This document shows, in pieces, positions 1 through 64,000 of a stretch of DNA of 64,000 nt. The position numbers were made by a program, and so were the translations under genes. The notes under the pieces are model-generated. The model made no database searches. It was given only the letters and a program-made list of their open reading frames with translations, and was not told the DNA's origin. The first letter of the stretch is position 1, and each line of letters opens with the position of its first letter. Source of the stretch: Girardinichthys multiradiatus (taxonomy: Eukaryota > Chordata > Actinopteri > Cyprinodontiformes > Goodeidae); NCBI RefSeq assembly GCF_021462225.1, contig NC_061816.1:24785049-24849048 (forward strand), read 5' to 3'.

Positions 1-690
1 CATGTCCTGTTTTCTGATTAAACTAAAATTGAGTATTTTGGCCAAAATGACTTGTTACCTTTGGAGGAAAGGTCCGACAACACCATCCCCACTCTGAAGT
101 ATGTGGATAGCAGCATCTGTCTGTTCTGCTATCGGATGGACTTTCCTCACTTGTAAAAATATGGAAGCAATATCACAAGACATCAGCAAGTTAAAGCTTG
201 GACAGAACTGGATCTTTCAAATAGACGATGTCCCTCAGTATACCAACATATTAGTCACAAGGGGATGTAGGACACTAAAGCCAATGTTTTGGAGTGGCTA
301 TCACAATGTCGTGATATCAGTCCAAGAACAAATTGCTGGCAGAGCTGAAAAGGTTTGTGCAAGCAAGGAGATCTACAAATTTGACCCAGTTCAACCAGTT
401 CTGTCAGCAAGAATGGACCAAAACACCTGAAACCTATTGTGAGATGCTTGCTGAAGGAAAACCAAAAAAGTTTTACCCAAGATAAGCAGTTTAAGAGGCA
501 ATTTTACGAAATACTGAGGAAATTAATGAAAACTTCCGAAATTTTAAGCATACAAAATAAAACTTATTCTGATTTTTAGTAAACTGTAATAATGTTGGTA
601 ATAATGACTCACCTAAAACAGAAAATGTTTTGTCTTATTTAATGTCAGACTGTGCCAACAACTGGAAGTCTATATCTTAAAAAATGGTTT
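1..690 (+). pseudogene. Tc1-like transposase and 3' UTR remnant (truncated, frameshifted)
   Basis: Translated pieces in two frames match the C-terminal half of a Tc1/mariner transposase. Around 205-230 is the segment that normally carries the second catalytic aspartate (a Q-I-D-D-V-P-like version of Q-D-N-D-P-K). Around 380-480 a second frame reads the family's usual C-terminal stretch (Q-F-C-Q-Q-E-W). The aspartate-rich S-P-D-L-N-P-I-E motif is destroyed. Sequence from about 540 to 690 follows the 3' UTR of a common fish Tc1 family as I remember it. The 5' half lies outside the window. It is a dead DNA transposon copy. Confidence 0.75.
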
Positions 691-832
691 CTCCTCAATA
701 CTTAATTTTACAAAAGAAATGGGAAAAATGCCTTTTGCCTAAAATTTGTCAATTAAAGATGACATCATAAAAAAATTTGATTTCCTTTACACTGTATTAA
801 AAACCCCAATAGATACTGCATTCAGCAGTTAC

Positions 833-1618
833 TGTCAGGGCTGGAGTTTTTGTGTGTTTGTGGTTTGTGTTTTCATTTCCTAGTAGGTGCTGATATGTTG
901 CGGCTGTGGTGAGACAGGTGTTACCTATTCCCGGTGATTGAGCCTGGAGTACTTAAGAAGGAGGCAGCTAGCATCTCATTGCTCGAGTATTAGCCTCAGT
1001 GGTAGCTACTCAGCCAACCTACATTCCAAGCTATGTACACTTTGTCTTCGACCAGGTTTAACCACTCTTTGCTCTTTCTAGTGAACTCACCGGCAACTAC
1101 CTGGAGGATACCCAGGCTGGCCCCGGTGGCCTAACCTTTAAGCTACCTTTGTTCCTGAGATCTCCTAAGGATATATTCACCTACGGATCTACAATGCTCG
1201 ACCATATCCTGGAACTCATTCTGGCTGGCTGCTCCTGTACCTTGAACTTCATCGTGCTCACTCATCCCCACCTGTCCACCCTCCACCGAACCGCTAACAC
1301 ACCGCCTACCCACCAAGTAGAAGAGTCAATGGATCTAAGTGAACTTTGGACTTACCGTCTTCGTTGTCATCATTGTTTGATCCAGTCTGTGTGCCTCTCC
1401 TCCTGGCGGATAAACACTTCCTACCTAGTAAGAGACATTGCATAATTATTTATCCAGCTTCGTTTTGCCTCATCACTTACCTGTCAATTCCCCTCCTACA
1501 GCTTTTCCTGCACTCCGTTCCTGCTTACTCATTGAAATAAACTTCCTAAAATTGTTTCCTGGTTTTCCCTTGAACGTCATTCTGCATGTGGGTCAGATCC
1601 TTGCGTAACACTATGACA
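833..1618 (+). mobile_element. Solo LTR of a Ty3/gypsy-type retrotransposon
   Basis: A 786-bp sequence starts TGTCA and ends TGACA, the inverted ends expected of an LTR. It is flanked on both sides by the 5-bp direct repeat GTTAC (828-832 and 1619-1623), the usual length of an integrase target duplication. An AATAAA signal lies near 1537 and gives plus orientation. No internal sequence, primer site or polypurine tract adjoins it, so it is a solo LTR left by LTR-LTR recombination. Family placement is by general resemblance to fish gypsy LTR ends. Confidence 0.8.
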
Positions 1619-1623
1619 GTTAC

Positions 1624-2029
1624 CTCCTCTAAGACTCTGTTCTAACTGCTGCTTCCCTCCAACAAAGCAACGAAAGAATGAAAATGATGTTAATTAGCAA
1701 CGTCCAGCTCGCCCCCAGAGATAAATGCATACATTAATTGTTTTAAATGTGCTGATAATGATCTTTATAAAAACTGCAATGCAGCAGAATGGAAGTGTGA
1801 TATGAGATAAGAGATGATGAGAAGACTCTGCACAAATTGCTTCAGGGTCAGCCCCTTCATTATAGATTCACATACCTTGTGCATTTCCTGTGTTTTCAAA
1901 AAAGAACTAGAACAAGCAGTGAGATGAAGGAGAGAAGAGGAGCTATCTCCATGAACTAAAGGGGCGATAAAACAAAACAAAATCTGAATTACACAATAAT
2001 TATTTTATGTGACAGCCAACATTTGCGTT
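1624..2029. other. Unassigned AT-rich stretch
   Basis: No gene or repeat was recognised. A 71-codon minus-strand frame at 1765-1980 shows no family resemblance and is probably chance. Confidence 0.5.
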
Positions 2030-2375
2030 AAACCCCTTTACTCTGGTGGACTTGGATAAAATTAAATGCAACCAGATGCCTTCAGCAGTCTCAGCTGCCT
2101 GTAATTTAAATGTAGCTGTTCTGTTTCTGGCCCCCGAGGTTTGTTAGAGAACATCAGAGAACAAACAGCATCATGAAGACCAAGGAACACAGCAGATAGA
2201 TCAGGGAGAATGTTGTGGAGACCTTTAAAGGAGGGTTAGGTTCCTTAAACAATATCCCAAGCTTTGAACATCTTACAGAGTTCTGTTCCATCTATCATCT
2301 GAACATGGAGAGGGGATGGCCCTCTCTGCAGACCTACGATGGATGTCAACCTTAACTGACAGGCTGGGCAAGTAG
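2030..2375 (+). mobile_element. Tc1-like transposon, 5' part only
   Basis: The segment follows the 5' UTR and transposase start of a widespread fish Tc1 family different from the one at position 1: a stretch predicting the usual M-K-T-K-E-H start at about 2173, then the helix-turn-helix region with several differences and stops. It ends abruptly at a LINE-like tail. No terminal inverted repeat could be delimited. Very probably dead. Confidence 0.65.
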
Positions 2376-2379
2376 AGTA

Positions 2380-2690
2380 TTATTAGAATATAAATAGAAT
2401 AGAAATATTCTTTGTTGTCCCACAGTTGGGAAATTCAGGTGTATCAGGAGCAAGTAAAAAGCAAATGGATGCATTCAGATACACACAAAGGTAAAAACTA
2501 TAAAAAGAAAACAAAGAATAGAAATTAACTGCACAGTAAGGGAAAAATGTACAAGATAAGAAAAAACTATACAGTTTTTGAAAATAACATATTCAGATTA
2601 AATGAAATGTGCAACTGAGTAGGGTGATTTTGAAAATGTACAAAATGCACATGTATAATTGTGCATAAAGAACAGCAGACTTGACAAATA
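2380..2690 (-). repeat. LINE-type 3' tail fragment
   Basis: The motif around 2400-2440 (a Ttgt-tgtcc-cacag-ttggg-aaatt pattern) resembles the fish LINE tail that reads 'tttattgtccc...ggggaaatt', in the orientation giving the element on the minus strand. The A-rich remainder has no coding potential. LINE clade uncertain. Confidence 0.45.
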
Positions 2691-3668
2691 ATTGAATAAA
2701 ACTGTGCAAAAACATCAGGGATGTAAACTACTGTTTACTATCTATGTATTTACCTGTCACAAAATTTGCACTGCACACTCAGGCGTGAGTGAGGTTCAAG
2801 CCATCCAAATCTGCCCTGGACATCCAATTCAGCCACAGTCTAAAACAACGAGAACAGGCTGCTGCTGCCACCTGAGACGGCGATCGCGAAGTGCGGTCAT
2901 GTGACCCCAACCCTGTTTGAAAACCCCTCATTGGATGGAAAGCCACAGTGCTTCAAGAGGCTTCATCTCGTCATCACTAGCTAAAAGTTTCCCCAGGGCT
3001 TGAGCACCTTTTAAAGGTTTCAGAAGAGACTATTTCTGGATTGAGAATGGGAAAGATTTGTACTTTAGGATTTAGTATTTTAGATTTAAATCTAGGAGTG
3101 GAAATGTGTTTTTAGATATTTTCCAGGGATAGCTAAAGTTTGTTTAATAAAGTATTATTATTATATTATCATAATATTATTATTATTATTATATTTAACC
3201 ATTTTGTAGATGTTTGTTGGTGAAGCGCTCACACAGTTTTTTTAAATTTAGAGAATCGGTGGTAGGTAGTTGGGGAGAGTAAACATTCACAGCATCGCAT
3301 GCCCTGTGCCCAGCTGCCAATGACAGTCTGGAATGTGTGACAAAAATCTAAAGGCGGGGCATTCTGAGCTGAGTGAGAGCCAGAAAAAGGCCTACGTTGA
3401 CGTGGTCAAGGCCGCCAAACCCAGGTAGCTACTTGGGAAGCTGAGGGCCACAAACCCGACTCCTCCAATGTCTTTTGCTCTGGATCTGGGGAGTGGCAAA
3501 GAGAAGCGGCTGATCTAGGGCACCCTAACACACATCCAAGACTCGACTGTGTGGCGGCTGCCATGGTCTCAAGAGGGAGAAGGACAGCCTGAAGCTGGAG
3601 CTGCCCAAGCTGCGCCCCGGCCAGTTACAGGATCATTTCTCTTTACTATATATATATATATATATGCT
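2691..3668. other. Unassigned stretch with microsatellites
   Basis: It holds a TTA-rich microsatellite (about 3151-3195) and a (TA)n tract (3645-3664). Between 3290 and 3640 the composition is richer in G+C and broken codon-like frames occur on the plus strand, so an old processed pseudogene is possible, but I recognise no protein. Confidence 0.35.
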
Positions 3669-4376
3669 TCCAATATGTAAAAATATCAGGTAGCATGGGA
3701 TACTTTTTTACTGTTATGCTGATGATACTTAGCTTTATTTATCTATAAATCCTGATGAGCCCAACGTCTTTTAACCAGAATCTTTGAAAAAGAAACTGCT
3801 TAATCAATCAATTAATGTGGACAGCATTAAATTGACCTCTGGTAATAAAATAAAAAACCTGGGTGTTATTTTTGACCAGGACATGTCATTTAAATGCCCT
3901 AGTAAAAACGTTTCTAGGATTTCCTTCTTTCACCTCCGGAATACGGCCAAAATTAGAAATATCCTGTCTGGGCGTGATGCTGAAAAACTACTCCATGCAT
4001 TTATTTTTTCAAGGCTAGACTATTGTCATTGTTTACATCAGGATGTCCACAAAATGCAGTTAAAAGCCTTCAGCTGATTCAAAATTCTGAAGCAACAGTT
4101 CTAATGAAAATGAAAAAGAGAGATCATATTTTTCCTACTTTAGCTTTCTTTCATTGGCTCCCTGTTAAATCCAGAATATAATTTAAAATTCTCCTTCTCA
4201 CATATAAGCCCTTAATGATATAGCTCCATCATACATAATAGATGTGATTGTTCCATATATTCCTAACAAAGCACTTCGTTCTCAGACTGCAGCTTTGCTG
4301 GTGGTTCCTAGAGTATCTAGAAGTAGAATGGGAGCCAGATCCTTTAGTTATCAGGCTCCTCTCCTGTGGAACCAGC
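3669..4376 (+). pseudogene. L2-group LINE reverse transcriptase remnant, left part
   Basis: The plus strand encodes a decayed L2/Maui-type RT. Near 3711-3730 a Y-A-D-D-T motif is followed by a stop. The frame at 3784-4077 then reads the region downstream of the catalytic box, including the family's [12 protein letters not shown] and S-R-L-D-Y-C segments. About 4100-4376 continues the C-terminal region with stops. The element is interrupted at 4376 by ERV-1 and resumes at 10501. Part of the RT after the YADD box is deleted. Confidence 0.8.
4372..4376 (+). repeat. ERV-1 target site duplication, left copy (CCAGC)
   Basis: CCAGC directly precedes the 5' LTR and recurs at 10501-10505 directly after the 3' LTR. 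Both lie inside the same L2 reading frame, which shows the insertion is intact end to end. Confidence 0.85.
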
Positions 4377-4900
4377 TGTTGGAATAATTGAATAAAGATT
4401 TGTCTTATAGTTTCTCCTATTTATTAACTTGACTATTTGATTATATAACTTTTCATAATGTATGTGTGAGTAAAGGATGTGTGAGTTTGTCTGCAGGCAA
4501 AGATCATAAATAGGAGCTGAACTAGCAGAGAAGGAAGCAGTCCAGTTGAGGAGGTCATAAAGATGAAGGCTGATTACACTGAACAAAAGGCACAACTGAC
4601 CCTACAAGTTGGAGGAGACTGTGGGAAATGTGTTGTTAATGTATAAAGCTGTTTATGACCTGTCTACGATGCAGTTGTTGTTTTCCCCCATCCTTTAGAG
4701 AACAATGTTTTTGTAAACTAGGGACCCCCGAAAGACAATAAAAAGAGGAGGCGGACAGATGCTCTTCAGAGCGGTGCGAGATCTGTAACTGAGCATATCT
4801 TGACCGTTTCTCCTCGCAAAGCGAGTAAAAGGAACTAATACTTTGTCTCTCTTTTCTTTTTGTGTTGTTATAAGTATTGTTAGGTTGGTTAAACCTGACA
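4377..4900 (+). mobile_element. ERV-1 5' LTR (524 bp)
   Basis: Starts TGTTGG and ends TGACA. By eye it differs from the 3' LTR at 9977-10500 at about 9 of 524 positions, with no length change. An AATAAA lies near 4737. About 1.7% divergence implies a fairly recent insertion. Confidence 0.9.
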
Positions 4901-4906
4901 TTAATT

Positions 4907-4918
4907 TGGTCCTTCGAG
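4907..4918 (+). promoter_or_regulatory. ERV-1 primer binding site, tRNA-Tyr-like
   Basis: TGGTCCTTCGAG starts six bases after the LTR and is complementary to the 3' end of vertebrate tRNA-Tyr. After 12 matching bases there is a two-base AG insertion before CCGG, where the match resumes. Two other elements here share the 5' part of this site. Confidence 0.6.
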
Positions 4919-5190
4919 AGCCGGATTCCAACTACGCCTGATGGTTCCAGCGGGTTGGTAGACTCCAGGAAAAGACCGTGCGCACGGCTGTTTTCAACAG
5001 GAAGACACGCAGACCATTTCCGGGACTGGATTTCGGCCCGCCCGCTGGAGTTTGACGGCTGACGGAACTCTGAGAGAGAGAAAAGAGGACAAAGTGGTGA
5101 GTTGAATCTGGATTTAAAACAAAAGTGTGACGAATGACTGGGGGTCATTGCGTGAAGTAAACAAACCCTGTGAATCCTAGGCCCTAACAG

Positions 5191-5440
5191 GTAACAAGCA
5201 GTGCGCCGGAGTCCTGCTTAAAGTATTAGTGAAAATACTGAAAATTCCGAGGTTAACAGCAGTGCGCCGGAGTTCTGCTTGAAGTATTAGTAAAAAATAC
5301 TGAAAATTCCGAGGTTATAGGGGACGACAGAGTCCTCTTAAGTATTAAGAAAGTAATACTAAAATTCCGTGTTTCCAGAACGGCGGAGTCTGAGTTTAAG
5401 TATTTTAAACAACAAAAACATACTAAGTAAAATCCGCGTT
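5191..5440 (+). repeat. ERV-1 leader: four tandem double-hairpin units
   Basis: Four units of about 58-66 bp follow one another. Each begins with a hairpin whose loop holds a GGAGT or AGAGT motif while the stem changes: AAGCAG/CTGCTT, AGCAG/CTGCT, AGGGGAC/GTCCTCT (one wobble) and a weak CAGA/TCTG. Each then has a second hairpin built on AGTAT(TA)/(TA)ATACT and an ATTCCG-like or ATCCGCG end. It sits in the untranslated leader between primer site and gag, where retroviruses keep packaging and dimerisation signals. Function is inferred. Confidence 0.6.
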
Positions 5441-6160
5441 TAAATGTGTGTATGTGAGAAATAAATGGAGGATTTAAACCACTAGGTTTTGCCTCATACC
5501 AAAGCAGTAGGATTGTAAGTGACTAACTTTTGTGGAAGCAAAGGCAAGAATTCTCCACTCAAAAGAGTTGAAGTGAGAATTACCACAAAAGGAGATTTTT
5601 CTGTCACCCTACTGAAGAGAAAAATCCAGGATTTAGAATACCCTAGGTATTTATATGCTGGACCAAATTTAAATAAAAAAAATGGGAAAAGGGTGTTTTA
5701 AATACACTAAAATGAATAATAATGTAAAGATTGGAAATTTATGGAAGCACAGGATCAAATTAAAATATTAAAATTAAAATATTTAGATAAATGGATAACC
5801 ACATATCATTATGATGGTCGTTTAAACTCTAAAAAAAATTAGGTGATCTATAGGATGCAATAATTAAAAGTACATTAAAAGTAAACGTGATTTAAGAAAA
5901 ATGGACAAAGCAGTAATGTAGATGAGGATGTAGATTATTGCTTAAAAGTAACTAAAAAGAGAGAAGTGTGATGCAGGAGACAAGAATGGACGTTTTTGTG
6001 GAAAGCAGAATAGTGCAGCGGGGAAAAGATGTCACAGACTGGTTTGTAACAATAATGAATACAGAACCTAGTGCATCCACAGGATTAATTAGAAAATTAT
6101 TATTTCGGACAGTGACAGTGCAGGAAGGGATACATTTGCATACAAAACAACAATGAGAAA
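5441..6160 (+). pseudogene. ERV-1 gag region, unrecognisable
   Basis: This is where gag should lie. Only short frames occur (5519-5701, 5968-6156). No zinc knuckle or capsid motif is visible, and the stretch is far shorter than a normal gag-pro region (over 1.8 kb), so most of gag and protease is deleted. Confidence 0.45.
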
Positions 6161-7830
6161 TATTCCTTACTGAACAGGAGGAACAGTTTTTGAATGAAGT
6201 CCCTAATAAGTTATGGTCAAAAGACCCTACTGATGTGGGTTTAGTAAAAGGAGCGTTACCTGTTCAAATTAGAGCAAAAACAGAATACAGGCCCAGAGTA
6301 AAACAAAACATGATGCACGTAAAGGAATAAAACCAGTAATAAAGGGTTTAATAACTGCAAGGGACACAAAGTCAGTAAAAAGAAATTACAGTTGTGTAAA
6401 AATGAGGTTAAATACTTAGGTCATAATCTTAGCGCGGGGGGATGCACAATTGTAGAAGAAAGAAAGACTGCAATATTACAAGTTCTAAAACCAGTAACAA
6501 AAAAGCAAATAATGTCCTTCCTTGGACTAACTAATTATTGTAGAAACTGGGTGCCAAATTATGCAGAAATAGTAGCTCCATTAAACAAATTAATGTATGA
6601 GGAAGAGCTGAAAATGACTTCTAAATTGAAATGGAGTGTAGAAGCTGAAGAAGCATTTACCAACATAAAACAAGTTCTAGTTTCCAGTACTGCTTTAGCA
6701 TTACCAGATTATAGTAAACCATTTGTTCAGATGGTAGATTGCAAGGGACATTTTATGACTTCAGTTCTGGTTCAACAATATGGAGATAAAATGAAAATAA
6801 TAGCCTATTTCTTTTCAAAACTAGATAGTGTTACGTGTGCGCAACTATATTGTGTGAGAGCTGTAATTGCAGCCTAAAATGACAGTTGCAGTGCTGCAAT
6901 AGTGTTGTTTCACCTTTTAACCTTAAGAGTTTCCCATGCAGTTTCAGCATTAATACTGCAGAATTAGGAAAAAAGAAGAAAAAAAATTAGAAGTGATTTG
7001 CAGGATCACGAAATAGTTTATGTGAATGATTTCTCTAAAAAGATGAGAGGGAGAAGACACAAACAGGATATGCATTGGTGACAATGGATATAGTGTTAGA
7101 AAAGATGCAACAACAAAACTCACTACAGGAGATAGCAATGTGGAAAAAACATGGAGCTGAATTAAAAGATGAAAACTATATTTGACCAGATAATAAACCT
7201 GTCCTACCAAAGAACCTATAAATGGAAGCATTATTTGAGCCATCGTGTTTCATAATGTCTCAACAGGGGGGAATAGTAGGACAGATATATTAATATTATA
7301 TAACATATTGATTAAATTCTAAAAACTTCTTATTAAAAAAATTTGTAAAACATGTTAGCATGTGTAAAACATTATCCACAAGGGAATTTAAGACAACGAA
7401 GGGGACAATTTGCAAAACTAAGATACCCTTTTCAAACAATTCATATGGATTTTATTGAGCTAAACCACAGTGAAGGGAAAAAGTTCTGTTTAGTCATTAT
7501 AGATGCATTTTCTAAACGGATAGAACTATTTCCAACTAAACATTACAAGCACCTCAGGGTTAACACCCTATGAAATGTTATTCGGAAGACCATACAGATT
7601 ACCACAGTTCAAAAAATAAGTGGGAGTTAGATGAAGAAGCTAACCTAGTTGATTATATGAGGAGTATGTTAGAAACCAACAGAAATAAATTTAAACTAAT
7701 GAGGAATGTTCTATTTCCCAGCAGGAAAACTAACTAGTGGAACCAGGAGACTGGGTGTTAATAAGGAGTGTAAAGAAGAAGCATTGGTATTCACCTAAGT
7801 GGGAGGATCCATATTAGTTATTATTAACCA
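6161..7830 (+). pseudogene. ERV-1 pol remnant: RT and integrase with catalytic parts deleted
   Basis: Class I retroviral pol in pieces. About 6165-6320 reads the N-terminal edge of RT (L-W-S-K-D-P-T-D-V-G). At 6392-6877 a 161-codon frame gives the RT thumb/connection and start of RNase H (Y-L-G-H, F-L-G-L-T-N-Y-C-R). The palm with its Y-x-D-D box is missing between the two. About 7070-7210 looks like the RNase H to integrase join. At 7352-7540 the integrase core begins (I-H-M-D-F-I, first catalytic Asp), then jumps to the C-terminal P-Y-E-M-L-F-G-R region near 7567, losing the second Asp and the Glu. This copy cannot encode working RT or integrase. Confidence 0.8.
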
Positions 7831-8039
7831 CTGCCAGGGCAGTAAAATAACTGAGAGATGAACCTGGATTCACCTTACACATTGTAAAAAGGTCATTTTG
7901 GTTGAAAGCTCCGCCAGGGGAAGTGATTTACAGACTGATAATAGGGTGGACCCAGACATTTAGAGTCTGGAGAGATCCGAAAGTCAGTGAAGACAATGAA
8001 GACACTGGAACCATTTAGAGGAGTGAAAATTTCAGCCAA

Positions 8040-9845
8040 AATGATTTCTAGATGCATGAACAATGCTTTCCGATGCTGGGTGGTTATATATATATTATAT
8101 ATATTTTTTTTCTTATATTGATTTTTATTTTTCTGGTATTTCTGGAAACCAGTCAAGATGAATTAGAATGTAACAACATCTGTTATGAGTTAAATGAAAC
8201 AAGTAGCGCTAAATCAAGGTAGGCAAGATAACCTAACTATGTGCACTAAACAAACTTCTTATACTTATGGTATTCAAGTGTGCGTGAAATCTAAAACCAT
8301 AGCTGTGGTGCTGATCCCACTCATTAGCTTGACCAAATGAGGAAGGAAAGGACAGGATTATAGAAGATATAAATGGTACTTAACTAATGATAGAAGAGAC
8401 ACCTCATGGTCCATGATGGTAGCTGATGAAGGAAACAATTGGACACCAGAGTGGTGCACCACTGCTTATGCTAGTCATCAAAAGAATTTGTTTAAGTTCC
8501 ATAAAGCTGATAATGCAATCCAGGTAACAGAGCGAAGAGAGTGAAAATTATGTTAGGAAAGTTAACCACAGATGACTAAGTTCCAGGTTATTACTGGAGT
8601 ATCAGGAACAAATAATAACTGGTTATTGATGGTAGAGCAAGCAGCTAACATGACTAAAAGAGATTGTGTTGTGTGTATGGGTTCCAGGCTTTTGTTACAA
8701 ATAATTCCAGCTGTGATACCAAAACTCTGTGTGATGGAAGTAATGAATCAAACTAATCCTCATGAAATGTGTCAGCATAAGGATTCTGTTTTTCCTGTAA
8801 TTAGAGCAGATAAGGATAAATCAGTTTTCCATAAGCGAGTCACCACTGGAAACTATACATGTATAAATATGACAGAGAGAGGTAATAAATTGGGACATCT
8901 CATTGCAGTATAGTGTACTACAATTGTAAAAGTAAATACGTGTTTTAAACCAGTCTCTAGAGGAAACATTTGGTGGTGGTGTGATGACGACAGGTTTTTT
9001 GATTGATCACCTTCAAAAGTAACAGGACTCTGTGCTTAATTACTTTATGGTTATATCCTATGTTAGTAGATGACGTAACAGATGGACTATCTAGTGTTAA
9101 AACCACATGATTGGTGAGATAGGAAGTGCAGAGAAGTAGCTTGGCAGACTGAGGGAGACTCTACATACATAGATGCTATAGATGAAGATAAATTAAGTGA
9201 TCAAGTAGCTGCAGGATTTGAATCAAGTATCTGTTGGTGGTGTACTTTGAACAGAAACGTAGACAGGATCAATTATATCCATTACAATGTTCAAAAACTA
9301 GGAAATTGGACACAAAGCGGGTTTGAACTGTCCATGACCGATTGGCTTCAACTTCCCTGATGGCATTCCAGAACAGAATTGCTTTGGACATGTTGTTAGC
9401 TGAAAAAGGAGACGTTTGTGCTATTTTCGGAGAAAAATGTTGCACATTCACACCTAACAACACTGCTGCTGGCTGATGGACGCCAAATTAAAGCCATAGA
9501 AGGTTTGAGATCTCTAAATGGCAAAATGAAAGGGCATTATGGAGTAGACGCCTCAATGTGGGACTCCTGGCTGGATATGTTTGGGAAGTATAAAATTTTA
9601 GTATCATCAGTAATAATTTCCTTTGCAGTGTTTGCTGCAATTTTGACATTGTGTGGATGTTGTTGAATGCCCTGCTTTTGTACTCTGTTAACCGTCTTAT
9701 CACCATAGCTATTTCTCCTATGGAAAACAGAGTTACACAACTCTATCTGTTATTTAAACACCAGGATGATGAAGATGACGAGGATGGGACTGACCACATT
9801 TCTGACCTGTATGCAGATCCATTTCTATATGATTCTGTGATTTAA
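8040..9845 (+). pseudogene. ERV-1 env remnant (gamma-type envelope)
   Basis: Broken envelope gene. A surface-subunit frame at 8572-8913 holds a C-V-V-C motif, the CXXC of gamma-type envelopes. Starting at 9360 a short frame reads the transmembrane subunit's conserved Q-N-R-x-A-L-D-x-L-L-A-E-K-G segment and a C-X6-C-C motif, then stops. The frame at 9418-9666 carries the following region with a hydrophobic membrane span (about codons 60-80) ending C-G-C-C. An acidic tail (D-D-E-D-D-E-D) is read at 9651-9845. CXXC plus CX6CC indicates a disulfide-linked SU-TM complex. Stops and shifts make it a pseudogene. Confidence 0.8.
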
Positions 9846-9965
9846 ATGTCAGTAAGTACCTCTAAGTATAATTGTCTTTGTACTCATGAAAATAATCTTA
9901 CAGTTAAAAAATCTGACAGAAGTGGCTGTTAAGTGATATGAGAAAATGAGCAGATATAAGACAAA

Positions 9966-9976
9966 CAGGGGGGAAA
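9966..9976 (+). promoter_or_regulatory. ERV-1 polypurine tract
   Basis: A run of purines (AGGGGGGAAA with one flanking base) directly abuts the 3' LTR start, the position and composition of a retroviral plus-strand primer. Confidence 0.75.
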
Positions 9977-10500
9977 TGTTGGAATAATTGAATAAAGATT
10001 TGTCTTATAGTTTCTCCTATTTATTAACTTGACTATTTGATTATATAACTTTTCATAATGTATGTGTGAGTAAAGGATGTGTGAGTTTGTCTGCAGGCAA
10101 AGATCATAAATAGGAGCTGAACTAGCAGAGAAGGAAGCAGTCCAGTTGAGGAGGTCATAAAGATGAAGGCTGATTACACTCAACAAAACACATAACTGAC
10201 CCTACAAGTTGGAGGAGACTGTGGGAAATGTGTTGTTAATGTATAAAGCTGTTTATGACCTGTCTACGATGCAGTTGTTGTTTTCCCCCGTCCTTTAGAG
10301 AACAATGTTTTTGTAAACTAGGGACCCCCGAAAGACAATAAAAAGAGGAGGCGGACAGATGCTGTTCAGAGCGGTGCGAGATCTGTAACTGAGCATATCT
10401 TGACCGTTTCTCCTCGCAAAGCAAGTAAAAGGAACTAATACTTTGTCTCTCTATTCTTTTTGTGTTGTTATCAGTATTGTTAGGTTGGTTAAACCTGACA
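9977..10500 (+). mobile_element. ERV-1 3' LTR (524 bp)
   Basis: Same length as the 5' LTR with about nine substitutions by eye, several clustered near 10161-10193. Followed by the CCAGC duplication. Confidence 0.9.
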
Positions 10501-10740
10501 CCAGCTTTCAGTTTTAGTCCGTGAGACAGGCACTCTGTCTCCTTTTAAAGCTAGGCTCAAAACTTTCCTTTTTGATAAAGCTTATAGTTAGAGGGCTTAG
10601 GTTAACCTGAGCTATCACTGTGGTTATGCTCCTATAGGAGCATGACCACTGAATGACAATGATTCTGCATGATTCTGAATGACCACTTTCAAAAACGGGC
10701 CGAGTCCAGGGCCAAGGCTGAAATAGAAACAGTATGGGAG
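10501..10740 (+). pseudogene. L2-group LINE, continuation after ERV-1
   Basis: The reading frame interrupted at 4376 resumes: the C-terminal RT segment that in sister copies follows 'L-W-N-Q-L-P', then the LINE 3' UTR. This confirms that ERV-1 inserted into an existing L2 copy. Confidence 0.75.
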
Positions 10741-10779
10741 TTAGTATGAATGATGTTGGTCTGACTGGTGGGGCGTAGA

Positions 10780-11320
10780 GAAGGGAGGATCTGTGCCTGA
10801 AAGAATTGCAAAGAAAATTAGTGAGCCTGGCAAGGACGTAGAGAGGGATAGACTGTGGCTCATGAGGCATAGAGAGGGATGTGGCATGTGCCTGACAAAG
10901 CATGGAGAGGGGCTGATACGTGCCTGACAAGGTGTAGAGAGGGAATGGTGCGTGCCTGACAAGGCGTAGAGAGGGATTGATGCATTTCTGACAAGGCATT
11001 GAGAGGGACTGATGCGTGCTTGACAAGGTGTTGAGAGGGAGTGATGAAAGGATAGCAAAGAAAATTAGTGAGCCTGGCAAGGCGTGAGAGGGCTGGACAG
11101 TGCCTGGCAAGGCGTCGTGAGGGATATGGTGTGCCTGACCAGGCGTAGAGAGGGATAGACTGTGCCTGACGAGGCGTAGAGAGGGATGTGGCGTGTGTCT
11201 GACAAGGCGGAGAGAGGGATGGCGTGTGTCTCACAAGCCATAGAGAGGGGTTGATGCGTGCCTGACAAGGTGTTGAGAGGGAGTGAAGTTTGCCTGACAA
11301 GGCGTAGAGGGAAATTTATC
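10780..11320 (+). repeat. Minisatellite, 32-bp unit with a higher-order repeat
   Basis: Units built on 'cctgacaaggcgtagagagg' recur. Starts at 10891, 10923, 10955, 10987 and 11019 are exactly 32 bp apart. A different phrase, gcaaagaaaattagtgagcc, marks two larger blocks 247 bp apart (10808 and 11055). Open frames on the minus strand across the block are a by-product of the repeat, since 32 is not a multiple of three and no frame is preserved. Confidence 0.85.
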
Positions 11321-11739
11321 TGGCGAGATTGAAGTGATAAGAAGAAATGTGGGAGACATAACAGATAACATCACCTGACGGATGTTTGAGGTTTGGGACC
11401 TTGAAGAGAATGATGGGAGAGAATGAGGTTTCATGAAACGATCTCACGTAGAAAGGATAAGTTTAAACTGAAAAGGCCAACCACCACCAGTTAATGCAGA
11501 ATCTTTTACCTAAGAGCTGATTGATCATTGAACAAATAGCAGAGAATAGAAGTTTAGGTGGACATGTGAAGAGAATGCTGAAGTCGACCAGAGGCCAGAA
11601 GTTGTTGTAGGGAAGCTGTGGAAACTCCTAGGGTAGCTGCTGAAGTAGCTGTCCTGATTCTGAATGAGTGACCTGAGAATTGACTAGGGGGAAACTTGCA
11701 TTGAACTAAAGTTTGCATCAGAAATTAGAGGAAACTATC
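11321..11739. other. Unassigned stretch
   Basis: No coding frame, tandem repeat or recognised transposon. It lies between the minisatellite and the LTR-like block. Confidence 0.4.
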
Positions 11740-12344
11740 ATGATTTATGGGTGTTTTGGGGTTCTTATTATTATTCTTAATAGGTTTTGAATCATGCTTT
11801 TGTTATTTTCATGGTCATGCTTTAGTTTTTGTTTTCTAGTTCATGTTTTGTCAAGTTAGGTTTATTGGATCTGGTTATGCTTTAGTTTCATGGTTTACTA
11901 GTTGTGTTTTAAGTTTGTATTCAAGAGTCTCTGTTTTGCTCCAGCCACGTTTTGTTCACTCCTGTCTGTCAATTAACTTTATTTGGTTCATCTGAACCTG
12001 GCATTCAGTGTCCTCGTTTCACTTGGTTCCTGCTCTATATATACACCTCTGTTCTGTTCATTTCTCGCGGAAACATTACGGATCATGTCATTCTGTGTTC
12101 ATGCCAAGCCTTTCCAAGCCTATATTTGCCACCACGTTCCAAAGTAAGTTTTATTTATTAAACCATTTACTCACCACCTATGCTTCCTGTCCATCAGCAT
12201 TCTGGGGTCCTCCATTGACCGCACCTGACAGAATGTTTCTGCCAAAATTGGACCTCACAGACGGTAAGCAAGAGAGCGCCAGTGATCGCTGGGTTTAGCA
12301 GGAGATGGAGGAGGCATTGAGACATATGCCAGCTGATCTGGAGG
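11740..12344 (+). mobile_element. LTR-like sequence with a possible gag start
   Basis: A TATA-like CTATATATAC lies near 12033 and a TTTATTTATTAAA stretch near 12148. The block ends CACCTGACA (12228-12236), like fish gypsy LTRs. The next 100 bp read as a possible leader and gag N-terminus (about 12232-12298). The left end could not be fixed and no target duplication was found. The block truncates the minus-strand Gmr1-type element at about 12345. Assignment is tentative. Confidence 0.4.
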
Positions 12345-13086
12345 TCCTCTTTCTCTACAGTAGAATACCTGATCTCACGTGGGTGCAGCTTGCGGCTAAG
12401 ATATAACAGGGGATGTTCTTGGGCCAGAACTGCCTCCAAGCCAACTGCGGAGGCATCCACCTGTACCACGAACCTTTTACCAACACAGGAGAAGAACAAA
12501 GCAGTGTCTTCAGGATATTGAAGGCCTTCTCACATTCATCTGACCATATTACTGGATTCCGTTGGTCTTTTCCGGTCAGCAATGTAAGTGGAGCTACAAT
12601 AGTTGCAAAGTGGGGTACAAAGTGTCGGTACCAACTGGCTAATCCCAGGAACGATCGGACCTCTTTCTTGGTACGAGGTCTAGGACAGTTCTTGATTTCC
12701 TTCACTTTATCCACTTGGGGCCGGATCTCTCCTCCTCCCAAGCAATAGCCCAAGTACTGTGCCTCCTTTTGTGCCCACTCACACTTAGAATGGTTGAGGG
12801 TTAATCCTGCTTCCTGGATCTTTCTCAAAACAAGGGACAAATGTTGGATATGCTCTTCCCATGAAATGCTAAAAACCACCACATCATCAAGGTAAGCTGC
12901 ACTGCAGTGATCACAACCCTGGAGAACTTGGTCCATCAGCATGTGGAAGGTGGCTGGTGCACCATGTGGCCCAAAAGGCATCACCGTAAACTGAAACAGT
13001 CCAGCTGGCACTCTGAAAGCTGTATAATGCCTGGAACTCTTCTCAAGCGCAATCTGCTAGTACCCTTCACATTGGTCAAGTGTGGT
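12345..13086 (-). pseudogene. Gmr1-type element: RT (C-terminal part) and start of RNase H
   Basis: Minus-strand frame 13011-12355 reads Ty3/gypsy RT: Q-F-T-V-M-P-F-G, the catalytic Y-L-D-D near 12894-12883, then Y-L-G-Y and S-F-L-G-L-A. An overlapping frame (12499-12345) gives the RNase H start (V-Q-V-D-A-S, L-S-R-K-L). It is cut off after V-E-K-E. In this element RT lies downstream of integrase, the reverse of normal Ty3/gypsy order. The gene is split by the insertion at about 13087-13612, has frameshifts and is dead. Confidence 0.85.
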
Positions 13087-13612
13087 GATTGTGGAGATAT
13101 ATTATGTGTGTGCACTATTACTATGATTCAAAACAGTGTGGGAAATAAAATGTGTAACATGTGTTAGTATAAGACATTGTGTGGCCTGCAGAAGTATTTC
13201 TCACAGGGGTATGGTGAAGTGGAAAATTACTGAGAACTGCATGTGTGTGAAAATTAGTGATAAGTACAACTGACTGAGTTAATCCCTGCTTATATCAGTA
13301 GATATGGGAGGCAGCTGTGGGACAATGCCTGTCTAAATATGGTCAGCCGGAAAAGTGTGTACGTGACTATGTGTAGAAAATATTGTAAACAAGGGCGCTG
13401 CCCTTTTTTCGTGTGTGTTTTAATACAAGAAATGAGCCCAGTGAGAGAGGGCCAGAAGAAATCTTGGTGTGTCCTGACCACATCAGCTCTCTCTTCCCCT
13501 GGGCCCAGGTATTTAAATTGAATACAACGGTGTCTGAGTGTGATTTATTCTAATGTGTTGTGAATTCCTCTAGGTTACGGTGAATAAACGAACGCGCAGA
13601 AGACCCCGTTAA
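13087..13612 (+). mobile_element. LTR-like insertion inside the RT of the Gmr1-type element
   Basis: About 525 bp interrupt the RT between its E-V-P-L and E-G-Y segments. It starts TGTGG and has a TATA-like GTATTTAAATT near 13509 and GAATAAACG near 13582, suggesting a plus-oriented solo LTR. Exact ends and target duplication could not be resolved, and another mobile sequence is possible. Confidence 0.4.
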
Positions 13613-14493
13613 AGGGGTACTTCACATGATGTATTTGGCAGTTCCAATCTTCTCCAACAGATCGTCCACTCGAGGCATTGGTTAAGCATCAAACTCTGAG
13701 ATTGCATTGAGTTTTCTGAAGTCAATACATATCCGCAGTGAACCATCCTTCTTGAATGCGATGACAACTGGACTACACCATTCTGAACTAGAAGGTTCAA
13801 TGACTCCAAGTCTCAGCATTTCTTTTATTTCAATGTGCAATTTCCCCACCAGTTGTTGGGGGACCCTATAAGGGGCTGGCAAATAAGCATCTTGTTCTTC
13901 AGCTGGATGTCGTGTTTAGTCAGGGTGGTTTTGCCTGGAATGGGTGAAAAAAGGGCGGAGACTTCTTTAAATACATCTTGAAGCTGTGAAACTTCCAGAT
14001 GTGTCAATCTAGGAGTAGCAGTGGTCACTAGACCTTCGGTTTCTGTGACCTCCTCATCTTCTATGCTGACCCTCTGAACCATCAGAGCTTTCATGCTATG
14101 GTGAAATGGTGACTCTTTCCATTCTTTTTGGAAGTGGTAAGTCTGGTCTCTCTTTTTCTTGTCTGGATGGTGTACCTCATAGGTAACAGGGCCCATCTTC
14201 CGGTTGATTGTATATGGTCCCTGCCATTTCGCAAGACGTTTATTGCTGGAGGTGGGAAGAAGCAACAGAACCTTTTGCCCAGGTTGAAACTCACAATAAC
14301 AGGCATGTTGATCATACCAAGCCTTTTGGTTCTTCTGTGCCTCACGTGAGTTAAGTTGTGCTTCTTTCTGGTTCTCGCATCTCCAGCACAAACTGGATAA
14401 TCTCTTTATCGTTTTTACATGCAGGTGGTGCCTTCCACTTTTTTCGGAGCAAATCCAAAGGCCCCTGGACATCCCACCCAAAAAGTAATTCAA
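13613..14493 (-). pseudogene. Gmr1-type element: integrase C-terminus, linker and RT N-terminus
   Basis: The frame 14493-13825 begins with the integrase C-terminal domain (K-A-W-Y-D-Q-H-A, F-Q-P-G-Q-K-V, then W-Q-G-P-Y) and continues through a linker directly towards RT. A second frame (13882-13609) reads the RT entry: Y-R-V-P-Q-Q, I-E-P-S-S-S-E-W, V-V-I-A-F-K-K-D-G-S-L-R, F-R-K-L-N. That integrase and RT adjoin in this order is the diagnostic point for Gmr1-type elements. A frameshift lies near 13,860. Confidence 0.85.
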
Positions 14494-15329
14494 AGGGTGA
14501 AAAACCAGTAGATGCCTGTGGAACCTCTATAAGCAAACAGGAGGAATGGCAGCCAACGATCCCAGACCTTTCCAGTGTCATCCACAAACTTCTGGAGCAT
14601 CCTTTTTAATGTCTGATTAAATCTTTCGACAAGACCGTCAGTTTGTGAGTGGTATGGTGTAGTTTTTATTGGAGCAATACCAAGCTGTTTGTAAAAGAGT
14701 TGCATTAGCTTGGAGGTAAAATTTGTGCCTTGGTCAGTTGTAATTTCATCTGGGATCCCAACCCTTGAACACAGCTGCATCAAAGCTCGAAGAACCATGG
14801 GGGCAAAGATGGTACGAAGCGGAAATGCCTCAGGAAACCACATAGCATAATCAGACATAACCAAGATGTACTGATGGCTGCTACCGCTTTTTATTAATGG
14901 ACCCACAATGTCAATGTCCATTGCAATCCTGCAAAACGGTGGGAAAATAACTGGCAGGGGTTGAAGCAATGCCCTGTCAGCTTTACTGGTGGTTGATGTT
15001 TTTTGACATATCCGGCATGTGGCGCAGTAAGTCTGAATATAAGTGTACATTGTTGGCCAATAAAAGCGTGCACCTGTACGTAGATATGTTTTATGATGAC
15101 CCAAGTGTCCCGCCCATGGCAGTGTGTGTGCTAAATGCATGACGAGTGGTCTACATCTAGCAGGGATAACCAATCGTTTACACTCATTTTCAATATTATA
15201 CAACACATCACCTTCAACAAGGAACCTTGGTTCACCCACACAATTCCCATTTTCTTCTCTTTCAGTTTTGACAAACTGTGGTTTCAAACTTTCATCCTCT
15301 TGCTGTAAAAGAGAGATGGTATATCCCAC
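14490..15329 (-). pseudogene. Gmr1-type element: integrase core (279-codon frame)
   Basis: Zinc-binding N-terminus (H-L-A-H ... G-H-L-G-H-H-K-T, then C-A-T-C-R-I-C-Q), followed by the catalytic core: first Asp in M-D-I-D-I-V-G-P-L, second in T-T-D-Q-G-T-N-F, and Glu in L-V-E-R-F-N-Q-T-L-K, so all three catalytic acidic residues are present. The frame opens just after protease in another frame and shifts again into the C-terminal domain, so it is a fragment of a larger pol. This is the best-preserved domain of the element. Confidence 0.88.
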
Positions 15330-15931
15330 AATGAATCTATTTTACCAGATTCTTTTAACCTTAACTGTTTCTCAAAACGCAGTGGGCTCCGTGTTTTTTT
15401 GGGTCCTTTTGTGCCACCCTCACACAGACTACTGTCAATGTCTGGTAATGGTTGGACACCGGCCTGGGCTCTAGTGACCCCTGGACAAGAAACAACATTC
15501 ACATTTACAGGTGATTTGATGTCCTTATCAGAACACATCTGATTGGACTGTTTTTCTTTTAACAAGTCAAAAAGCACCGGTAAATCCCGTCCAAAAATTA
15601 CATCCACTGGCAAGTTTTCAATAACCCCAAATGTCAACATATATGATTGTTCATCAATAACAACTGTTAAGTCTGTTTTCGGGTATGCATGTTTGTCACC
15701 TTGTACACACAAAATGTGCCCTTGTCTTCCATAATCTATCTTACCCATTGGTACCAGACTCTGCTTTATAAGTGACATGAAACTACCAGTGTCCAAAAGA
15801 ACATTTACATTTTGTCCATTAACAGTTATTCGATGATAATGTTGGCCAATGTTTTCAGTTCCAATAACCCCCTCTTCAAGCCGGGGTGGATAACAGGCAC
15901 CGGTGACCTTAGCTTTACGCACTGGACACAC
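15284..15931 (-). pseudogene. Gmr1-type element: gag end and aspartic protease
   Basis: A 215-codon minus-strand frame holds a retroviral-type aspartic protease: active site L-L-D-T-G-S near residue 47 (about 15793) and the later V-D-V-I-F-G-R-D-L motif near residues 110-118. Just upstream in the same direction (about 15925-15972) the sequence codes a C-Y-Y-C-Q-Q-P-G-H-K-A-S-V-C zinc knuckle, the nucleocapsid end of gag. Protease is followed directly by integrase rather than RT. Confidence 0.85.
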
Positions 15932-16481
15932 AGAGGCTTTGTGGCCCGGTTGTTGACAATAATAACAAACAAAGTTCTTACCCGGTTGATGGTGGTTTGG
16001 CTCCCGGGAGGGGTTACCTGGGAAGTCCGGGCTGATCTGTTCAGTTGTCGATTTTATCTGGACAGGCTGTAATGTGGCTCTGCGACTCCTGCCGATGGAA
16101 TTTACGCCTGTTGTCCATCTTCCAGCTCATGCTCCTTCACCCACGTCCTCATCTCAGGAGGTAGAACTTGCAGGAACTGCTCCAGAATGATGGCCTCTCC
16201 AATCTGCTCCTTAGTGTGCAGTTCAGGTCAAACCCAGCGTCGGTAAAGCCCTCTCAGTCGGAAGTAAGTCTCTGCAGGGCTTTCATCAGGTGGAACCATG
16301 GTCGACCAGAACCGCTGCCTGTAGGTCTCTGGGGATATGTCAAATTTGGCCAATAAGGCTGCTTTCAGTTCAGTATAGCAGTGGGCTCTCTCTTCATCCA
16401 TTGCTATGTAGGCCGATAACGCCTTACCAGAAAGCAATGGAACAAGTCGGCATACCCATTCAGTCTCTGGCCATTTCCAAG
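15932..16481 (-). pseudogene. Gmr1-type element: gag capsid C-terminal part with SCAN-like segment
   Basis: The frame 16437-16228 reads gag capsid (G-K-A-L-S-A-Y, F-D-I-S-P-E-T-Y-R-Q-R-F). After an in-frame stop the same frame continues with L-E-Q-F-L-Q-V-L-P-P-E-M, then W-V-K-E-H-E-L (about 16120-16190), which closely resembles the SCAN domain of vertebrate zinc-finger proteins. SCAN is known to derive from the capsid of Gmr1-like elements, so this supports the classification. The gene is interrupted by the TRIM-like insertion at 16482. Confidence 0.8.
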
Positions 16482-16773
16482 TGTTAGGTATTATTTAGTC
16501 AACTCAGAGGTAAGAACGATACAGTCATAGTTACTTGTGACAAGGGTAGCCCACTTTGCAGTGAAACTACAAAGTTTTTGACACCCTATCTCTTTATTTA
16601 TATGCACAGTTCAACAGACAGTTCAGACAGGGTGTGTGTGTGAGACGGAAAGGAGGCTGGTTCACACAGAGATAACAATGATCTCACACACACAGGGAGG
16701 AAGGCATAGTGCAGGTGCCTTGCAACCCAAGGTTTTTACATGAGTGATAACAAGTTTTTGCACCCATCCAACA
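16482..16773 (-). repeat. TRIM 3' LTR (292 bp)
   Basis: Reads TGTTGG...CCTAACA on the minus strand. A TATAAATAAA core (minus strand, near 16590) serves as a likely TATA/polyadenylation region. I see no difference from the 5' LTR. Confidence 0.88.
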
Positions 16774-16790
16774 GTCCCTCCTTTTATCAC
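16774..16790 (-). promoter_or_regulatory. TRIM polypurine tract
   Basis: On the minus strand AAAAGGAGGGAC directly precedes the 3' LTR start. Confidence 0.65.
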
Positions 16791-16994
16791 AAGTAAAAAC
16801 ATTTAATATAAAAACGAGTAAGAAAAATACTTTGTATGAGCGAAAACCCACGGACGGTAAACAGATTATATTTTGTGGGAAATACTCATACGGCCCCGCC
16901 GCCCTCGGCGACCATTAAAAGTTAAATGTTGATTAATTATAGTATAAATGTCCCAGATAAAAGGTCACTGGCATGAGACTTTATGGAGAGGACA

Positions 16995-17036
16995 TTAACA
17001 CGGCCTTCTACTGCGACTAATTCGCAGCGGTGTTAA
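16995..17036 (-). ncRNA. Conserved two-level stem in the TRIM leader
   Basis: An inner stem CTGCG/CGCAG with a 7-nt loop (17011-17027) sits inside an outer TTAACAC/GTGTTAA pair (16995-17001 with 17030-17036). The same nested stem occurs in ERV A2 at 44257-44298, with changes in the loops and linkers. Likely a structured RNA element of the leader. Confidence 0.6.
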
Positions 17037-17278
17037 TTTTCTGGAATGAAATCCGACCTGAATCTCCAAAGTCACCAGTACGTAGTTTTAATCTGGGCAA
17101 AAGAAAACACAGGACTAGCAGAATCCTGCTATGATTCTATTAAAATGCTTAGTCCTCCAAACACACACAACACAGTCACACAGTTAGTTTCAGGTACCTT
17201 GTAATTTTTCTAAGTTAACTTGGTGTTATTTTATGAGCTCAATTTACTCCGTTCTTTTTACTTTTATAGCGCTTATTC

Positions 17279-17596
17279 TATTCCCTCGCAGGGGAATAAC
17301 CCTTAGTCGTTTTATTTGGCCCCCTTCTTGGCGGGGCCCTACCTTAATTTGTCACTATTCCTTTCACGGTGGAATAAAACCATCCCAATGCAGCGTCCTT
17401 ACCGGCGACGCACTACCAACGACTTTTAAGTACTTTTCTTCTTTTATTTATATAGCGCTTACTCTATTCCCTCACAGGGGAATAATCCTCAGTCGTTTTC
17501 TTTAATCCCCTTCACGGCGGGATTGTACCAAATTTGTCACTATTCCTTTCACGGTGGAATAAAACCATCCGAATGCAGCGTCCTTACCGGCGACGC
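17279..17596 (-). ncRNA. Hairpin array in the TRIM leader (eight stem-loops)
   Basis: Eight short perfect inverted repeats lie in two copies of a four-hairpin block about 185 bp apart. Stems differ (GCGTC, TATTCC, AATCCC or GGCCCC) while loops on the transcribed minus strand are alike: GCCGGTAAG, ACCGTGAAA, GCCGTGAAG or GCCAAGAAG, plus a divergent CCTGYGAG. Positions include 17318-17338, 17357-17377, 17393-17411, 17465-17484, 17504-17524, 17541-17561 and 17578-17596. The phrase GTTGGTAGTG precedes the GCGTC hairpins, as it precedes hairpins in ERV A2. Function unknown; packaging or dimerisation is the natural hypothesis. Confidence 0.7.
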
Positions 17597-17870
17597 ACTA
17601 CCAACGACTGTTAAGTACTTTTCCTATGAACTGTATTTTAAAACTGTCTCACCTCGGAGTTGACTTCTTGGTGACTCTTTGGACCCTGTGAGAGTCACCC
17701 CGCGCAGAGGAAGGCAATAACCCACTGGCCAGGTGTGAATTCACACACACCGGGACTTTCAGCCACTCCGGCTAAAGGAGGCTGTGCAGCGGTGCTTCGC
17801 TCGACGTCAGGCTTCCCCCACGGATCCCAGAGTCACTGTTAAAGCAAAGAGAAATAAGGTTATTGAATTA

Positions 17871-17889
17871 ATCCGGCTTCGAAGGACCA
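17871..17889 (-). promoter_or_regulatory. TRIM primer binding site, tRNA-Tyr-like
   Basis: Minus strand TGGTCCTTCGAAGCCGGAT lies five bases from the 5' LTR. It matches the tRNA-Tyr 3' end apart from one extra A in the middle. Confidence 0.6.
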
Positions 17890-17894
17890 ATAAA

Positions 17895-18186
17895 TGTTAG
17901 GTATTATTTAGTCAACTCAGAGGTAAGAACGATACAGTCATAGTTACTTGTGACAAGGGTAGCCCACTTTGCAGTGAAACTACAAAGTTTTTGACACCCT
18001 ATCTCTTTATTTATATGCACAGTTCAACAGACAGTTCAGACAGGGTGTGTGTGTGAGACGGAAAGGAGGCTGGTTCACACAGAGATAACAATGATCTCAC
18101 ACACACAGGGAGGAAGGCATAGTGCAGGTGCCTTGCAACCCAAGGTTTTTACATGAGTGATAACAAGTTTTTGCACCCATCCAACA
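17895..18186 (-). repeat. TRIM 5' LTR (292 bp)
   Basis: Same length and, by eye, same sequence as 16482-16773. It is followed on the plus strand by the CCAAG duplication and then by Gmr1-type gag. Confidence 0.88.
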
Positions 18187-18191
18187 CCAAG

Positions 18192-18543
18192 TTTGAGCGA
18201 TGGGCTCAAAACCCATAAGATAGTCCACTATATCTTCACCATTTGTATATGAAAGAATCTTTGGATCCGAATGACTCTCCCAAAAAGACCTTTGTCTTGA
18301 CCGATTCTTTCTGGACTCCCTTGGGGGTGAGGAAGAAGATGATTCTGACAAAACGGGTTGACGTGAGGCTGGAGTTGGCGAACGATATCTTGGACTACTT
18401 GCTGAAGCTGCACTTGGTGTTCCTACTGGTGGTCGAGGTTGCTGTACTGCCGGTTGAATAGTTCTTTTCAGCACCCAGGCCACGTAGACCATCTTTCGTA
18501 GTCCTTCGAAAGATGCAGCCCCTGAGGCTGACTTTCGGGTCAT
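18192..18543 (-). pseudogene. Gmr1-type element: gag N-terminal part
   Basis: The frame from 18543 reads a basic/serine-rich gag N-terminus (S-S-S-S-S-P-P-R-E-S) and then P-K-I-L-S-Y, which joins across the TRIM insertion to the capsid frame at 16481. The join restores the phrase around the CCAAG duplication, so these are two halves of one gag. The first Met used here is simply the first in frame. No 5' LTR of this element was recognised beyond it. Confidence 0.75.
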
Positions 18544-18577
18544 CCTCGGCGGGGGTACATTCCCTTTCCGGTTGATT

Positions 18578-18930
18578 TTGTCAAATGTAAATTTGTTTCA
18601 GTACTTGTAAAAATGTTTCGCATCTTGTTAAATTGTTTTCTGAAATGTAAATTTGTTTTCTGAAATGTAAATTTGTTTCAGTACTTGTAAAAGTGATTTG
18701 CATCTTGTTAAATTGTTTTCTGAAATGTAAATTTGTTTTCTGAAATATTAATTTGTTTTCTGAAATGTAAATTTGTTTCAGTACTTTTAAAAGGGTTTTG
18801 CATCTTGTTAAATTGTTTTCTAAAATCTTAATTTGTTTCAGTACTTGTAAAAATGTTTTCACATCTTGTTAAATTGTTTTCTGAAATGTTAATTTGTCTT
18901 TAGGTTTGTAAAAGTGTTTTAGGTTTTGTA
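18578..18930 (+). repeat. Minisatellite, 20-bp unit with higher-order pattern
   Basis: Repeats of tgaaatgtaaatttgttttc and variants. The marker phrase gtacttgtaa or gtactttt occurs at 18601, 18681, 18781 and 18841, spaced 80, 100 and 60 bp, all multiples of 20. Another marker (catcttgttaaattg) alternates with it. The minus-strand frame at 18581-18862 is a product of the repeat. Confidence 0.85.
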
Positions 18931-20326
18931 ATGTTGGTTTGCACCCCCCGGCCACCGTACAAAAAGGTTTGTAAAATAGTGCAAACTGTTCTCAGGAGGT
19001 CCAGAGTGGACTATATCAAGACTGATTTAGGTTTAGAGAATCTCTCAAGGCTCGGTTTTAGATCCACTAAGAATAGAGAGCGGAGTAATCCACATCTGTC
19101 CCCTGGAAAGCATAAGTCAGCAGTAGTTTGAACAGCAGAGTTGCGTTGTTCTGTGAATAATATGACTATTTGATTATTTTTGGAGAAGAATACTGCCGCC
19201 AGTGGTTGGCTACAGTCCACCAAGGTCATTTCTGAAAGATTCTATTAGATTACTGGTTTGTGTCTTCAGGAGAGAGGATGTTTCTTAAATGTTTATTCTT
19301 TTTTGCAATCTCACTAATAAAATTAAGTAGCATAAAGTTGTTTTCGTAGTTAGTACAGGGGCAGCAGTACTCTTCCTGCACTACCTCCTTACTAAAGCTA
19401 AATCATCAGTAGTGTCTGCTGGGTCTACAAGTGTTTTGCCCAGTTATCACCAGACACTCATCAGAGTGGGCCCCTCAGGGTGATCAAATCCCAAGATTGG
19501 TCCTGTAGCCAATTGAGTGGTGATTTATTATTAGACTTTCTAATAGCAAATGTGTAGAATTAACAATTTAAGTCGCAAAATTTGGAAATGGCTCAATTGG
19601 TAGGTTATATTTTGTTGTTTTTACACAAGATTCCAATGTTGAAGAGGCAAAAGGTTGGACAAAGTGAAACTTTAAAACATTTATAAAATATTTAGTTTTA
19701 GTAGTAGGTCCAATTGCATCCACGCTAACCTCTAAGCATAATAGTGGATGTGAAAAAGAGTGTGCCGTGTGTGGTTAGGGCTATTCCTCTTAGAAGATTG
19801 GGCTGCTTCTAAGACTCCTTAGGCCTTGGAGTCACCTTTCACGCATGCCGTTCCTAAAGGCGGAGCCTGGGAGGGCAGATACGTACAGTGCCTCTGGTTT
19901 TGAAAACACACTGTGCGTTAGCACCGCAAGGTGGAACCAGCCTACCCTGAAAGTCCATAGCATCCTTCAAGGTGGACTCTGCCCTGGGTTGCATCGCTCT
20001 TGGTGAATCCATGCAGTGGAGACTGTGCTCAGCAAGAAAAAGCAATGGACAAGGCAAATAAAACTTAATTGTTCTACAGTAGCTCTGAAAAAAGGTCATG
20101 GTTGAAGTTGCTCCTTTTTGAAGTCCAGGTTCTACTAGTCTAGTTCTAGTTGTCCCCTCTTAAATGTCACACGTTCTCCTGGTCCCATGACAAGTTGAGG
20201 TGTTGAGCAGTTGGTTTGGTTGGAAAATAGGTTGTGTTGACCCTGACTTCTGTGACGGTACTCTATGCAGTTGACTCCCCATTGTAGATTTTCAATACCT
20301 TGGGGTATTGTTGATCTAGTGTAGTG
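18931..20326. other. Unassigned stretch, possibly decayed retroelement
   Basis: Broken frames occur on the minus strand (for example 19854-20099, 81 codons), and fragments such as G-P-I-L-G-F-D-H-P-E-G near 19470 look protein-like, but I cannot place them in a family. No LTR pair or tandem repeat was found. Confidence 0.35.
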
Positions 20327-20330
20327 GTTG

Positions 20331-20767
20331 TGTTGTGGAATTTTCTTATCAAAGTGGGTAGAAGTTGACTCATAACAAGAGAAAATCCGGACTTTGTCTT
20401 ATAAGTTTTATTCAAAGGCATTCAGCGTTTGAAGACCCTGACACTGAGGTTAGTCAGTGAAACAGAGCCCCGAACAGACATCACAAACAGTATTTATACC
20501 AAAAATGAGGGTGTTATCTCAACTTCAAAGAGTTTAAGAAATATGGCCCCTAGACCCTCCCCGGGTCAGAGTTAACAAAGTTATTTATGAGGGCACCCAT
20601 CTACCTTCCCTTGAAATATACACTTCAGGAAGTGTTAACCATAAAACTCTCCAGCATTTGAATTTAGAGTCCATCTGCTCTAAATAACAGAACACTAATA
20701 AAACACAGAGGTCAGAGGAGAGAGGTGAAGGGAATATCAGACCACTTTAAAAGAATTTTCCATTACA
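20331..20767 (-). repeat. ERV B1 3' LTR
   Basis: Minus-strand ends TGTAATGG...CCACAACA. An AATAAA (minus strand, near 20408) lies in the R/U5 region and a TATAAATA (near 20490) upstream. Confidence 0.88.
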
Positions 20768-20799
20768 CTCCTTTATTCTGATTACAAGATAATCACATA

Positions 20800-21330
20800 A
20801 CTAAAAGAAAATTCTACAAAACCATCACCAAAGGAAAAACGACCTCCACCAACCGGTTATCTGGAAAGAAAGTAGCTAGAGCATAAGTAGTATCAATAGG
20901 AACTGGTACCAAAAATGGTTGATCATTAATAGCACGTGAAATCAAACAACAAACATAACAACAATAATTTCTTATCTTCCTCACGGTTTGATGCATCAGT
21001 TGCCACCAGACATTATCAGCATGTTCATAGTAGTCAGAAAAGTGATGAATCTCTCTTCGAATCCGCTGATGAATATTATTAGTCAGATTAACCACACATT
21101 GTCTTTGCTGTACCTTTCCCAAAATGAACACAAGAGTTATAAAAATATTTGCAATACCAATTATTAGCAACAGAACAGACTATCTTCCATTTAACTGCAT
21201 CGTGACCTTGAAGTGGAATGTCCTTTCTTCTGGTACTGAAAGCAAACAGTTTTTTTTTTAAAGAAAACAAATTATAAACACAACTTAAAAAACAAAAAAT
21301 CCTGCTGACTCTCCTGAGTGGCTTCAAGCT
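20800..21330 (-). pseudogene. ERV B1 env N-terminal fragment
   Basis: Two overlapping minus-strand frames (21327-21088 and 21170-20814) read the start of env: a hydrophobic signal-like segment, then H-Q-R-I-R-R-E-I-H-H-F-S and a C-Y-V-C (CXXC) motif. The frame then runs into sequence next to the 3' LTR, because the rest of SU and all of TM are deleted (B3 keeps them). A frameshift separates the signal region from the body, as in B3. Confidence 0.75.
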
Positions 21331-21752
21331 GTCCTGTTACCAGTCTGGTACAGGTGGGCGGTCGTAGGAAGCTCCTCTAGAAATATATTTAGAAACAGGA
21401 ACTCTAACCTGCTTAAGAAATTAAGCATCGTGGCGCATATTTGATTGTCTCTCTGTTGCAGGCGTCACCAGTTCATCATCCAGAGAAAGGTTATGTGCAA
21501 TGTGTAGAAGTCTTCCCTGTATGTTTCCTATGTGTCTCTCACTGTGGTGTGTGTGCAGTGAGGCAAATGACCTTATGACTTCTAACTTTCAGGCAATGCG
21601 ATGGCCTTAAGTAGATTCTGAAATAACGTTGCACTGCCCATGGGATTGTTGTGCCCTTGTAAGAACAGTGTTCTTCAACCACCTCTTCAATCACTCGCCA
21701 GTGATCAGCTTACAGTTCTTTGTCTTGTGGTGGTCCGCTGTCCTCACACCTT

Positions 21753-22260
21753 TCAGGCCGTGGATGATCCAGTTGGAAGATGACTTGTGTCCTGGAAGCC
21801 AGATGAAGCTGGAGGAGCTGGAGCTTTCCTGCAGCTTTCCTGGGTGTCTAGTAGGATCTGATATGGGCCATTCCAGCGCCTGGACTTCCTGTGTTTTCTC
21901 CTAGATTCTCTGACCAGCATCCAGTCGCCAGGAATAAAGAACTGGAGGGTGGAAGTGGCTGTTTCTGGTAATGCAGCCTTCACCGTCTGTGAAACTTGAG
22001 AAAACACAGTGGACAGGTTTTGACAGTAAAACAACATCCTACCTTCACACAAAGATGTGGAAGAAAATTATCTTGGCAATATCCCCATGTCCAAAATAGG
22101 AGACCTGCCACACAGCACTTCAAAAGGACTGAGATTTGCCTCTGTCCTTTGTCTCAATCTCATATAAGTGAGAACAATAGGCAGAGCCTTCACAACACTT
22201 GGCTAATTTTCAATTCAAAGTCCCATTCTCAAACCTAAGTGCTTAACTACATGAACTTCA
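21753..22260 (-). pseudogene. ERV B1 integrase C-terminal fragment
   Basis: The frame 22052-21753 reads V-K-A-A-L-P, then P-G-D-W-M-L-V-R-E and W-N-G-P-Y-Q-I-L-L, the C-terminal beta domain of class I retroviral integrase. About 22100-22200 in another frame has M-R-L-R-Q-R-T-E-A and S-P-F-E-V-L-x-G-R, the end of the core. The catalytic core itself is not recognisable. Confidence 0.75.
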
Positions 22261-25200
22261 TCAAAACATCCAACAAAATCAAAAGAATTGATCTTCTGAC
22301 TTCACCTGATATACTAGCAATGACCATCAGCTAAATATTCTGAATATCAAAAATGTGACATGATGTTTGAGGAAGGTCTGATTACAGGTCAACATTTCAT
22401 AGTTTCAGAATACCCAAAAAGAATTTCAAAAATGGTCTAATCTGTGGAGATATAAAATTTCACAAAAAATCAACACCATAATTTCAGAGAGGTTTTCATA
22501 ATGTGGTCTTAGGGAGCTATGCACCATTTATATAAACAAAGTACAACGTCTCTCTCGCATTGTCACTAAGTCCTCACTGGAGGTCTGAGCTACCCTTTTT
22601 CCCATGAGTGCTAAAACTTTTGGAACCCCATGTTACTTTATTCTGACATTCCCCTCTTCTGACGCAGGGTCCAACCCCTGCGGCAATCCAGCAAAAAGTT
22701 TGTACAAAAATGTTTAGTAACCAAGATCACATTACATAGAACCAAAGAAATTAATTCTGACATAACTATGTGTCACTATGAATTTACCGAAAGCAACATA
22801 AAGAAAATCCAGATGTTTTTAACCGCAATTCAGTTCCATCAACAACTAAACACAAACTTTAGTTATTCACGTCATCAATGTCTCACTTAGACATTAGTCA
22901 CATATCATCCTAATTTGTCTTGTACAAAGATGAGTATTAGATTACTGGACATCCAATGTAATTTGGATGAATAAACCCTACAAATTGAATCTAATAAATA
23001 ATTCCCACCAAGTATAAAGGCATGACTGATTCTTTATCAAAAATATATTCCTTACTTTTGCATATCTTGAACTGTCAGCTAGCTTAATGGCACCAGGGAA
23101 ACTTTCAATCTAATAAATCACCAATGATTCTGTATGCAAAACTAATTCTTCAAACTAGTTTAAACTATTTCATTAACCTTTTAATAGTAAAACACATAAA
23201 TCTAAATGTCATGCTACATCCTTAATTATTATGCAAAAAAACATGTTTTTAAGGCAACAATCACTACAAGCATTTTGATTCTATTGTCTCTTAAACAGTG
23301 TTAAAACTCAGGAAGGGAGGTGCTGAGCGTTACCATGACAACAAAGGCATGAACCAACCTAGTAGGTGGGCGGAGTCAGGCAGAACTAACCTCTGATTGA
23401 CAGCCTATGGGCGGACCCACAGTTTCTTCATCCCATCCCACATTAGTGTAACTTAAAATTAAAACTGTTAACATGCACCTACCTCAGAAACAAGCTGCTT
23501 CTTAACTCTCCTGAAAACTCAAAGTTTTAATCAATCTGGGATTTAGAAACATTATTCCAAACATGGATTATTGTCATGCAACATATAAACAAACATTCAT
23601 TCCAACAAAACAAAGACAAAACATCAAAGACAGACAAATGGCCAAATTTGAAGCTTCAAGAATTCAAAGAAATTTTTAACAATCTCTTTTCAGAATATGT
23701 TTTCTCAACCATATCTTTTAATGCTATAATTGATAAATTTTGTTATGACAATCGTCAGGATCCTTTTTAAAAATGAGTGCACATAGTCCAAAAAATCTCA
23801 AAGTATTTAGACGCACAGCAACAGTTTTCTCTTAAATTAATCCAAATTTACTGATGCTGAAACCTTTTGCTAATTCTTTGTACTGTAACTCTGTAATAAT
23901 AACTACAATCCTGAGAGTTATTGTTATAATTCTCTTTTTGTTTGGCTCAATTTGATCGCAGCTGCATTGCAGAATTTCAAGTTAAATGCAAAGAAGTATT
24001 TTTGTTATTTAATTCAATTCAAATTCAAAGATACTTTATTGATCCCCGAGGGGAAATTAGAAAAGTCAGCGTTGACATTTTCATGTTATACCCAAACTAA
24101 ACAAAACTGCAGTGTTTGACTTAATCAGAAATTAAGATAAGAAGCTTGCCTCCAAACTGGACTTTTTCCCACATAGTGTTTCAAAAAGAACAAACATCAT
24201 TTTCTTTAATTTGGCTACTTAAATTTTGAGAGTTGGGGAGAACTTATTACTAGAACCCCTCTTTAATAATCCAAATGGTGATAAATGTTTCAATATTTTA
24301 TCTCTTAATAATCTGAAATCACCTTGTGTACCTTTGTACTCATATGTATTCTTTTAATCTTTAAACCTTAAGAAATCAAACAAGGAGACTTGAGTTTGAG
24401 CCGACCATCCTCTTACTGTTAAGAGAGCCTTTATTTCCTTTCTTTTCCTAAAATAAAGGATTTTACTTGTCTTGATTCTGTTATAAAAATCCTAACCTTG
24501 GTTCCAAAACTAAACTCTTCAACCCCAATCTGTGTCCCCAGAGTAGAAATATTGAGTATTATTGCATTTCAAAGTCACCAAAATGACTGGAACTCATCAT
24601 TGACTTAGATCTATTTTAATAGGTAATCGGTCTACCTTTAATTAAGTATTATAATTTCATGGACCCAAAATCTATGGCTTACAGGCTTCAGGAGTCCAGG
24701 AACCACAAGTTGAGTACTACTGCATTGAACAATGGTGTTAACTTTCTGCAGAGATTGAAGGATTGGCTAAATATATTGTTTCTGCTTGGACAATAATCAG
24801 ATTTAAACTTATTAGTTCACTGCTCCTAATTTACCTCAGATCATATTTGCTCCTAACCCAGTTCATAAGAAGCTTCAGACAAACATTATGCTAAAAAGCC
24901 AAAAACAAAACAAAACCCAGATCTGTTTTAAAATAAAGAAAAAGCATCCTTAAAAACTTGATACTGTGGTGGAAAATAACTCCACGGTTCTGAAGGCCTT
25001 TTCATGCAGAGTCTTTTAGGAAGCATGAGATTAGTTTAATTTTTGTGTGGTACCACTGTCCAATCAGATTCTTTCTAAATAACCCAATTTTTCATACTCA
25101 TTTTAAAGGTTTGTTTTACCAAGGAAAATGTGTTTAACAAAACCAATTACTCTCAAAAGTTTTAAAAGTTTTTAGCTGGTGATATCTTAGAAAACAACAA

Positions 25201-27000
25201 GTGTTTTAATATTTCTATGCAACACAGAACTGATCAGGTGTCCTTTCCTTCTCCAAAGGGAGAAAAAAGAACCTGCAGAACCAAACCTTTCATAGTTTTT
25301 TGTCAGGACTTGATATAAGGTACAGTGTAAATCAACACGCTGCATGAATCAGAAGAGGGAAGAAAAAAACACTAATATAACCTCTTCCCAGCAGCTGCTG
25401 TGAAAAACAATGAATTTGTACTTTCCATAAGCGTAAGTTAACACTTGCGGACAAAAACTGCACCAAACTGTAAGTACTGTGTCAGAAACTGTATGAAGAC
25501 CATCTGCAGTAGAACTAAGCCTGTTTTAATTAGGTCTCTACCCATTAGATTTATGGGATACAAACTCTGACAACAGAAAATGCCTGAAGGAGAAGCCCAT
25601 CAGGTTTTACACATGCGCTGGGTTTTAAAAATGCTCCTTCATGAGATCTGTCCTGAGAATAACATGGAAACACAGGGTTACTGCTGAGTTTTGGAGATGT
25701 TGTAACTTCCTCTGCTTTTAATAACTTTTAATAACTATAATAATTGACCCTGAATATTCCACGACGAAAGATAACTTGTTTATCTGAAAGAATTAACTGG
25801 AAAGTATCAAATGAGTTAAGTTATCACCCTTTTAAAGATACTTTTCTAACCCTAAAATAATATTTTAACCCGCTATATCTGTCAACGTCAAGCAAGCGTC
25901 ACATGAGCAGCGGTTAATAAGCGTTCTTCATTGCAGAAAATAGGAAAAGATTTATGCAAATGTGTGTGTGTTTGTACGTTACCCCCATCGGTTTCTAAAT
26001 CGCTCCACAGTCAGACTGTCATGGCACACAGTCCTCTATCAGTCCAAAAAACAACCAGGCCCTTCCCAGGTCTGTTGGTGAGACATTCAATCATTCTTTG
26101 TCCACTTTAACTTCTCCAGGAGGGAGAAAGAAGAAACTTTGCTCCGGTTTCTCTTCTGCCCGCATAAGATGTGCTTTCAATATAAATCCAGTGTATCGCT
26201 CTTCTGGCTCTTGCAAACAGCATGGATCTTTGTCCATCTCAGTGGGTCCAGACTTCTTCTGAGTTTCGTTTTTTTTTTTCCTTGTAGAAAGTCACACTGC
26301 GATTTTCAACATGCAGGAAGGCAGATCTCTCTCTTTCAGGCCGTGCTGGAGAAGCGTCTCTGGTGGAGTAGACATGGAGAAGGGCAGGTTTCTAAAATCC
26401 AGACTCAAAAACGCAGATGTTGAACTCAAATCCCATATATGTGTGTATTTGTGTGTGAGAGAGGCAGAAGAAAAGTTTAGTATAGGTTCAGATTTTGCAC
26501 AAAGAAATATTATCAGTCAGTCAGTCAGTTGTCCACCTGCCTGTCACTTCCTTCCACAACATGAACTATACTCCTTTCTAAAACAACTTTCTTTTCGCAT
26601 CTCTAATGTCCCTTTTCACTTTTACCTTCTTTTCTGACTGATCGCAATATTTAAGACAAACAAAACTTCCTTCAGGAAAGTTTTAACTCTTTAACCCCTT
26701 AATTGATGCACTCTGTGCTTTTTAATCTTTTCTTATGTTTTTTTTATTTATTTTTCCATCAACTGTTTTACTTGAAACTTTTTAAACTATTTAACTTATT
26801 TACACTCAAACTTCCACGCTGTGAAAAACCAAACTTATCTTCCAAATTAAAGCACATTTAACACAATCATCCCCACTTTTTCCTTTCATTATTTTATAAA
26901 TCAGAGTCTGAAGAAGGAGACACCCCTGATGCCTCAAGGTTCCGGAACCTTTTTTTTTTTTTTTACCTGTTCAGCGGCACGTCTGCCCACTGGCTTTTCT
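22261..27000 (-). pseudogene. ERV B1 decayed gag-pro-pol region
   Basis: About 4.7 kb with stops in all frames. The only clear landmark is at 25563-25500 (minus), where P-I-N-L-M-G-R-D-L-I-K-T-G gives the C-terminal part of retroviral protease. No RT box or zinc knuckle was found. B2 carries the same sequence, same landmark and most of the same breaks at 30900-34700. A short LINE-like tail (about 24005-24065) is present here but absent in B2. Some of the region may be captured non-viral DNA. Confidence 0.6.
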
Positions 27001-27386
27001 CCTTTATGAGGTGTAGAAAATTGCTAAAAACCACCCGCAAAACCCTGTGTTTTGCTTTATCTTATTGTTACCAATAAGAACCTCCCTGCCATTCCTTTGC
27101 AGGGTAACCGGGCCCTCAGCTGATGTCCTCCCTCTCCCAACTCTGGAACCTAATTAATTAGTTAGGAGATGATGGTTAATGTGTAATAAAAAAAATAATA
27201 TACATTATGTCATACAGAGCAACTTCTCACCCAGATATATTTGACGACAAATTGTTCGGATCTAATCAGCCAGAAGCCGCAGGCGGACATGAGGACTCCC
27301 CTCCGTAAATTGGAAGTGGACTGAGAACAACTCTCAGGCTGGCCAGGCGTCCGTGTCCCCGTCCTGCGGTCTCCTCTGGCACGCTA

Positions 27387-27405
27387 GATCCTGTTCGTGA
27401 CGCCA
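27387..27405 (-). promoter_or_regulatory. ERV B1 primer binding site, tRNA-Ser(CGA)
   Basis: Minus strand TGGCGTCACGAACAGGATC matches the complement of the vertebrate tRNA-Ser(CGA) 3' end (GTTCGTGACG plus CCA) without mismatch over 19 bases as I recall that tRNA. The same site occurs in B3 and, with one change, in B2. Confidence 0.75.
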
Positions 27406-27409
27406 AAAT

Positions 27410-27846
27410 TGTTGTGGAATTTTCCTATCAAAGTGGGTAGAAGTTGACTCATAACAAGAGAAAATCCGGACTTTGTCTTATAAGTTTTATTCAAAGGCAT
27501 TCAGCGTTTGAAGACCCTGACACTGAGGTTAGTCAGTGAAACAGAGCCCCGAACAGAAATCACAAACAGTATTTATACCAAAAATGAGGGTGTTATCTCA
27601 ACTTCAAAGAGTTTAAGAAATATGGCCCCTAGACCCTCCCCAGGTCAGAGTTAACAAAGTTATTTATGAGGGCACCCATCTACCTTCCCTTGAAATATAC
27701 ACTTCAGGAAGTGTTAACCATAAAACTCTCCAGCATTTGAATTTAGAGTCCATCTGCTCTAAATAACAGAACACTAATAAAACACAGAGGTCAGAGGAGA
27801 GAGGTGAAGGGAATATCAGAGCACTTTAAAAGAATTTTCCATTACA
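27410..27846 (-). repeat. ERV B1 5' LTR
   Basis: 437 bp, same length as the 3' LTR with about four substitutions. The GTTG duplication follows at 27847-27850. Confidence 0.88.
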
Positions 27847-27850
27847 GTTG

Positions 27851-28282
27851 GATTATATAGTGTATTTTATGGGACGAGAATATGTTTATTTGTTTTTGTT
27901 TTTTGTTTAATTCCTTATTGTTATCGTCTTTTTTTTTATTTTTTAGGGTGTAGACGTGTAGGAGTAGGTGTGTATTAAATGACATTTTGGGGGGATCTCT
28001 AAAAAGTTTTAAATTTTGCTTCTGAGGAGGAAGATAGAGGAGAAGTGTTGAGGTGGGTTAGGTTTGTGAGTTTCTCAGTGGGCTATCCCTGCCATTTGAT
28101 AGTTCTGCAGAATTTGTTGTGGAGGCCAGAGGTGTGCACGCTCAACTTGAGATCAGGGCAAATCTTGGGCACCTGGTTCCCATCTTGTGCAAAATGTGTG
28201 GTGCAGGCAGTTTTACTATAAGGCCATCTTCACCACTACTACAATATGTAGTTTCCTGCATACCAATATATTTTCTTTGTTG
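27851..28282. other. Unassigned T-rich stretch
   Basis: Short T runs, with no recognised gene or repeat. It separates ERV B1 from the LINE tail. Confidence 0.4.
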
Positions 28283-29982
28283 TCATTTTAGCTATTCAAT
28301 TCAATTCAGTTTATTTATATAGTGCCAATTCACAACTCATGTTGTCTAAAGGCACTTCACAAAAGTCAGGTACATACATTCCAATTAATCCTAATCATTG
28401 AACAGTGCAGTCAGATTCAGTTATTTATTCAAATTGGATAAAACGTTTTTCTGTCTAAGGAAACTCAGCAGATTGCATCCAGTCAGTGACTTACAGCATT
28501 CCCTCCTACCGGATGAGCATGTAGAGACAGTGGACAGTCACTGGCGTTGACTTTGCAGCAATCTCTCATACTGAGCATGCATGTAGTGACAGTGAAGAGG
28601 AAAAACTCCCTTTTAACAGGAAGAAACCTCCAGCAGAACCAGGCTCAGTGTGAGCGGCCATCTGCCACAACCGACTGGGGGTTTGAGAGAACAGAGCAGA
28701 GACACAAAGAGAACAAAGAAGCACTGATCCAGAAGTCCTTTCTATGGAAAGGAAAAGTAAATGTTAATGTATGTTAATGGATGTAGCTCCTTTAGTCGTT
28801 TCACCTATAAAGAAAGAACAGATAAACTCTGAGCCAGTTTTCAAGGTTAGAGTCTGAAAGAGAGCATATAGAGTTAGTCACAGTAAAAGCTCAGTCAATT
28901 GCCATGTCTAGGAGAGAGAAAGGGTTAAACACTGAAAGACAGGGCCATGTGGATCATCGGTAGAGGGTGAGCATTAAGTTGTTGCCAGCAGAAGCTTGGA
29001 CGATGCCCCTCTCCAGAAAGGTGTCACAGGTAGACACAGAGTTAGGCCAGGTGTAGCTTCTAGGAAGAGAAACGAGAGAGAACAAAGTTAAAAGCTGAAA
29101 TAACAGCACATAATGCAAAATTGGAGAGTAGTGTGAGAATGTTGCGAAGAGGGTGAAAGTGGTCATTATGTCCTCCAGCAACCTAAGCCTATAGCAGCAT
29201 AACTACAGAGATAGCTCAGGATAATCTAAGCCACTCTAACTATAAGCTTTATTAAAAAGGAAAGTTTTAAGCCTAGCCTTAAAAGTAGACAGTTTGTCCA
29301 TCTAGAGCCCACTGATGGCCATTGTTATACTAAAAACCACAACGATTGGGATACCTCTGTCAGATTGACCATAACCATTGGAAAAGAGAGGGACGCATAC
29401 AGGTAGCAGAAATGGAGGGTGTGTTTACACCTCAACCATAACTGAGCCGTTTCAGGCTAAACCTAACTCCCCCTTACTCCATCCAACAGGGAGTGAAGAA
29501 GACGGAGGTAAAAAATAAGGAAGATAGCTCTGGATAACCTAAGCCACTCTAACTATAAGCTTTATCAAAAAGGAAAGCTTTAAGCCTAGCCTTAAAAGTA
29601 GACAGGGTGTCTGCCTCACGGACTAAAACTGGGAGCTGGTTCCACAGGAGAGGAGCTCAATAACTAAAGGATCTGCCTCCCATTCTACTTCTAGAGACTC
29701 TAGGAACAACCAGTAAACCTGCAGTCTGAGAACGAAGTGCTCTGTTAGGAACGTATGGAACAATCAGATCTCTGATGTATGATGGAGCTAAATCATTAAG
29801 GGCTTTATGTGAGGAGGATAATTTAAAATTCTATTCTGGATTTAACAGGGAGCCAAAGAAGGGAAGCTAAAGTAGGAGAAATATGATCTCTCTTTTTAAT
29901 TTTCATCAGAACTCTTGCTGCAGCATTTTGAATCAGCTGAAGGCTTTTAACTGCATTTTGAGGACATCCTGATAGTAATGAA
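28283..29982 (-). pseudogene. L2-group LINE (3' UTR and RT C-terminus)
   Basis: The plus-strand left end 'ttcaattcaattcagtttat' is the usual 3' tail of this fish LINE in reverse. The long 3' UTR matches the copy at 56999-57860. Coding sequence on the minus strand (30014-29823 and neighbouring frames) has Q-L-I-Q-N-A-A-A-R-V-L and L-W-L-P-V-K-S-R-I-E-F. The element is cut by the 5' LTR of ERV B2 at 29983. It carries an extra 220-bp block at about 29297-29515. Confidence 0.75.
29215..29605 (+). repeat. About 80-bp direct repeats around a 220-bp block
   Basis: A segment beginning 'gatagctc' and ending 'aaaagtagacag' occurs at about 29210-29297 and again at about 29523-29608 with a few differences. 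The block between (29297-29515) recurs at 48265-48505 in ERV A2's right flank. This is either a local duplication in the LINE 3' UTR or an insertion with unusually long flanking repeats. Confidence 0.55.
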
Positions 29983-30412
29983 TGTGATGGAAATTCTTGC
30001 AGTAAGTGTTCCAAAGTGTATGACCTTTAGGTTACCTCACTCCTCAGAACATCTGTGTTAGAGGAGGAAGCTGTGAAAGCCATTATCAGAAGTTTAATGG
30101 TTAAAACCCATCATTTAGGGTGATGTCTCAAGAAGAGCAGATGGGTCTGTTCCTAGATACCTTTGTCACCTCTGAACCCGAGGAGGGTCTAGGGTCATAA
30201 AACACAGAATCTTTGAAGTTGAGATAACACTGTCATGTTTGGTATAAATACTGTGTGTAAATGTTGATCGGGGCTCTGCATCACTGACTAACCTCAATGA
30301 CAGGGTCTTCAAACGCTTAATGCCTTTGAATAAAACTTATGAAGACAAAGTCCGGATTTTCTCTTGTTGTGAGTCAACTTCTCTCACACTTTGATAAGAA
30401 AATTCTACAACA
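29983..30412 (+). repeat. ERV B2 5' LTR (430 bp)
   Basis: Begins TGTGATGG and ends TTCTACAACA. The TATAAATA near 30242 and AATAAAAC near 30329 match the equivalent places in B1. The U3 half differs from B1. Confidence 0.8.
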
Positions 30413-30416
30413 ATTT

Positions 30417-30435
30417 TAGCGTCACGAACAGGATC
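30417..30435 (+). promoter_or_regulatory. ERV B2 primer binding site, tRNA-Ser(CGA), one change
   Basis: TAGCGTCACGAACAGGATC equals the B1 site except for A in the second position. Confidence 0.7.
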
Positions 30436-30899
30436 TAACGTGCCAGAGGAAACCGCAGGAGGGGACACGGACGCCTGGCCAGCCTGGAGACTAAGTTGTC
30501 CTCAGTGCACCTCCATTTTACGGAGGGGAGTCCTCGTGCCCGCCTGCGGCTTCTGGCCAATTGGATCCGAACTATTTGTCTACAAATATATCTGGGTGAG
30601 AAGTTGCTCTGTATGACATAATGTATATTATTTTTTATTACACATTAACCATCATCTCCTAACTAATTAATTAGGTTCCAGAGTTGCGAGAGGGAGGACA
30701 TCAGCTGAGGGCCCGGTTATCCTGCAAAGGAATGGCAGGGAGGTTCTTATTGGTAACAATAAGATAAAGCAAAACACAGGGTTTTGCGGGTGGTTTTTTG
30801 CAATTTTCTACACCTCATAAAGGAGAAAAGCCAGACGGCAGACGTGCCGCTGAACGGGTAAAAAGGGAAAACAAAAAGGTTCCGGAACCTTAGAGGCAT

Positions 30900-33800
30900 C
30901 AGGGGTGCCTCCTTCTCCACACTCTGTGATTTATAAAATAATGAAAGGAAAAGGTGGAGATGATTGTGTTAAATGTGCTTTAATTTGGAAGATAAGTTTA
31001 GGTTTTCACAGCGTGGAAGTTTGAGTGTAAATAAGTTAAATAGTAAAAAAAAAAAACAATAGTTTAAATAGTTTAAAGTAAAACAGTTGATGGATGGAGA
31101 TGGGAAAAAATAAAAAAAACATAAGAAAAAGATTAAAAAGCACAGAGTGCATCAATTAAGGGGTTAAAGAGTTAAAACTTTCCTGCAGGAAGTTTTATTT
31201 GTCTTAAATATTGCGATCAGTCAGAAAAGAAAGGAGTATAGTGCATGTTATGAAAGGCAGGTGGACAACTGACTGATAATATTTCTGTGCGCAAAATCTG
31301 AACCTATACTAAACTTTTTCTTCTGCCTCTCTCACACACACACACACACACATATATCACATATATGAGATTTGAGTGCAACATCTGCGTTTTTGAGTGT
31401 GGACTTTAGAAACCTGCCCTTCCCATGGATACTCCACCAGAGACGCTTCGTCATCATGGCCTGAAAGAGAGAGAGGGTGTGCCTGCCTGCCTGCTTGCTG
31501 CAAATCACAGTGTGAGTTTCCACCAGAACGAAACTCAGAAGAAGTCTGGCCCGAAACCCACTGAGATGGACAACGATCCATGCTGTTTGCCAGAGCCAGA
31601 AGAGCGATACACTGGATTTATATTGAAAGAACATCTTATGCAGGCAGAAGAGAAACAGGCCAGAGCAAAGTTCTTTCTCCCTCCTGGAAGTTAGAAGTTA
31701 AAGTGGACAAGGAAAGATTGACTGTCCCACCAGGAGACCTGGGAAAGGCCTGGGTTGTTTTTTTGGACTGATAGAGGACTGTGTGCCATGACAGTCTGAC
31801 TCTGGAGCGATTTAGAAACTGATGGGGGTAACGTACAAACACACACACATTTGCATAAATCTTTTCCTATTTTCTGCAAAGATCGAAGATCGCTTATTAA
31901 CCGCTGCTCATGTGACACGCTTGCTAGACGTTGACAGATATAGCGGGTTAAAATATTATTTTAGGGTTAGAAAAGTATCTTCAAAAGGGTGATAACGTAT
32001 TTGATACTTTCCAGTTAATTCTTTTAGAGAAGAAAGTTCTCTTTCGTCATGGAATATTCAGGGCCAATTATTCTAGTTATTAAAAGTTATTAAAAAGCAG
32101 AGGAAGTTACAACATCTCCAAAACTCAGCAGTATGTAATTCTCAAGACAGATCTCATGAAGGAGCATTTTCAAAACCCATCGCATGCGTAACACCTGATG
32201 GGCTTCTCCTTCAGGCATTGTTTTCTGTTGTCAGAGTTTGTATCCTATAAATCTAATGGGTAGAAACCTCATTAAAACAGGTTTAGTTGTACTGCAGATG
32301 GTCTTCATACAGTCTCTGACACAGTACTTACAGTGGGGTGCAGTTTTTGGGCTAACTCACGCTTATGGAAGGTACAAATTCATTGTATTTCACAGTAGCT
32401 GCTGGGAAGAGGTTATATTAGGTTTTTTTCTTCCCTCTTCTGATTCATGCAGCGTGTTGATTTACACTGTACCTTATATCAGGTCCTGACAAAAACTATG
32501 AAAGTCTTGGTTCTGCAGGTTCTTTTTTCTCCCTTTGGGGAAGGAAAGGCAACCTAATCTGTTCTTTGTTGCATAGGAATATTAAAACACTTGTTTTCTA
32601 AGATATCACTGGCTAAAACTTTTTAAACTTTTGAGAGTAATTGGTTTTGTTAAACACATTTTCCTTGGTAAAACAAACCTTTAAAATGAGAATGGGAAAA
32701 ATTGGGTTATTTTTTAAGGTAAGAAAGAATCTGATTGGACAGTGGTACCACACAAAAATTAAAACAGATCTAAGCCAATGATGGGTTCCAGTCATTTGGT
32801 GGCTTTGAAATGCAATAATACTCAAAATTTCTACTCTGGGGAACACAGATAGGGGTTGATGAGTTTTGTTTTGAAACCAAGGTTAGGATTTTTATATTGG
32901 AATAAAGACAAGTAAAATCCTTCGTTTTAGGAAAAGAAAAGAAATAAAGGCTTTCTCAACACTAAAGAGCATGGTCGGCTCAAACTCCAGTCTCCTTGTT
33001 TGATTTCTTAGGGTTTAAAGATTAAAAGAATACATAGCAGTAGAAAGGTACACCGGGTAATTTCGGATTACTAAATCATAAAATATTGGAACATTTATCA
33101 GCATTTGGATTATTAAAGAGGGGTTCTAGTAATAATTTTCTCCCCAACTCTCAAAATTTAAATAGCCAAATTAAGGAAAATTATATGTGTCCTCCTTTTG
33201 AAACACTATGTGGAAAAAAGTCCAGTTTGGAGTCAAGTTTCTTATCTTAATTTCTGATTAAGTCAAACACTGCAGTTTTTTTTTGTTTGGGTATACCATA
33301 AAAATGTCAAAGCCGGCTTAAAATACTTCATTACATTTGACCTGAGCAGAGAAATTCTTGAATGCAGCTGCAATCAAATTGAGCCAAACAAAAAGAGAAC
33401 TATAACAATAACTCTCAGGATTGTAGTTAATATTATTACAGAGTTACAGTACAAAGAATTGGCAAAAGGGTTTCAGCATTAGTAAATTTGGATTCATTTA
33501 AGAGAAAACTGTTGCTGTGCTTCTAAATAGTTTGAGATCTCTTTGGACTATGTGCACTCATCTTAAAACGGGATCCCGAAGATTGTCATAACAAAATTGA
33601 TCAATTACAGCATTAAAAGATATGGCTGAGAAAACATATTTTGAAAAGAGATTGTTAAAAATTTATTTGAATTCTTCAAGCTTCAAACTTGGCCATTTGT
33701 TTGTCTTTGTTTGTTGGAATGAATGTTTGTTTATATGTTGCATGACAAAATAATCCATGTTTAGAATAATGTTTCTAAATTCCAGATTGATTAAAACTTT

Positions 33801-34700
33801 GAGTTTTCCAGAGAGTTAAGAAGCAGTAGTTGCATGTTAACAGTTTTGTCATTTAAGGTACACTAAGATGGGTTGGAATTAAGAAACTGTGGTCCCGCCC
33901 ATTGGCTGTCCATCAGAGATCAGTGCTGCCTGACTCCGCCCACCTACCAGGTTGGTTCATGCCCTCACTTTCATGGAAATGCTCAGCATCTCCCTTCCTG
34001 AGTTTTAACACTGTTTAAGAGACAATCGAATCAATATGCTTGTAGTGATTGTTGCCTTAAAAACATGTTTTTTGTATAATAATTAAGGATGTAGCATGAC
34101 ATTTAGATTTATGTGTTTTACTGTTAAAAGGTTCATGAAATAGTTAAAACTTTTTTTAAAGAATTAGTTTTGCATACAGAATCATTGGTGATTTATTAGA
34201 TTGAAAGTTTTCCCTCGTGCCATTAAGCTAACTGACAGTTCAAGATATGCCAAAAGTAAGGAATATATTTTTAATAAAGAATCAGAGTTATGATTTCATA
34301 CTTGACATGAATTATTTATTAGATTAAATTTGTAGGGTTTATGCATCTGAATTACATTAGATGTCCATTAATCTAATACTTATCTTCATACAAGACAAAT
34401 CAGGATGATATGTGACTTATTTCTAAGTGAAATATTGATTAACTGTACAACGACGGAAGTTTGTGTTCTGTTGTTAATGGAACTGAATTGCAGTTAAAAA
34501 CATCTGGATTTTATTTATGTAGTTTTTGTTAAATTCATAGTGACACATAGTTATGTCAGAATTCATTTCTTTGGTTCTATGTAATGTGATCTTGGTTACT
34601 AGAACATTTATGTTTAAACCTTTTGCTGGATTGTCGCATGGATTGGACCCTGCGCCAGAAGAGGGGAATGTCAGATTAAAGTAACAAGGGGATATTGCCA
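30900..34700 (+). pseudogene. ERV B2 decayed gag-pro-pol region
   Basis: Collinear with B1 27000-22600 in reverse. The 83-codon frame at 32238-32489 starts with P-I-N-L-M-G-R-N-L-I-K-T-G, the protease C-terminal landmark. A frame at 31425-31694 holds E-P-E-E-R-Y-T-G-F-I-L-K, also readable in B1 near 26200, perhaps a gag fragment, but I do not recognise it. About 540 bp present in B1 (22090-22630) is absent here, with the short repeat ccccatgt at both edges in B1. Confidence 0.6.
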
Positions 34701-34739
34701 AGATAATTTTTTTCCACATCTTTGTGTGAAGATAGGATG

Positions 34740-34935
34740 TTGTTTTACTGTCAAAACCTGTCCACTGTGTTTTCTCAAGTTTCACAGACGGTGAAAGCTG
34801 CATTACCAGGAACAGCCACTTCCACCCTCCAGTCCTTTATTCCTGGCGACTGGATTCAGAGAATCTAGGAGAAAACACTGGAAGTCCTGGCCCTTGAATG
34901 GCCCATATCAGATTCTACTAGTCACCCAGGAAAGC
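34740..34935 (+). pseudogene. ERV B2 integrase C-terminal fragment
   Basis: Reads V-K-A-A-L-P and the following P-G-D-W region, equivalent to B1 22000-21830. It ends where the A-family LTR begins. Confidence 0.7.
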
Positions 34936-35320
34936 TGATAGGTATTATTTAATCAACTCAGAGGTAAGGAAAGACACCGAGTCAGTTTTACATGCAAGGG
35001 TAGCTGTGCACTACAGACTATAAAGTATTAGCCCCCTCTCTCTTTATTTATACATGCTTGGTCACACACAGTTCAAACGTCTTTCAGGGTGGTGGTGTAT
35101 TTGTGTGTGTGTGTGGGGTCAGAAAGGTTAGGGTTCATCTGTCTTGATTATAAACAAACAGAGGAGGTGGGAAGTGGGCACCTGGTGTATAGCCCCCAGA
35201 TGCTGCTAGTAATAAAAACATAACTCATTCTTGTGACCATCTCCCTTCCTGCAACATGTAAGGAGGGAAAAGCACTTAGATGAGTGATAAACAATACAAA
35301 AAGTCATAAAAACCCTAACA
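34936..35320 (-). mobile_element. A-family LTR (385 bp), related to the ERV A2 LTR
   Basis: On the minus strand it reads TGTTAGGG...CCTATCA and matches the 373-bp LTR of ERV A2 throughout by eye. The minus-strand sequence just before it (35321-35334) is purine-rich (GGAAGGGGAC), like a polypurine tract, so it may be the 3' LTR of a longer, disrupted element. No 5-bp duplication is visible at its two ends. Confidence 0.75.
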
Positions 35321-35870
35321 GTCCCCTTCCCTCCTGGGGCAGAGACAGGCAGCGCCGGCCCGGCCCGGCCCCCGCCCCGAACCCAGTCCCCAACAACCCC
35401 TATCCACCTCCGGAGAAGGGGCTATGTACAAAAGAGGGGTCCACATGGCCCACACCAGCCCGCCAACCAGAGTCGCCCCAGGACAGAGCAGTCCCGACTC
35501 CCCAATGAGCTCCGATCCCAACCCCATGAGCCTCCCACCCCCAGTGAACCCCAACATGAACCTCCCCACAGGGCAACCCCCATCAAGAACACCGATATCG
35601 AACACATGCCCCCGAACCCAAACGCCATGAATCCCCTCCCCCACAGGGGAAAACCCCACAGGTGAACTCCATAGCCGAGAGGCTGATGAAGCCACACCCA
35701 CACAGCGCAAGCTCCACACTTAGCCCCGCTCTAAGCACCCCTGCCGCACCCCGCTCCCCCACCACACAGCGCGCCGCAACGGCAAGGCAAGGACCTCGCG
35801 CAACACCACCCCCGCCCACCGGCGCAACAGCGCAACACCTTCAACATTGCTTTTCTCTACTTTTTCCAGG
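35321..35870 (-). other. GC-rich block of unknown origin
   Basis: About 550 bp much richer in G+C than the surroundings, strongly C-rich on the plus strand, with several overlapping open frames on both strands (78 to 134 codons). No domain is recognised. It follows the putative polypurine tract of the A-family LTR, so it may be the 3' interior of that element or the promoter-rich 5' region of a LINE. Confidence 0.35.
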
Positions 35871-36008
35871 AATACACATTTAGCCAAACATCTGGAAAAC
35901 ATCAAATTGGCGTACGTGACAGTTTTACAATAATAATTTCATCACTTATCTGGATGCAAACTCTCAGGTCAAATTGACCTGGCAGGGGCCAGCATATCAC
36001 AAGATTTC

Positions 36009-36916
36009 AGAATCAGAATCAGAATCAGAATCAGAAAAGCTTTATTGCCAAGTACGTTTTTGGACATACAAGGAATTTGTTTTGGCGTAGTCGGTGCAAT
36101 ACAGTACAAATTAAACAGTACAAACATATCTACAATATAATATAAATATAAGTGCACAGTTTTAAGTGAGTGAGAGTAAATATAGAGCAGTATAAGATGC
36201 AAGAGCAATACAACAGTGCAGGTGATCATTGTGCAAGTAAAGCAGTGCAAGTAAGCAGGAGTCCAAGCTGAGCGTTAATGTAACGCATAGAGTTACAGGT
36301 TACAGGTGTCCTGTCAGCAAAAAAAGGGGGGGTGTGGGGGAAAGGGGGAATGTCAGGGTGGTTTCCGGGCTTTGTTAACCAGGCTGGTGGCAGATGGGAA
36401 AAAACTGTTCTTGTGGCGTGAGGTTTTGGTCCGGATGGACCGCAGCCTCCTGCCAGAGGGGAGAGTCTCAAAGAGTCTGTGACCGGGGTGGGAGGGATCA
36501 GCCAGAATCTTCCCTGCCCGCTTCAGGGTCCTGGAGGTGTACAGTTCCTGGAGCGACAGTAGACTGCAGCCAATCACCTTCTCAGCAGACCGAATGACAC
36601 GCTGCAGCCTGCCCTTATCCTTGGCTGTAGCAGCGGCGTACCAGATGGTGATGGAGGAGGTGAGGATGGACTCAATGATGGCTGTGTAGAAGTGCACCAT
36701 CATAGTCTTTGGCAGGTTGAATTTCTTCAGCTGCCGCAGGAAGAACATCCTCTGCTGGGCTTTCTTGATGAGGGAGCTGATGTTTGGCTCCCACTTGAGA
36801 TCCTGGGAGATGATGGTTCCCAGGAAGCGGAAAGATTCCACAGTGTCAATTGTGGAGTCACAGAGGGTGATGGGGGCAGGTGGGGCTGGGTTCTGCCTGA
36901 AGTTCACAACCATTTA
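36009..36916 (-). pseudogene. CR1/Rex-like LINE, RT C-terminal part and 3' tail
   Basis: The minus-strand 186-codon frame (36913-36353) reads the C-terminal part of a fish non-LTR RT: S-F-R-F-L-G-T-I-I-S, then K-A-Q-Q-R-M-F-F-L-R-Q-L, I-W-Y-A-A-A-T, and L-P-S-G-R-R-L-R-S-I-R. The 3' UTR follows and ends in an (agaatc)n tail at 36009-36036. The RT catalytic box lies upstream and is absent, so this is a 5'-truncated insertion. Clade call is by resemblance. Confidence 0.8.
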
Positions 36917-38792
36917 CTGCAAGCCCAGTTCACAACCATGACAAGCCCATTAATCATTTCTCATGCCAAGAACTTTTCCCTAATTTAATCTATTATCAGA
37001 AGGCTTGCATGTTTACTCAGAGTGAACAATTCTTAACAGAATTCATCTTATAATGGTAAAAACAATAATGACTTACTTTTTAGTCTAATCAAACAAACTG
37101 AACGAGAGAGCTCTGTTTTGAATCTAATATGTATCATTATCATCAATTTTAAGGACCTTTCATGCAAATCAGGTCCTGATTCATCGTTCCTATTCACCAC
37201 AATATATGTAACAGAAAACATGGACCATGTTGAAACTCTGGAGCTGAATATCACAAGAATGGATGCTCCCATTCTATTAGAGTGCATAAACAGCTTGAAA
37301 CAATTCAGAACATTAAAACAACATAAAGACAAACTTAAAGTTATAACAGAAAATAGAAAAAACATCAGTTAAATTATCAGCAGCAAAACAATGTAGTTCA
37401 GTCTCTGTCTTTGGTCTAACCTGGAACATTTTGTAGTCTCTTCAGATTGGTTCTTTTCAACTTTATTGTTCTGGCATTGCATTTATTCTGGTTCAGGGTC
37501 CCACAAAGTCTTCATGTGTCCATAGGTCTCTGAGCCCAACGCTCAAAAAGGTAACTTGTACAGCCAGTCTCTAGACTGGTGTCATCCTGAGAAGACAGAG
37601 AATACTGACCAGTATCTTGCTAACCCATGACATTAAATTACCACATGTCTAATTGAACATCCTTCGTCCGTATATGATTGTATTCTTGATGTCTCCATAG
37701 TCCGATTCCTGTTTGTGTTCACTTTCACGTCCAATTAACTGTTCCACATATTCCCCTCTAAACCGTACAAAGCTCTAAAAAATTCAAGAATATTAAAACC
37801 AACTAATGTATCTAGTATCAAAACCTAAGTTGTGTAAAAAGGAGATTGTTGTAATTTCAGGGTTAACTGGCCAAAATAACAACAAAAACAGATCTGCCTT
37901 TTATGGATAAAACTTACCTGCTGAAAGAAACTGAAACCAAATACATTCATCTTACCTTCCTAAATTAACAGAAACAGGAGAAAACGTTGTTCAACAAAAA
38001 TGGCAGTTAAACCCTTACTAATCTCCTCTTAGTTACTACATCATACATGTTATCCAAGCATTAGACGTCAGGGGCCTTGTTCAGATCATAGTTGTAACAG
38101 AAGTGTCATATGTAAATTGGGTGTGGTTGCATCGGTAGCATCACCTTTTCTGTATTTCCTTAGTATCCTTTTTCTTGTATTTCCTCAGCGTCCCCTTTAT
38201 CATAGTCCAATGCGATGATGATATGAAACAGGGGCGTGATGACTGTCACAGCAGTGCTCAAACTCCAGCCCCGAGTACTTAGGAATCTCAGAAAACAAAA
38301 TAATTATGAGCAGAAATGAAAATTTAAAACCAAATTTAACAATGTAAATCATCTAGATTATAATTGTGCTGCAGCAAATATAAATTACATAAGGTTCTTA
38401 AGAAAGAAAATAAAGGTTAAACCATTTTCAATTCAGAAAGAACATTCTTCTAAAAGCTATCTTAACGAGAACCGAGGTCTGCAGGTCAGTTTGGTTCCCT
38501 CTCATCACCTGTAAAAGGCTATTGATAGAGAGATCTGAACTGCTCCTTTTAGCAGTGATTATCAATTATATTAACTCAGGGGTTTCATGCAAAAGGAAGA
38601 AACAGAAGTTAGCAAGGATAGTTTAAGCAATCACCTTTCCCCTGGAAACATGCTTAATGTCATTATACCTCACCCTATCAGCACAGATTTTGTCCTAAAC
38701 TTTGTATTTCTCAGACATTATCCTGAAAAGAGATTGATTAACATTGCTAACTACTGTGTTTTTGTACAGTAAGTCAAAATAAGTTGAAAAGT
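36917..38792. other. Unassigned stretch, possible ERV remnant
   Basis: Frames are short. On the minus strand around 38160-38260 a fragment reads V-T-V-I-T-P-L-F-H-I and a following acidic segment, which might be an envelope tail, but this is weak. No LTR pair or tandem repeat was found. Confidence 0.3.
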
Positions 38793-39000
38793 CTGTTAGG
38801 TATTATTAAGTCAACTCAGAGGCAAGAATGATACAGAGTCAGTTTTACTTGCAGCAAGGGTAGTTCACTTTGCAGTGCAGACTACAAAGTTTTGACACCT
38901 TATCTCTCTATTTATATGCACAGTTCAACAGACAGTTCAGACAGGGTAGGGTGTATGTGTGTGAGGCTGAGAAGAGGCTGGTTCTCACAGAATGTGATTC
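38793..39000 (-). mobile_element. A-family LTR fragment (U5-R-part of U3)
   Basis: Starts tgttaggtattatt on the plus strand and follows the TRIM LTR through its TATA region, then breaks off at about 39000. The missing U3 part resembles 40241-40372. Confidence 0.7.
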
Positions 39001-39288
39001 AGCCTCTGGTGTGTGTGTACCAAAGATGATGACCAAAAGAATGTAATGATTATATGAATGTATTGTCCTGTATTTTCTCATTGAACAACGTAGAAAGGTA
39101 TGAGTTAGTCAGAGTTTAGTCCTGCCCAGGTTAACCTCTATACTGCCCAGTCATAGGTTTTGAGGAACACAGAGACAGATTTGTTTGTTCTGCTTCGCCA
39201 CGGATCACTGATTGTTCAGCAAAGGACAGAATGGTCCCAGTAGCTTCAAAGACTACAATTCATCTCACCCTTTGAACCTAGGGGGGAA
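39001..39288 (+). other. 3' interior end of a third ERV-like element
   Basis: No coding motif recognised. It ends with AGGGGGGAA at 39280-39288, a polypurine tract directly before the LTR at 39289. Confidence 0.5.
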
Positions 39289-40154
39289 TGTTGGACCACT
39301 TGTTGCTGAATATTGGACTACCTGCACGGTGCGGGACGCCACTAGGCCTCCTGGTGTTTTCGGCCATTTTGTATCCAGGACATTGCGACTAATATGATGG
39401 GACGCCCCAAGTCTGACGTCACAGGGCGCTATATATGGAGGCACCCATTTTGAACACCCTGCCTTCAGCTGGAGACCGGACCAGCAACTGAATCTGCATC
39501 ACATCTGCAGAAGAGTTCCTTGCGGATTTAATTTATTCTCTCTCGAACAACAACGAACAATTCCCAACTGAGGTTTCTGGAATGAGAAGGCCAGAAATTT
39601 AACTTTGTCAATCGAAGATGTGAGCTTAACACGTAACTAAGAACATGGAGTTTCAAGGAGACGAACCGCTACCATGACTGACTGCTTTCCCTGAAGTTAA
39701 TTGTGTGGACGCACAGTTAACCTCCTAGATATTTTACCCCTTTTATGTAGAACTTTGCATTTTGAGTAGGTGAAGATTATTAAATCGGAAGAACGGATGG
39801 TATCTGGCTGTGATTTAATAAATATTCACATAGATGGTAACAGAAGGCGTTTGTGTTTATTTTGTGCAAAAGTGATTCGTCAGTTAAGATAAGGTTAAAA
39901 GTTCCACACACTTCGGAAGAAGTGTGTGGAACTTCGATTAAACAGTGACATCTCCGGCAATAGTTATTAATTATTACGGAGTTTTTAATGTTTGTAATTG
40001 TCAAAGGCGTTGAGCCACAATTACAACACCAGAAACATCTCTGGGCTCGATTCATAAATGAGGATTTTGGTTAAGAAATTGATTTTGTCAAATTATGATT
40101 TTTTATTATAATTATTGATCAAGATTAATAAATCAACAATCATAACTCCCAACA
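39289..40154 (+). mobile_element. 866-bp LTR of a third ERV family
   Basis: Begins TGTTGG and ends CCAACA. It has a TATA core (GCTATATATGG near 39428) and AATAAA near 39817. The polypurine tract just upstream marks it as a 3' LTR of a largely deleted provirus. No second LTR and no clear target duplication were found. A perfect 16-bp hairpin lies in its 3' part. Confidence 0.7.
39899..39934 (+). ncRNA. Perfect 16-bp stem-loop in the LTR
   Basis: AAGTTCCACACACTTC (39899-39914) pairs exactly with 39919-39934 around a GGAA loop. It lies about 80 bp after the AATAAA signal, so it may be in R or U5 of the RNA and could affect 3' end formation or export. Role inferred. Confidence 0.7.
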
Positions 40155-40372
40155 AGCGTGAATTCACACGCCTGGGATTTCAGCCACTCCGGCTAATGGA
40201 TGCTGTGCAGCAGTGCTTCGCTCGACGTCAGGCTAACAGATAACAATGATCCCACACACAGAGGGAGGACTGCATACCAGAGCATGATACAAAGCGGAGT
40301 GCAGCTGCACTCAGCACAAAGTTTTTACATGAGTGATAACAAGTTTTCGCACCCATCCAACAAATCCTCAGT
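40155..40372 (-). mobile_element. A-family leader and U3 fragment
   Basis: About 40157-40240 matches the TRIM leader (17738-17820) and 40241-40372 matches U3 of the TRIM LTR to its end (CCATCCAACA). The R and U5 parts that should lie between are missing, so this is a deleted 5' end. Confidence 0.65.
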
Positions 40373-42555
40373 TTGATCCATTGCCTAACAATAGTATGTC
40401 TAGTGCGCATTTTATTATCTTACAGAAATTAGTCATCTTATAAAACCATGTGTGACCTCACCTCATGTTATTCCATTCTCACATCGATCTCATAAACTTC
40501 TGACTTAACCCCCCTTTGATCAGAAAGATACATAAGAACATTTAGATGCGTTATTCAGGCTTCACAGATAAGCTCAGGTTTCCCATCTTATTCGACTTAA
40601 GTCATGAGCCTTGTCACTTATATACTTCAAATGGTCCTCTCACTCAGTTAAATAACATTTCTTTTTTGATATTAGATTATGTTTTTGTAAATGAGAGATG
40701 CATGTTTGAGATTATGCTTTCCAGTTTCTGCTATTTTGTTAAGTTATCAGATTTCAGCTGATATTCTATAGTAAACTTCATCTTGTCACTGCAAGCTATC
40801 AGACGGAGAAGTCAGCTTTCAACACTCAAAGTTTTCTTGTTTATCTACATCCTGTGTTATTGGGTGTTTGAATAATATTTGTACAATTGTATCTTCATGA
40901 TACTAACTTAACTTAACCACTGCATCTTTACTAATTTTCAAAATATATTATACTTCGTCTCTCCTGCCAGTATTGTCAGTTTTCTTTCAGTTAAAAGCTG
41001 GCAGCCAGTACCAGAGATCACAGCTCTGTTAGGGTTTGTTCCTCCACACATTCTCTAATCTAAAAGATTAATTTTAACTTCTATGCCATGCGTTTAGCCC
41101 TTATTCGTCTGTATTCGGGGTGCGAATACTTAATGGAGTCTGCAATTTTGGGCTTTGTGCAAGGAATATGACGTTTGGCGTTGTCTCTCCAACGCCTGGG
41201 ACTTCTCAAAAAAGAAGATAATGAGTGCCAAAGGAGGCAGTTCATTCCTCCCTCCTATGATATAAACCTCTTAGTTTGCTGACATTCTGAGACTTTGTTT
41301 ATAGCCACGTCAAACACCGCTGCTGTTTTTCACTAACAAAGATTATGTTAATTTATAATTGTCTGTACACACAATCAAAACGTTCACCATCCAGATCACA
41401 TTGTACTTGTTCTGTTTGCGAAAGAGATGTCAAAGCTATATTTTGCCTTAAAGGGAACGCTTTTTCCGAAGACCTTCCTTTCGGTGATGAACATTTATTA
41501 AAATTCATTGTTTAAAGAGAACAAACCTATTCTATTATGTACATATAGACTGCCTTTGTGCATCTGAAACACTTATTTATCTGTGAAAGACTGACTTGCG
41601 AAGACTTACAATCCAGTATCCTAGACTGTAAAAACCTTCCAGTCGTGCAGGATTGTACATTTATTCAAGTTCCCGTTTTAAATTCTCTAAGCACTTCCGT
41701 CCTCCTGTTCTAATTTTCTGTTGATTCGAGTTTTTGACATTTAAAGTACATTCAATGCAATTAAGTCCACTATTAATGTTTATTTCGTAGGAGTCTCACC
41801 TCTGAATATTGTTTTATGTTCTCCTGGAGATGATTTATTTATTTATTTATTTTTTTTAGCAACTTTCCTAAGTCAAAGCCTTGTTCTGTACATGCTTTTA
41901 TCTCTATCTCTGTTCTGGAATCTAATCCAAAAACCATTTCCTGACCCTACTCGCCTTCTGAAGAATATTTACTGGACTTACATTGTCAGCTAATATGTTA
42001 GAAGTTAAACTTCCCACAGAGTTTTCTTGGGATCTAGGGTAACACATTCAAACCTTAAAACAGTCCTAATTTGCCATCACTATTGTTATATTATTTTCAT
42101 TTGAACGTAGTTGTTAGTTCTAGCCCTAAATTTTTTATTTTCTCATCTGTTAGTCCTTAACATGTAGTGTATAAATCTAATCACCTTAATTTTATTAACT
42201 AATTTAAAATGTATTCATGCAAGAGGATTGGGATAAAGTTATTGTCCCTTATCAGTCGTTTTGTCATAATTGTGGCTCATGGTTCTACTTCCATATTTCT
42301 AGAAATATTGTTCTGTTGTCATTGTGAAGAAAATAAGGTTGTTTCCTATGCAACAGTATTAAAGAGGTCTAATTCCTTGACATATTTCATGCTTCCTGTC
42401 ATACAACACATGAAATTGAGCCAAATGCTGTCTGCTTCCAGTTGTTGTTGGACGACTTTTATCACAAGAATGTTCATAATTCCTCAGAGTTCAAACTGTC
42501 TCTCTCTGTAGTTGGTATAACAGGGATCAATCTGCATAATAATCCCTGAATGCAC
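40373..42555. other. Unassigned AT-rich stretch with a few short hairpins
   Basis: No recognised gene. Perfect short inverted repeats lie at 41111-41129 (GTATTCG/CGAATAC) and 41177-41196 (GGCGTTG/CAACGCC). Frames such as 42209-42511 (100 codons) show no family resemblance. Confidence 0.4.
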
Positions 42556-43108
42556 CATGATTGGATCTCTGTTTTAACCTAACACCCTCTAGCCAAGACC
42601 TACAGCATGCACTGGGGCGGTTCGCAGCCAAGTGTGAAGCAGGCTGGGATGAAGATCAGCTCTTCCAAGTCCGAGGCCATGGTTCTCGACGGGAAAAGGA
42701 TGGCTTGTCCTCTTCAGGTTGGAGGGGAGTTCCTGCCTCAAGTGGAGGAGTTTAAGTATCTCGGAGTCTTGTTCACGAGTGAGGGAAGAATGGAGCGGGA
42801 GATCGACAGACGGATCGGTGCGGCTGCCACAGTAATGGGGGCGCTGTGCCGGTCCGTTGTGGTGAAGAGAGAGCTGAGCCGAAAAGCGAAGCTCTCAATT
42901 TACCGGTCGGTCTACGTTCCTACCCTCACCTATGGCCATGAACTTTGGGTCATGACCGAAAGAACGAGATCCTGGATACAAGCGGCGGAAATGAGCTTCC
43001 TCAGTAGGGTGGCCGGGCACTCCCTTAGAGATAGGGTGAGGACCTCGGCCATCCGGGAGGGGCTCGGAGTAGAGCCACTACTCCTCCACATCGAGAGGAG
43101 CCAGTTGA
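42556..43108 (+). pseudogene. Non-LTR retrotransposon RT, C-terminal part
   Basis: A first frame (42585-42640) reads D-L-Q-H-A-L-G-R-F-A-A-K-C-E-A and then shifts to the 42607-43131 frame: S-K-S-E-A-M-V-L, F-K-Y-L-G-V-L-F-T-S-E-G, L-T-Y-G-H-E-L-W-V-M-T-E-R. This is the C-terminal RT region of a common fish LINE, but the clade is uncertain. It is cut after I-E-R-S-Q-L at about 43108 and lacks the catalytic box. Confidence 0.8.
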
Positions 43109-43184
43109 GTGAAACCTCTGCTAATAAATGATAAAAAATAAAGAACAAAGAAAAAAAAAAATTTTTTTTATTGGATAAACAAAT

Positions 43185-43557
43185 TGTTAGGGTTTGAAAA
43201 CTTTTTTATTGTTTATCACTCATGTCTGCTCTAAGTGCCTTTTCCAACTACATGCCACAGAAAGGGAGATGGGGAGAGGAGTGAGTTATGCTTTTATCAG
43301 CAGCATCTAGGGGCTATTCGTACCAGGTCCCCACTCTCCCTCTTTGTTTAAAATCAAGACACATGAACCCTAACCTTTCTGACCCAACACACACACCCTG
43401 AATATTTGTTGAACTGTGTGTGAACCAGCATGTATAAATAAAGAGAGAGGGTGCCAACACTTTGTAGTTTGCACTGCAACAGTGAGCTACCCTTGCTGCA
43501 AGTAAAACTGACTCTGTGTCGTTCCTTACCTCTGAGTTGATTGAATAATACCTAACA
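43185..43557 (+). mobile_element. ERV A2 5' LTR (373 bp)
   Basis: Ends TGTTAGG...CCTAACA. TATAAATA at 43433-43440 overlaps an AATAAA. It resembles the LTR at 34936-35320. The 3' LTR is not found because the element is truncated at about 48165. Confidence 0.85.
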
Positions 43558-43563
43558 TTAACT

Positions 43564-43576
43564 TGGTCCTTCGAGC
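43564..43576 (+). promoter_or_regulatory. ERV A2 primer binding site, tRNA-Tyr-like
   Basis: TGGTCCTTCGAGC, six bases after the LTR, is complementary to the tRNA-Tyr 3' end for 13 bases and then diverges. Confidence 0.6.
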
Positions 43577-43851
43577 AGGATTTTATAAGAACTAAACTGA
43601 TCTTATTTTTCTTTGCAGTGACTGGCGGATCTCCGGGAACAGCCTGACGTCGAGTTAAGCGTTGCCGCATAGCCACACCTAGGCCTGTTGGCTGAAAGTC
43701 CCGGTGTGTGACATTCGCATCTGGCCGGTGGGTTATCATCTTGCTCGACGCCGGGTGACTCTGGGAGGTCCGACAGAGTCACCTAGAAGTCAGCTCAGAG
43801 GTGAGACGTTTTGTTTAACATTAAAGAAAGGTTATAATAAGTCGTTGGTAG

Positions 43852-44016
43852 TGTCTCGCCATAAGGAGACAGCAATTGGATAGGTTTTATTTCGTCGGAA
43901 GGAAATAGCGATAAATTTAGGTAGGATCTCGCCGCAAGGAGATCAGAAACGACTAGGTAGTTCCGCCGTAAGGGAACGGGATAATTTGGTTGGTAGCATT
44001 TCGCCAGAAGGAAATG
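43852..44016 (+). ncRNA. ERV A2 leader hairpin array (five stem-loops, 36-nt period)
   Basis: Five perfect hairpins start at 43853, 43889, 43925, 43960 and 43997. Stems are GTCTC/GAGAC, ATTTC/GAAAT, GATCTC/GAGATC, GTTCC/GGAAC and CATTTC/GAAATG. Loops are GCCATAAG, GTCGGAAG, GCCGCAAG, GCCGTAAG and GCCAGAAG, all eight bases with consensus G-Y-C-R-N-A-A-G, and all closed by a C-G pair. A GGTAG- or GGT-type phrase precedes each stem. Different but complementary stems with one loop suggest selection on RNA structure. The TRIM leader has a related array. Confidence 0.8.
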
Positions 44017-44256
44017 AAATGAAATGTTGAATAGTAAGGGAGCTCATAAACTAAGCTAGGTTGACCATACATATTGCTGAAGGGACATAAATATGTTAAA
44101 ATACTAACTGTGTGAGTGCTGTTGTGTGTGTTTGGAAGACTAAGCGTTTTGGAAGAATCATAGCAAGATTCTGCTGGTCTTGTGTTTTCTTTTGCCCTGA
44201 ATAGAAAGACGTATTGGTGATTTTTGGAGATAAAGGTCGGGTTTAATCCCAGAAAA

Positions 44257-44298
44257 TTAACACTGCTGCGGATTAGTCGCAGTAAAAGGGCGTGTTAA
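44257..44298 (+). ncRNA. Conserved two-level stem in the ERV A2 leader
   Basis: Outer TTAACAC/GTGTTAA (44257-44263 with 44292-44298) encloses CTGCG/CGCAG (44266-44282). The TRIM leader has the same arrangement at 16995-17036. Confidence 0.6.
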
Positions 44299-44374
44299 TG
44301 TCCTCTCCTTGAATCTCATGCCAGTGAACTTCTATCTGGGACATTTATAGTATTGTGAACTAAAATTAAACATC

Positions 44375-46006
44375 ATGGGGAAGAAACAAAGTAAACTAAT
44401 TAACTTAGAAGGGGATGTAAAGTTTATGGAGAACTATGTAGAAGGAGCAGGTATGATCTGTCATAGATGGAATAAAAAACATGGTTTCTTGGGTAAACTA
44501 AACATTAAGGATATCTTAAAATTACAAGGAGATTTAAAATGAGAAATAATGAAAACCAAGAAACCAACTAAAAAGGAACAGAGAAAGGTCGAGTATAAAT
44601 TCTCGGACAAATGGCTGGAACAAAGTAAGTTAAGAGACATGCAGAGGCAAGATAAGAAGGAGAAGCAAAAGGAGAAGCCGACAGCTGCGGTCTTGGTGCG
44701 CCCACATGAAGAAACAGTGGTCGCATCCAGACAGTGAGGAATGCAGCCCCCTGCCGTGCAGACAGCTGCAGGACAGGTGGCTGCAGCACAACAAATTGGC
44801 GGAGAGATAGAAGGAGCTGTAGCAGTTCCTAAAACTCCTATAAGTAAGCAAGAAAAGTTAATCAATCCTTTTAAAACAGAAGAACAGAGCTCTTCTAGTG
44901 AGTCCTGGTCTCCTAATTTCTGGGGGGGCACAGGCATGCGAACTAGGAGTAAATATAAGAAAACTACTCCCAACATATACCCAGGCGAAGCCTTAATGAC
45001 TCACGAACAGAAATTTCATCCATCTGGAAAAAATGTAGAGGAAGACACATTTCCTCTAGTTGAAGTAGCAAATCCAAACGTAGGTGACGCCAATCACCGA
45101 CAGCCGCCAACTATTCTAGTATATAGACCATGGACACAGGAAGACAGAACTGCTGCTTTAAAGGGTATCCCACCGATACAGGAAGGAGTAGAGGAGTTTT
45201 TAGCAGCTATTACAGAACTCAGAGGAAGCTTCCATCTTAATGGCAGAGAAATGCTCCAGTGTTTTACCCAGCCGTTTGCCCATCGCTGGTGCAGAGTAGC
45301 AGGAAGTTTTACTGGATGCAATGACAATGGTGACACATTAGCACATAATTCACCAGATTTAAGGGACGCCTTAGGCTTACTCTTTGAAAGAATTCAAAGA
45401 GTTTATATACAGACAACAGATTATGGTAAAATCTCACAATGCAAACCGAAGGATGAAGAAGACCCACAAGATTTCTTGGATAGGATGAGACGTGTTTTTA
45501 GAGCAAACTCTGCTATACCATATGATGAAGCAGAGGCGGGAGCCTATCAGCAACAGTTGAAGAGAGCCTTTTTGCAAGGCCTTAAAATTGAACTCAGACG
45601 GTAGATAGATAAACACTGGGTTCATCAAAATACAGGAACTGTTACCCAAGCCTTAGAGTATGCACAGCATGCCCATAAAACACAGCAAAATAGGAAGACA
45701 GATACATTTGGAATGCAAGACAGCTTAATAGCAATGCATCGCTCAGGGATAAACAGGCAAAGGGGACGGGGAGGAAGAGGAGGTCACAGAGGAAGAGGAG
45801 GAGGAGGAGGGCCACGACACACCCACACAAAGAGCAATGCGTGTCTGAGGTGTGGAAAAATAGTGCATTATGCTAGAGAATGTAGAACAATTTTACAAAA
45901 CCCTGGCGCAAGAGATGACAACTGCTGGATCTGCAATGAGCCAGGACATTTTGCAAGAGAATGTAATGAAAAGCGGGTGTATAACCCCAATTCTACCCAG
46001 AATTGA
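44375..46006 (+). pseudogene. ERV A2 gag, one frame with three internal stops
   Basis: Starts at the ATG at 44375 (M-G, a likely myristoylation start). It is read in one frame to the TGA at 46004-46006, broken by TGA 44540-44542, TGA 44735-44737 and TAG 45602-45604. Capsid-like sequence is at about 45110-45600. A Gly/Arg-rich stretch (about 45755-45820) precedes two zinc knuckles, C-L-R-C-x4-H-x4-C and C-W-I-C-x4-H-x4-C (about 45840-45965). Two knuckles and a terminal stop in frame with pro-pol resemble class I retroviruses that use stop readthrough. No frameshift was found over 1.6 kb. Confidence 0.85.
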
Positions 46007-48165
46007 CAATTACAGCCACAGCCCCCACCTCCTCCCCCACTAGCAGAGAGAAACAGTAGAGAAATGGAGGAAGTTGACATACAAGCAGCACTGGAACTCA
46101 TAGCACTAAGAAGGATGCAATATTTGCCTTATAAAAACATAATAAATGGCAAAGCACATAGCTGTTTGTGTGATACAGGGACATGTACAACTGTGCTAAC
46201 TGAACCTCCAACCAGAGTAAAATATTCCAACACCGCAGTGCATGTTAGATCAGCAGCTGGCACATCAGAGATACATTACCTAAGTGCACCAGTAACAATA
46301 ACAGAACCGGAGACAAAACTTACTTGTCAGGCCCCCGTTCTGATACGTAAAAAATGCCCAGTAAACCTGTTGGGAAGAGATCTTATGCAAAAGTTGCATA
46401 TAAATATAGTATCAACAGAAACAGGTATGAAGTCTGTGGTGGAAGAAGGGGCCCTAGTCCTAAATGAACTCTCACAGCTACATTATTACTGGTCCCTCGA
46501 TCTAGGCCCCACACCAACAGCTCGAGAATTGCTGAGGAGAACCAGAGAAAAACAAACCTCCCAGGGGGCACAGTACATGCCAGATAATGAGCTCCATGTA
46601 ACTATGAGGTACAAAAACACTCCAGGACCAGATCATCAGTATGACACTGTTAATAATCAGACTGTTACCATACAGCACCTGTATGTTGACCCCAAAACAG
46701 GGAAATCCTCCACCTCAATCATACTGTCAGGAAAACAGCTCCAACAGTTTAAAGGTAGTACACCTCATCTGTCATTAACTAAACCCATGGGGGGTCAGTG
46801 GAAAGAATTAGAAAACTTTATACAGCATGCTGAAAGGGGGAGGTATGAGGCATTAACAAGCTCTGACTGGAAAGTAGATCCTAACACAGGAATCTGGAAA
46901 CTCACTCTAGGGTGGATAGTCAAAGTCCATCCAAAGACACATTTGGATGAGGCAAAGTGACAAATACAGGGCCTAGCTGAAAGCAAAGAGAGCAACAGGC
47001 ACCCTGCCTTAGCTGCTGTCCCACCTGAACTGTGGTCCCAATCATCGACTGATGTAGTACTTATAAAAGGGTTTCCACCATATAAGGTTAAATTAATATC
47101 TGAAAAATGGCCAGTAGTTCGCCAGTACCCCTTGAAGCCAGAAGCTGAAGAGGGTATTACGCCAGTAATACAGGACATGCTGAAATCAGGAATATTAAGG
47201 GAAGCACCTGATGCTACATGCAACACACCTACCTTTCCAGTGCAGAAAGCCAGCACAGGAAAGTGGAGGATGGTCCAGGATCTCAGACTGATAAATTAAA
47301 TTGTGAAACATGTAGCTCCTGACGTCCCGAATCCACATACATTACTGCATTCATTAACTCCAGATAAAAAATATTTCTCAGTGGTAGATCTTAGCAATGC
47401 CTTCTTTACAGTACCACTGCATGAAGAGTCACAGCATTTATTTGGCTTTCAGTTTAAAGGGAAAGAATACACCTACACCAGACTACCACAAGGCTTCAGC
47501 GAAAGCCCACATGTATATACACAAGCCTTAAGATACGCTATGAGCACCTGTGAGGTGCCTGAACATAGCCAAGTCCTGTTGTTTGTAGATGATATTCTTA
47601 TAGCTTCAGACACTCAACAACACTGTGAGGAAGATACCATAACAGTTCTGAAACATCTCTACCAGACAGGGCACAAAGCCTCTAGGGATAAACTGCAGTT
47701 TTGCAAGGAGAAAGTGATTTATTTGGGACATATGTTATTACAACATGGCCGTTCCCTCCTAAGCAGCAGAAAAACCGCCATACAGGAAGCCCCAAAACCA
47801 CAAACTAAACAACAAATGATGTCCTTTCTGGGACTGTGTAAATTTTGCAGAGAATGGCTACCAGACTATGCAGCCATTGTACAACCCTTGCAATCTATGA
47901 TCTATGGCAAAGACATGACATTAAAAGACAAAATCACATGGACTAAGGAGGAAGAAGCAGCAGTCACAGAGCTAAAATATCTGCTTCAAACAACAGTTAC
48001 CTTAGCTCTGCCGGATTATAGCCAGCCTTTCACACTTTGTGTAGATGCATGTAAGGGTTATATGAAAGCTGTATTAACCCAGCCATTTGGCTCCAAAAAC
48101 AGACCTTTAGCATTTTATTCTAAAAAACTGGACTCTATGGCATCTATGGCACTTCATAAAGGGTT
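46007..48165 (+). pseudogene. ERV A2 pro-pol (protease, RT, start of RNase H), truncated
   Basis: Continues in the gag frame. Protease has L-C-D-T-G-T (about 46166) and N-L-L-G-R-D-L. A TGA stop follows at 46958-46960, and the RT start carries L-W-S-Q-S-S-T-D-V. After a TAA at 47297-47299 RT continues: D-L-S-N-A-F-F, L-P-Q-G-F-S-E-S-P, catalytic V-D-D in L-L-F-V-D-D-I-L-I-A (about 47578-47608), Y-L-G-H, F-L-G-L-C. RNase H begins with V-D-A-C (a Cys where most relatives have other residues) and is cut near 48165. Integrase and env are missing. Confidence 0.85.
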
Positions 48166-48660
48166 TGGAATGGTCCGGGGTTGTTGGGTAGGTTAGAATA
48201 AACTACTGAGTGTTAGAGTTTGGCCCTTTTAGAATAGGCTATGTGTAGGGGTACTAGGAAAAATAATTAACTGATAAAGTTTGTCCATCTAGAACCCTCA
48301 GGTTGCCATTGTTATACTAAAAACCACAAGGATTGGAGGTACCTCTCTCTGTCAGACTGATTATAACCATTGGAAAAGAGAAGGGGTTGCACAGGTAGCA
48401 GAAATGGTGTGTGTGTTCGCACCTCAACCATAACTGAGCTGTTTTAGGCTAAACCAGACTCCTCCTTACTCCATCCAACAGGGATAGAGGAAGGCAGAGG
48501 TAAGAATAATTGGCGAGTGTTGTTTCCTGTTGCATTGTGTGAAAGGTGGGTAACTTTGAAATGGGCTAAGTCAATTCAATCGAATCATACAGATTCCAAG
48601 TCAGGCACATACATTCTAATTAATCCTAACTATCAAACAGTGCAGTCAGATATCTGCCCT
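48166..48660 (+). repeat. L2-LINE-like 3' UTR fragments
   Basis: 48265-48505 repeats the 220-bp block at 29297-29515. 48570-48655 matches the LINE 3' UTR seen at 28367-28430 (acatacatt...aatcctaa). They form the broken right edge of ERV A2. Confidence 0.6.
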
Positions 48661-48759
48661 GATTACTGCCAGACATACAGAATCAAGAAATCTCTTAAAA
48701 TGAACCTGACTAACAACATGAGGTAGGCCACATGATCTTAAAATCAAAACACCATTCCC

Positions 48760-49175
48760 TGATCTAAACAAATTCAAGAACATATAAAACTCTTTGGCAA
48801 ATATTTTATGGACAAAAGTGGAACTTCTTGGAAGATGTGTGTTCTGTTACATTTGGCATTTATTTAAACATTCAAACATGGTGACAGTGTGATGTTCTGG
48901 GGCTGTTCTGCTGCTTCTGAACCTGGACAAGTTGGCATAATTAATAGAACCATGAGTTCTGCTCTCTAGCAGACAATCCTGAAGTAGAATGTGTGGCCAT
49001 CAGTTTATGAGCTTCAGCAAATGCTCTTGAGTTATGCACTGAGATCATTATATGGAGTACACCAAGTACAACTCCTAATGGCTGAAAAAACTAAGTTGAA
49101 GATGTTTTAGAGTTGCCTAGTGAAATCCTGGACTTAAATTTTATTCAAGTAGATGCTGTGGCATTACTATTTCAC
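48760..49175 (+). pseudogene. Tc1-like transposase fragment, decayed
   Basis: Nucleotide phrases follow a fish Tc1 transposase: around 48875-48940 (gatgttctggggctgttctg, then acctggacaagttgg) and around 49085-49165 (gctgaaaaaactaagttgaa, later gatgctgtggcat). Many indels, no frame. Confidence 0.6.
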
Positions 49176-49904
49176 AGCCCTGTGATAACAGTCTCCTGTG
49201 AAAGTGTAGGCTGTTAGTATCCACTCATATATCACTGATTATCACACATGATAATTCTTTGTTAGAGTTGTTTGAAACTGTGAAAGTCAGCTTGAACAAA
49301 ACCCCTCACAGCAGAGCTCTAGGCAGTTAAAAGGTGAGGAACATTAAACCGAAATCAGATTAAAGAATCATATTGAAAAAACTGCTGTCAGACACAATTA
49401 CCAGGTTTGATGTCAGTGCAAAAGAAAGGAACAACAATTTTAAAAGGCAGAGGGGAGATAGTTTTTTTTTTATTGAAGAATTATTCACAAAACCTTTTTC
49501 TGATACTAAAACCATTTTAGGTAAGTCAACCCATGCATGAGGTCATCGCCTGCTTACCCTCTTCTCTGTCTCCTTGAGAGATTTATCTTTTCTGCTTTCT
49601 TCTCCTCTCTGCTTCGTTTACACTCTGTGGTTCACCTGAGATTGATGCTCCTTTCCTCTGATTGTGGTAATTACAGTTGTCCTGCTGCTGCAATACATTA
49701 TGCACAACACACTCACAGAGTATAGAAGAGTCCAAGGCTATTCATTGGGTTCTTGATGCATGTTGGGACAATTTTCACCCTGAACCTAATCAGGCAAAAC
49801 TGGCTCATACTTATAGCATTTAGGACCACTAAGTGGTGAGACAGAGCCAGGATAGACAGTTTGACTCCGTAAAGACTCAAGTTACATCAGTCTGAGATTG
49901 CTTC
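49176..49904. other. Unassigned stretch
   Basis: No gene or classified repeat recognised. A frame at 49537-49725 is unremarkable. Confidence 0.4.
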
Positions 49905-50400
49905 TCATTTACCACAAGCGACAGTGTATTTTAGTGGGATTTTATGTGACACACCAACATAAAGTGGTGAACCATTGTGAAGGACAGTAATACATGGTTA
50001 AAGGACTTTTAAGAAACCACTATCTGATTAGCGCGGTGGGCAATGGTATTCAGCCCCCTTAGTCCATACTTTTGTAAACCACCTCTTGCTGCAGTTACAT
50101 CTCTACCAGCTCTGTTCATCTAGAACTGGGGTATCAAACTTTTAGATGTTTCCAAAGTCCAACACACCGGAATCAAATAACATAATCACTTCCTTGTGCA
50201 CTCAAGTTCCTGCAGAAGATTCAGGTGTGTTGACACAGAGGCACCCTTTAAAGTTGCAGGACATTGGCCTTTGAGGACTTGTTTGACACCTGTAATCTAG
50301 AGACCGAAAAATATTGTCAGTTTTTCTTTTCAAAACATCTCAGACTCAGTCAGATCTGGAGGACAACATCTTTGAACTGACTTATATCAAAAATATATAT
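49905..50400 (-). mobile_element. Tc1-like transposon 3' end, interrupted by a MITE
   Basis: The minus-strand 3' end of the Tc1 family that also supplies 2030-2375: about 49915-49980 (reverse complement of its end phrase), 50030-50124, then resuming at 50295-50400 with the transposase tail. Short indels throughout. The split marks a later insertion. Confidence 0.55.
50125..50294. mobile_element. MITE, possibly hAT-derived (170 bp)
   Basis: Ends actggggtatcaaac and gtttgacacctgta form an imperfect inverted repeat (about 9 of 13 inner positions). It is flanked by ATCTAGA at 50118-50124 and 50295-50301, and removing it rejoins the host Tc1 sequence. A 7-8 bp duplication is typical of hAT elements. 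Confidence 0.6.
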
Positions 50401-50580
50401 GCTTTATTTAATAAATGACATGTTAAAAGTTATACATAAATCCGGGAGCAGAAATTATCTTTAACGCTTTTATACTAACAATAATATGTCAAATGTACTC
50501 TAACCTTAATGTATCGAAAGTGCAATTTTTGACATTTGATCATGTATTTCCAGTATACCAACGAACCATACTACATGGTA

Positions 50581-51195
50581 CACTGCCTGGCCAAAAAAAT
50601 AAGTTGCCACCTGGATTTAACTAAGCAAATAGGTACGACCCTCCCATTGGATAATTACTGCATGGGCGATTATGTTTCAGCTGGCAACAAGTTATTTAAC
50701 CGCAACTGGAGCAATGAGTTGCTTCGCATTTCTTAAACAACCATGTCGAAAGACGCATCCCGTGGTTGTGGAAAAGATGTTAGTCTGTTTCAGAAGGGTT
50801 AAATCATTGGCATGCATCAAGCAGAAAAAACATCTAAGGAGATTGCAGAAGCTACCAAAATTGGGTTAAGAACTGTCCAACGCATTATTAAAAACTGGAA
50901 GGATAGTGGGGACCCATCATCTTCGAGGAAGACATGTGGCCGGAAAAAAATCCTGAATGATCGTGTTAGGCGATCACTTAAATGTTTGGTGAAATCAAAT
51001 TGAAGAAAAACAACAATAGAACTCAGGGTTATGTTTAATAGTGTAAGTAAGAGCATTTTCACATGCACAATGCGAAGGGAACTCAAGGGATTGGAACTGG
51101 ACAGCTGGGTAGCCTTAAGAAAACCACTAATCAGTGAGGCTAACCGAAAAAAAGGCTTCAATTTGCTAGGGAGAATAAGGATTGGACTCTGGAGC
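50581..51195 (+). pseudogene. Tc1-like transposon, 5' half with transposase start
   Basis: Begins next to a TA with CACTGCCTGGCC, the terminal repeat of a fish Tc1 family. The transposase ATG is at 50743. Stops lie at codon 20 (TAA 50800-50802) and codon 87 (TGA 51001-51003), otherwise one frame through the helix-turn-helix DNA-binding region (K-T-S-K-E-I-A-E, G-L-R-T-V-Q-R-I-I-K-N-W) and a basic stretch (C-G-R-K-K). It breaks off at about 51195 before the catalytic domain. The few changes suggest a fairly recent copy. Confidence 0.8.
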
Positions 51196-51700
51196 AATCA
51201 CTTGACAAAAAGAGTTGGAATCCAGGAAGATGCGACCCGTATTTTTTCCATATTTTTCAAAGATAAAGGACATATCCGAAGATATGCAAAATGCATATTT
51301 GAGGAACGCAAATTTCGGATAATTCAGGATCGGGACTACCTTGCATCTGGAGATATCCGGACTTCGGATACTTATCCCTGGAGTATATGGATAAAATCCA
51401 GGACACGGATTTTCGGAGGATCCACCCACGATCTTCTTGCATTTTAAAGGGATTTTCCAAAGATCTCTCGACACGTATCCTGAAGTATACGCTAATATCC
51501 TGGGCCTGCATTCTCATAAGATCCTATTAAAGATTTATTTGTATATTAAATGCATCTTTTGAAGATTTCCTGTTATCCTTACGCATAGATAGATATGCTG
51601 AGTTTTTATTCTCAGAAGATCCCAAATTGGATTTTCTTGCATTTTTTTCTGGATCTTCTGAAGATCCTGATACATATCCTACAGTGAACCCAAACCCTTA
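51196..51700. other. Region dense in GGATAT / AGATCC-type palindromic motifs
   Basis: Short related words (ggatat, atatcc, ggatctt, aagatcc, gaagat) recur every 15-40 bp in both orientations, including the near palindrome GGATCTTCTGAAGATCC at about 51651-51667. Not a simple tandem repeat. Origin unknown. Confidence 0.45.
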
Positions 51701-52333
51701 AACAATCCCACCTGGGATCTTCACATACTTCATGACATATGCAAGATGTTTTTTTTATTCCTGTAACACATTAAGTATTCCAAACTGAAATATCTAGTTT
51801 AACATTTTTTTTTTTATTACAAAAATATTCAACATTTTTAAGTAAAAAACAACTGCGGGGGTAGAAAATTCACAGTTGAAACAGATTTATATTAATTTTC
51901 TATAGTTCTGCATATTGGCTATGGGGCCATGCATATGCCACTGAAAAAGTGTTATGTGGTACTGATCGGAATCTATATTGTAATATTGTAACGTAATCAC
52001 TAACCAATAGCAAAGTATTTTGAATACAAATATAAGTTACATATTAGAGAAAATTTGCTGTATTTAAGTACTGTTTATCACGAACCAACAGCCACTGTGG
52101 AGTAGGCACATAAATTGTAACGCACAATGGCTCAAAACACAGAGAACATTGAAACAGTTTTACTATGTAAAACTCAAAATTTTCTCAAAAAGATTGCAAA
52201 TAAAAAAAAAAAATCAATACTTAGTTTTAACCTCGATTTTGCATTAGATTTTTTCAACACCAAAATGAGAAGAATTACAAACACTTGACAACCTCTCATA
52301 AGCACTTAAAACGCTATACAAAAATGTTCCTTG
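51701..52333. other. Unassigned AT-rich stretch
   Basis: A/T runs only, with no recognised coding or repeat family. Confidence 0.4.
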
Positions 52334-52337
52334 AACC

Positions 52338-52793
52338 TGTTGTAGAAAACTTGTATTTTCCAAAGAAAGAGAACGATGATAACCATTCAACCAGCTTTAT
52401 TAATTTAGCCTTATAAGGGAGACAGATCTTTCAGCATCAGACAGGTTACTGAACAGAGCCGAGATCAAATCTGATGAGACAAGTGCTGACCCCTCCTTAT
52501 ATCAGTCTGGTCCTGACACCCCCCCTCTAGGAGAAACAAAGGTGAGAAATCAACCTAACTTTCTCGCAGACATCTCGAATCCTCTGCGACTGATTGTTTG
52601 TTGGACCTGCAGGGGTTCCAGGGACAGGAAGAGAGACAAAACACATTTTGTTTTCAGACACATTTCACCTTCAGCTTGTAAATGCCTTGGGAAGACCAGC
52701 CAGAGGGGGCAGAAAGGAAGGTGACAGCTATTGTCATTTCAAACTTGGTCATCACCTCAGAAGCACAAAAGCAATTTAAATTTTTACATTACA
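52338..52793 (-). mobile_element. Solo LTR related to the B family (456 bp)
   Basis: On the minus strand it begins TGTAATG and ends CTACAACA, as B-family LTRs do, and is flanked by AACC at 52334-52337 and 52794-52797, the same 4-bp duplication length as B1. A minus-strand TATAAGG (near 52498) and AATAAA (52396-52401) fit promoter and polyadenylation positions. The interior differs from B1 and B2. Confidence 0.7.
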
Positions 52794-52915
52794 AACCACA
52801 CCCTGTTTTACATATTATATTCCTTTAAGATACATGGGGTTAATCCGGTTGGGAACCTTTCTCAGGCTGACCAAACCACTGGTCACTCTATAGTGGGTCA
52901 GCCTTGAGTTGAACG

Positions 52916-53089
52916 TCAACCTTTCCTCAAGAGCTCCCTGGCACTTTTTGATAATATCAGTGAGTTTGTCAGCCCTCCAAGTTGGTGGGCTGACTTTCCA
53001 CGCTGTATTGCCACCACCACCCCTTTGATGTATAGAAGATCTTCAGTGCTCAGCAACCTTCTGGACACCTCATTGCGTGCATTAATTAG
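52916..53089 (-). other. Possible exon of an unknown gene or retroelement
   Basis: A minus-strand frame gives L-I-N-A-R-N-E-V-S-R-R-L-L-S-T-E-D-L-L and continues to L-L-R-K-G-stop. It is preceded directly by a T-rich tract and CAG (53090-53092), a good 3' splice acceptor. The peptide looks natural but I do not recognise it. It could be a last exon or chance. Confidence 0.25.
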
Positions 53090-53092
53090 CTG

Positions 53093-54198
53093 GAAAATTA
53101 CAAAAATGCAAGTCAAATTTAGTAATAAAAATGTGTATAAACACAAACAATGACAACAACTGACTAAGTGGATGTATTGTCTTCTGAACTTTTTACTTCA
53201 CTACATTTTAGAATATTTATCTGTTTCTGAAGCCACCTGTGTTTGCATCAAAATACTAAGCTATCTGCATTCAAAAACTTACCCTCATATCTAAAAAGGC
53301 ATGCAGAAAATGCTAAATTCTTAATATTAATTTTCACAACATCACTTTGTTGTGCGTATATAAGCTTCAGGCATTAATTTCTTACCAATTAAGTGTTTAC
53401 TGATTTTACAAATGTGGTCAGACACAAATCTGTGTCGACACTAGCTCTGTAAGGTTTATCTCATTTATTGGTCAGTACATAAAAAAATAAATCATCATTT
53501 AAAATTCAAAATTATTCTATCAGAAGTTGTCCATCACCTGTATGAAGAAAAAGTCTCAATTAAAATAGAGTAAAAAAAAAAACAACAAAGAAAACAGTTG
53601 ATGACACATTTTGTGCTACTGTGTGGCACACAGTATTGACACATCTATAATATGCTCTTTTGTTCTTGAGAATTTAAAGTCTAAATTATTTCCATAACAC
53701 CAGGTGATGAAAGAGGAAAAGGCCAGGCCATGCTTATTGTCAGCATCTTGGAGAAGGGATAGAAAAACAGTGTCGTCTGAGAATTCTCTTGTCCAAAAAT
53801 AGTACAGTTATTCCCTTACTCTGTGCCTCCTGTTATTCAGGGCTTTAAGTCTTCTATTTTGTGTGATCTTGTTCTCTTCAATCAGTCTGTGATCCCTCTT
53901 ACAATGTTCATAATAACGACTGCATGCTCATATAAATCAAAAAGCCAAAATGAGTAAAAATAGCAATGCTGCATTTATAAGGTCAATAATTCTTTCTTGA
54001 CCATGATGCACTATCCCTGGAAATAAGAAATTTGAGAGGGAGATAAAAAGATAAACGCCAACTCTTCACAAATATCTGAGATGTAAATATTACAGTAACA
54101 CTCTCGGGCCATGTCAGCTTACATCCAGTCACATCAGAAGAGAAAACGGCCAGAGGCCTTGTGGGACCTACAGGAGGGTGAGAGTGCACTGACACGCA
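53093..54198. other. Unassigned stretch
   Basis: AT-rich, no recognised features. Confidence 0.4.
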
Positions 54199-54675
54199 AT
54201 GGAGAGCGTTGAGGGGGATGTATCAGCAAGCAGATTTTATGCACTCATTGGAGGGGCAACAGGTAGGCCTTGTGGCAGTGCTGATGACATAGCCCTCTAC
54301 TCTCTGCGTCAGCATCTATGTCAGCAACCAACAAGGAAAATCACATGTCGTAAATTATGTTGCATTTTAAGGGAGGAAAAAACAAACAGTTTTAGGCACA
54401 AAAGCACTATTTTAAACATGTTTGCATTGAAATGTCTAATTTATTGTGAAGGACCGGTAATTGAGCATAACTGTACATTATCAGACATGAATTCGCTCCC
54501 AGAAGCAACTCATAAAACTGAGCAAGCAAGCAAATGTTATTTAGCCTGTTTTACCTTTACTCAAGAAAATGATGAACCTATTAAAAGAGGGCATAGTAGT
54601 TTTGCACATTTAATTTTACATTTTAAACTGACGTCTAAAGTCAATCGGAGATTTTTGACAGATTGGCTGAAGTGA
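54199..54675 (+). CDS. Hypothetical 158-codon open frame
   Basis: The longest frame in the window without a recognised transposon relationship. No signal peptide, membrane span or motif was seen. Cysteines are frequent. No splice sites or promoter were identified, and a chance frame or an unrecognised repeat is likely. Confidence 0.15.
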   Translation: MESVEGDVSASRFYALIGGATGRPCGSADDIALYSLRQHLCQQPTRKITCRKLCCILREEKTNSFRHKSTILNMFALKCLIYCEGPVIEHNCTLSDMNSLPEATHKTEQASKCYLACFTFTQENDEPIKRGHSSFAHLILHFKLTSKVNRRFLTDWLK

Positions 54676-54699
54676 GGGTCCTGATTCAGAGATGCATTT

Positions 54700-55010
54700 G
54701 CTTGGCTAGAAGGACCAAGGAGTATGAACTTTAGATTCATTCAAACAAAGAAAGTTTAGTGATAAACCCATTTTGATGTCATTAATGCATGCTTGGATAG
54801 ATTATGTGTCTGAGTAGTTTGAGGACAAGGAGAAAAAGAACTGTAGATCATATGCATACAGATGGAAAGACATATTATGATGATTTATCACAGGACCTAA
54901 AGGCCTTTAGTATAAAGAGAAAAATACAGGACCAAGAATGGAACCTTGAGGCACACCGGAAGTCAGAGGGGCTGTTGAGGAAGAGACATCATAGATCAGG
55001 GTTAGTAAAT
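54700..55010 (-). pseudogene. LINE RT fragment (catalytic-region part)
   Basis: The minus strand from about 54962 reads S-G-V-P-Q-G-S-I-L-G-P, the RT motif before the catalytic box, then continues to a decayed Y-A-x-D-L-Q-F version of YADDTQL near 54850. Frames shift. L2/CR1-group LINE. Confidence 0.65.
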
Positions 55011-56998
55011 TAATACGGTAAAAGTTACATTTGCCTTTAACCTGGTATAATTATGAATCCTTTTTTGGCAAATGGTGAGAAACTGTCTCAATACTCAAAG
55101 GAAATTATTGTTACAGTACTCTGGCACCATCCAAGAATTACATGCTTATTTCTGACGATCTGCATTAAGTGCTGTAATTAAGGATTTTTCAAACTTTTAT
55201 TTATAAGCTAATAACTTCTGTCAATCATTACCATATCTGATACCTGATCTCTGGGCTAGGTCTGGAAGGTATCTGTAGAATTTGGTCAAAATCCGATCAG
55301 CCATCAACGGGGTGTTGCTGATTCAATGCTTTAATTTGATGTGGTCGAACAAAGAGGAAACATGGCTTTGCAGCTTTTTTGAGTTTTTTAATTATGACAA
55401 GCAACTACCGCATTATACCGAAGACTGCAGGTAACCCTAACCCAGACCGCGATACTGAGATGCGCAATATAACTGCAGGGAAAATCTGACACCTTGACAG
55501 CCCAAACTGCCAGATATTTATTGTACTTTTTTTTATATATATTTAAACAAAATAACAATTAATGTGCTAAACTTACTGTGTATAATATCATGGTCATACT
55601 GCTGCTGATCTTCAATTGCTTGCAATATGGCAAGAGTTAATGCCATGTTGTGTGTAGGGGCAAACCTTTTGGCAAAACATAACAAAGACAATTAAAGAGA
55701 GAGGGAGTAGAATAATTTCACTATGCAAATAATGTGGAAAAAAAGGGTTTAATATCTAGGGTCCAAGATTAAAAGAATAATCATCATTAAAATTAGAATC
55801 CATAATTTAAATCAAATGTATAATGCAAGGTACAAATAAACTGAACTTCTTAAGAATTTAAGCACCTGAGTAGGATGACAGAGGCCCAAAGTTTACTTGC
55901 AGTTGGACACACTATTTTGCAGTGCTCTTGGAGGTCCAGAGTGAATGCATCATCAGCCAGATATTAGACAGTTGTTTTTTGGACAAACAGCTGATCACAG
56001 CTCAGTATTATTCACTGGTACTTAAATGTGGATAGGGTTTTAAGTGATTAACAGCCAGGAGGTCCTTAAACGAGTAGAGTGAGGGATAGTTCATTTTGAC
56101 AATTTTTTCTACTTCTTTTTTTCTCTGATTGTCCACACTGGTATAAGTCCACTGCATTTGACCCATACTTTGATGCTATTGGGGGAACCTGTAAAGAGCT
56201 ATATGGGCAAGCACATGAAGCAACATTATAAAGATAGTGTTGAGTTGTAACAGGAGGAGTACCCAAGTACAGGCAAAACCAGAACAATGAGGCAGAGACT
56301 GATGAAAAGTTTAAGTGAAGTTTATTTACAAAAGAAATGATGGAAGTTGATTTGTCCTGCAAGGGAATAGGAGGATGTTAAATGAATAATCCAAAGGAGT
56401 ATAAGTGAGTATGAAGAGGAGAATGTATCTTTCTTTCTTACAAGCTCTTGGGAGGGAGGTAAGCTCGGAGGAGGAGGCAAAGGATATCCAGAAGGTAAGT
56501 GATTCCGTTTTCGGGGTAAGTTTGTGTTCCGAGAGAGAGAGAGAGTGGCAGGACGGAGGATTGTTGACCTTCAGGTGAGAGTTTCCAGGAGAGTGAGTCC
56601 ACATCCAAGAGTCCTTAAGCTCCAGGAAAAAGTGAGTTCCAGACTTCACAAAGTGTCCTCAAGAAAACACAAGATTACTCAAGAATATCTCAAGGGTCGA
56701 TTGTTAGCTGTCTCATTCAGTACCAGTGTCACTGAATAATCCGGCAAGGAATGGATCACATCCAGGAGCATAAATGCCAACTGCACTCATTAGCAGGATC
56801 CAGGACAGGTGTGTGAAGAAGGCTCCGCCCCTGCCACTCTGACTCTGGAAGGTAAGGAAACAACAAACATGTCCTCCAACAGAACACAATCCTAACAGAT
56901 AGATATTGAGCCAGGCTAATGGTCAGAAACAAGTGCTGAGGGATTAACCTATTGTGCTTATTTTAGTGATGGGGAAACCAGAGAAAACCCACTCAAAC
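55011..56998. other. Unassigned stretch
   Basis: No gene recognised. Minus-strand frames at 56066-56362 and 56326-56649 and plus-strand 56524-56739 have no family resemblance. Confidence 0.4.
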
Positions 56999-58636
56999 AA
57001 TTCAATTCAATTTCAATTCAGTTTATTTATATAGCCCCAATTCACAACACATGTCGTCTCAAGGCACTTCACAATGTCAGGTACATACATTTCAATTAAT
57101 CCTAACCATTGAACAGTGCAGTCAGATTCAGTTATTTATTCAAACTGGATAAAATATTTTTCTATCTAAGGAAACCCAGCAGATTGCATCGAGTCGGAGA
57201 CTTGTAGCAGTCACTCCTCCTGGATGAGCATGTTGCGACAGTGGACAGTCACTGGCGTTGACTGTGAAGCAATCCCTCATACTGAGCATGCATGTAGCGA
57301 CAGTGGAGAGGAAAAATTCCCTTTTAACAGGAAGAAACCATCAGCAGAACCAGGCTCAGTGTGAGCGGCCACGACCGACTGGGAGTTTGAGAGAACAGAG
57401 CAGAGACACAGAGAGAACACAGAAGCTCTGATCCAGGAGTACTTTCTATGGGAAGGAAAAGTAAATGTTAATGGATGTAACTCCTTTAGTCGTTTCATCT
57501 AGAAAGAAAGAACAGATAAACTCTGAGCCAGTTTTCAAGGTTAGAGTCTGAAAGAGAGCATATAGAGTTAGTCACAGTAAAAGCTCAGTCAATTGCCATG
57601 TCTAGGAGAGAGAAAGGGTTAAACACTGAAAGACGGCCATGTGGATCATTGGTAGAAGGTTAGCATTAAGTTGTTCCTAGCAGAAGCTTGGACAATGTCT
57701 CTAGAAAGGTGTCACAGGTAGGTAGACACAGAGTCAGATCAGGTGTAGCTAGGAAGACAAAAGAGAGAGAACATAAAGGTAAAAGCTGAAATAACAGCAA
57801 ATAATGCAAAATTGGAGAGTAGTGTGAGAATGTAGCGAAGAGAATGAAAGTGGTCATTATGTGGACAGGACTAAAACTGGGAGCTGGTTCCAGAGGAGAG
57901 GAGCCTGATAACTAAAGTATCTGCCTCCCATTGTACTTTTAGAGACTCCAGGAACCATCAGTAAACCTGCAGTTTGAGAAAGAAGTGCTCTGTTAGGAAC
58001 ATATGGACCAATCAGATCTCTGATGTATGATGGAGCTAGATCATTAAGGGCTTTATATGTGAGGAGGAGAACTTTAAATTCTATTCTGGATTTAACAGGG
58101 AGCCAATGAAGGGAAGCTAAAATAGGAAAAATACGATCTCTCTTTTTAATTTTCATCAGAACTCTTGCTGCAGCATTTTTTGTGGACATCCTGATAGTAA
58201 AGAATTACAATAGTCCAGCCTTGAAGTAACAAATGAATGGACTAGTTTTTCAGTCACTCCTGGATAAGATATTTCTAATTTTGGCAATGTTCCAGACGTG
58301 AAAAAAGAAAATGCTAAAAACCTTTTTAATATGGGATTTAAATGACATGTCCTGGTCAAAAAAAACACCAAGGTTTTTTACTGTATTATCAGAGGTCAAT
58401 TTAATGCCATCAAGGTTAAGTGATTAACTAAGCAGTTTCTTTTTCAAATACTCCGGTGCAAAGATGACAACTTCTGTCTTGTCTGAATTTAGAAGCAGAA
58501 AATTTAAAGTCATCCAAGTTTTTATGTCTTCAAGACATGCTTGTAGTCTCTCTAACTGGTTGGGCTCATCAGGAATTATGGATAAGTAAAGCTGAGTATC
58601 ATCAGCATAACAGTGACAATTTATCCTATGCTGATA
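56999..58636 (-). pseudogene. L2-group LINE with RT catalytic box
   Basis: The reverse-strand 3' tail starts at 56999. The minus-strand coding part runs from about 58630 (Y-A-D-D-T-Q-L-Y-L-S near 58610-58580) through [29 protein letters not shown] (frame 58371-58156) and L-H-W-L-P-V-K-S-R-I-E-F (frame 58189-57857). Frameshifts near 58170 and elsewhere. Truncated at its 5' end by the ERV B leader at about 58637. Confidence 0.85.
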
Positions 58637-58639
58637 ATT

Positions 58640-58961
58640 TTACCTATTGTTACCAATAAGAACCTCCCTGTATTCCTTACAGGGTTAACTGGCCCTCAGT
58701 CAATGTCCTCCCTCTCCCAACTCTGGAACCTAATTAATTAGTTAGGAGATGATGGTCAATGTGTAATAAAATAATATATATTATCATTCAGAGGAACTTC
58801 TCACCCAGATATATTTGCAGATCTATGGTCCGGATCCAATCGGCCAGAAGCCGCAGGCAGGCACCAGGACTCCCCTCTGTTAAATGGAGGTGCACTGAGG
58901 ACACAGTCTTCAGGCTGGCCAGGCGTCCTTATCCTCTCCTGCGGATTCCTCTGGCACGTCG
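58640..58961 (-). mobile_element. B-family leader fragment
   Basis: Matches the B1 leader (about 27050-27386) and the B2 leader in orientation minus. It lies on the far side of the LTR from B3 env, so it belongs to a second, otherwise deleted element sharing that LTR. Its end joins L2 LINE sequence directly. Confidence 0.75.
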
Positions 58962-58980
58962 GATCCTGTTCGTGACGCCA
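58962..58980 (-). promoter_or_regulatory. Primer binding site, tRNA-Ser(CGA)
   Basis: Reverse complement reads TGGCGTCACGAACAGGATC, identical to B1. Confidence 0.75.
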
Positions 58981-58984
58981 AAAT

Positions 58985-59411
58985 TGTTGTGGATTTTCTT
59001 ATCAAAGTGGGAGAGAAGACAAGTCATTAACAAGAGAAAGACCGGACTTCGTCTTTATAAGTTTATTCAGAGGCATTCAGCATTTGAAGACTCTGTTACT
59101 GAGCAAGTCAGAGAAGCAGAGCCACAAACATAATTTTCAAACAGTATTTATAGCAGTATGAGGGTGTTATCTCAAATTAAAAGAGTTTAGAAATATGGTC
59201 CCCAGACCCTCCACGGTAAGAGGTAACAAAGTTATTTATGAAGGCACCCATCTACCCTCCCTTGAGATATAACACTTCAGGGAGTATTAACCATAAAACT
59301 CTCCAGCATTTGAATTTAGAGTCCATCTCCACTGAGTAATAAAACACAGAGGTCAGAGGAGAGAGGTGAAAGGAAGACCAGAGCACTTTAAAAAATAATT
59401 TTCCCTTAACA
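58985..59411 (-). mobile_element. ERV B3 LTR (427 bp), env on one side and leader on the other
   Basis: Minus-strand ends TGTTAAGG...CCACAACA. The env end and a purine-rich stretch lie on its right, and the primer site and leader on its left, so it serves as both a 3' LTR and a 5' LTR. No flanking duplication can be expected. Confidence 0.8.
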
Positions 59412-59710
59412 CTCCTTTCTTCTGATTACAAGATAATCACATAACTAAAGGAAAATTCTACAAAACCATCACCCAGGATAATAATCAAAGTAAAACTAAA
59501 AAAGAATATACAACAAATACACGTGTTATTTTTATGGTCTTTCTCTAAGATCTAATTTTCTCAAATTACTAGCAAAACAAAACGCTAAAATAATAAGGAT
59601 AGCAACACTTTAAAAGAATAAATCTCCAAATCTCTATATATACTACTAGAATGCTGAACATCAGTATTAACTCCCCAAACAGTTTAGAGTTATTACATCA
59701 TTATAGCATC

Positions 59711-60935
59711 TTAAGCAATATAAAATCCATCGTCATCCATACCATCTGTTATCTCAAATGCAGAATCACCATAGTCATTACAAACAGAAATTAAGTCTAC
59801 ATCCATATCAACTTTCAGCATGGAAACCTTAATCAGTCTCATTACCATTCCTTTAACCATTGGAATAATCCAACATGAAAGAAACATCAAAATCAAAAAT
59901 AAAATAATTACTCCAATCTTTATTAACCAGGATGTCCAACCATCAGTAATGAACCAGGACCAAGGATTCCAAGAGGAACCCATATTTTCTTTCTGTTGAG
60001 TTGTAAGCAACTCCTGTAATTTATCATGGATACTTGTCATGTTGTTAGACACATCAGGAATAAAAGTGCAACATTGTTCCCCAATTAAATGACAAACACC
60101 ACCCCTCTCAGCTAACAGGTAATCCAAAGCCATCCTGTTTTGCAAACTCATAGTTCTTATAGCCTGCTGCTCCTTGGTCAGAACAGTGAAACCTTCCTCA
60201 GTTAAAGCAGGAAGATTTTCTAAATCAACTGACAACTCATTAATCCTATGGGCTGCATTAGCAGCACCATAACTAGGAATAAGTGTACCCAAAATCCCTT
60301 TCCAATATGAAATCCTAGCTCTCTTTTGCCGTTTGAGCATTGTCTTCCTCTCTAATAATGGGGTGATTGAATCATAAGTAGTGACTGTAGGTAGTAAATG
60401 AGCTAAATAACATACTCCAGACCAATTAGCAGGCAGATACAGATATGATCTATTTTCACACATCCAAACCATGTTCTTAGGACATGAGTACCCATCTCTA
60501 CTAGGAAAAGTAATAAGGACCCTGGTTAATTTACCTGCCTGGCCATACAATTTACTTCCATTTGGTAAGGCTGTCAGATTAAGAGTTAACACAAAGGGCT
60601 CTGGGGCCGAAGATCCTGAAATGGTATAAGGATCAGTTCTGATAGGACATGGCCCAGATGTATTTCTGTGGGTTAAAGCACATGAAACAGGTATAATAGT
60701 TTTGCAACCCTCTGACCTATACAAATATCTGGATCCCTTATCGGATTCCTATTACCCCAAGATCTATAAAGAGTTCCTGTATTAGCACATGTTAAATTAG
60801 TCTCACTAGAAAATCTACTTACATTTCTGCTTTCCCTTACAGTATAATTCCTCAACCAAGGAAAAAAACCCTCCACCAGCCAGTTATCTTAAAAGAAAGT
60901 AGCTAGAGTATAAGCAGTATCAATAGGAACAGATA
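59711..60935 (-). pseudogene. ERV B3 env, SU C-terminus and complete TM (337-codon frame)
   Basis: The 337-codon frame (60724-59711) has the surface-subunit end, a basic cleavage motif (K-R-Q-K-R) at residues 131-135, a following hydrophobic stretch, the conserved Q-N-R-M-A-L-D-Y-L-L-A-E-R-G segment (195-208), a C-X6-C-C motif (211-219), a membrane span at about 267-290 and a 48-residue tail ending in an acidic stretch. It is a gamma-type envelope TM subunit. A frameshift near 60700 separates it from upstream SU (frame 60876-60673). The Tc1 element at 60936 splits the gene further. Upstream decay makes the whole gene a pseudogene, although TM itself is open. Confidence 0.88.
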
Positions 60936-61141
60936 CAGGTCCTTCTCAAAAAATTAGCATATTGTGATAAAGTTCATTATTTTCTATAATGTAATGATGA
61001 AAATTTAATATTCATATATTTTAGATTCATTGCACACTAACTGAAATATTTCAGGTCTTTCATTGTCTTAATATGGATGATTTTGGCATACAGCTCATGA
61101 AAACCCAAAATTCCTATCTCACAAAATTAGCATATTTCATC

Positions 61142-61490
61142 CGACTGTTGTGGAATTTTCTTATCAAAGTGGGTAGAAGTTGACTCATAACAAGAGAAAA
61201 TCCGGACTTTGTCTCAATAAGTTTTATTCAAAGGCATTCAGCGTTTGAAGACCCTGACACTGAGGTTAGTCAGTGAAACAGAGCCCTGATCAACATTTAC
61301 ACACAGTATTTATACCAGAACATGACAGTGTTATCTCAACTTCAAAGAGTCTGTGTTTTACGACCCCAGACCCTTCTTGGGTTCAGAGGTGACTAGGTTA
61401 CCTAGGAACAACCATCTACTCTCCTGGAGTGAGGTAAACCAAAGGTCATACACTGTGGAATGCTTACTGCAAGAATTTCCATCACACGAC
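61142..61490 (-). mobile_element. Solo LTR of the B2-type subfamily inside the Tc1 element
   Basis: LTR at 61146-61486 (341 bp), minus orientation, flanked by CGAC at 61142-61145 and 61487-61490. Its U3 resembles B2 rather than B1. It lies between the Tc1 terminal repeat and the transposase, so it is the youngest of three nested insertions. Confidence 0.85.
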
Positions 61491-61557
61491 CAATAAAAGA
61501 AAAGTGTTTTTAATACAAAAAACGTCAACCTTGAAATAATCATGTACAGTTATGCAC

Positions 61558-62512
61558 TCAATACTTGGTCGGGAACCCTTTGGCAGAAATAACTGCTTCA
61601 ATGCGGCGTGGCATGGAGGCAATCAGCCTGTGGCACTGCTGAGGTCTTATGGAGGCCCAGGATGCTTCGATAGCGGCCTTTAGCTCATCCAGAGTGTTGG
61701 GTCTTGAGTCTCTCAACGTTCTCTTCACAATATCCCACAGATACTCTATGGGGTTCATGTCAGGAGAGTTGGCAGGCCAATTGAGCACAGTGATACCATG
61801 GTCAGTAAACCATTTACCAGTGGTTTTGGCACTGTGAGCAGGTGCCAGGTCGTGCTGAAAAATGAAATCTTCATCTCCATAAAGCTTTTCAGCAGATGGA
61901 AGCATGAAGTGCTCCAAAATCTCCTGATAGCTAGCTGCATTGACCCTGCCCTTGATAAAAAAAACAGTGGACCAACACCAGCAGCTGACACGGCACCCCA
62001 GACCATCACTGACTGTGGGTACTTGACACTGGACTTCTGGCATTTTGGCATTTCCTTCTCCCCAGTCTTCCTCCAGACTCTGGCACCTTGATTTCCGAAT
62101 GACATGCAGAATTTGCTTTCATCCGAAAAAAGTACTTTGGACCACTGAGCAAAAGTACAGTGCTGCTTCTCTGTAGCCCAGGTCTGGGGAATGCGCCACC
62201 TGTAGCCCATTTCCTGCACACGGTGGCTCTGGATGTTTCTACTCCAGACTCAGTCCACTGCTTCCGCAGGTCCCCCAAGGTCTGGAATCGGCCCTTCTCC
62301 ACAATCTTCCTCAGGGTCCGGTCACCTCTTCTAGTTGTGCAGCGTTTTCTGCCACACTTTTTCCTTCCCACAGACTTCCCACTGAGGTGCCTTGATACAG
62401 CACTCTGGGAACAGCCTATTCGTTCAGAAATTTCTTTCTGTGTCTTACCCTCTTGCTTGAGGGTGTCAATAGTGGCCTTCTGGACAGCAGTCAGGTCGGC
62501 AGTCTTACCCAT
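61558..62512 (-). pseudogene. Tc1-like transposase, two frameshifts from intact
   Basis: Starts at the ATG at 62512 (M-G-K-T-A-D-L). The first frame gives the bipartite DNA-binding region (Q-K-E-I-S-E-R-I-G-C-S-Q-S-A-V-S-R, and a basic G-R-K-K-C-G-R-K-R stretch). A shift near 62220 leads to the second frame with the first catalytic Asp (L-F-S-D-E-S-K-F). A shift near 61960 (at a run of eight T/A) leads to the third frame with the second Asp in Q-H-D-L-A-P-A-H and the Glu in M-N-P-I-E-Y-L-W, 34 residues apart. All catalytic residues are present. It ends K-G-F-P-T-K-Y, the normal end. Confidence 0.88.
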
Positions 62513-62840
62513 GATTGGGGTTTTGAGTGATGAACCAGGCTGGGAGTTTTAAAGGCCTCAGGAATCTTTTGCAGGTGTTTAGAGTTAACTCGTTGATTCA
62601 GATGATTAGGTTCATAGCTCGTTTAGAGACCCTTTTAATGATATGCTAATTTTGTGAGATAGGAATTTTGGGTTTTCATGAGCTGTATGCCAAAATCATC
62701 CGTATTAAGACAATAAAAGACCTGAAATATTTCAGTTAGTGTGCAATGAATCTAAAATATATGAATGTTACATTTTCATCATGACATTATGGAAAATAAT
62801 TAACTTTATCACAATATGCTAATTTTTTGAGAAGGACCTG

Positions 62841-63264
62841 AATAAAAACGGGTTGATCATTAATAGCATGTGGAATCAAACAACAAACATAGCAACTGTC
62901 ATTTCTTATCTTCCTCACAGTTTGATGCATCAGTTGCCACCAGACATTATCAGTATGATCATGGTAGTCAGAGAAGTGATGAATCTCTCTTCGGATCAGC
63001 TGATGAGTATTATTGGCGTAATTATTCAGATTAGTCACACATTGTCTTTGCTGTACCTTTTCCCAAATAAGTAATAAAAATACTTGCAATACCAATCACC
63101 AGCATCAAAACAGACCATCTTCCATACAGCTGCATCGTGACCTTGAAGTGGAATGTCCTTTCTTCTGGTAATGAAAGCAAACAGTAGTTTTTCTTCAAAG
63201 AAAACAAATCATAAACAAAACTTAAAAATCCTGCTGCCTCTCCTGAGTGACTTCTGCGCTTCAA
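62841..63264 (-). pseudogene. ERV B3 env, N-terminal part
   Basis: The minus-strand frame 63264-63031 includes a likely start Met near 63134 followed by a hydrophobic signal segment. It shifts near 63070 into 63095-62787 with R-R-E-I-H-H-F-S and the C-Y-V-C (CXXC) motif. It continues across the Tc1 element into 60935. Close to B1 20814-21330, including the same shift. Confidence 0.8.
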
Positions 63265-63317
63265 GCTGGCCTGTTACTAATCTGGTACAGGCGGGCAGTC
63301 GTTGGAAGCCAGCCCCT

Positions 63318-63569
63318 CTAGGCAGGACGTTCAGAACCAAGATGCTGCTCAGGTGGTGTTCTGGTGAACACCTTGCAGTGTGTCGCATGGACCCAGGTGT
63401 CCCGTCCCTGGACCTTCAAGGCAGTGTGAGTCACCAGCAGAATTTGAAAGGGACCTCTCCACCGTTTGTCTCTCCAGTGAGGTCTCCTGGTATCTCCAAT
63501 CAGCACCCATTGTCCTGGCTGGAACTGGTGCAGGGGTCTGTCAGCTACTGGGGGTAAGGCAGCTTTCAC
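63318..63569 (-). pseudogene. ERV B3 integrase C-terminal domain
   Basis: An 83-codon frame reads K-A-A-L-P-P, F-Q-P-G-Q-W-V-L-I, then W-R-G-P-F-Q-I-L-L and H-A-T-H-C-K, the integrase C-terminal barrel and the usual end of class I pol. The adjoining frame 63748-63566 supplies the end of the core (F-E-I-L-F-G-R). Confidence 0.8.
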
Positions 63570-64000
63570 CGTCTGATGGGAGAGAGAGAGAGAGAACGTG
63601 ACAGAACCTTACAATATTCCAACATGAAATGTTCAAATTGAGCAGTTGATAGTGTACTCGGTCTTCCACCTGTATTTGCAGGTCTCCCAAAAAGGATTTC
63701 GAAAGGAATCAAATAAGCTCTGGATCTATTTCTCATCTGCATATACATAAGAACCAGAGGGAGAGCTTTTGGCCAGGACGACCTTGTTTCTTCACAGCAT
63801 TAACCAATTTATTCTTTATTGTTCCATTTTCTCGTTCTACTGCTCCACCTGATTGTGGGTGGTAAGCACAATGTGTCTTCAAATGGAAACCTAGAAGCTT
63901 ACTAATGTCCTGCATAGCTTTGTTAACAAAATGTGTCCCGTTATCATTGGAAATCACCTCTGGGACCCCCCAATGGGGAAGAATCTCTGTCAACAAAGAT
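63570..64000 (-). pseudogene. ERV B3 integrase catalytic core, runs off the window
   Basis: Frame 63996-63733 has the second catalytic Asp in S-N-D-N-G-T-H-F and the Glu in A-V-E-R-E-N, with Y-H-P-Q-S-G-G before it. The first Asp, RT, protease, gag and 5' LTR would lie beyond 64000. A frameshift near 63740 links it to the C-terminal part. Confidence 0.85.

What the first reader, a model, noticed from the sequence alone, without database searches (positions are those of the whole stretch)
43852..44016. Array of five hairpins with one loop and changing stems in an ERV leader
Seen: five perfect stem-loops with a period close to 36 nt. Stems GTCTC, ATTTC, GATCTC, GTTCC and CATTTC each pair with their exact complements, while all loops fit G-Y-C-R-N-A-A-G and are 8 nt long. 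Changing stems with kept pairing is what selection on RNA structure leaves behind. Known: retroviral leaders hold packaging and dimerisation stem-loops, often several with alike loops. Inference: the repeated loop is a binding site for the family's Gag or a loop-loop contact, used in many copies.
Basis: partly seen in the sequence, partly recalled or inferred. Interest (0 to 1): 0.88.

Follow-up and report, generated by a model that had tools for sequence, protein, structure and literature searches.

The report
Repeated RNA hairpins in fish retrovirus leaders
An old viral element in a fish genome carries a row of small RNA hairpins whose arms mutate in matched pairs while the tips stay alike, in hundreds of copies, which points to a repeated handle used when the element packs its RNA, although that use has not been tested.

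Summary
Five perfect hairpins lie at 43852-44016, between a splice-donor-like site and gag of a gamma-like endogenous retrovirus. 0 of 5000 dinucleotide shuffles reach five. A second element in the window, a gene-less 1.7-kb LTR element on the minus strand with identical LTRs and a 5-bp target duplication, carries the array twice. Over these three arrays 8 of 29 stem pairs changed on both sides, none on one side, none broke. The context of hairpin 1 occurs 1126 times in the genome, reversed control 0. In 70 unique arrays hairpins 1-4 have two to four fully paired stem versions each; on a tree built without the stems of hairpins 1-3, partners co-change on 8 branches against 0.9 for random partners (0 of 5000). 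The structure is close to certain. The packaging role is inferred from position and from the gene-less element; Gag binding and loop-loop contact are untested. New variant of a known kind.

The parts
43185..43557 (+). 5' LTR of element A (TGTTAGGG...CCTAACA)
   Evidence: sequence and self-BLAST with other LTR copies
43564..43581 (+). primer binding site-like stretch TGGTCCTTCGAGCAGGAT; fit to the 3' end of tRNA-Tyr is recalled, not tested
   Evidence: sequence; core TGGTCCTTCGA within 330 nt upstream of the array in 24 of 38 distinct upstream stretches
43798..43807 (+). splice-donor-like GAG|GTGAGAC shortly before the array
   Evidence: same in element B; exact in 34 of 38 distinct upstream stretches, 40-44 nt before the array, AGGTRAG in 37 of 38; no transcript data
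43840..43954 (+). closing helix P0: 43840-43846 with 43948-43954, encloses HP1-HP3
   Evidence: returned by RNAalifold from the alignment alone; identical in A, B1, B2, so no covariation within it
43852..43871 (+). hairpin 1
   Evidence: three fully paired stem versions in 70 arrays
43888..43907 (+). hairpin 2
   Evidence: two fully paired stem versions
43925..43944 (+). hairpin 3
   Evidence: four fully paired stem versions
43960..43977 (+). hairpin 4
   Evidence: two fully paired versions, outer pair mismatched in 10 of 57 placed; degenerate by eye in the eight TT-type leaders printed
43997..44016 (+). hairpin 5
   Evidence: CATTTC/GAAATG in one and CATTCC/GGAATG in six of ten TT-type leaders; absent from B1 and B2
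44375..48196 (+). gag start (ATG 44375), CCHC knuckles (45605-46003), protease (46007-46957), RT and part of RNase H (47300-48193), in open stretches interrupted by stop codons
16482..18186 (-). element B: 1705-nt LTR element without the retroviral genes; LTRs 17895-18186 and 16482-16773 identical, 5-bp target duplication CTTGG, PBS-like and polypurine stretches
17466..17609 (-). array copy B1 (P0, four hairpins)
17280..17424 (-). array copy B2 (P0, four hairpins), 185 nt from B1

Best explanation
The stretch is a structured cis-acting RNA element in the leader of a gamma-like fish endogenous retrovirus family: a short helix closing three hairpins, followed by one or two more, each a 5-6 bp stem with a purine-rich, mostly GNRA-like tip. 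Shown: the hairpins, paired change over many copies, position between a splice-donor-like motif and gag, presence in a gene-less element that has moved as a unit, change in hairpin number. Inferred: it is only in unspliced RNA, and works as a redundant, multi-copy binding site for Gag (nucleocapsid) that marks genomic RNA for packaging, in the manner of the tandem hairpins of murine leukaemia virus, so that full-length and gene-less elements both enter particles made by intact relatives.
For: Paired change: A against B1 6 pairs, A against B2 7, B1 against B2 3 changed on both sides, 0 one-sided, 0 broken of 29; in an unconstrained simulation (Watson-Crick pairs only counted as kept) 10.9 of 29 break on average and none of 200,000 runs kept all. 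RNAalifold returns P0 and HP1-4 with 8 compensatory pairs; pairs changed on both sides 8 against 2.7 in shuffles, 0/500, and 0-1 with slid partners. Tree made without HP1-3 stems: 8 same-branch co-changes, all on internal branches; random partners mean 0.86, maximum 7, 0 of 5000 reach 8; 22 of 32 one-sided changes are on terminal branches. Wobble intermediates occur (GTGTC/GACGC in 3 of 70). Ten of ten leaders fetched by a motif upstream of the array hold hairpins with the family loop, 2 to 6 each. Splice-donor-like motif 40-44 nt upstream in 34 of 38. Element B has moved as a unit without genes. [quoted passage not shown]
Against: No binding, packaging or transcript data. B keeps the whole leader as a block, so its retention does not single out the array. 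Among 25 B-type copies the leader after the array differs by 1.05%, four windows of the gag-like stretch by 1.0-2.05%, PBS to splice-donor region 1.38%; no clear constraint shows (the 0.48% of the array is biased by the query). HP4 is mismatched in 10 of 57 arrays and degenerate in one lineage; HP5 is missing from B1 and B2. One of the measures (further pair types, 8 against 7.3, 161/500) does not stand out. Ranking of column pairs by mutual information was not decisive. Fold energies of B1 and B2 are ordinary (z -1.29, -0.81).
Confidence: 0.6

Rival explanations
1. The hairpins are real RNA structures, but serve translation, export or splice control of the unspliced RNA, bound by host proteins, rather than packaging.
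For: The same position fits. GNRA-like tips and unpaired purines are general contact sites (recalled). The gene-less element B would still need export.
Against: B has no retroviral gene to translate and keeps the array twice. No Rfam family reaches its gathering score in the window; three weak matches in the leader are far below theirs.
Confidence: 0.2
2. Hairpin arms are kept matched by a copying artefact, template switching inside inverted repeats during reverse transcription, without selection for a function.
For: Such correction makes both changes at once; 8 co-changes were inferred on single branches. Tandem copies of about 77 to 186 nt show that this stretch slips.
Against: Wobble intermediates are kept. 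The long-range helix P0 is kept too, though it does not covary. Tips keep a pattern although stems change. All ten leaders chosen by an upstream motif keep hairpins.
Confidence: 0.11
3. Dimer linkage: the tips contact each other between two genomic RNAs.
For: In MLV the two GACG tips take part in dimer contacts (PMC5874298, passages).
Against: The five tips of the window's array lack it. A palindrome GACGTC upstream (43646-43651) is a better candidate for a dimer start.
Confidence: 0.08
4. A chance or plain tandem repeat with hairpin-like units.
For: Period of about 36 nt and GGTAG before four of five hairpins point to descent from one unit.
Against: 0 of 5000 shuffles; the stems of the units differ and all pair; covariation.
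Confidence: 0.01

Closest known systems
Murine leukaemia virus SL-C and SL-D (GACG hairpin pair) in the dimer linkage and packaging region
   Same: Neighbouring hairpins with one conserved tip in a gammaretroviral leader, in the region linked to dimer formation (PMC5874298, passages); MLV packaging determinants mainly downstream of the splice donor (PMC5086612, passages)
   Different: Two hairpins with GACG tips there; here 2 to 8 hairpins, tips GNRA-like in 8- or 9-nt loops, stems that change, variable number, extra closing helix
Non-autonomous retroviral elements that borrow particles (mouse VL30; ETn with MusD; recalled)
   Same: LTRs, leader and priming sites kept, genes lost or broken
   Different: Element B carries a doubled hairpin array; a helper and movement in trans are not shown here
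Rfam release 15 families
   Same: none
   Different: 0 matches at gathering score in the whole window

Membership tests
Gamma-like (class I) endogenous retrovirus | LTR, priming site, gag with CCHC, protease, RT nearest to MLV-type RT | tested here: met
   best chains 4hkq, 5dmq, 4mh8 (E 6e-60 to 2e-59; that these are XMRV/MLV-type is recalled), MMLV chain 1mml E 3.5e-28; no RT tree was made; a 3' LTR of element A was not found by self-BLAST of the window, env was not searched for
MLV-type GACG hairpin pair | GACG tetraloops | tested here: not met
   no GACG tip among the 40 commonest loop types or the loops
MLV-type GACG hairpin pair | tandem hairpins between splice donor and gag | tested here: met
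   the splice donor is a motif match, not shown by transcripts
Retroviral packaging signal | bound by Gag and needed for RNA entry into particles | not testable with these tools
   needs bench work
Retroviral packaging signal | conserved RNA secondary structure | tested here: met
Non-autonomous LTR element (element B) | two LTRs, target duplication, priming sites, no retroviral genes | tested here: met
GNRA tetraloop | G-N-R-A tip closed by a pair | tested here: inconclusive
   positions 4-7 of 8-nt loops read GNRA in 138 of 157 (HP4, placed without looking at the loop, 52 of 57), but the energy model leaves the closing pair open (p 0.00-0.07) and 110 further loops have 9 nt

The most novel reading that the evidence does not exclude
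A packaging signal of variable valency: a redundant set of interchangeable GNRA-tipped hairpins whose number is gained and lost by tandem copying, and whose doubling in a gene-less or gene-broken lineage helped it to compete for Gag and spread to hundreds of copies.
Probability: 0.2. Interest if true: 0.8.

Novelty: new variant of a known kind. Interest (0 to 1): 0.6.

Why it matters
How Gag picks genomic RNA is still argued for the few retroviruses studied. Here one genome holds hundreds of leaders with different stems, tips and hairpin numbers. That makes it possible to ask which parts of a packaging-type element matter and whether more hairpins go with more copies. It also offers an RNA family that Rfam does not hold.

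Tried and rejected
Self-BLAST and open-frame listings placed the array in a leader, not in a gene. Rfam: nothing. Mutual-information ranking over 13,075 column pairs was confounded by the split of A and B lineages and by an alignment slip at HP3 (true pairs ranked from 4 to 12,974); it was replaced by stems placed on 5' side and loop and by counts on a tree. Thirty copies most like A: of 1050 cells 991 Watson-Crick, 16 G-U, 43 broken, mostly decay, with two cells changed on both sides (P0 pair 4, HP5 pair 5). Divergence along B-type copies gave no clear constraint signal. A guess that most B-type copies are 1.7-kb elements was wrong: by exact end motifs only the window's own of 30 has both LTRs within the stretch. 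Counts of paired against crossed HP1 stems over the whole genome were planned and never answered. Papers: 0 for endogenous retrovirus with Goodeidae, 0 for tandem hairpins with retrotransposon and packaging; the listings (titles and abstract starts, some capped) named no such array; only passages of two reviews were read.

Full report
WHAT IS THERE. The five hairpins are at the stated place and as described. They lie in element A on the + strand: LTR 43185-43557, a PBS-like site from 43564, a splice-donor-like GAG|GTGAGAC at 43798-43807, the array, then gag (ATG at 44375), two CCHC knuckles, protease and RT in open stretches interrupted by stops. Among solved structures the RT part is nearest to chains 4hkq, 5dmq and 4mh8 (E 6e-60 to 2e-59; XMRV/MLV-type by recall) and also matches an MMLV chain (E 3.5e-28). 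Gag relatives: 15 proteins, 13 from Xenoophorus, Ilyodon, Ataeniobius and Ameca (56-91% identity over part of the query; goodeid fish by recall) and 2 from Brienomyrus (54%). Protease relatives: 9 proteins, 3 named, from Xenoophorus, Goodea and Ameca. The genome is 1.15 Gb in 72 contigs. The host is thus probably a goodeid-like teleost; no tool named it.

CHANCE. In 5000 dinucleotide shuffles of the 183-nt stretch none had five hairpins with 5-bp stems and 8-nt loops (mean 0.14, maximum 2). The 754-nt leader has six, one of them outside the array; the maximum in 5000 shuffles was 5. The loop-and-arm motif with one mismatch is not rare in the window (10 against 6.3 expected). Folding energy is a weak witness: z -2.19 for A, -1.29 for B1, -0.81 for B2, and the best fold of A lets arms of HP2 and HP5 cross-pair.

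TWO MORE ARRAYS IN THE WINDOW. On the minus strand at 16482-18186 lies element B: two identical 292-nt LTRs, 5-bp target duplication CTTGG, PBS-like and polypurine stretches, 1121 nt between the LTRs, none of the retroviral genes. Its leader aligns with that of A up to the gag start and holds the array twice, 185 nt apart. Hairpins 1-4 and the closing helix P0 correspond; HP5 is absent. Of 29 pairs (P0 7, HP1 5, HP2 6, HP3 6, HP4 5) 8 differ somewhere in the three arrays, always on both sides; none is broken. Pairwise there are 6, 7 and 3 double changes and 0 single ones; unpaired positions differ at 18 of 78, 18 of 79 and 9 of 86. If changes fell without regard to pairing at the observed rate, 10.9 of 29 pairs would break on average, and none of 200,000 simulations kept all. 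RNAalifold, given only the alignment, returns P0 and HP1-4. Sliding the partners by 1-3 columns leaves 0-1 double changes; one of five measures, further pair types, does not stand out.

THE GENOME. The context of HP1 (24-nt pattern with free stem and tip) has 583 + 543 = 1126 exact matches, the reversed control 0; 197 carry T at stem position 2. A DNA search with array A scored 40 of 549 candidates and gave 43 matches; with the B arrays it scored 40 of 1050 candidates, all 99-100% identical over 391 nt, so B-type leaders spread recently. By exact end motifs 29 of the 30 fetched B-type copies are not the 1.7-kb form. Of those 29, 28 (L154 itself included) share a following gag-like stretch with L154, one of them (L181) with a gap; L174 parts just after the arrays. 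In L154 that stretch has stops in all three frames near its start; the other copies were not checked. So B-type elements look non-autonomous, and their movement by intact relatives is inference.

STEM VERSIONS. From 154 array instances in the loci held then, 70 were unique (33 A-like, 37 B-like). Hairpins 1-3 placed by 5' side and loop only: HP1 27 GCGTC/GACGC, 25 GTCTC/GAGAC, 9 GTGTC/GACAC, 3 wobble GTGTC/GACGC, 2 other wobble, 4 broken of 70; HP2 33 TATTCC/GGAATA, 28 TATTTC/GAAATA, 8 wobble, 1 broken of 70; HP3 26 GATCTC/GAGATC, 15 GGCCCC/GGGGCC, 15 AATCCC/GGGATT, 2 GATCCC/GGGATC, 6 wobble, 6 broken of 70. HP4, only where inner TTCC/GGAA with 8 nt between was found (57 of 70): 31 ATTCC/GGAAT, 16 GTTCC/GGAAC, 10 mismatched in the outer pair. 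On a tree of the 70 arrays made after cutting out the stems of HP1-3, partner columns change on the same branch 8 times, all internal; random partners give 0.86 on average, maximum 7, 0 of 5000 reach 8. Two more double changes (HP2 pair 5, HP3 pair 5) fall on the two sides of the root. One-sided changes: 22 terminal, as expected from decay after insertion, and 10 internal, of which 4 are that root split; of the other 6, five keep a wobble or return from one (the last reading is mine).

A SAMPLE NOT CHOSEN BY THE ARRAY. The motif AGCCTGACGTCGAGNNAAGC, about 200 nt upstream, has 393 + 378 = 771 matches, control 0. On contigs C1 and C2, where both listings are complete, 37 of 38 CG-type, 3 of 4 TG-type and 1 of 13 TT-type leaders have the exact HP1 context downstream. 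Ten TT-type places were then fetched (L222-L231: the plus-strand ones listed on C1-C3, six of them among the failures, four on C3 not compared). All ten hold hairpins with the family loop, 2 to 6 perfect ones each, so those failures are drift in the pattern rather than loss of the array. HP5 there reads CATTTC/GAAATG in one and CATTCC/GGAATG in six, a further paired change. In the eight printed, HP4 is degenerate by eye; L223 lost HP1; L225 has HP1-3 twice, 109 nt apart. By placement without regard to pairing, 14 of 184 cells in eight of the ten are broken and 7 are wobbles; two had no anchor and were left out, and the broken cells of L223 and L227 are partly misplacements.

TIPS AND NUMBER. 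Positions 4-7 of 8-nt loops read GNRA in 138 of 157 (HP1 25/33, HP2 31/34, HP3 30/33, HP4 52/57). For HP1-3 the placement favoured AA before the last base, so only the G is a free result there; HP4 was placed without looking at its loop. In the window's own array it is 3 of 5, the other two ANAA. Of 110 nine-nt loops 87 read GTGAA or GGTAA at positions 4-8. The energy model does not close the tip. The array is copied in tandem by units of 185 and 168 nt, about 109-114 nt and about 77 nt (two neighbouring matches). A redundant and changeable number argues for a dose-like rather than a strictly built element (inference).

HOW IT LIKELY WORKS. The splice-donor-like motif is 40-44 nt upstream in 34 of 38 distinct upstream stretches, so the array would be only in unspliced RNA (inference from a motif). 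[quoted passage not shown] another describes the MLV pair SL-C and SL-D with GACG tips and their part in dimer contacts (PMC5874298, passages). By position, repetition and conserved tip the array works most likely as a Gag-binding packaging signal. It fails the tip test for the MLV pair, so it is not filed as that family.

LIMITS. There are no bench data. The constraint test within B-type copies gave no clear signal. Selection by array similarity biases and much of the set of 70 arrays. Novelty rests on no Rfam match and on the paper searches, which cover open-licence papers only.

Noticed in passing
44103-44353 (+) and 16939-17188 (-): A block just before gag is 86.9% identical between A and B and holds a nested stem around CTGCGGATTAGTCGCAG; possibly a second structured element.
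   Followed up: partly
43603-43618 (+): A 3' splice site-like stretch (TTATTTTTCTTTGCAG) soon after the PBS, upstream of the splice-donor-like site; a like stretch was found in 32 of 38 upstream stretches by a loose pattern.
   Followed up: no
43646-43651 (+): Palindrome GACGTC within AGCCTGACGTCGAG, kept in A, B and the degenerate copy near 40158-40240 (-); candidate dimer start.
   Followed up: no
38794-40362 (-): Degenerate copy of the same family: LTR pieces and a short leader piece, no array recognised, interrupted by other sequence.
   Followed up: partly
G000 contigs C24 and C25 (L153-L158): Three pairs of matching B-type loci lie in the same order on C24 and C25, with equal match patterns; these contigs may be haplotypes or a sex-chromosome pair.
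   Followed up: no
10825-11312: Diverged tandem array of about 32-nt units.
   Followed up: no
45605-46003 (+): The nucleocapsid part joins an RG/GG-rich stretch with two CCHC knuckles; one knuckle is usual in gammaretroviruses (recalled).
   Followed up: no
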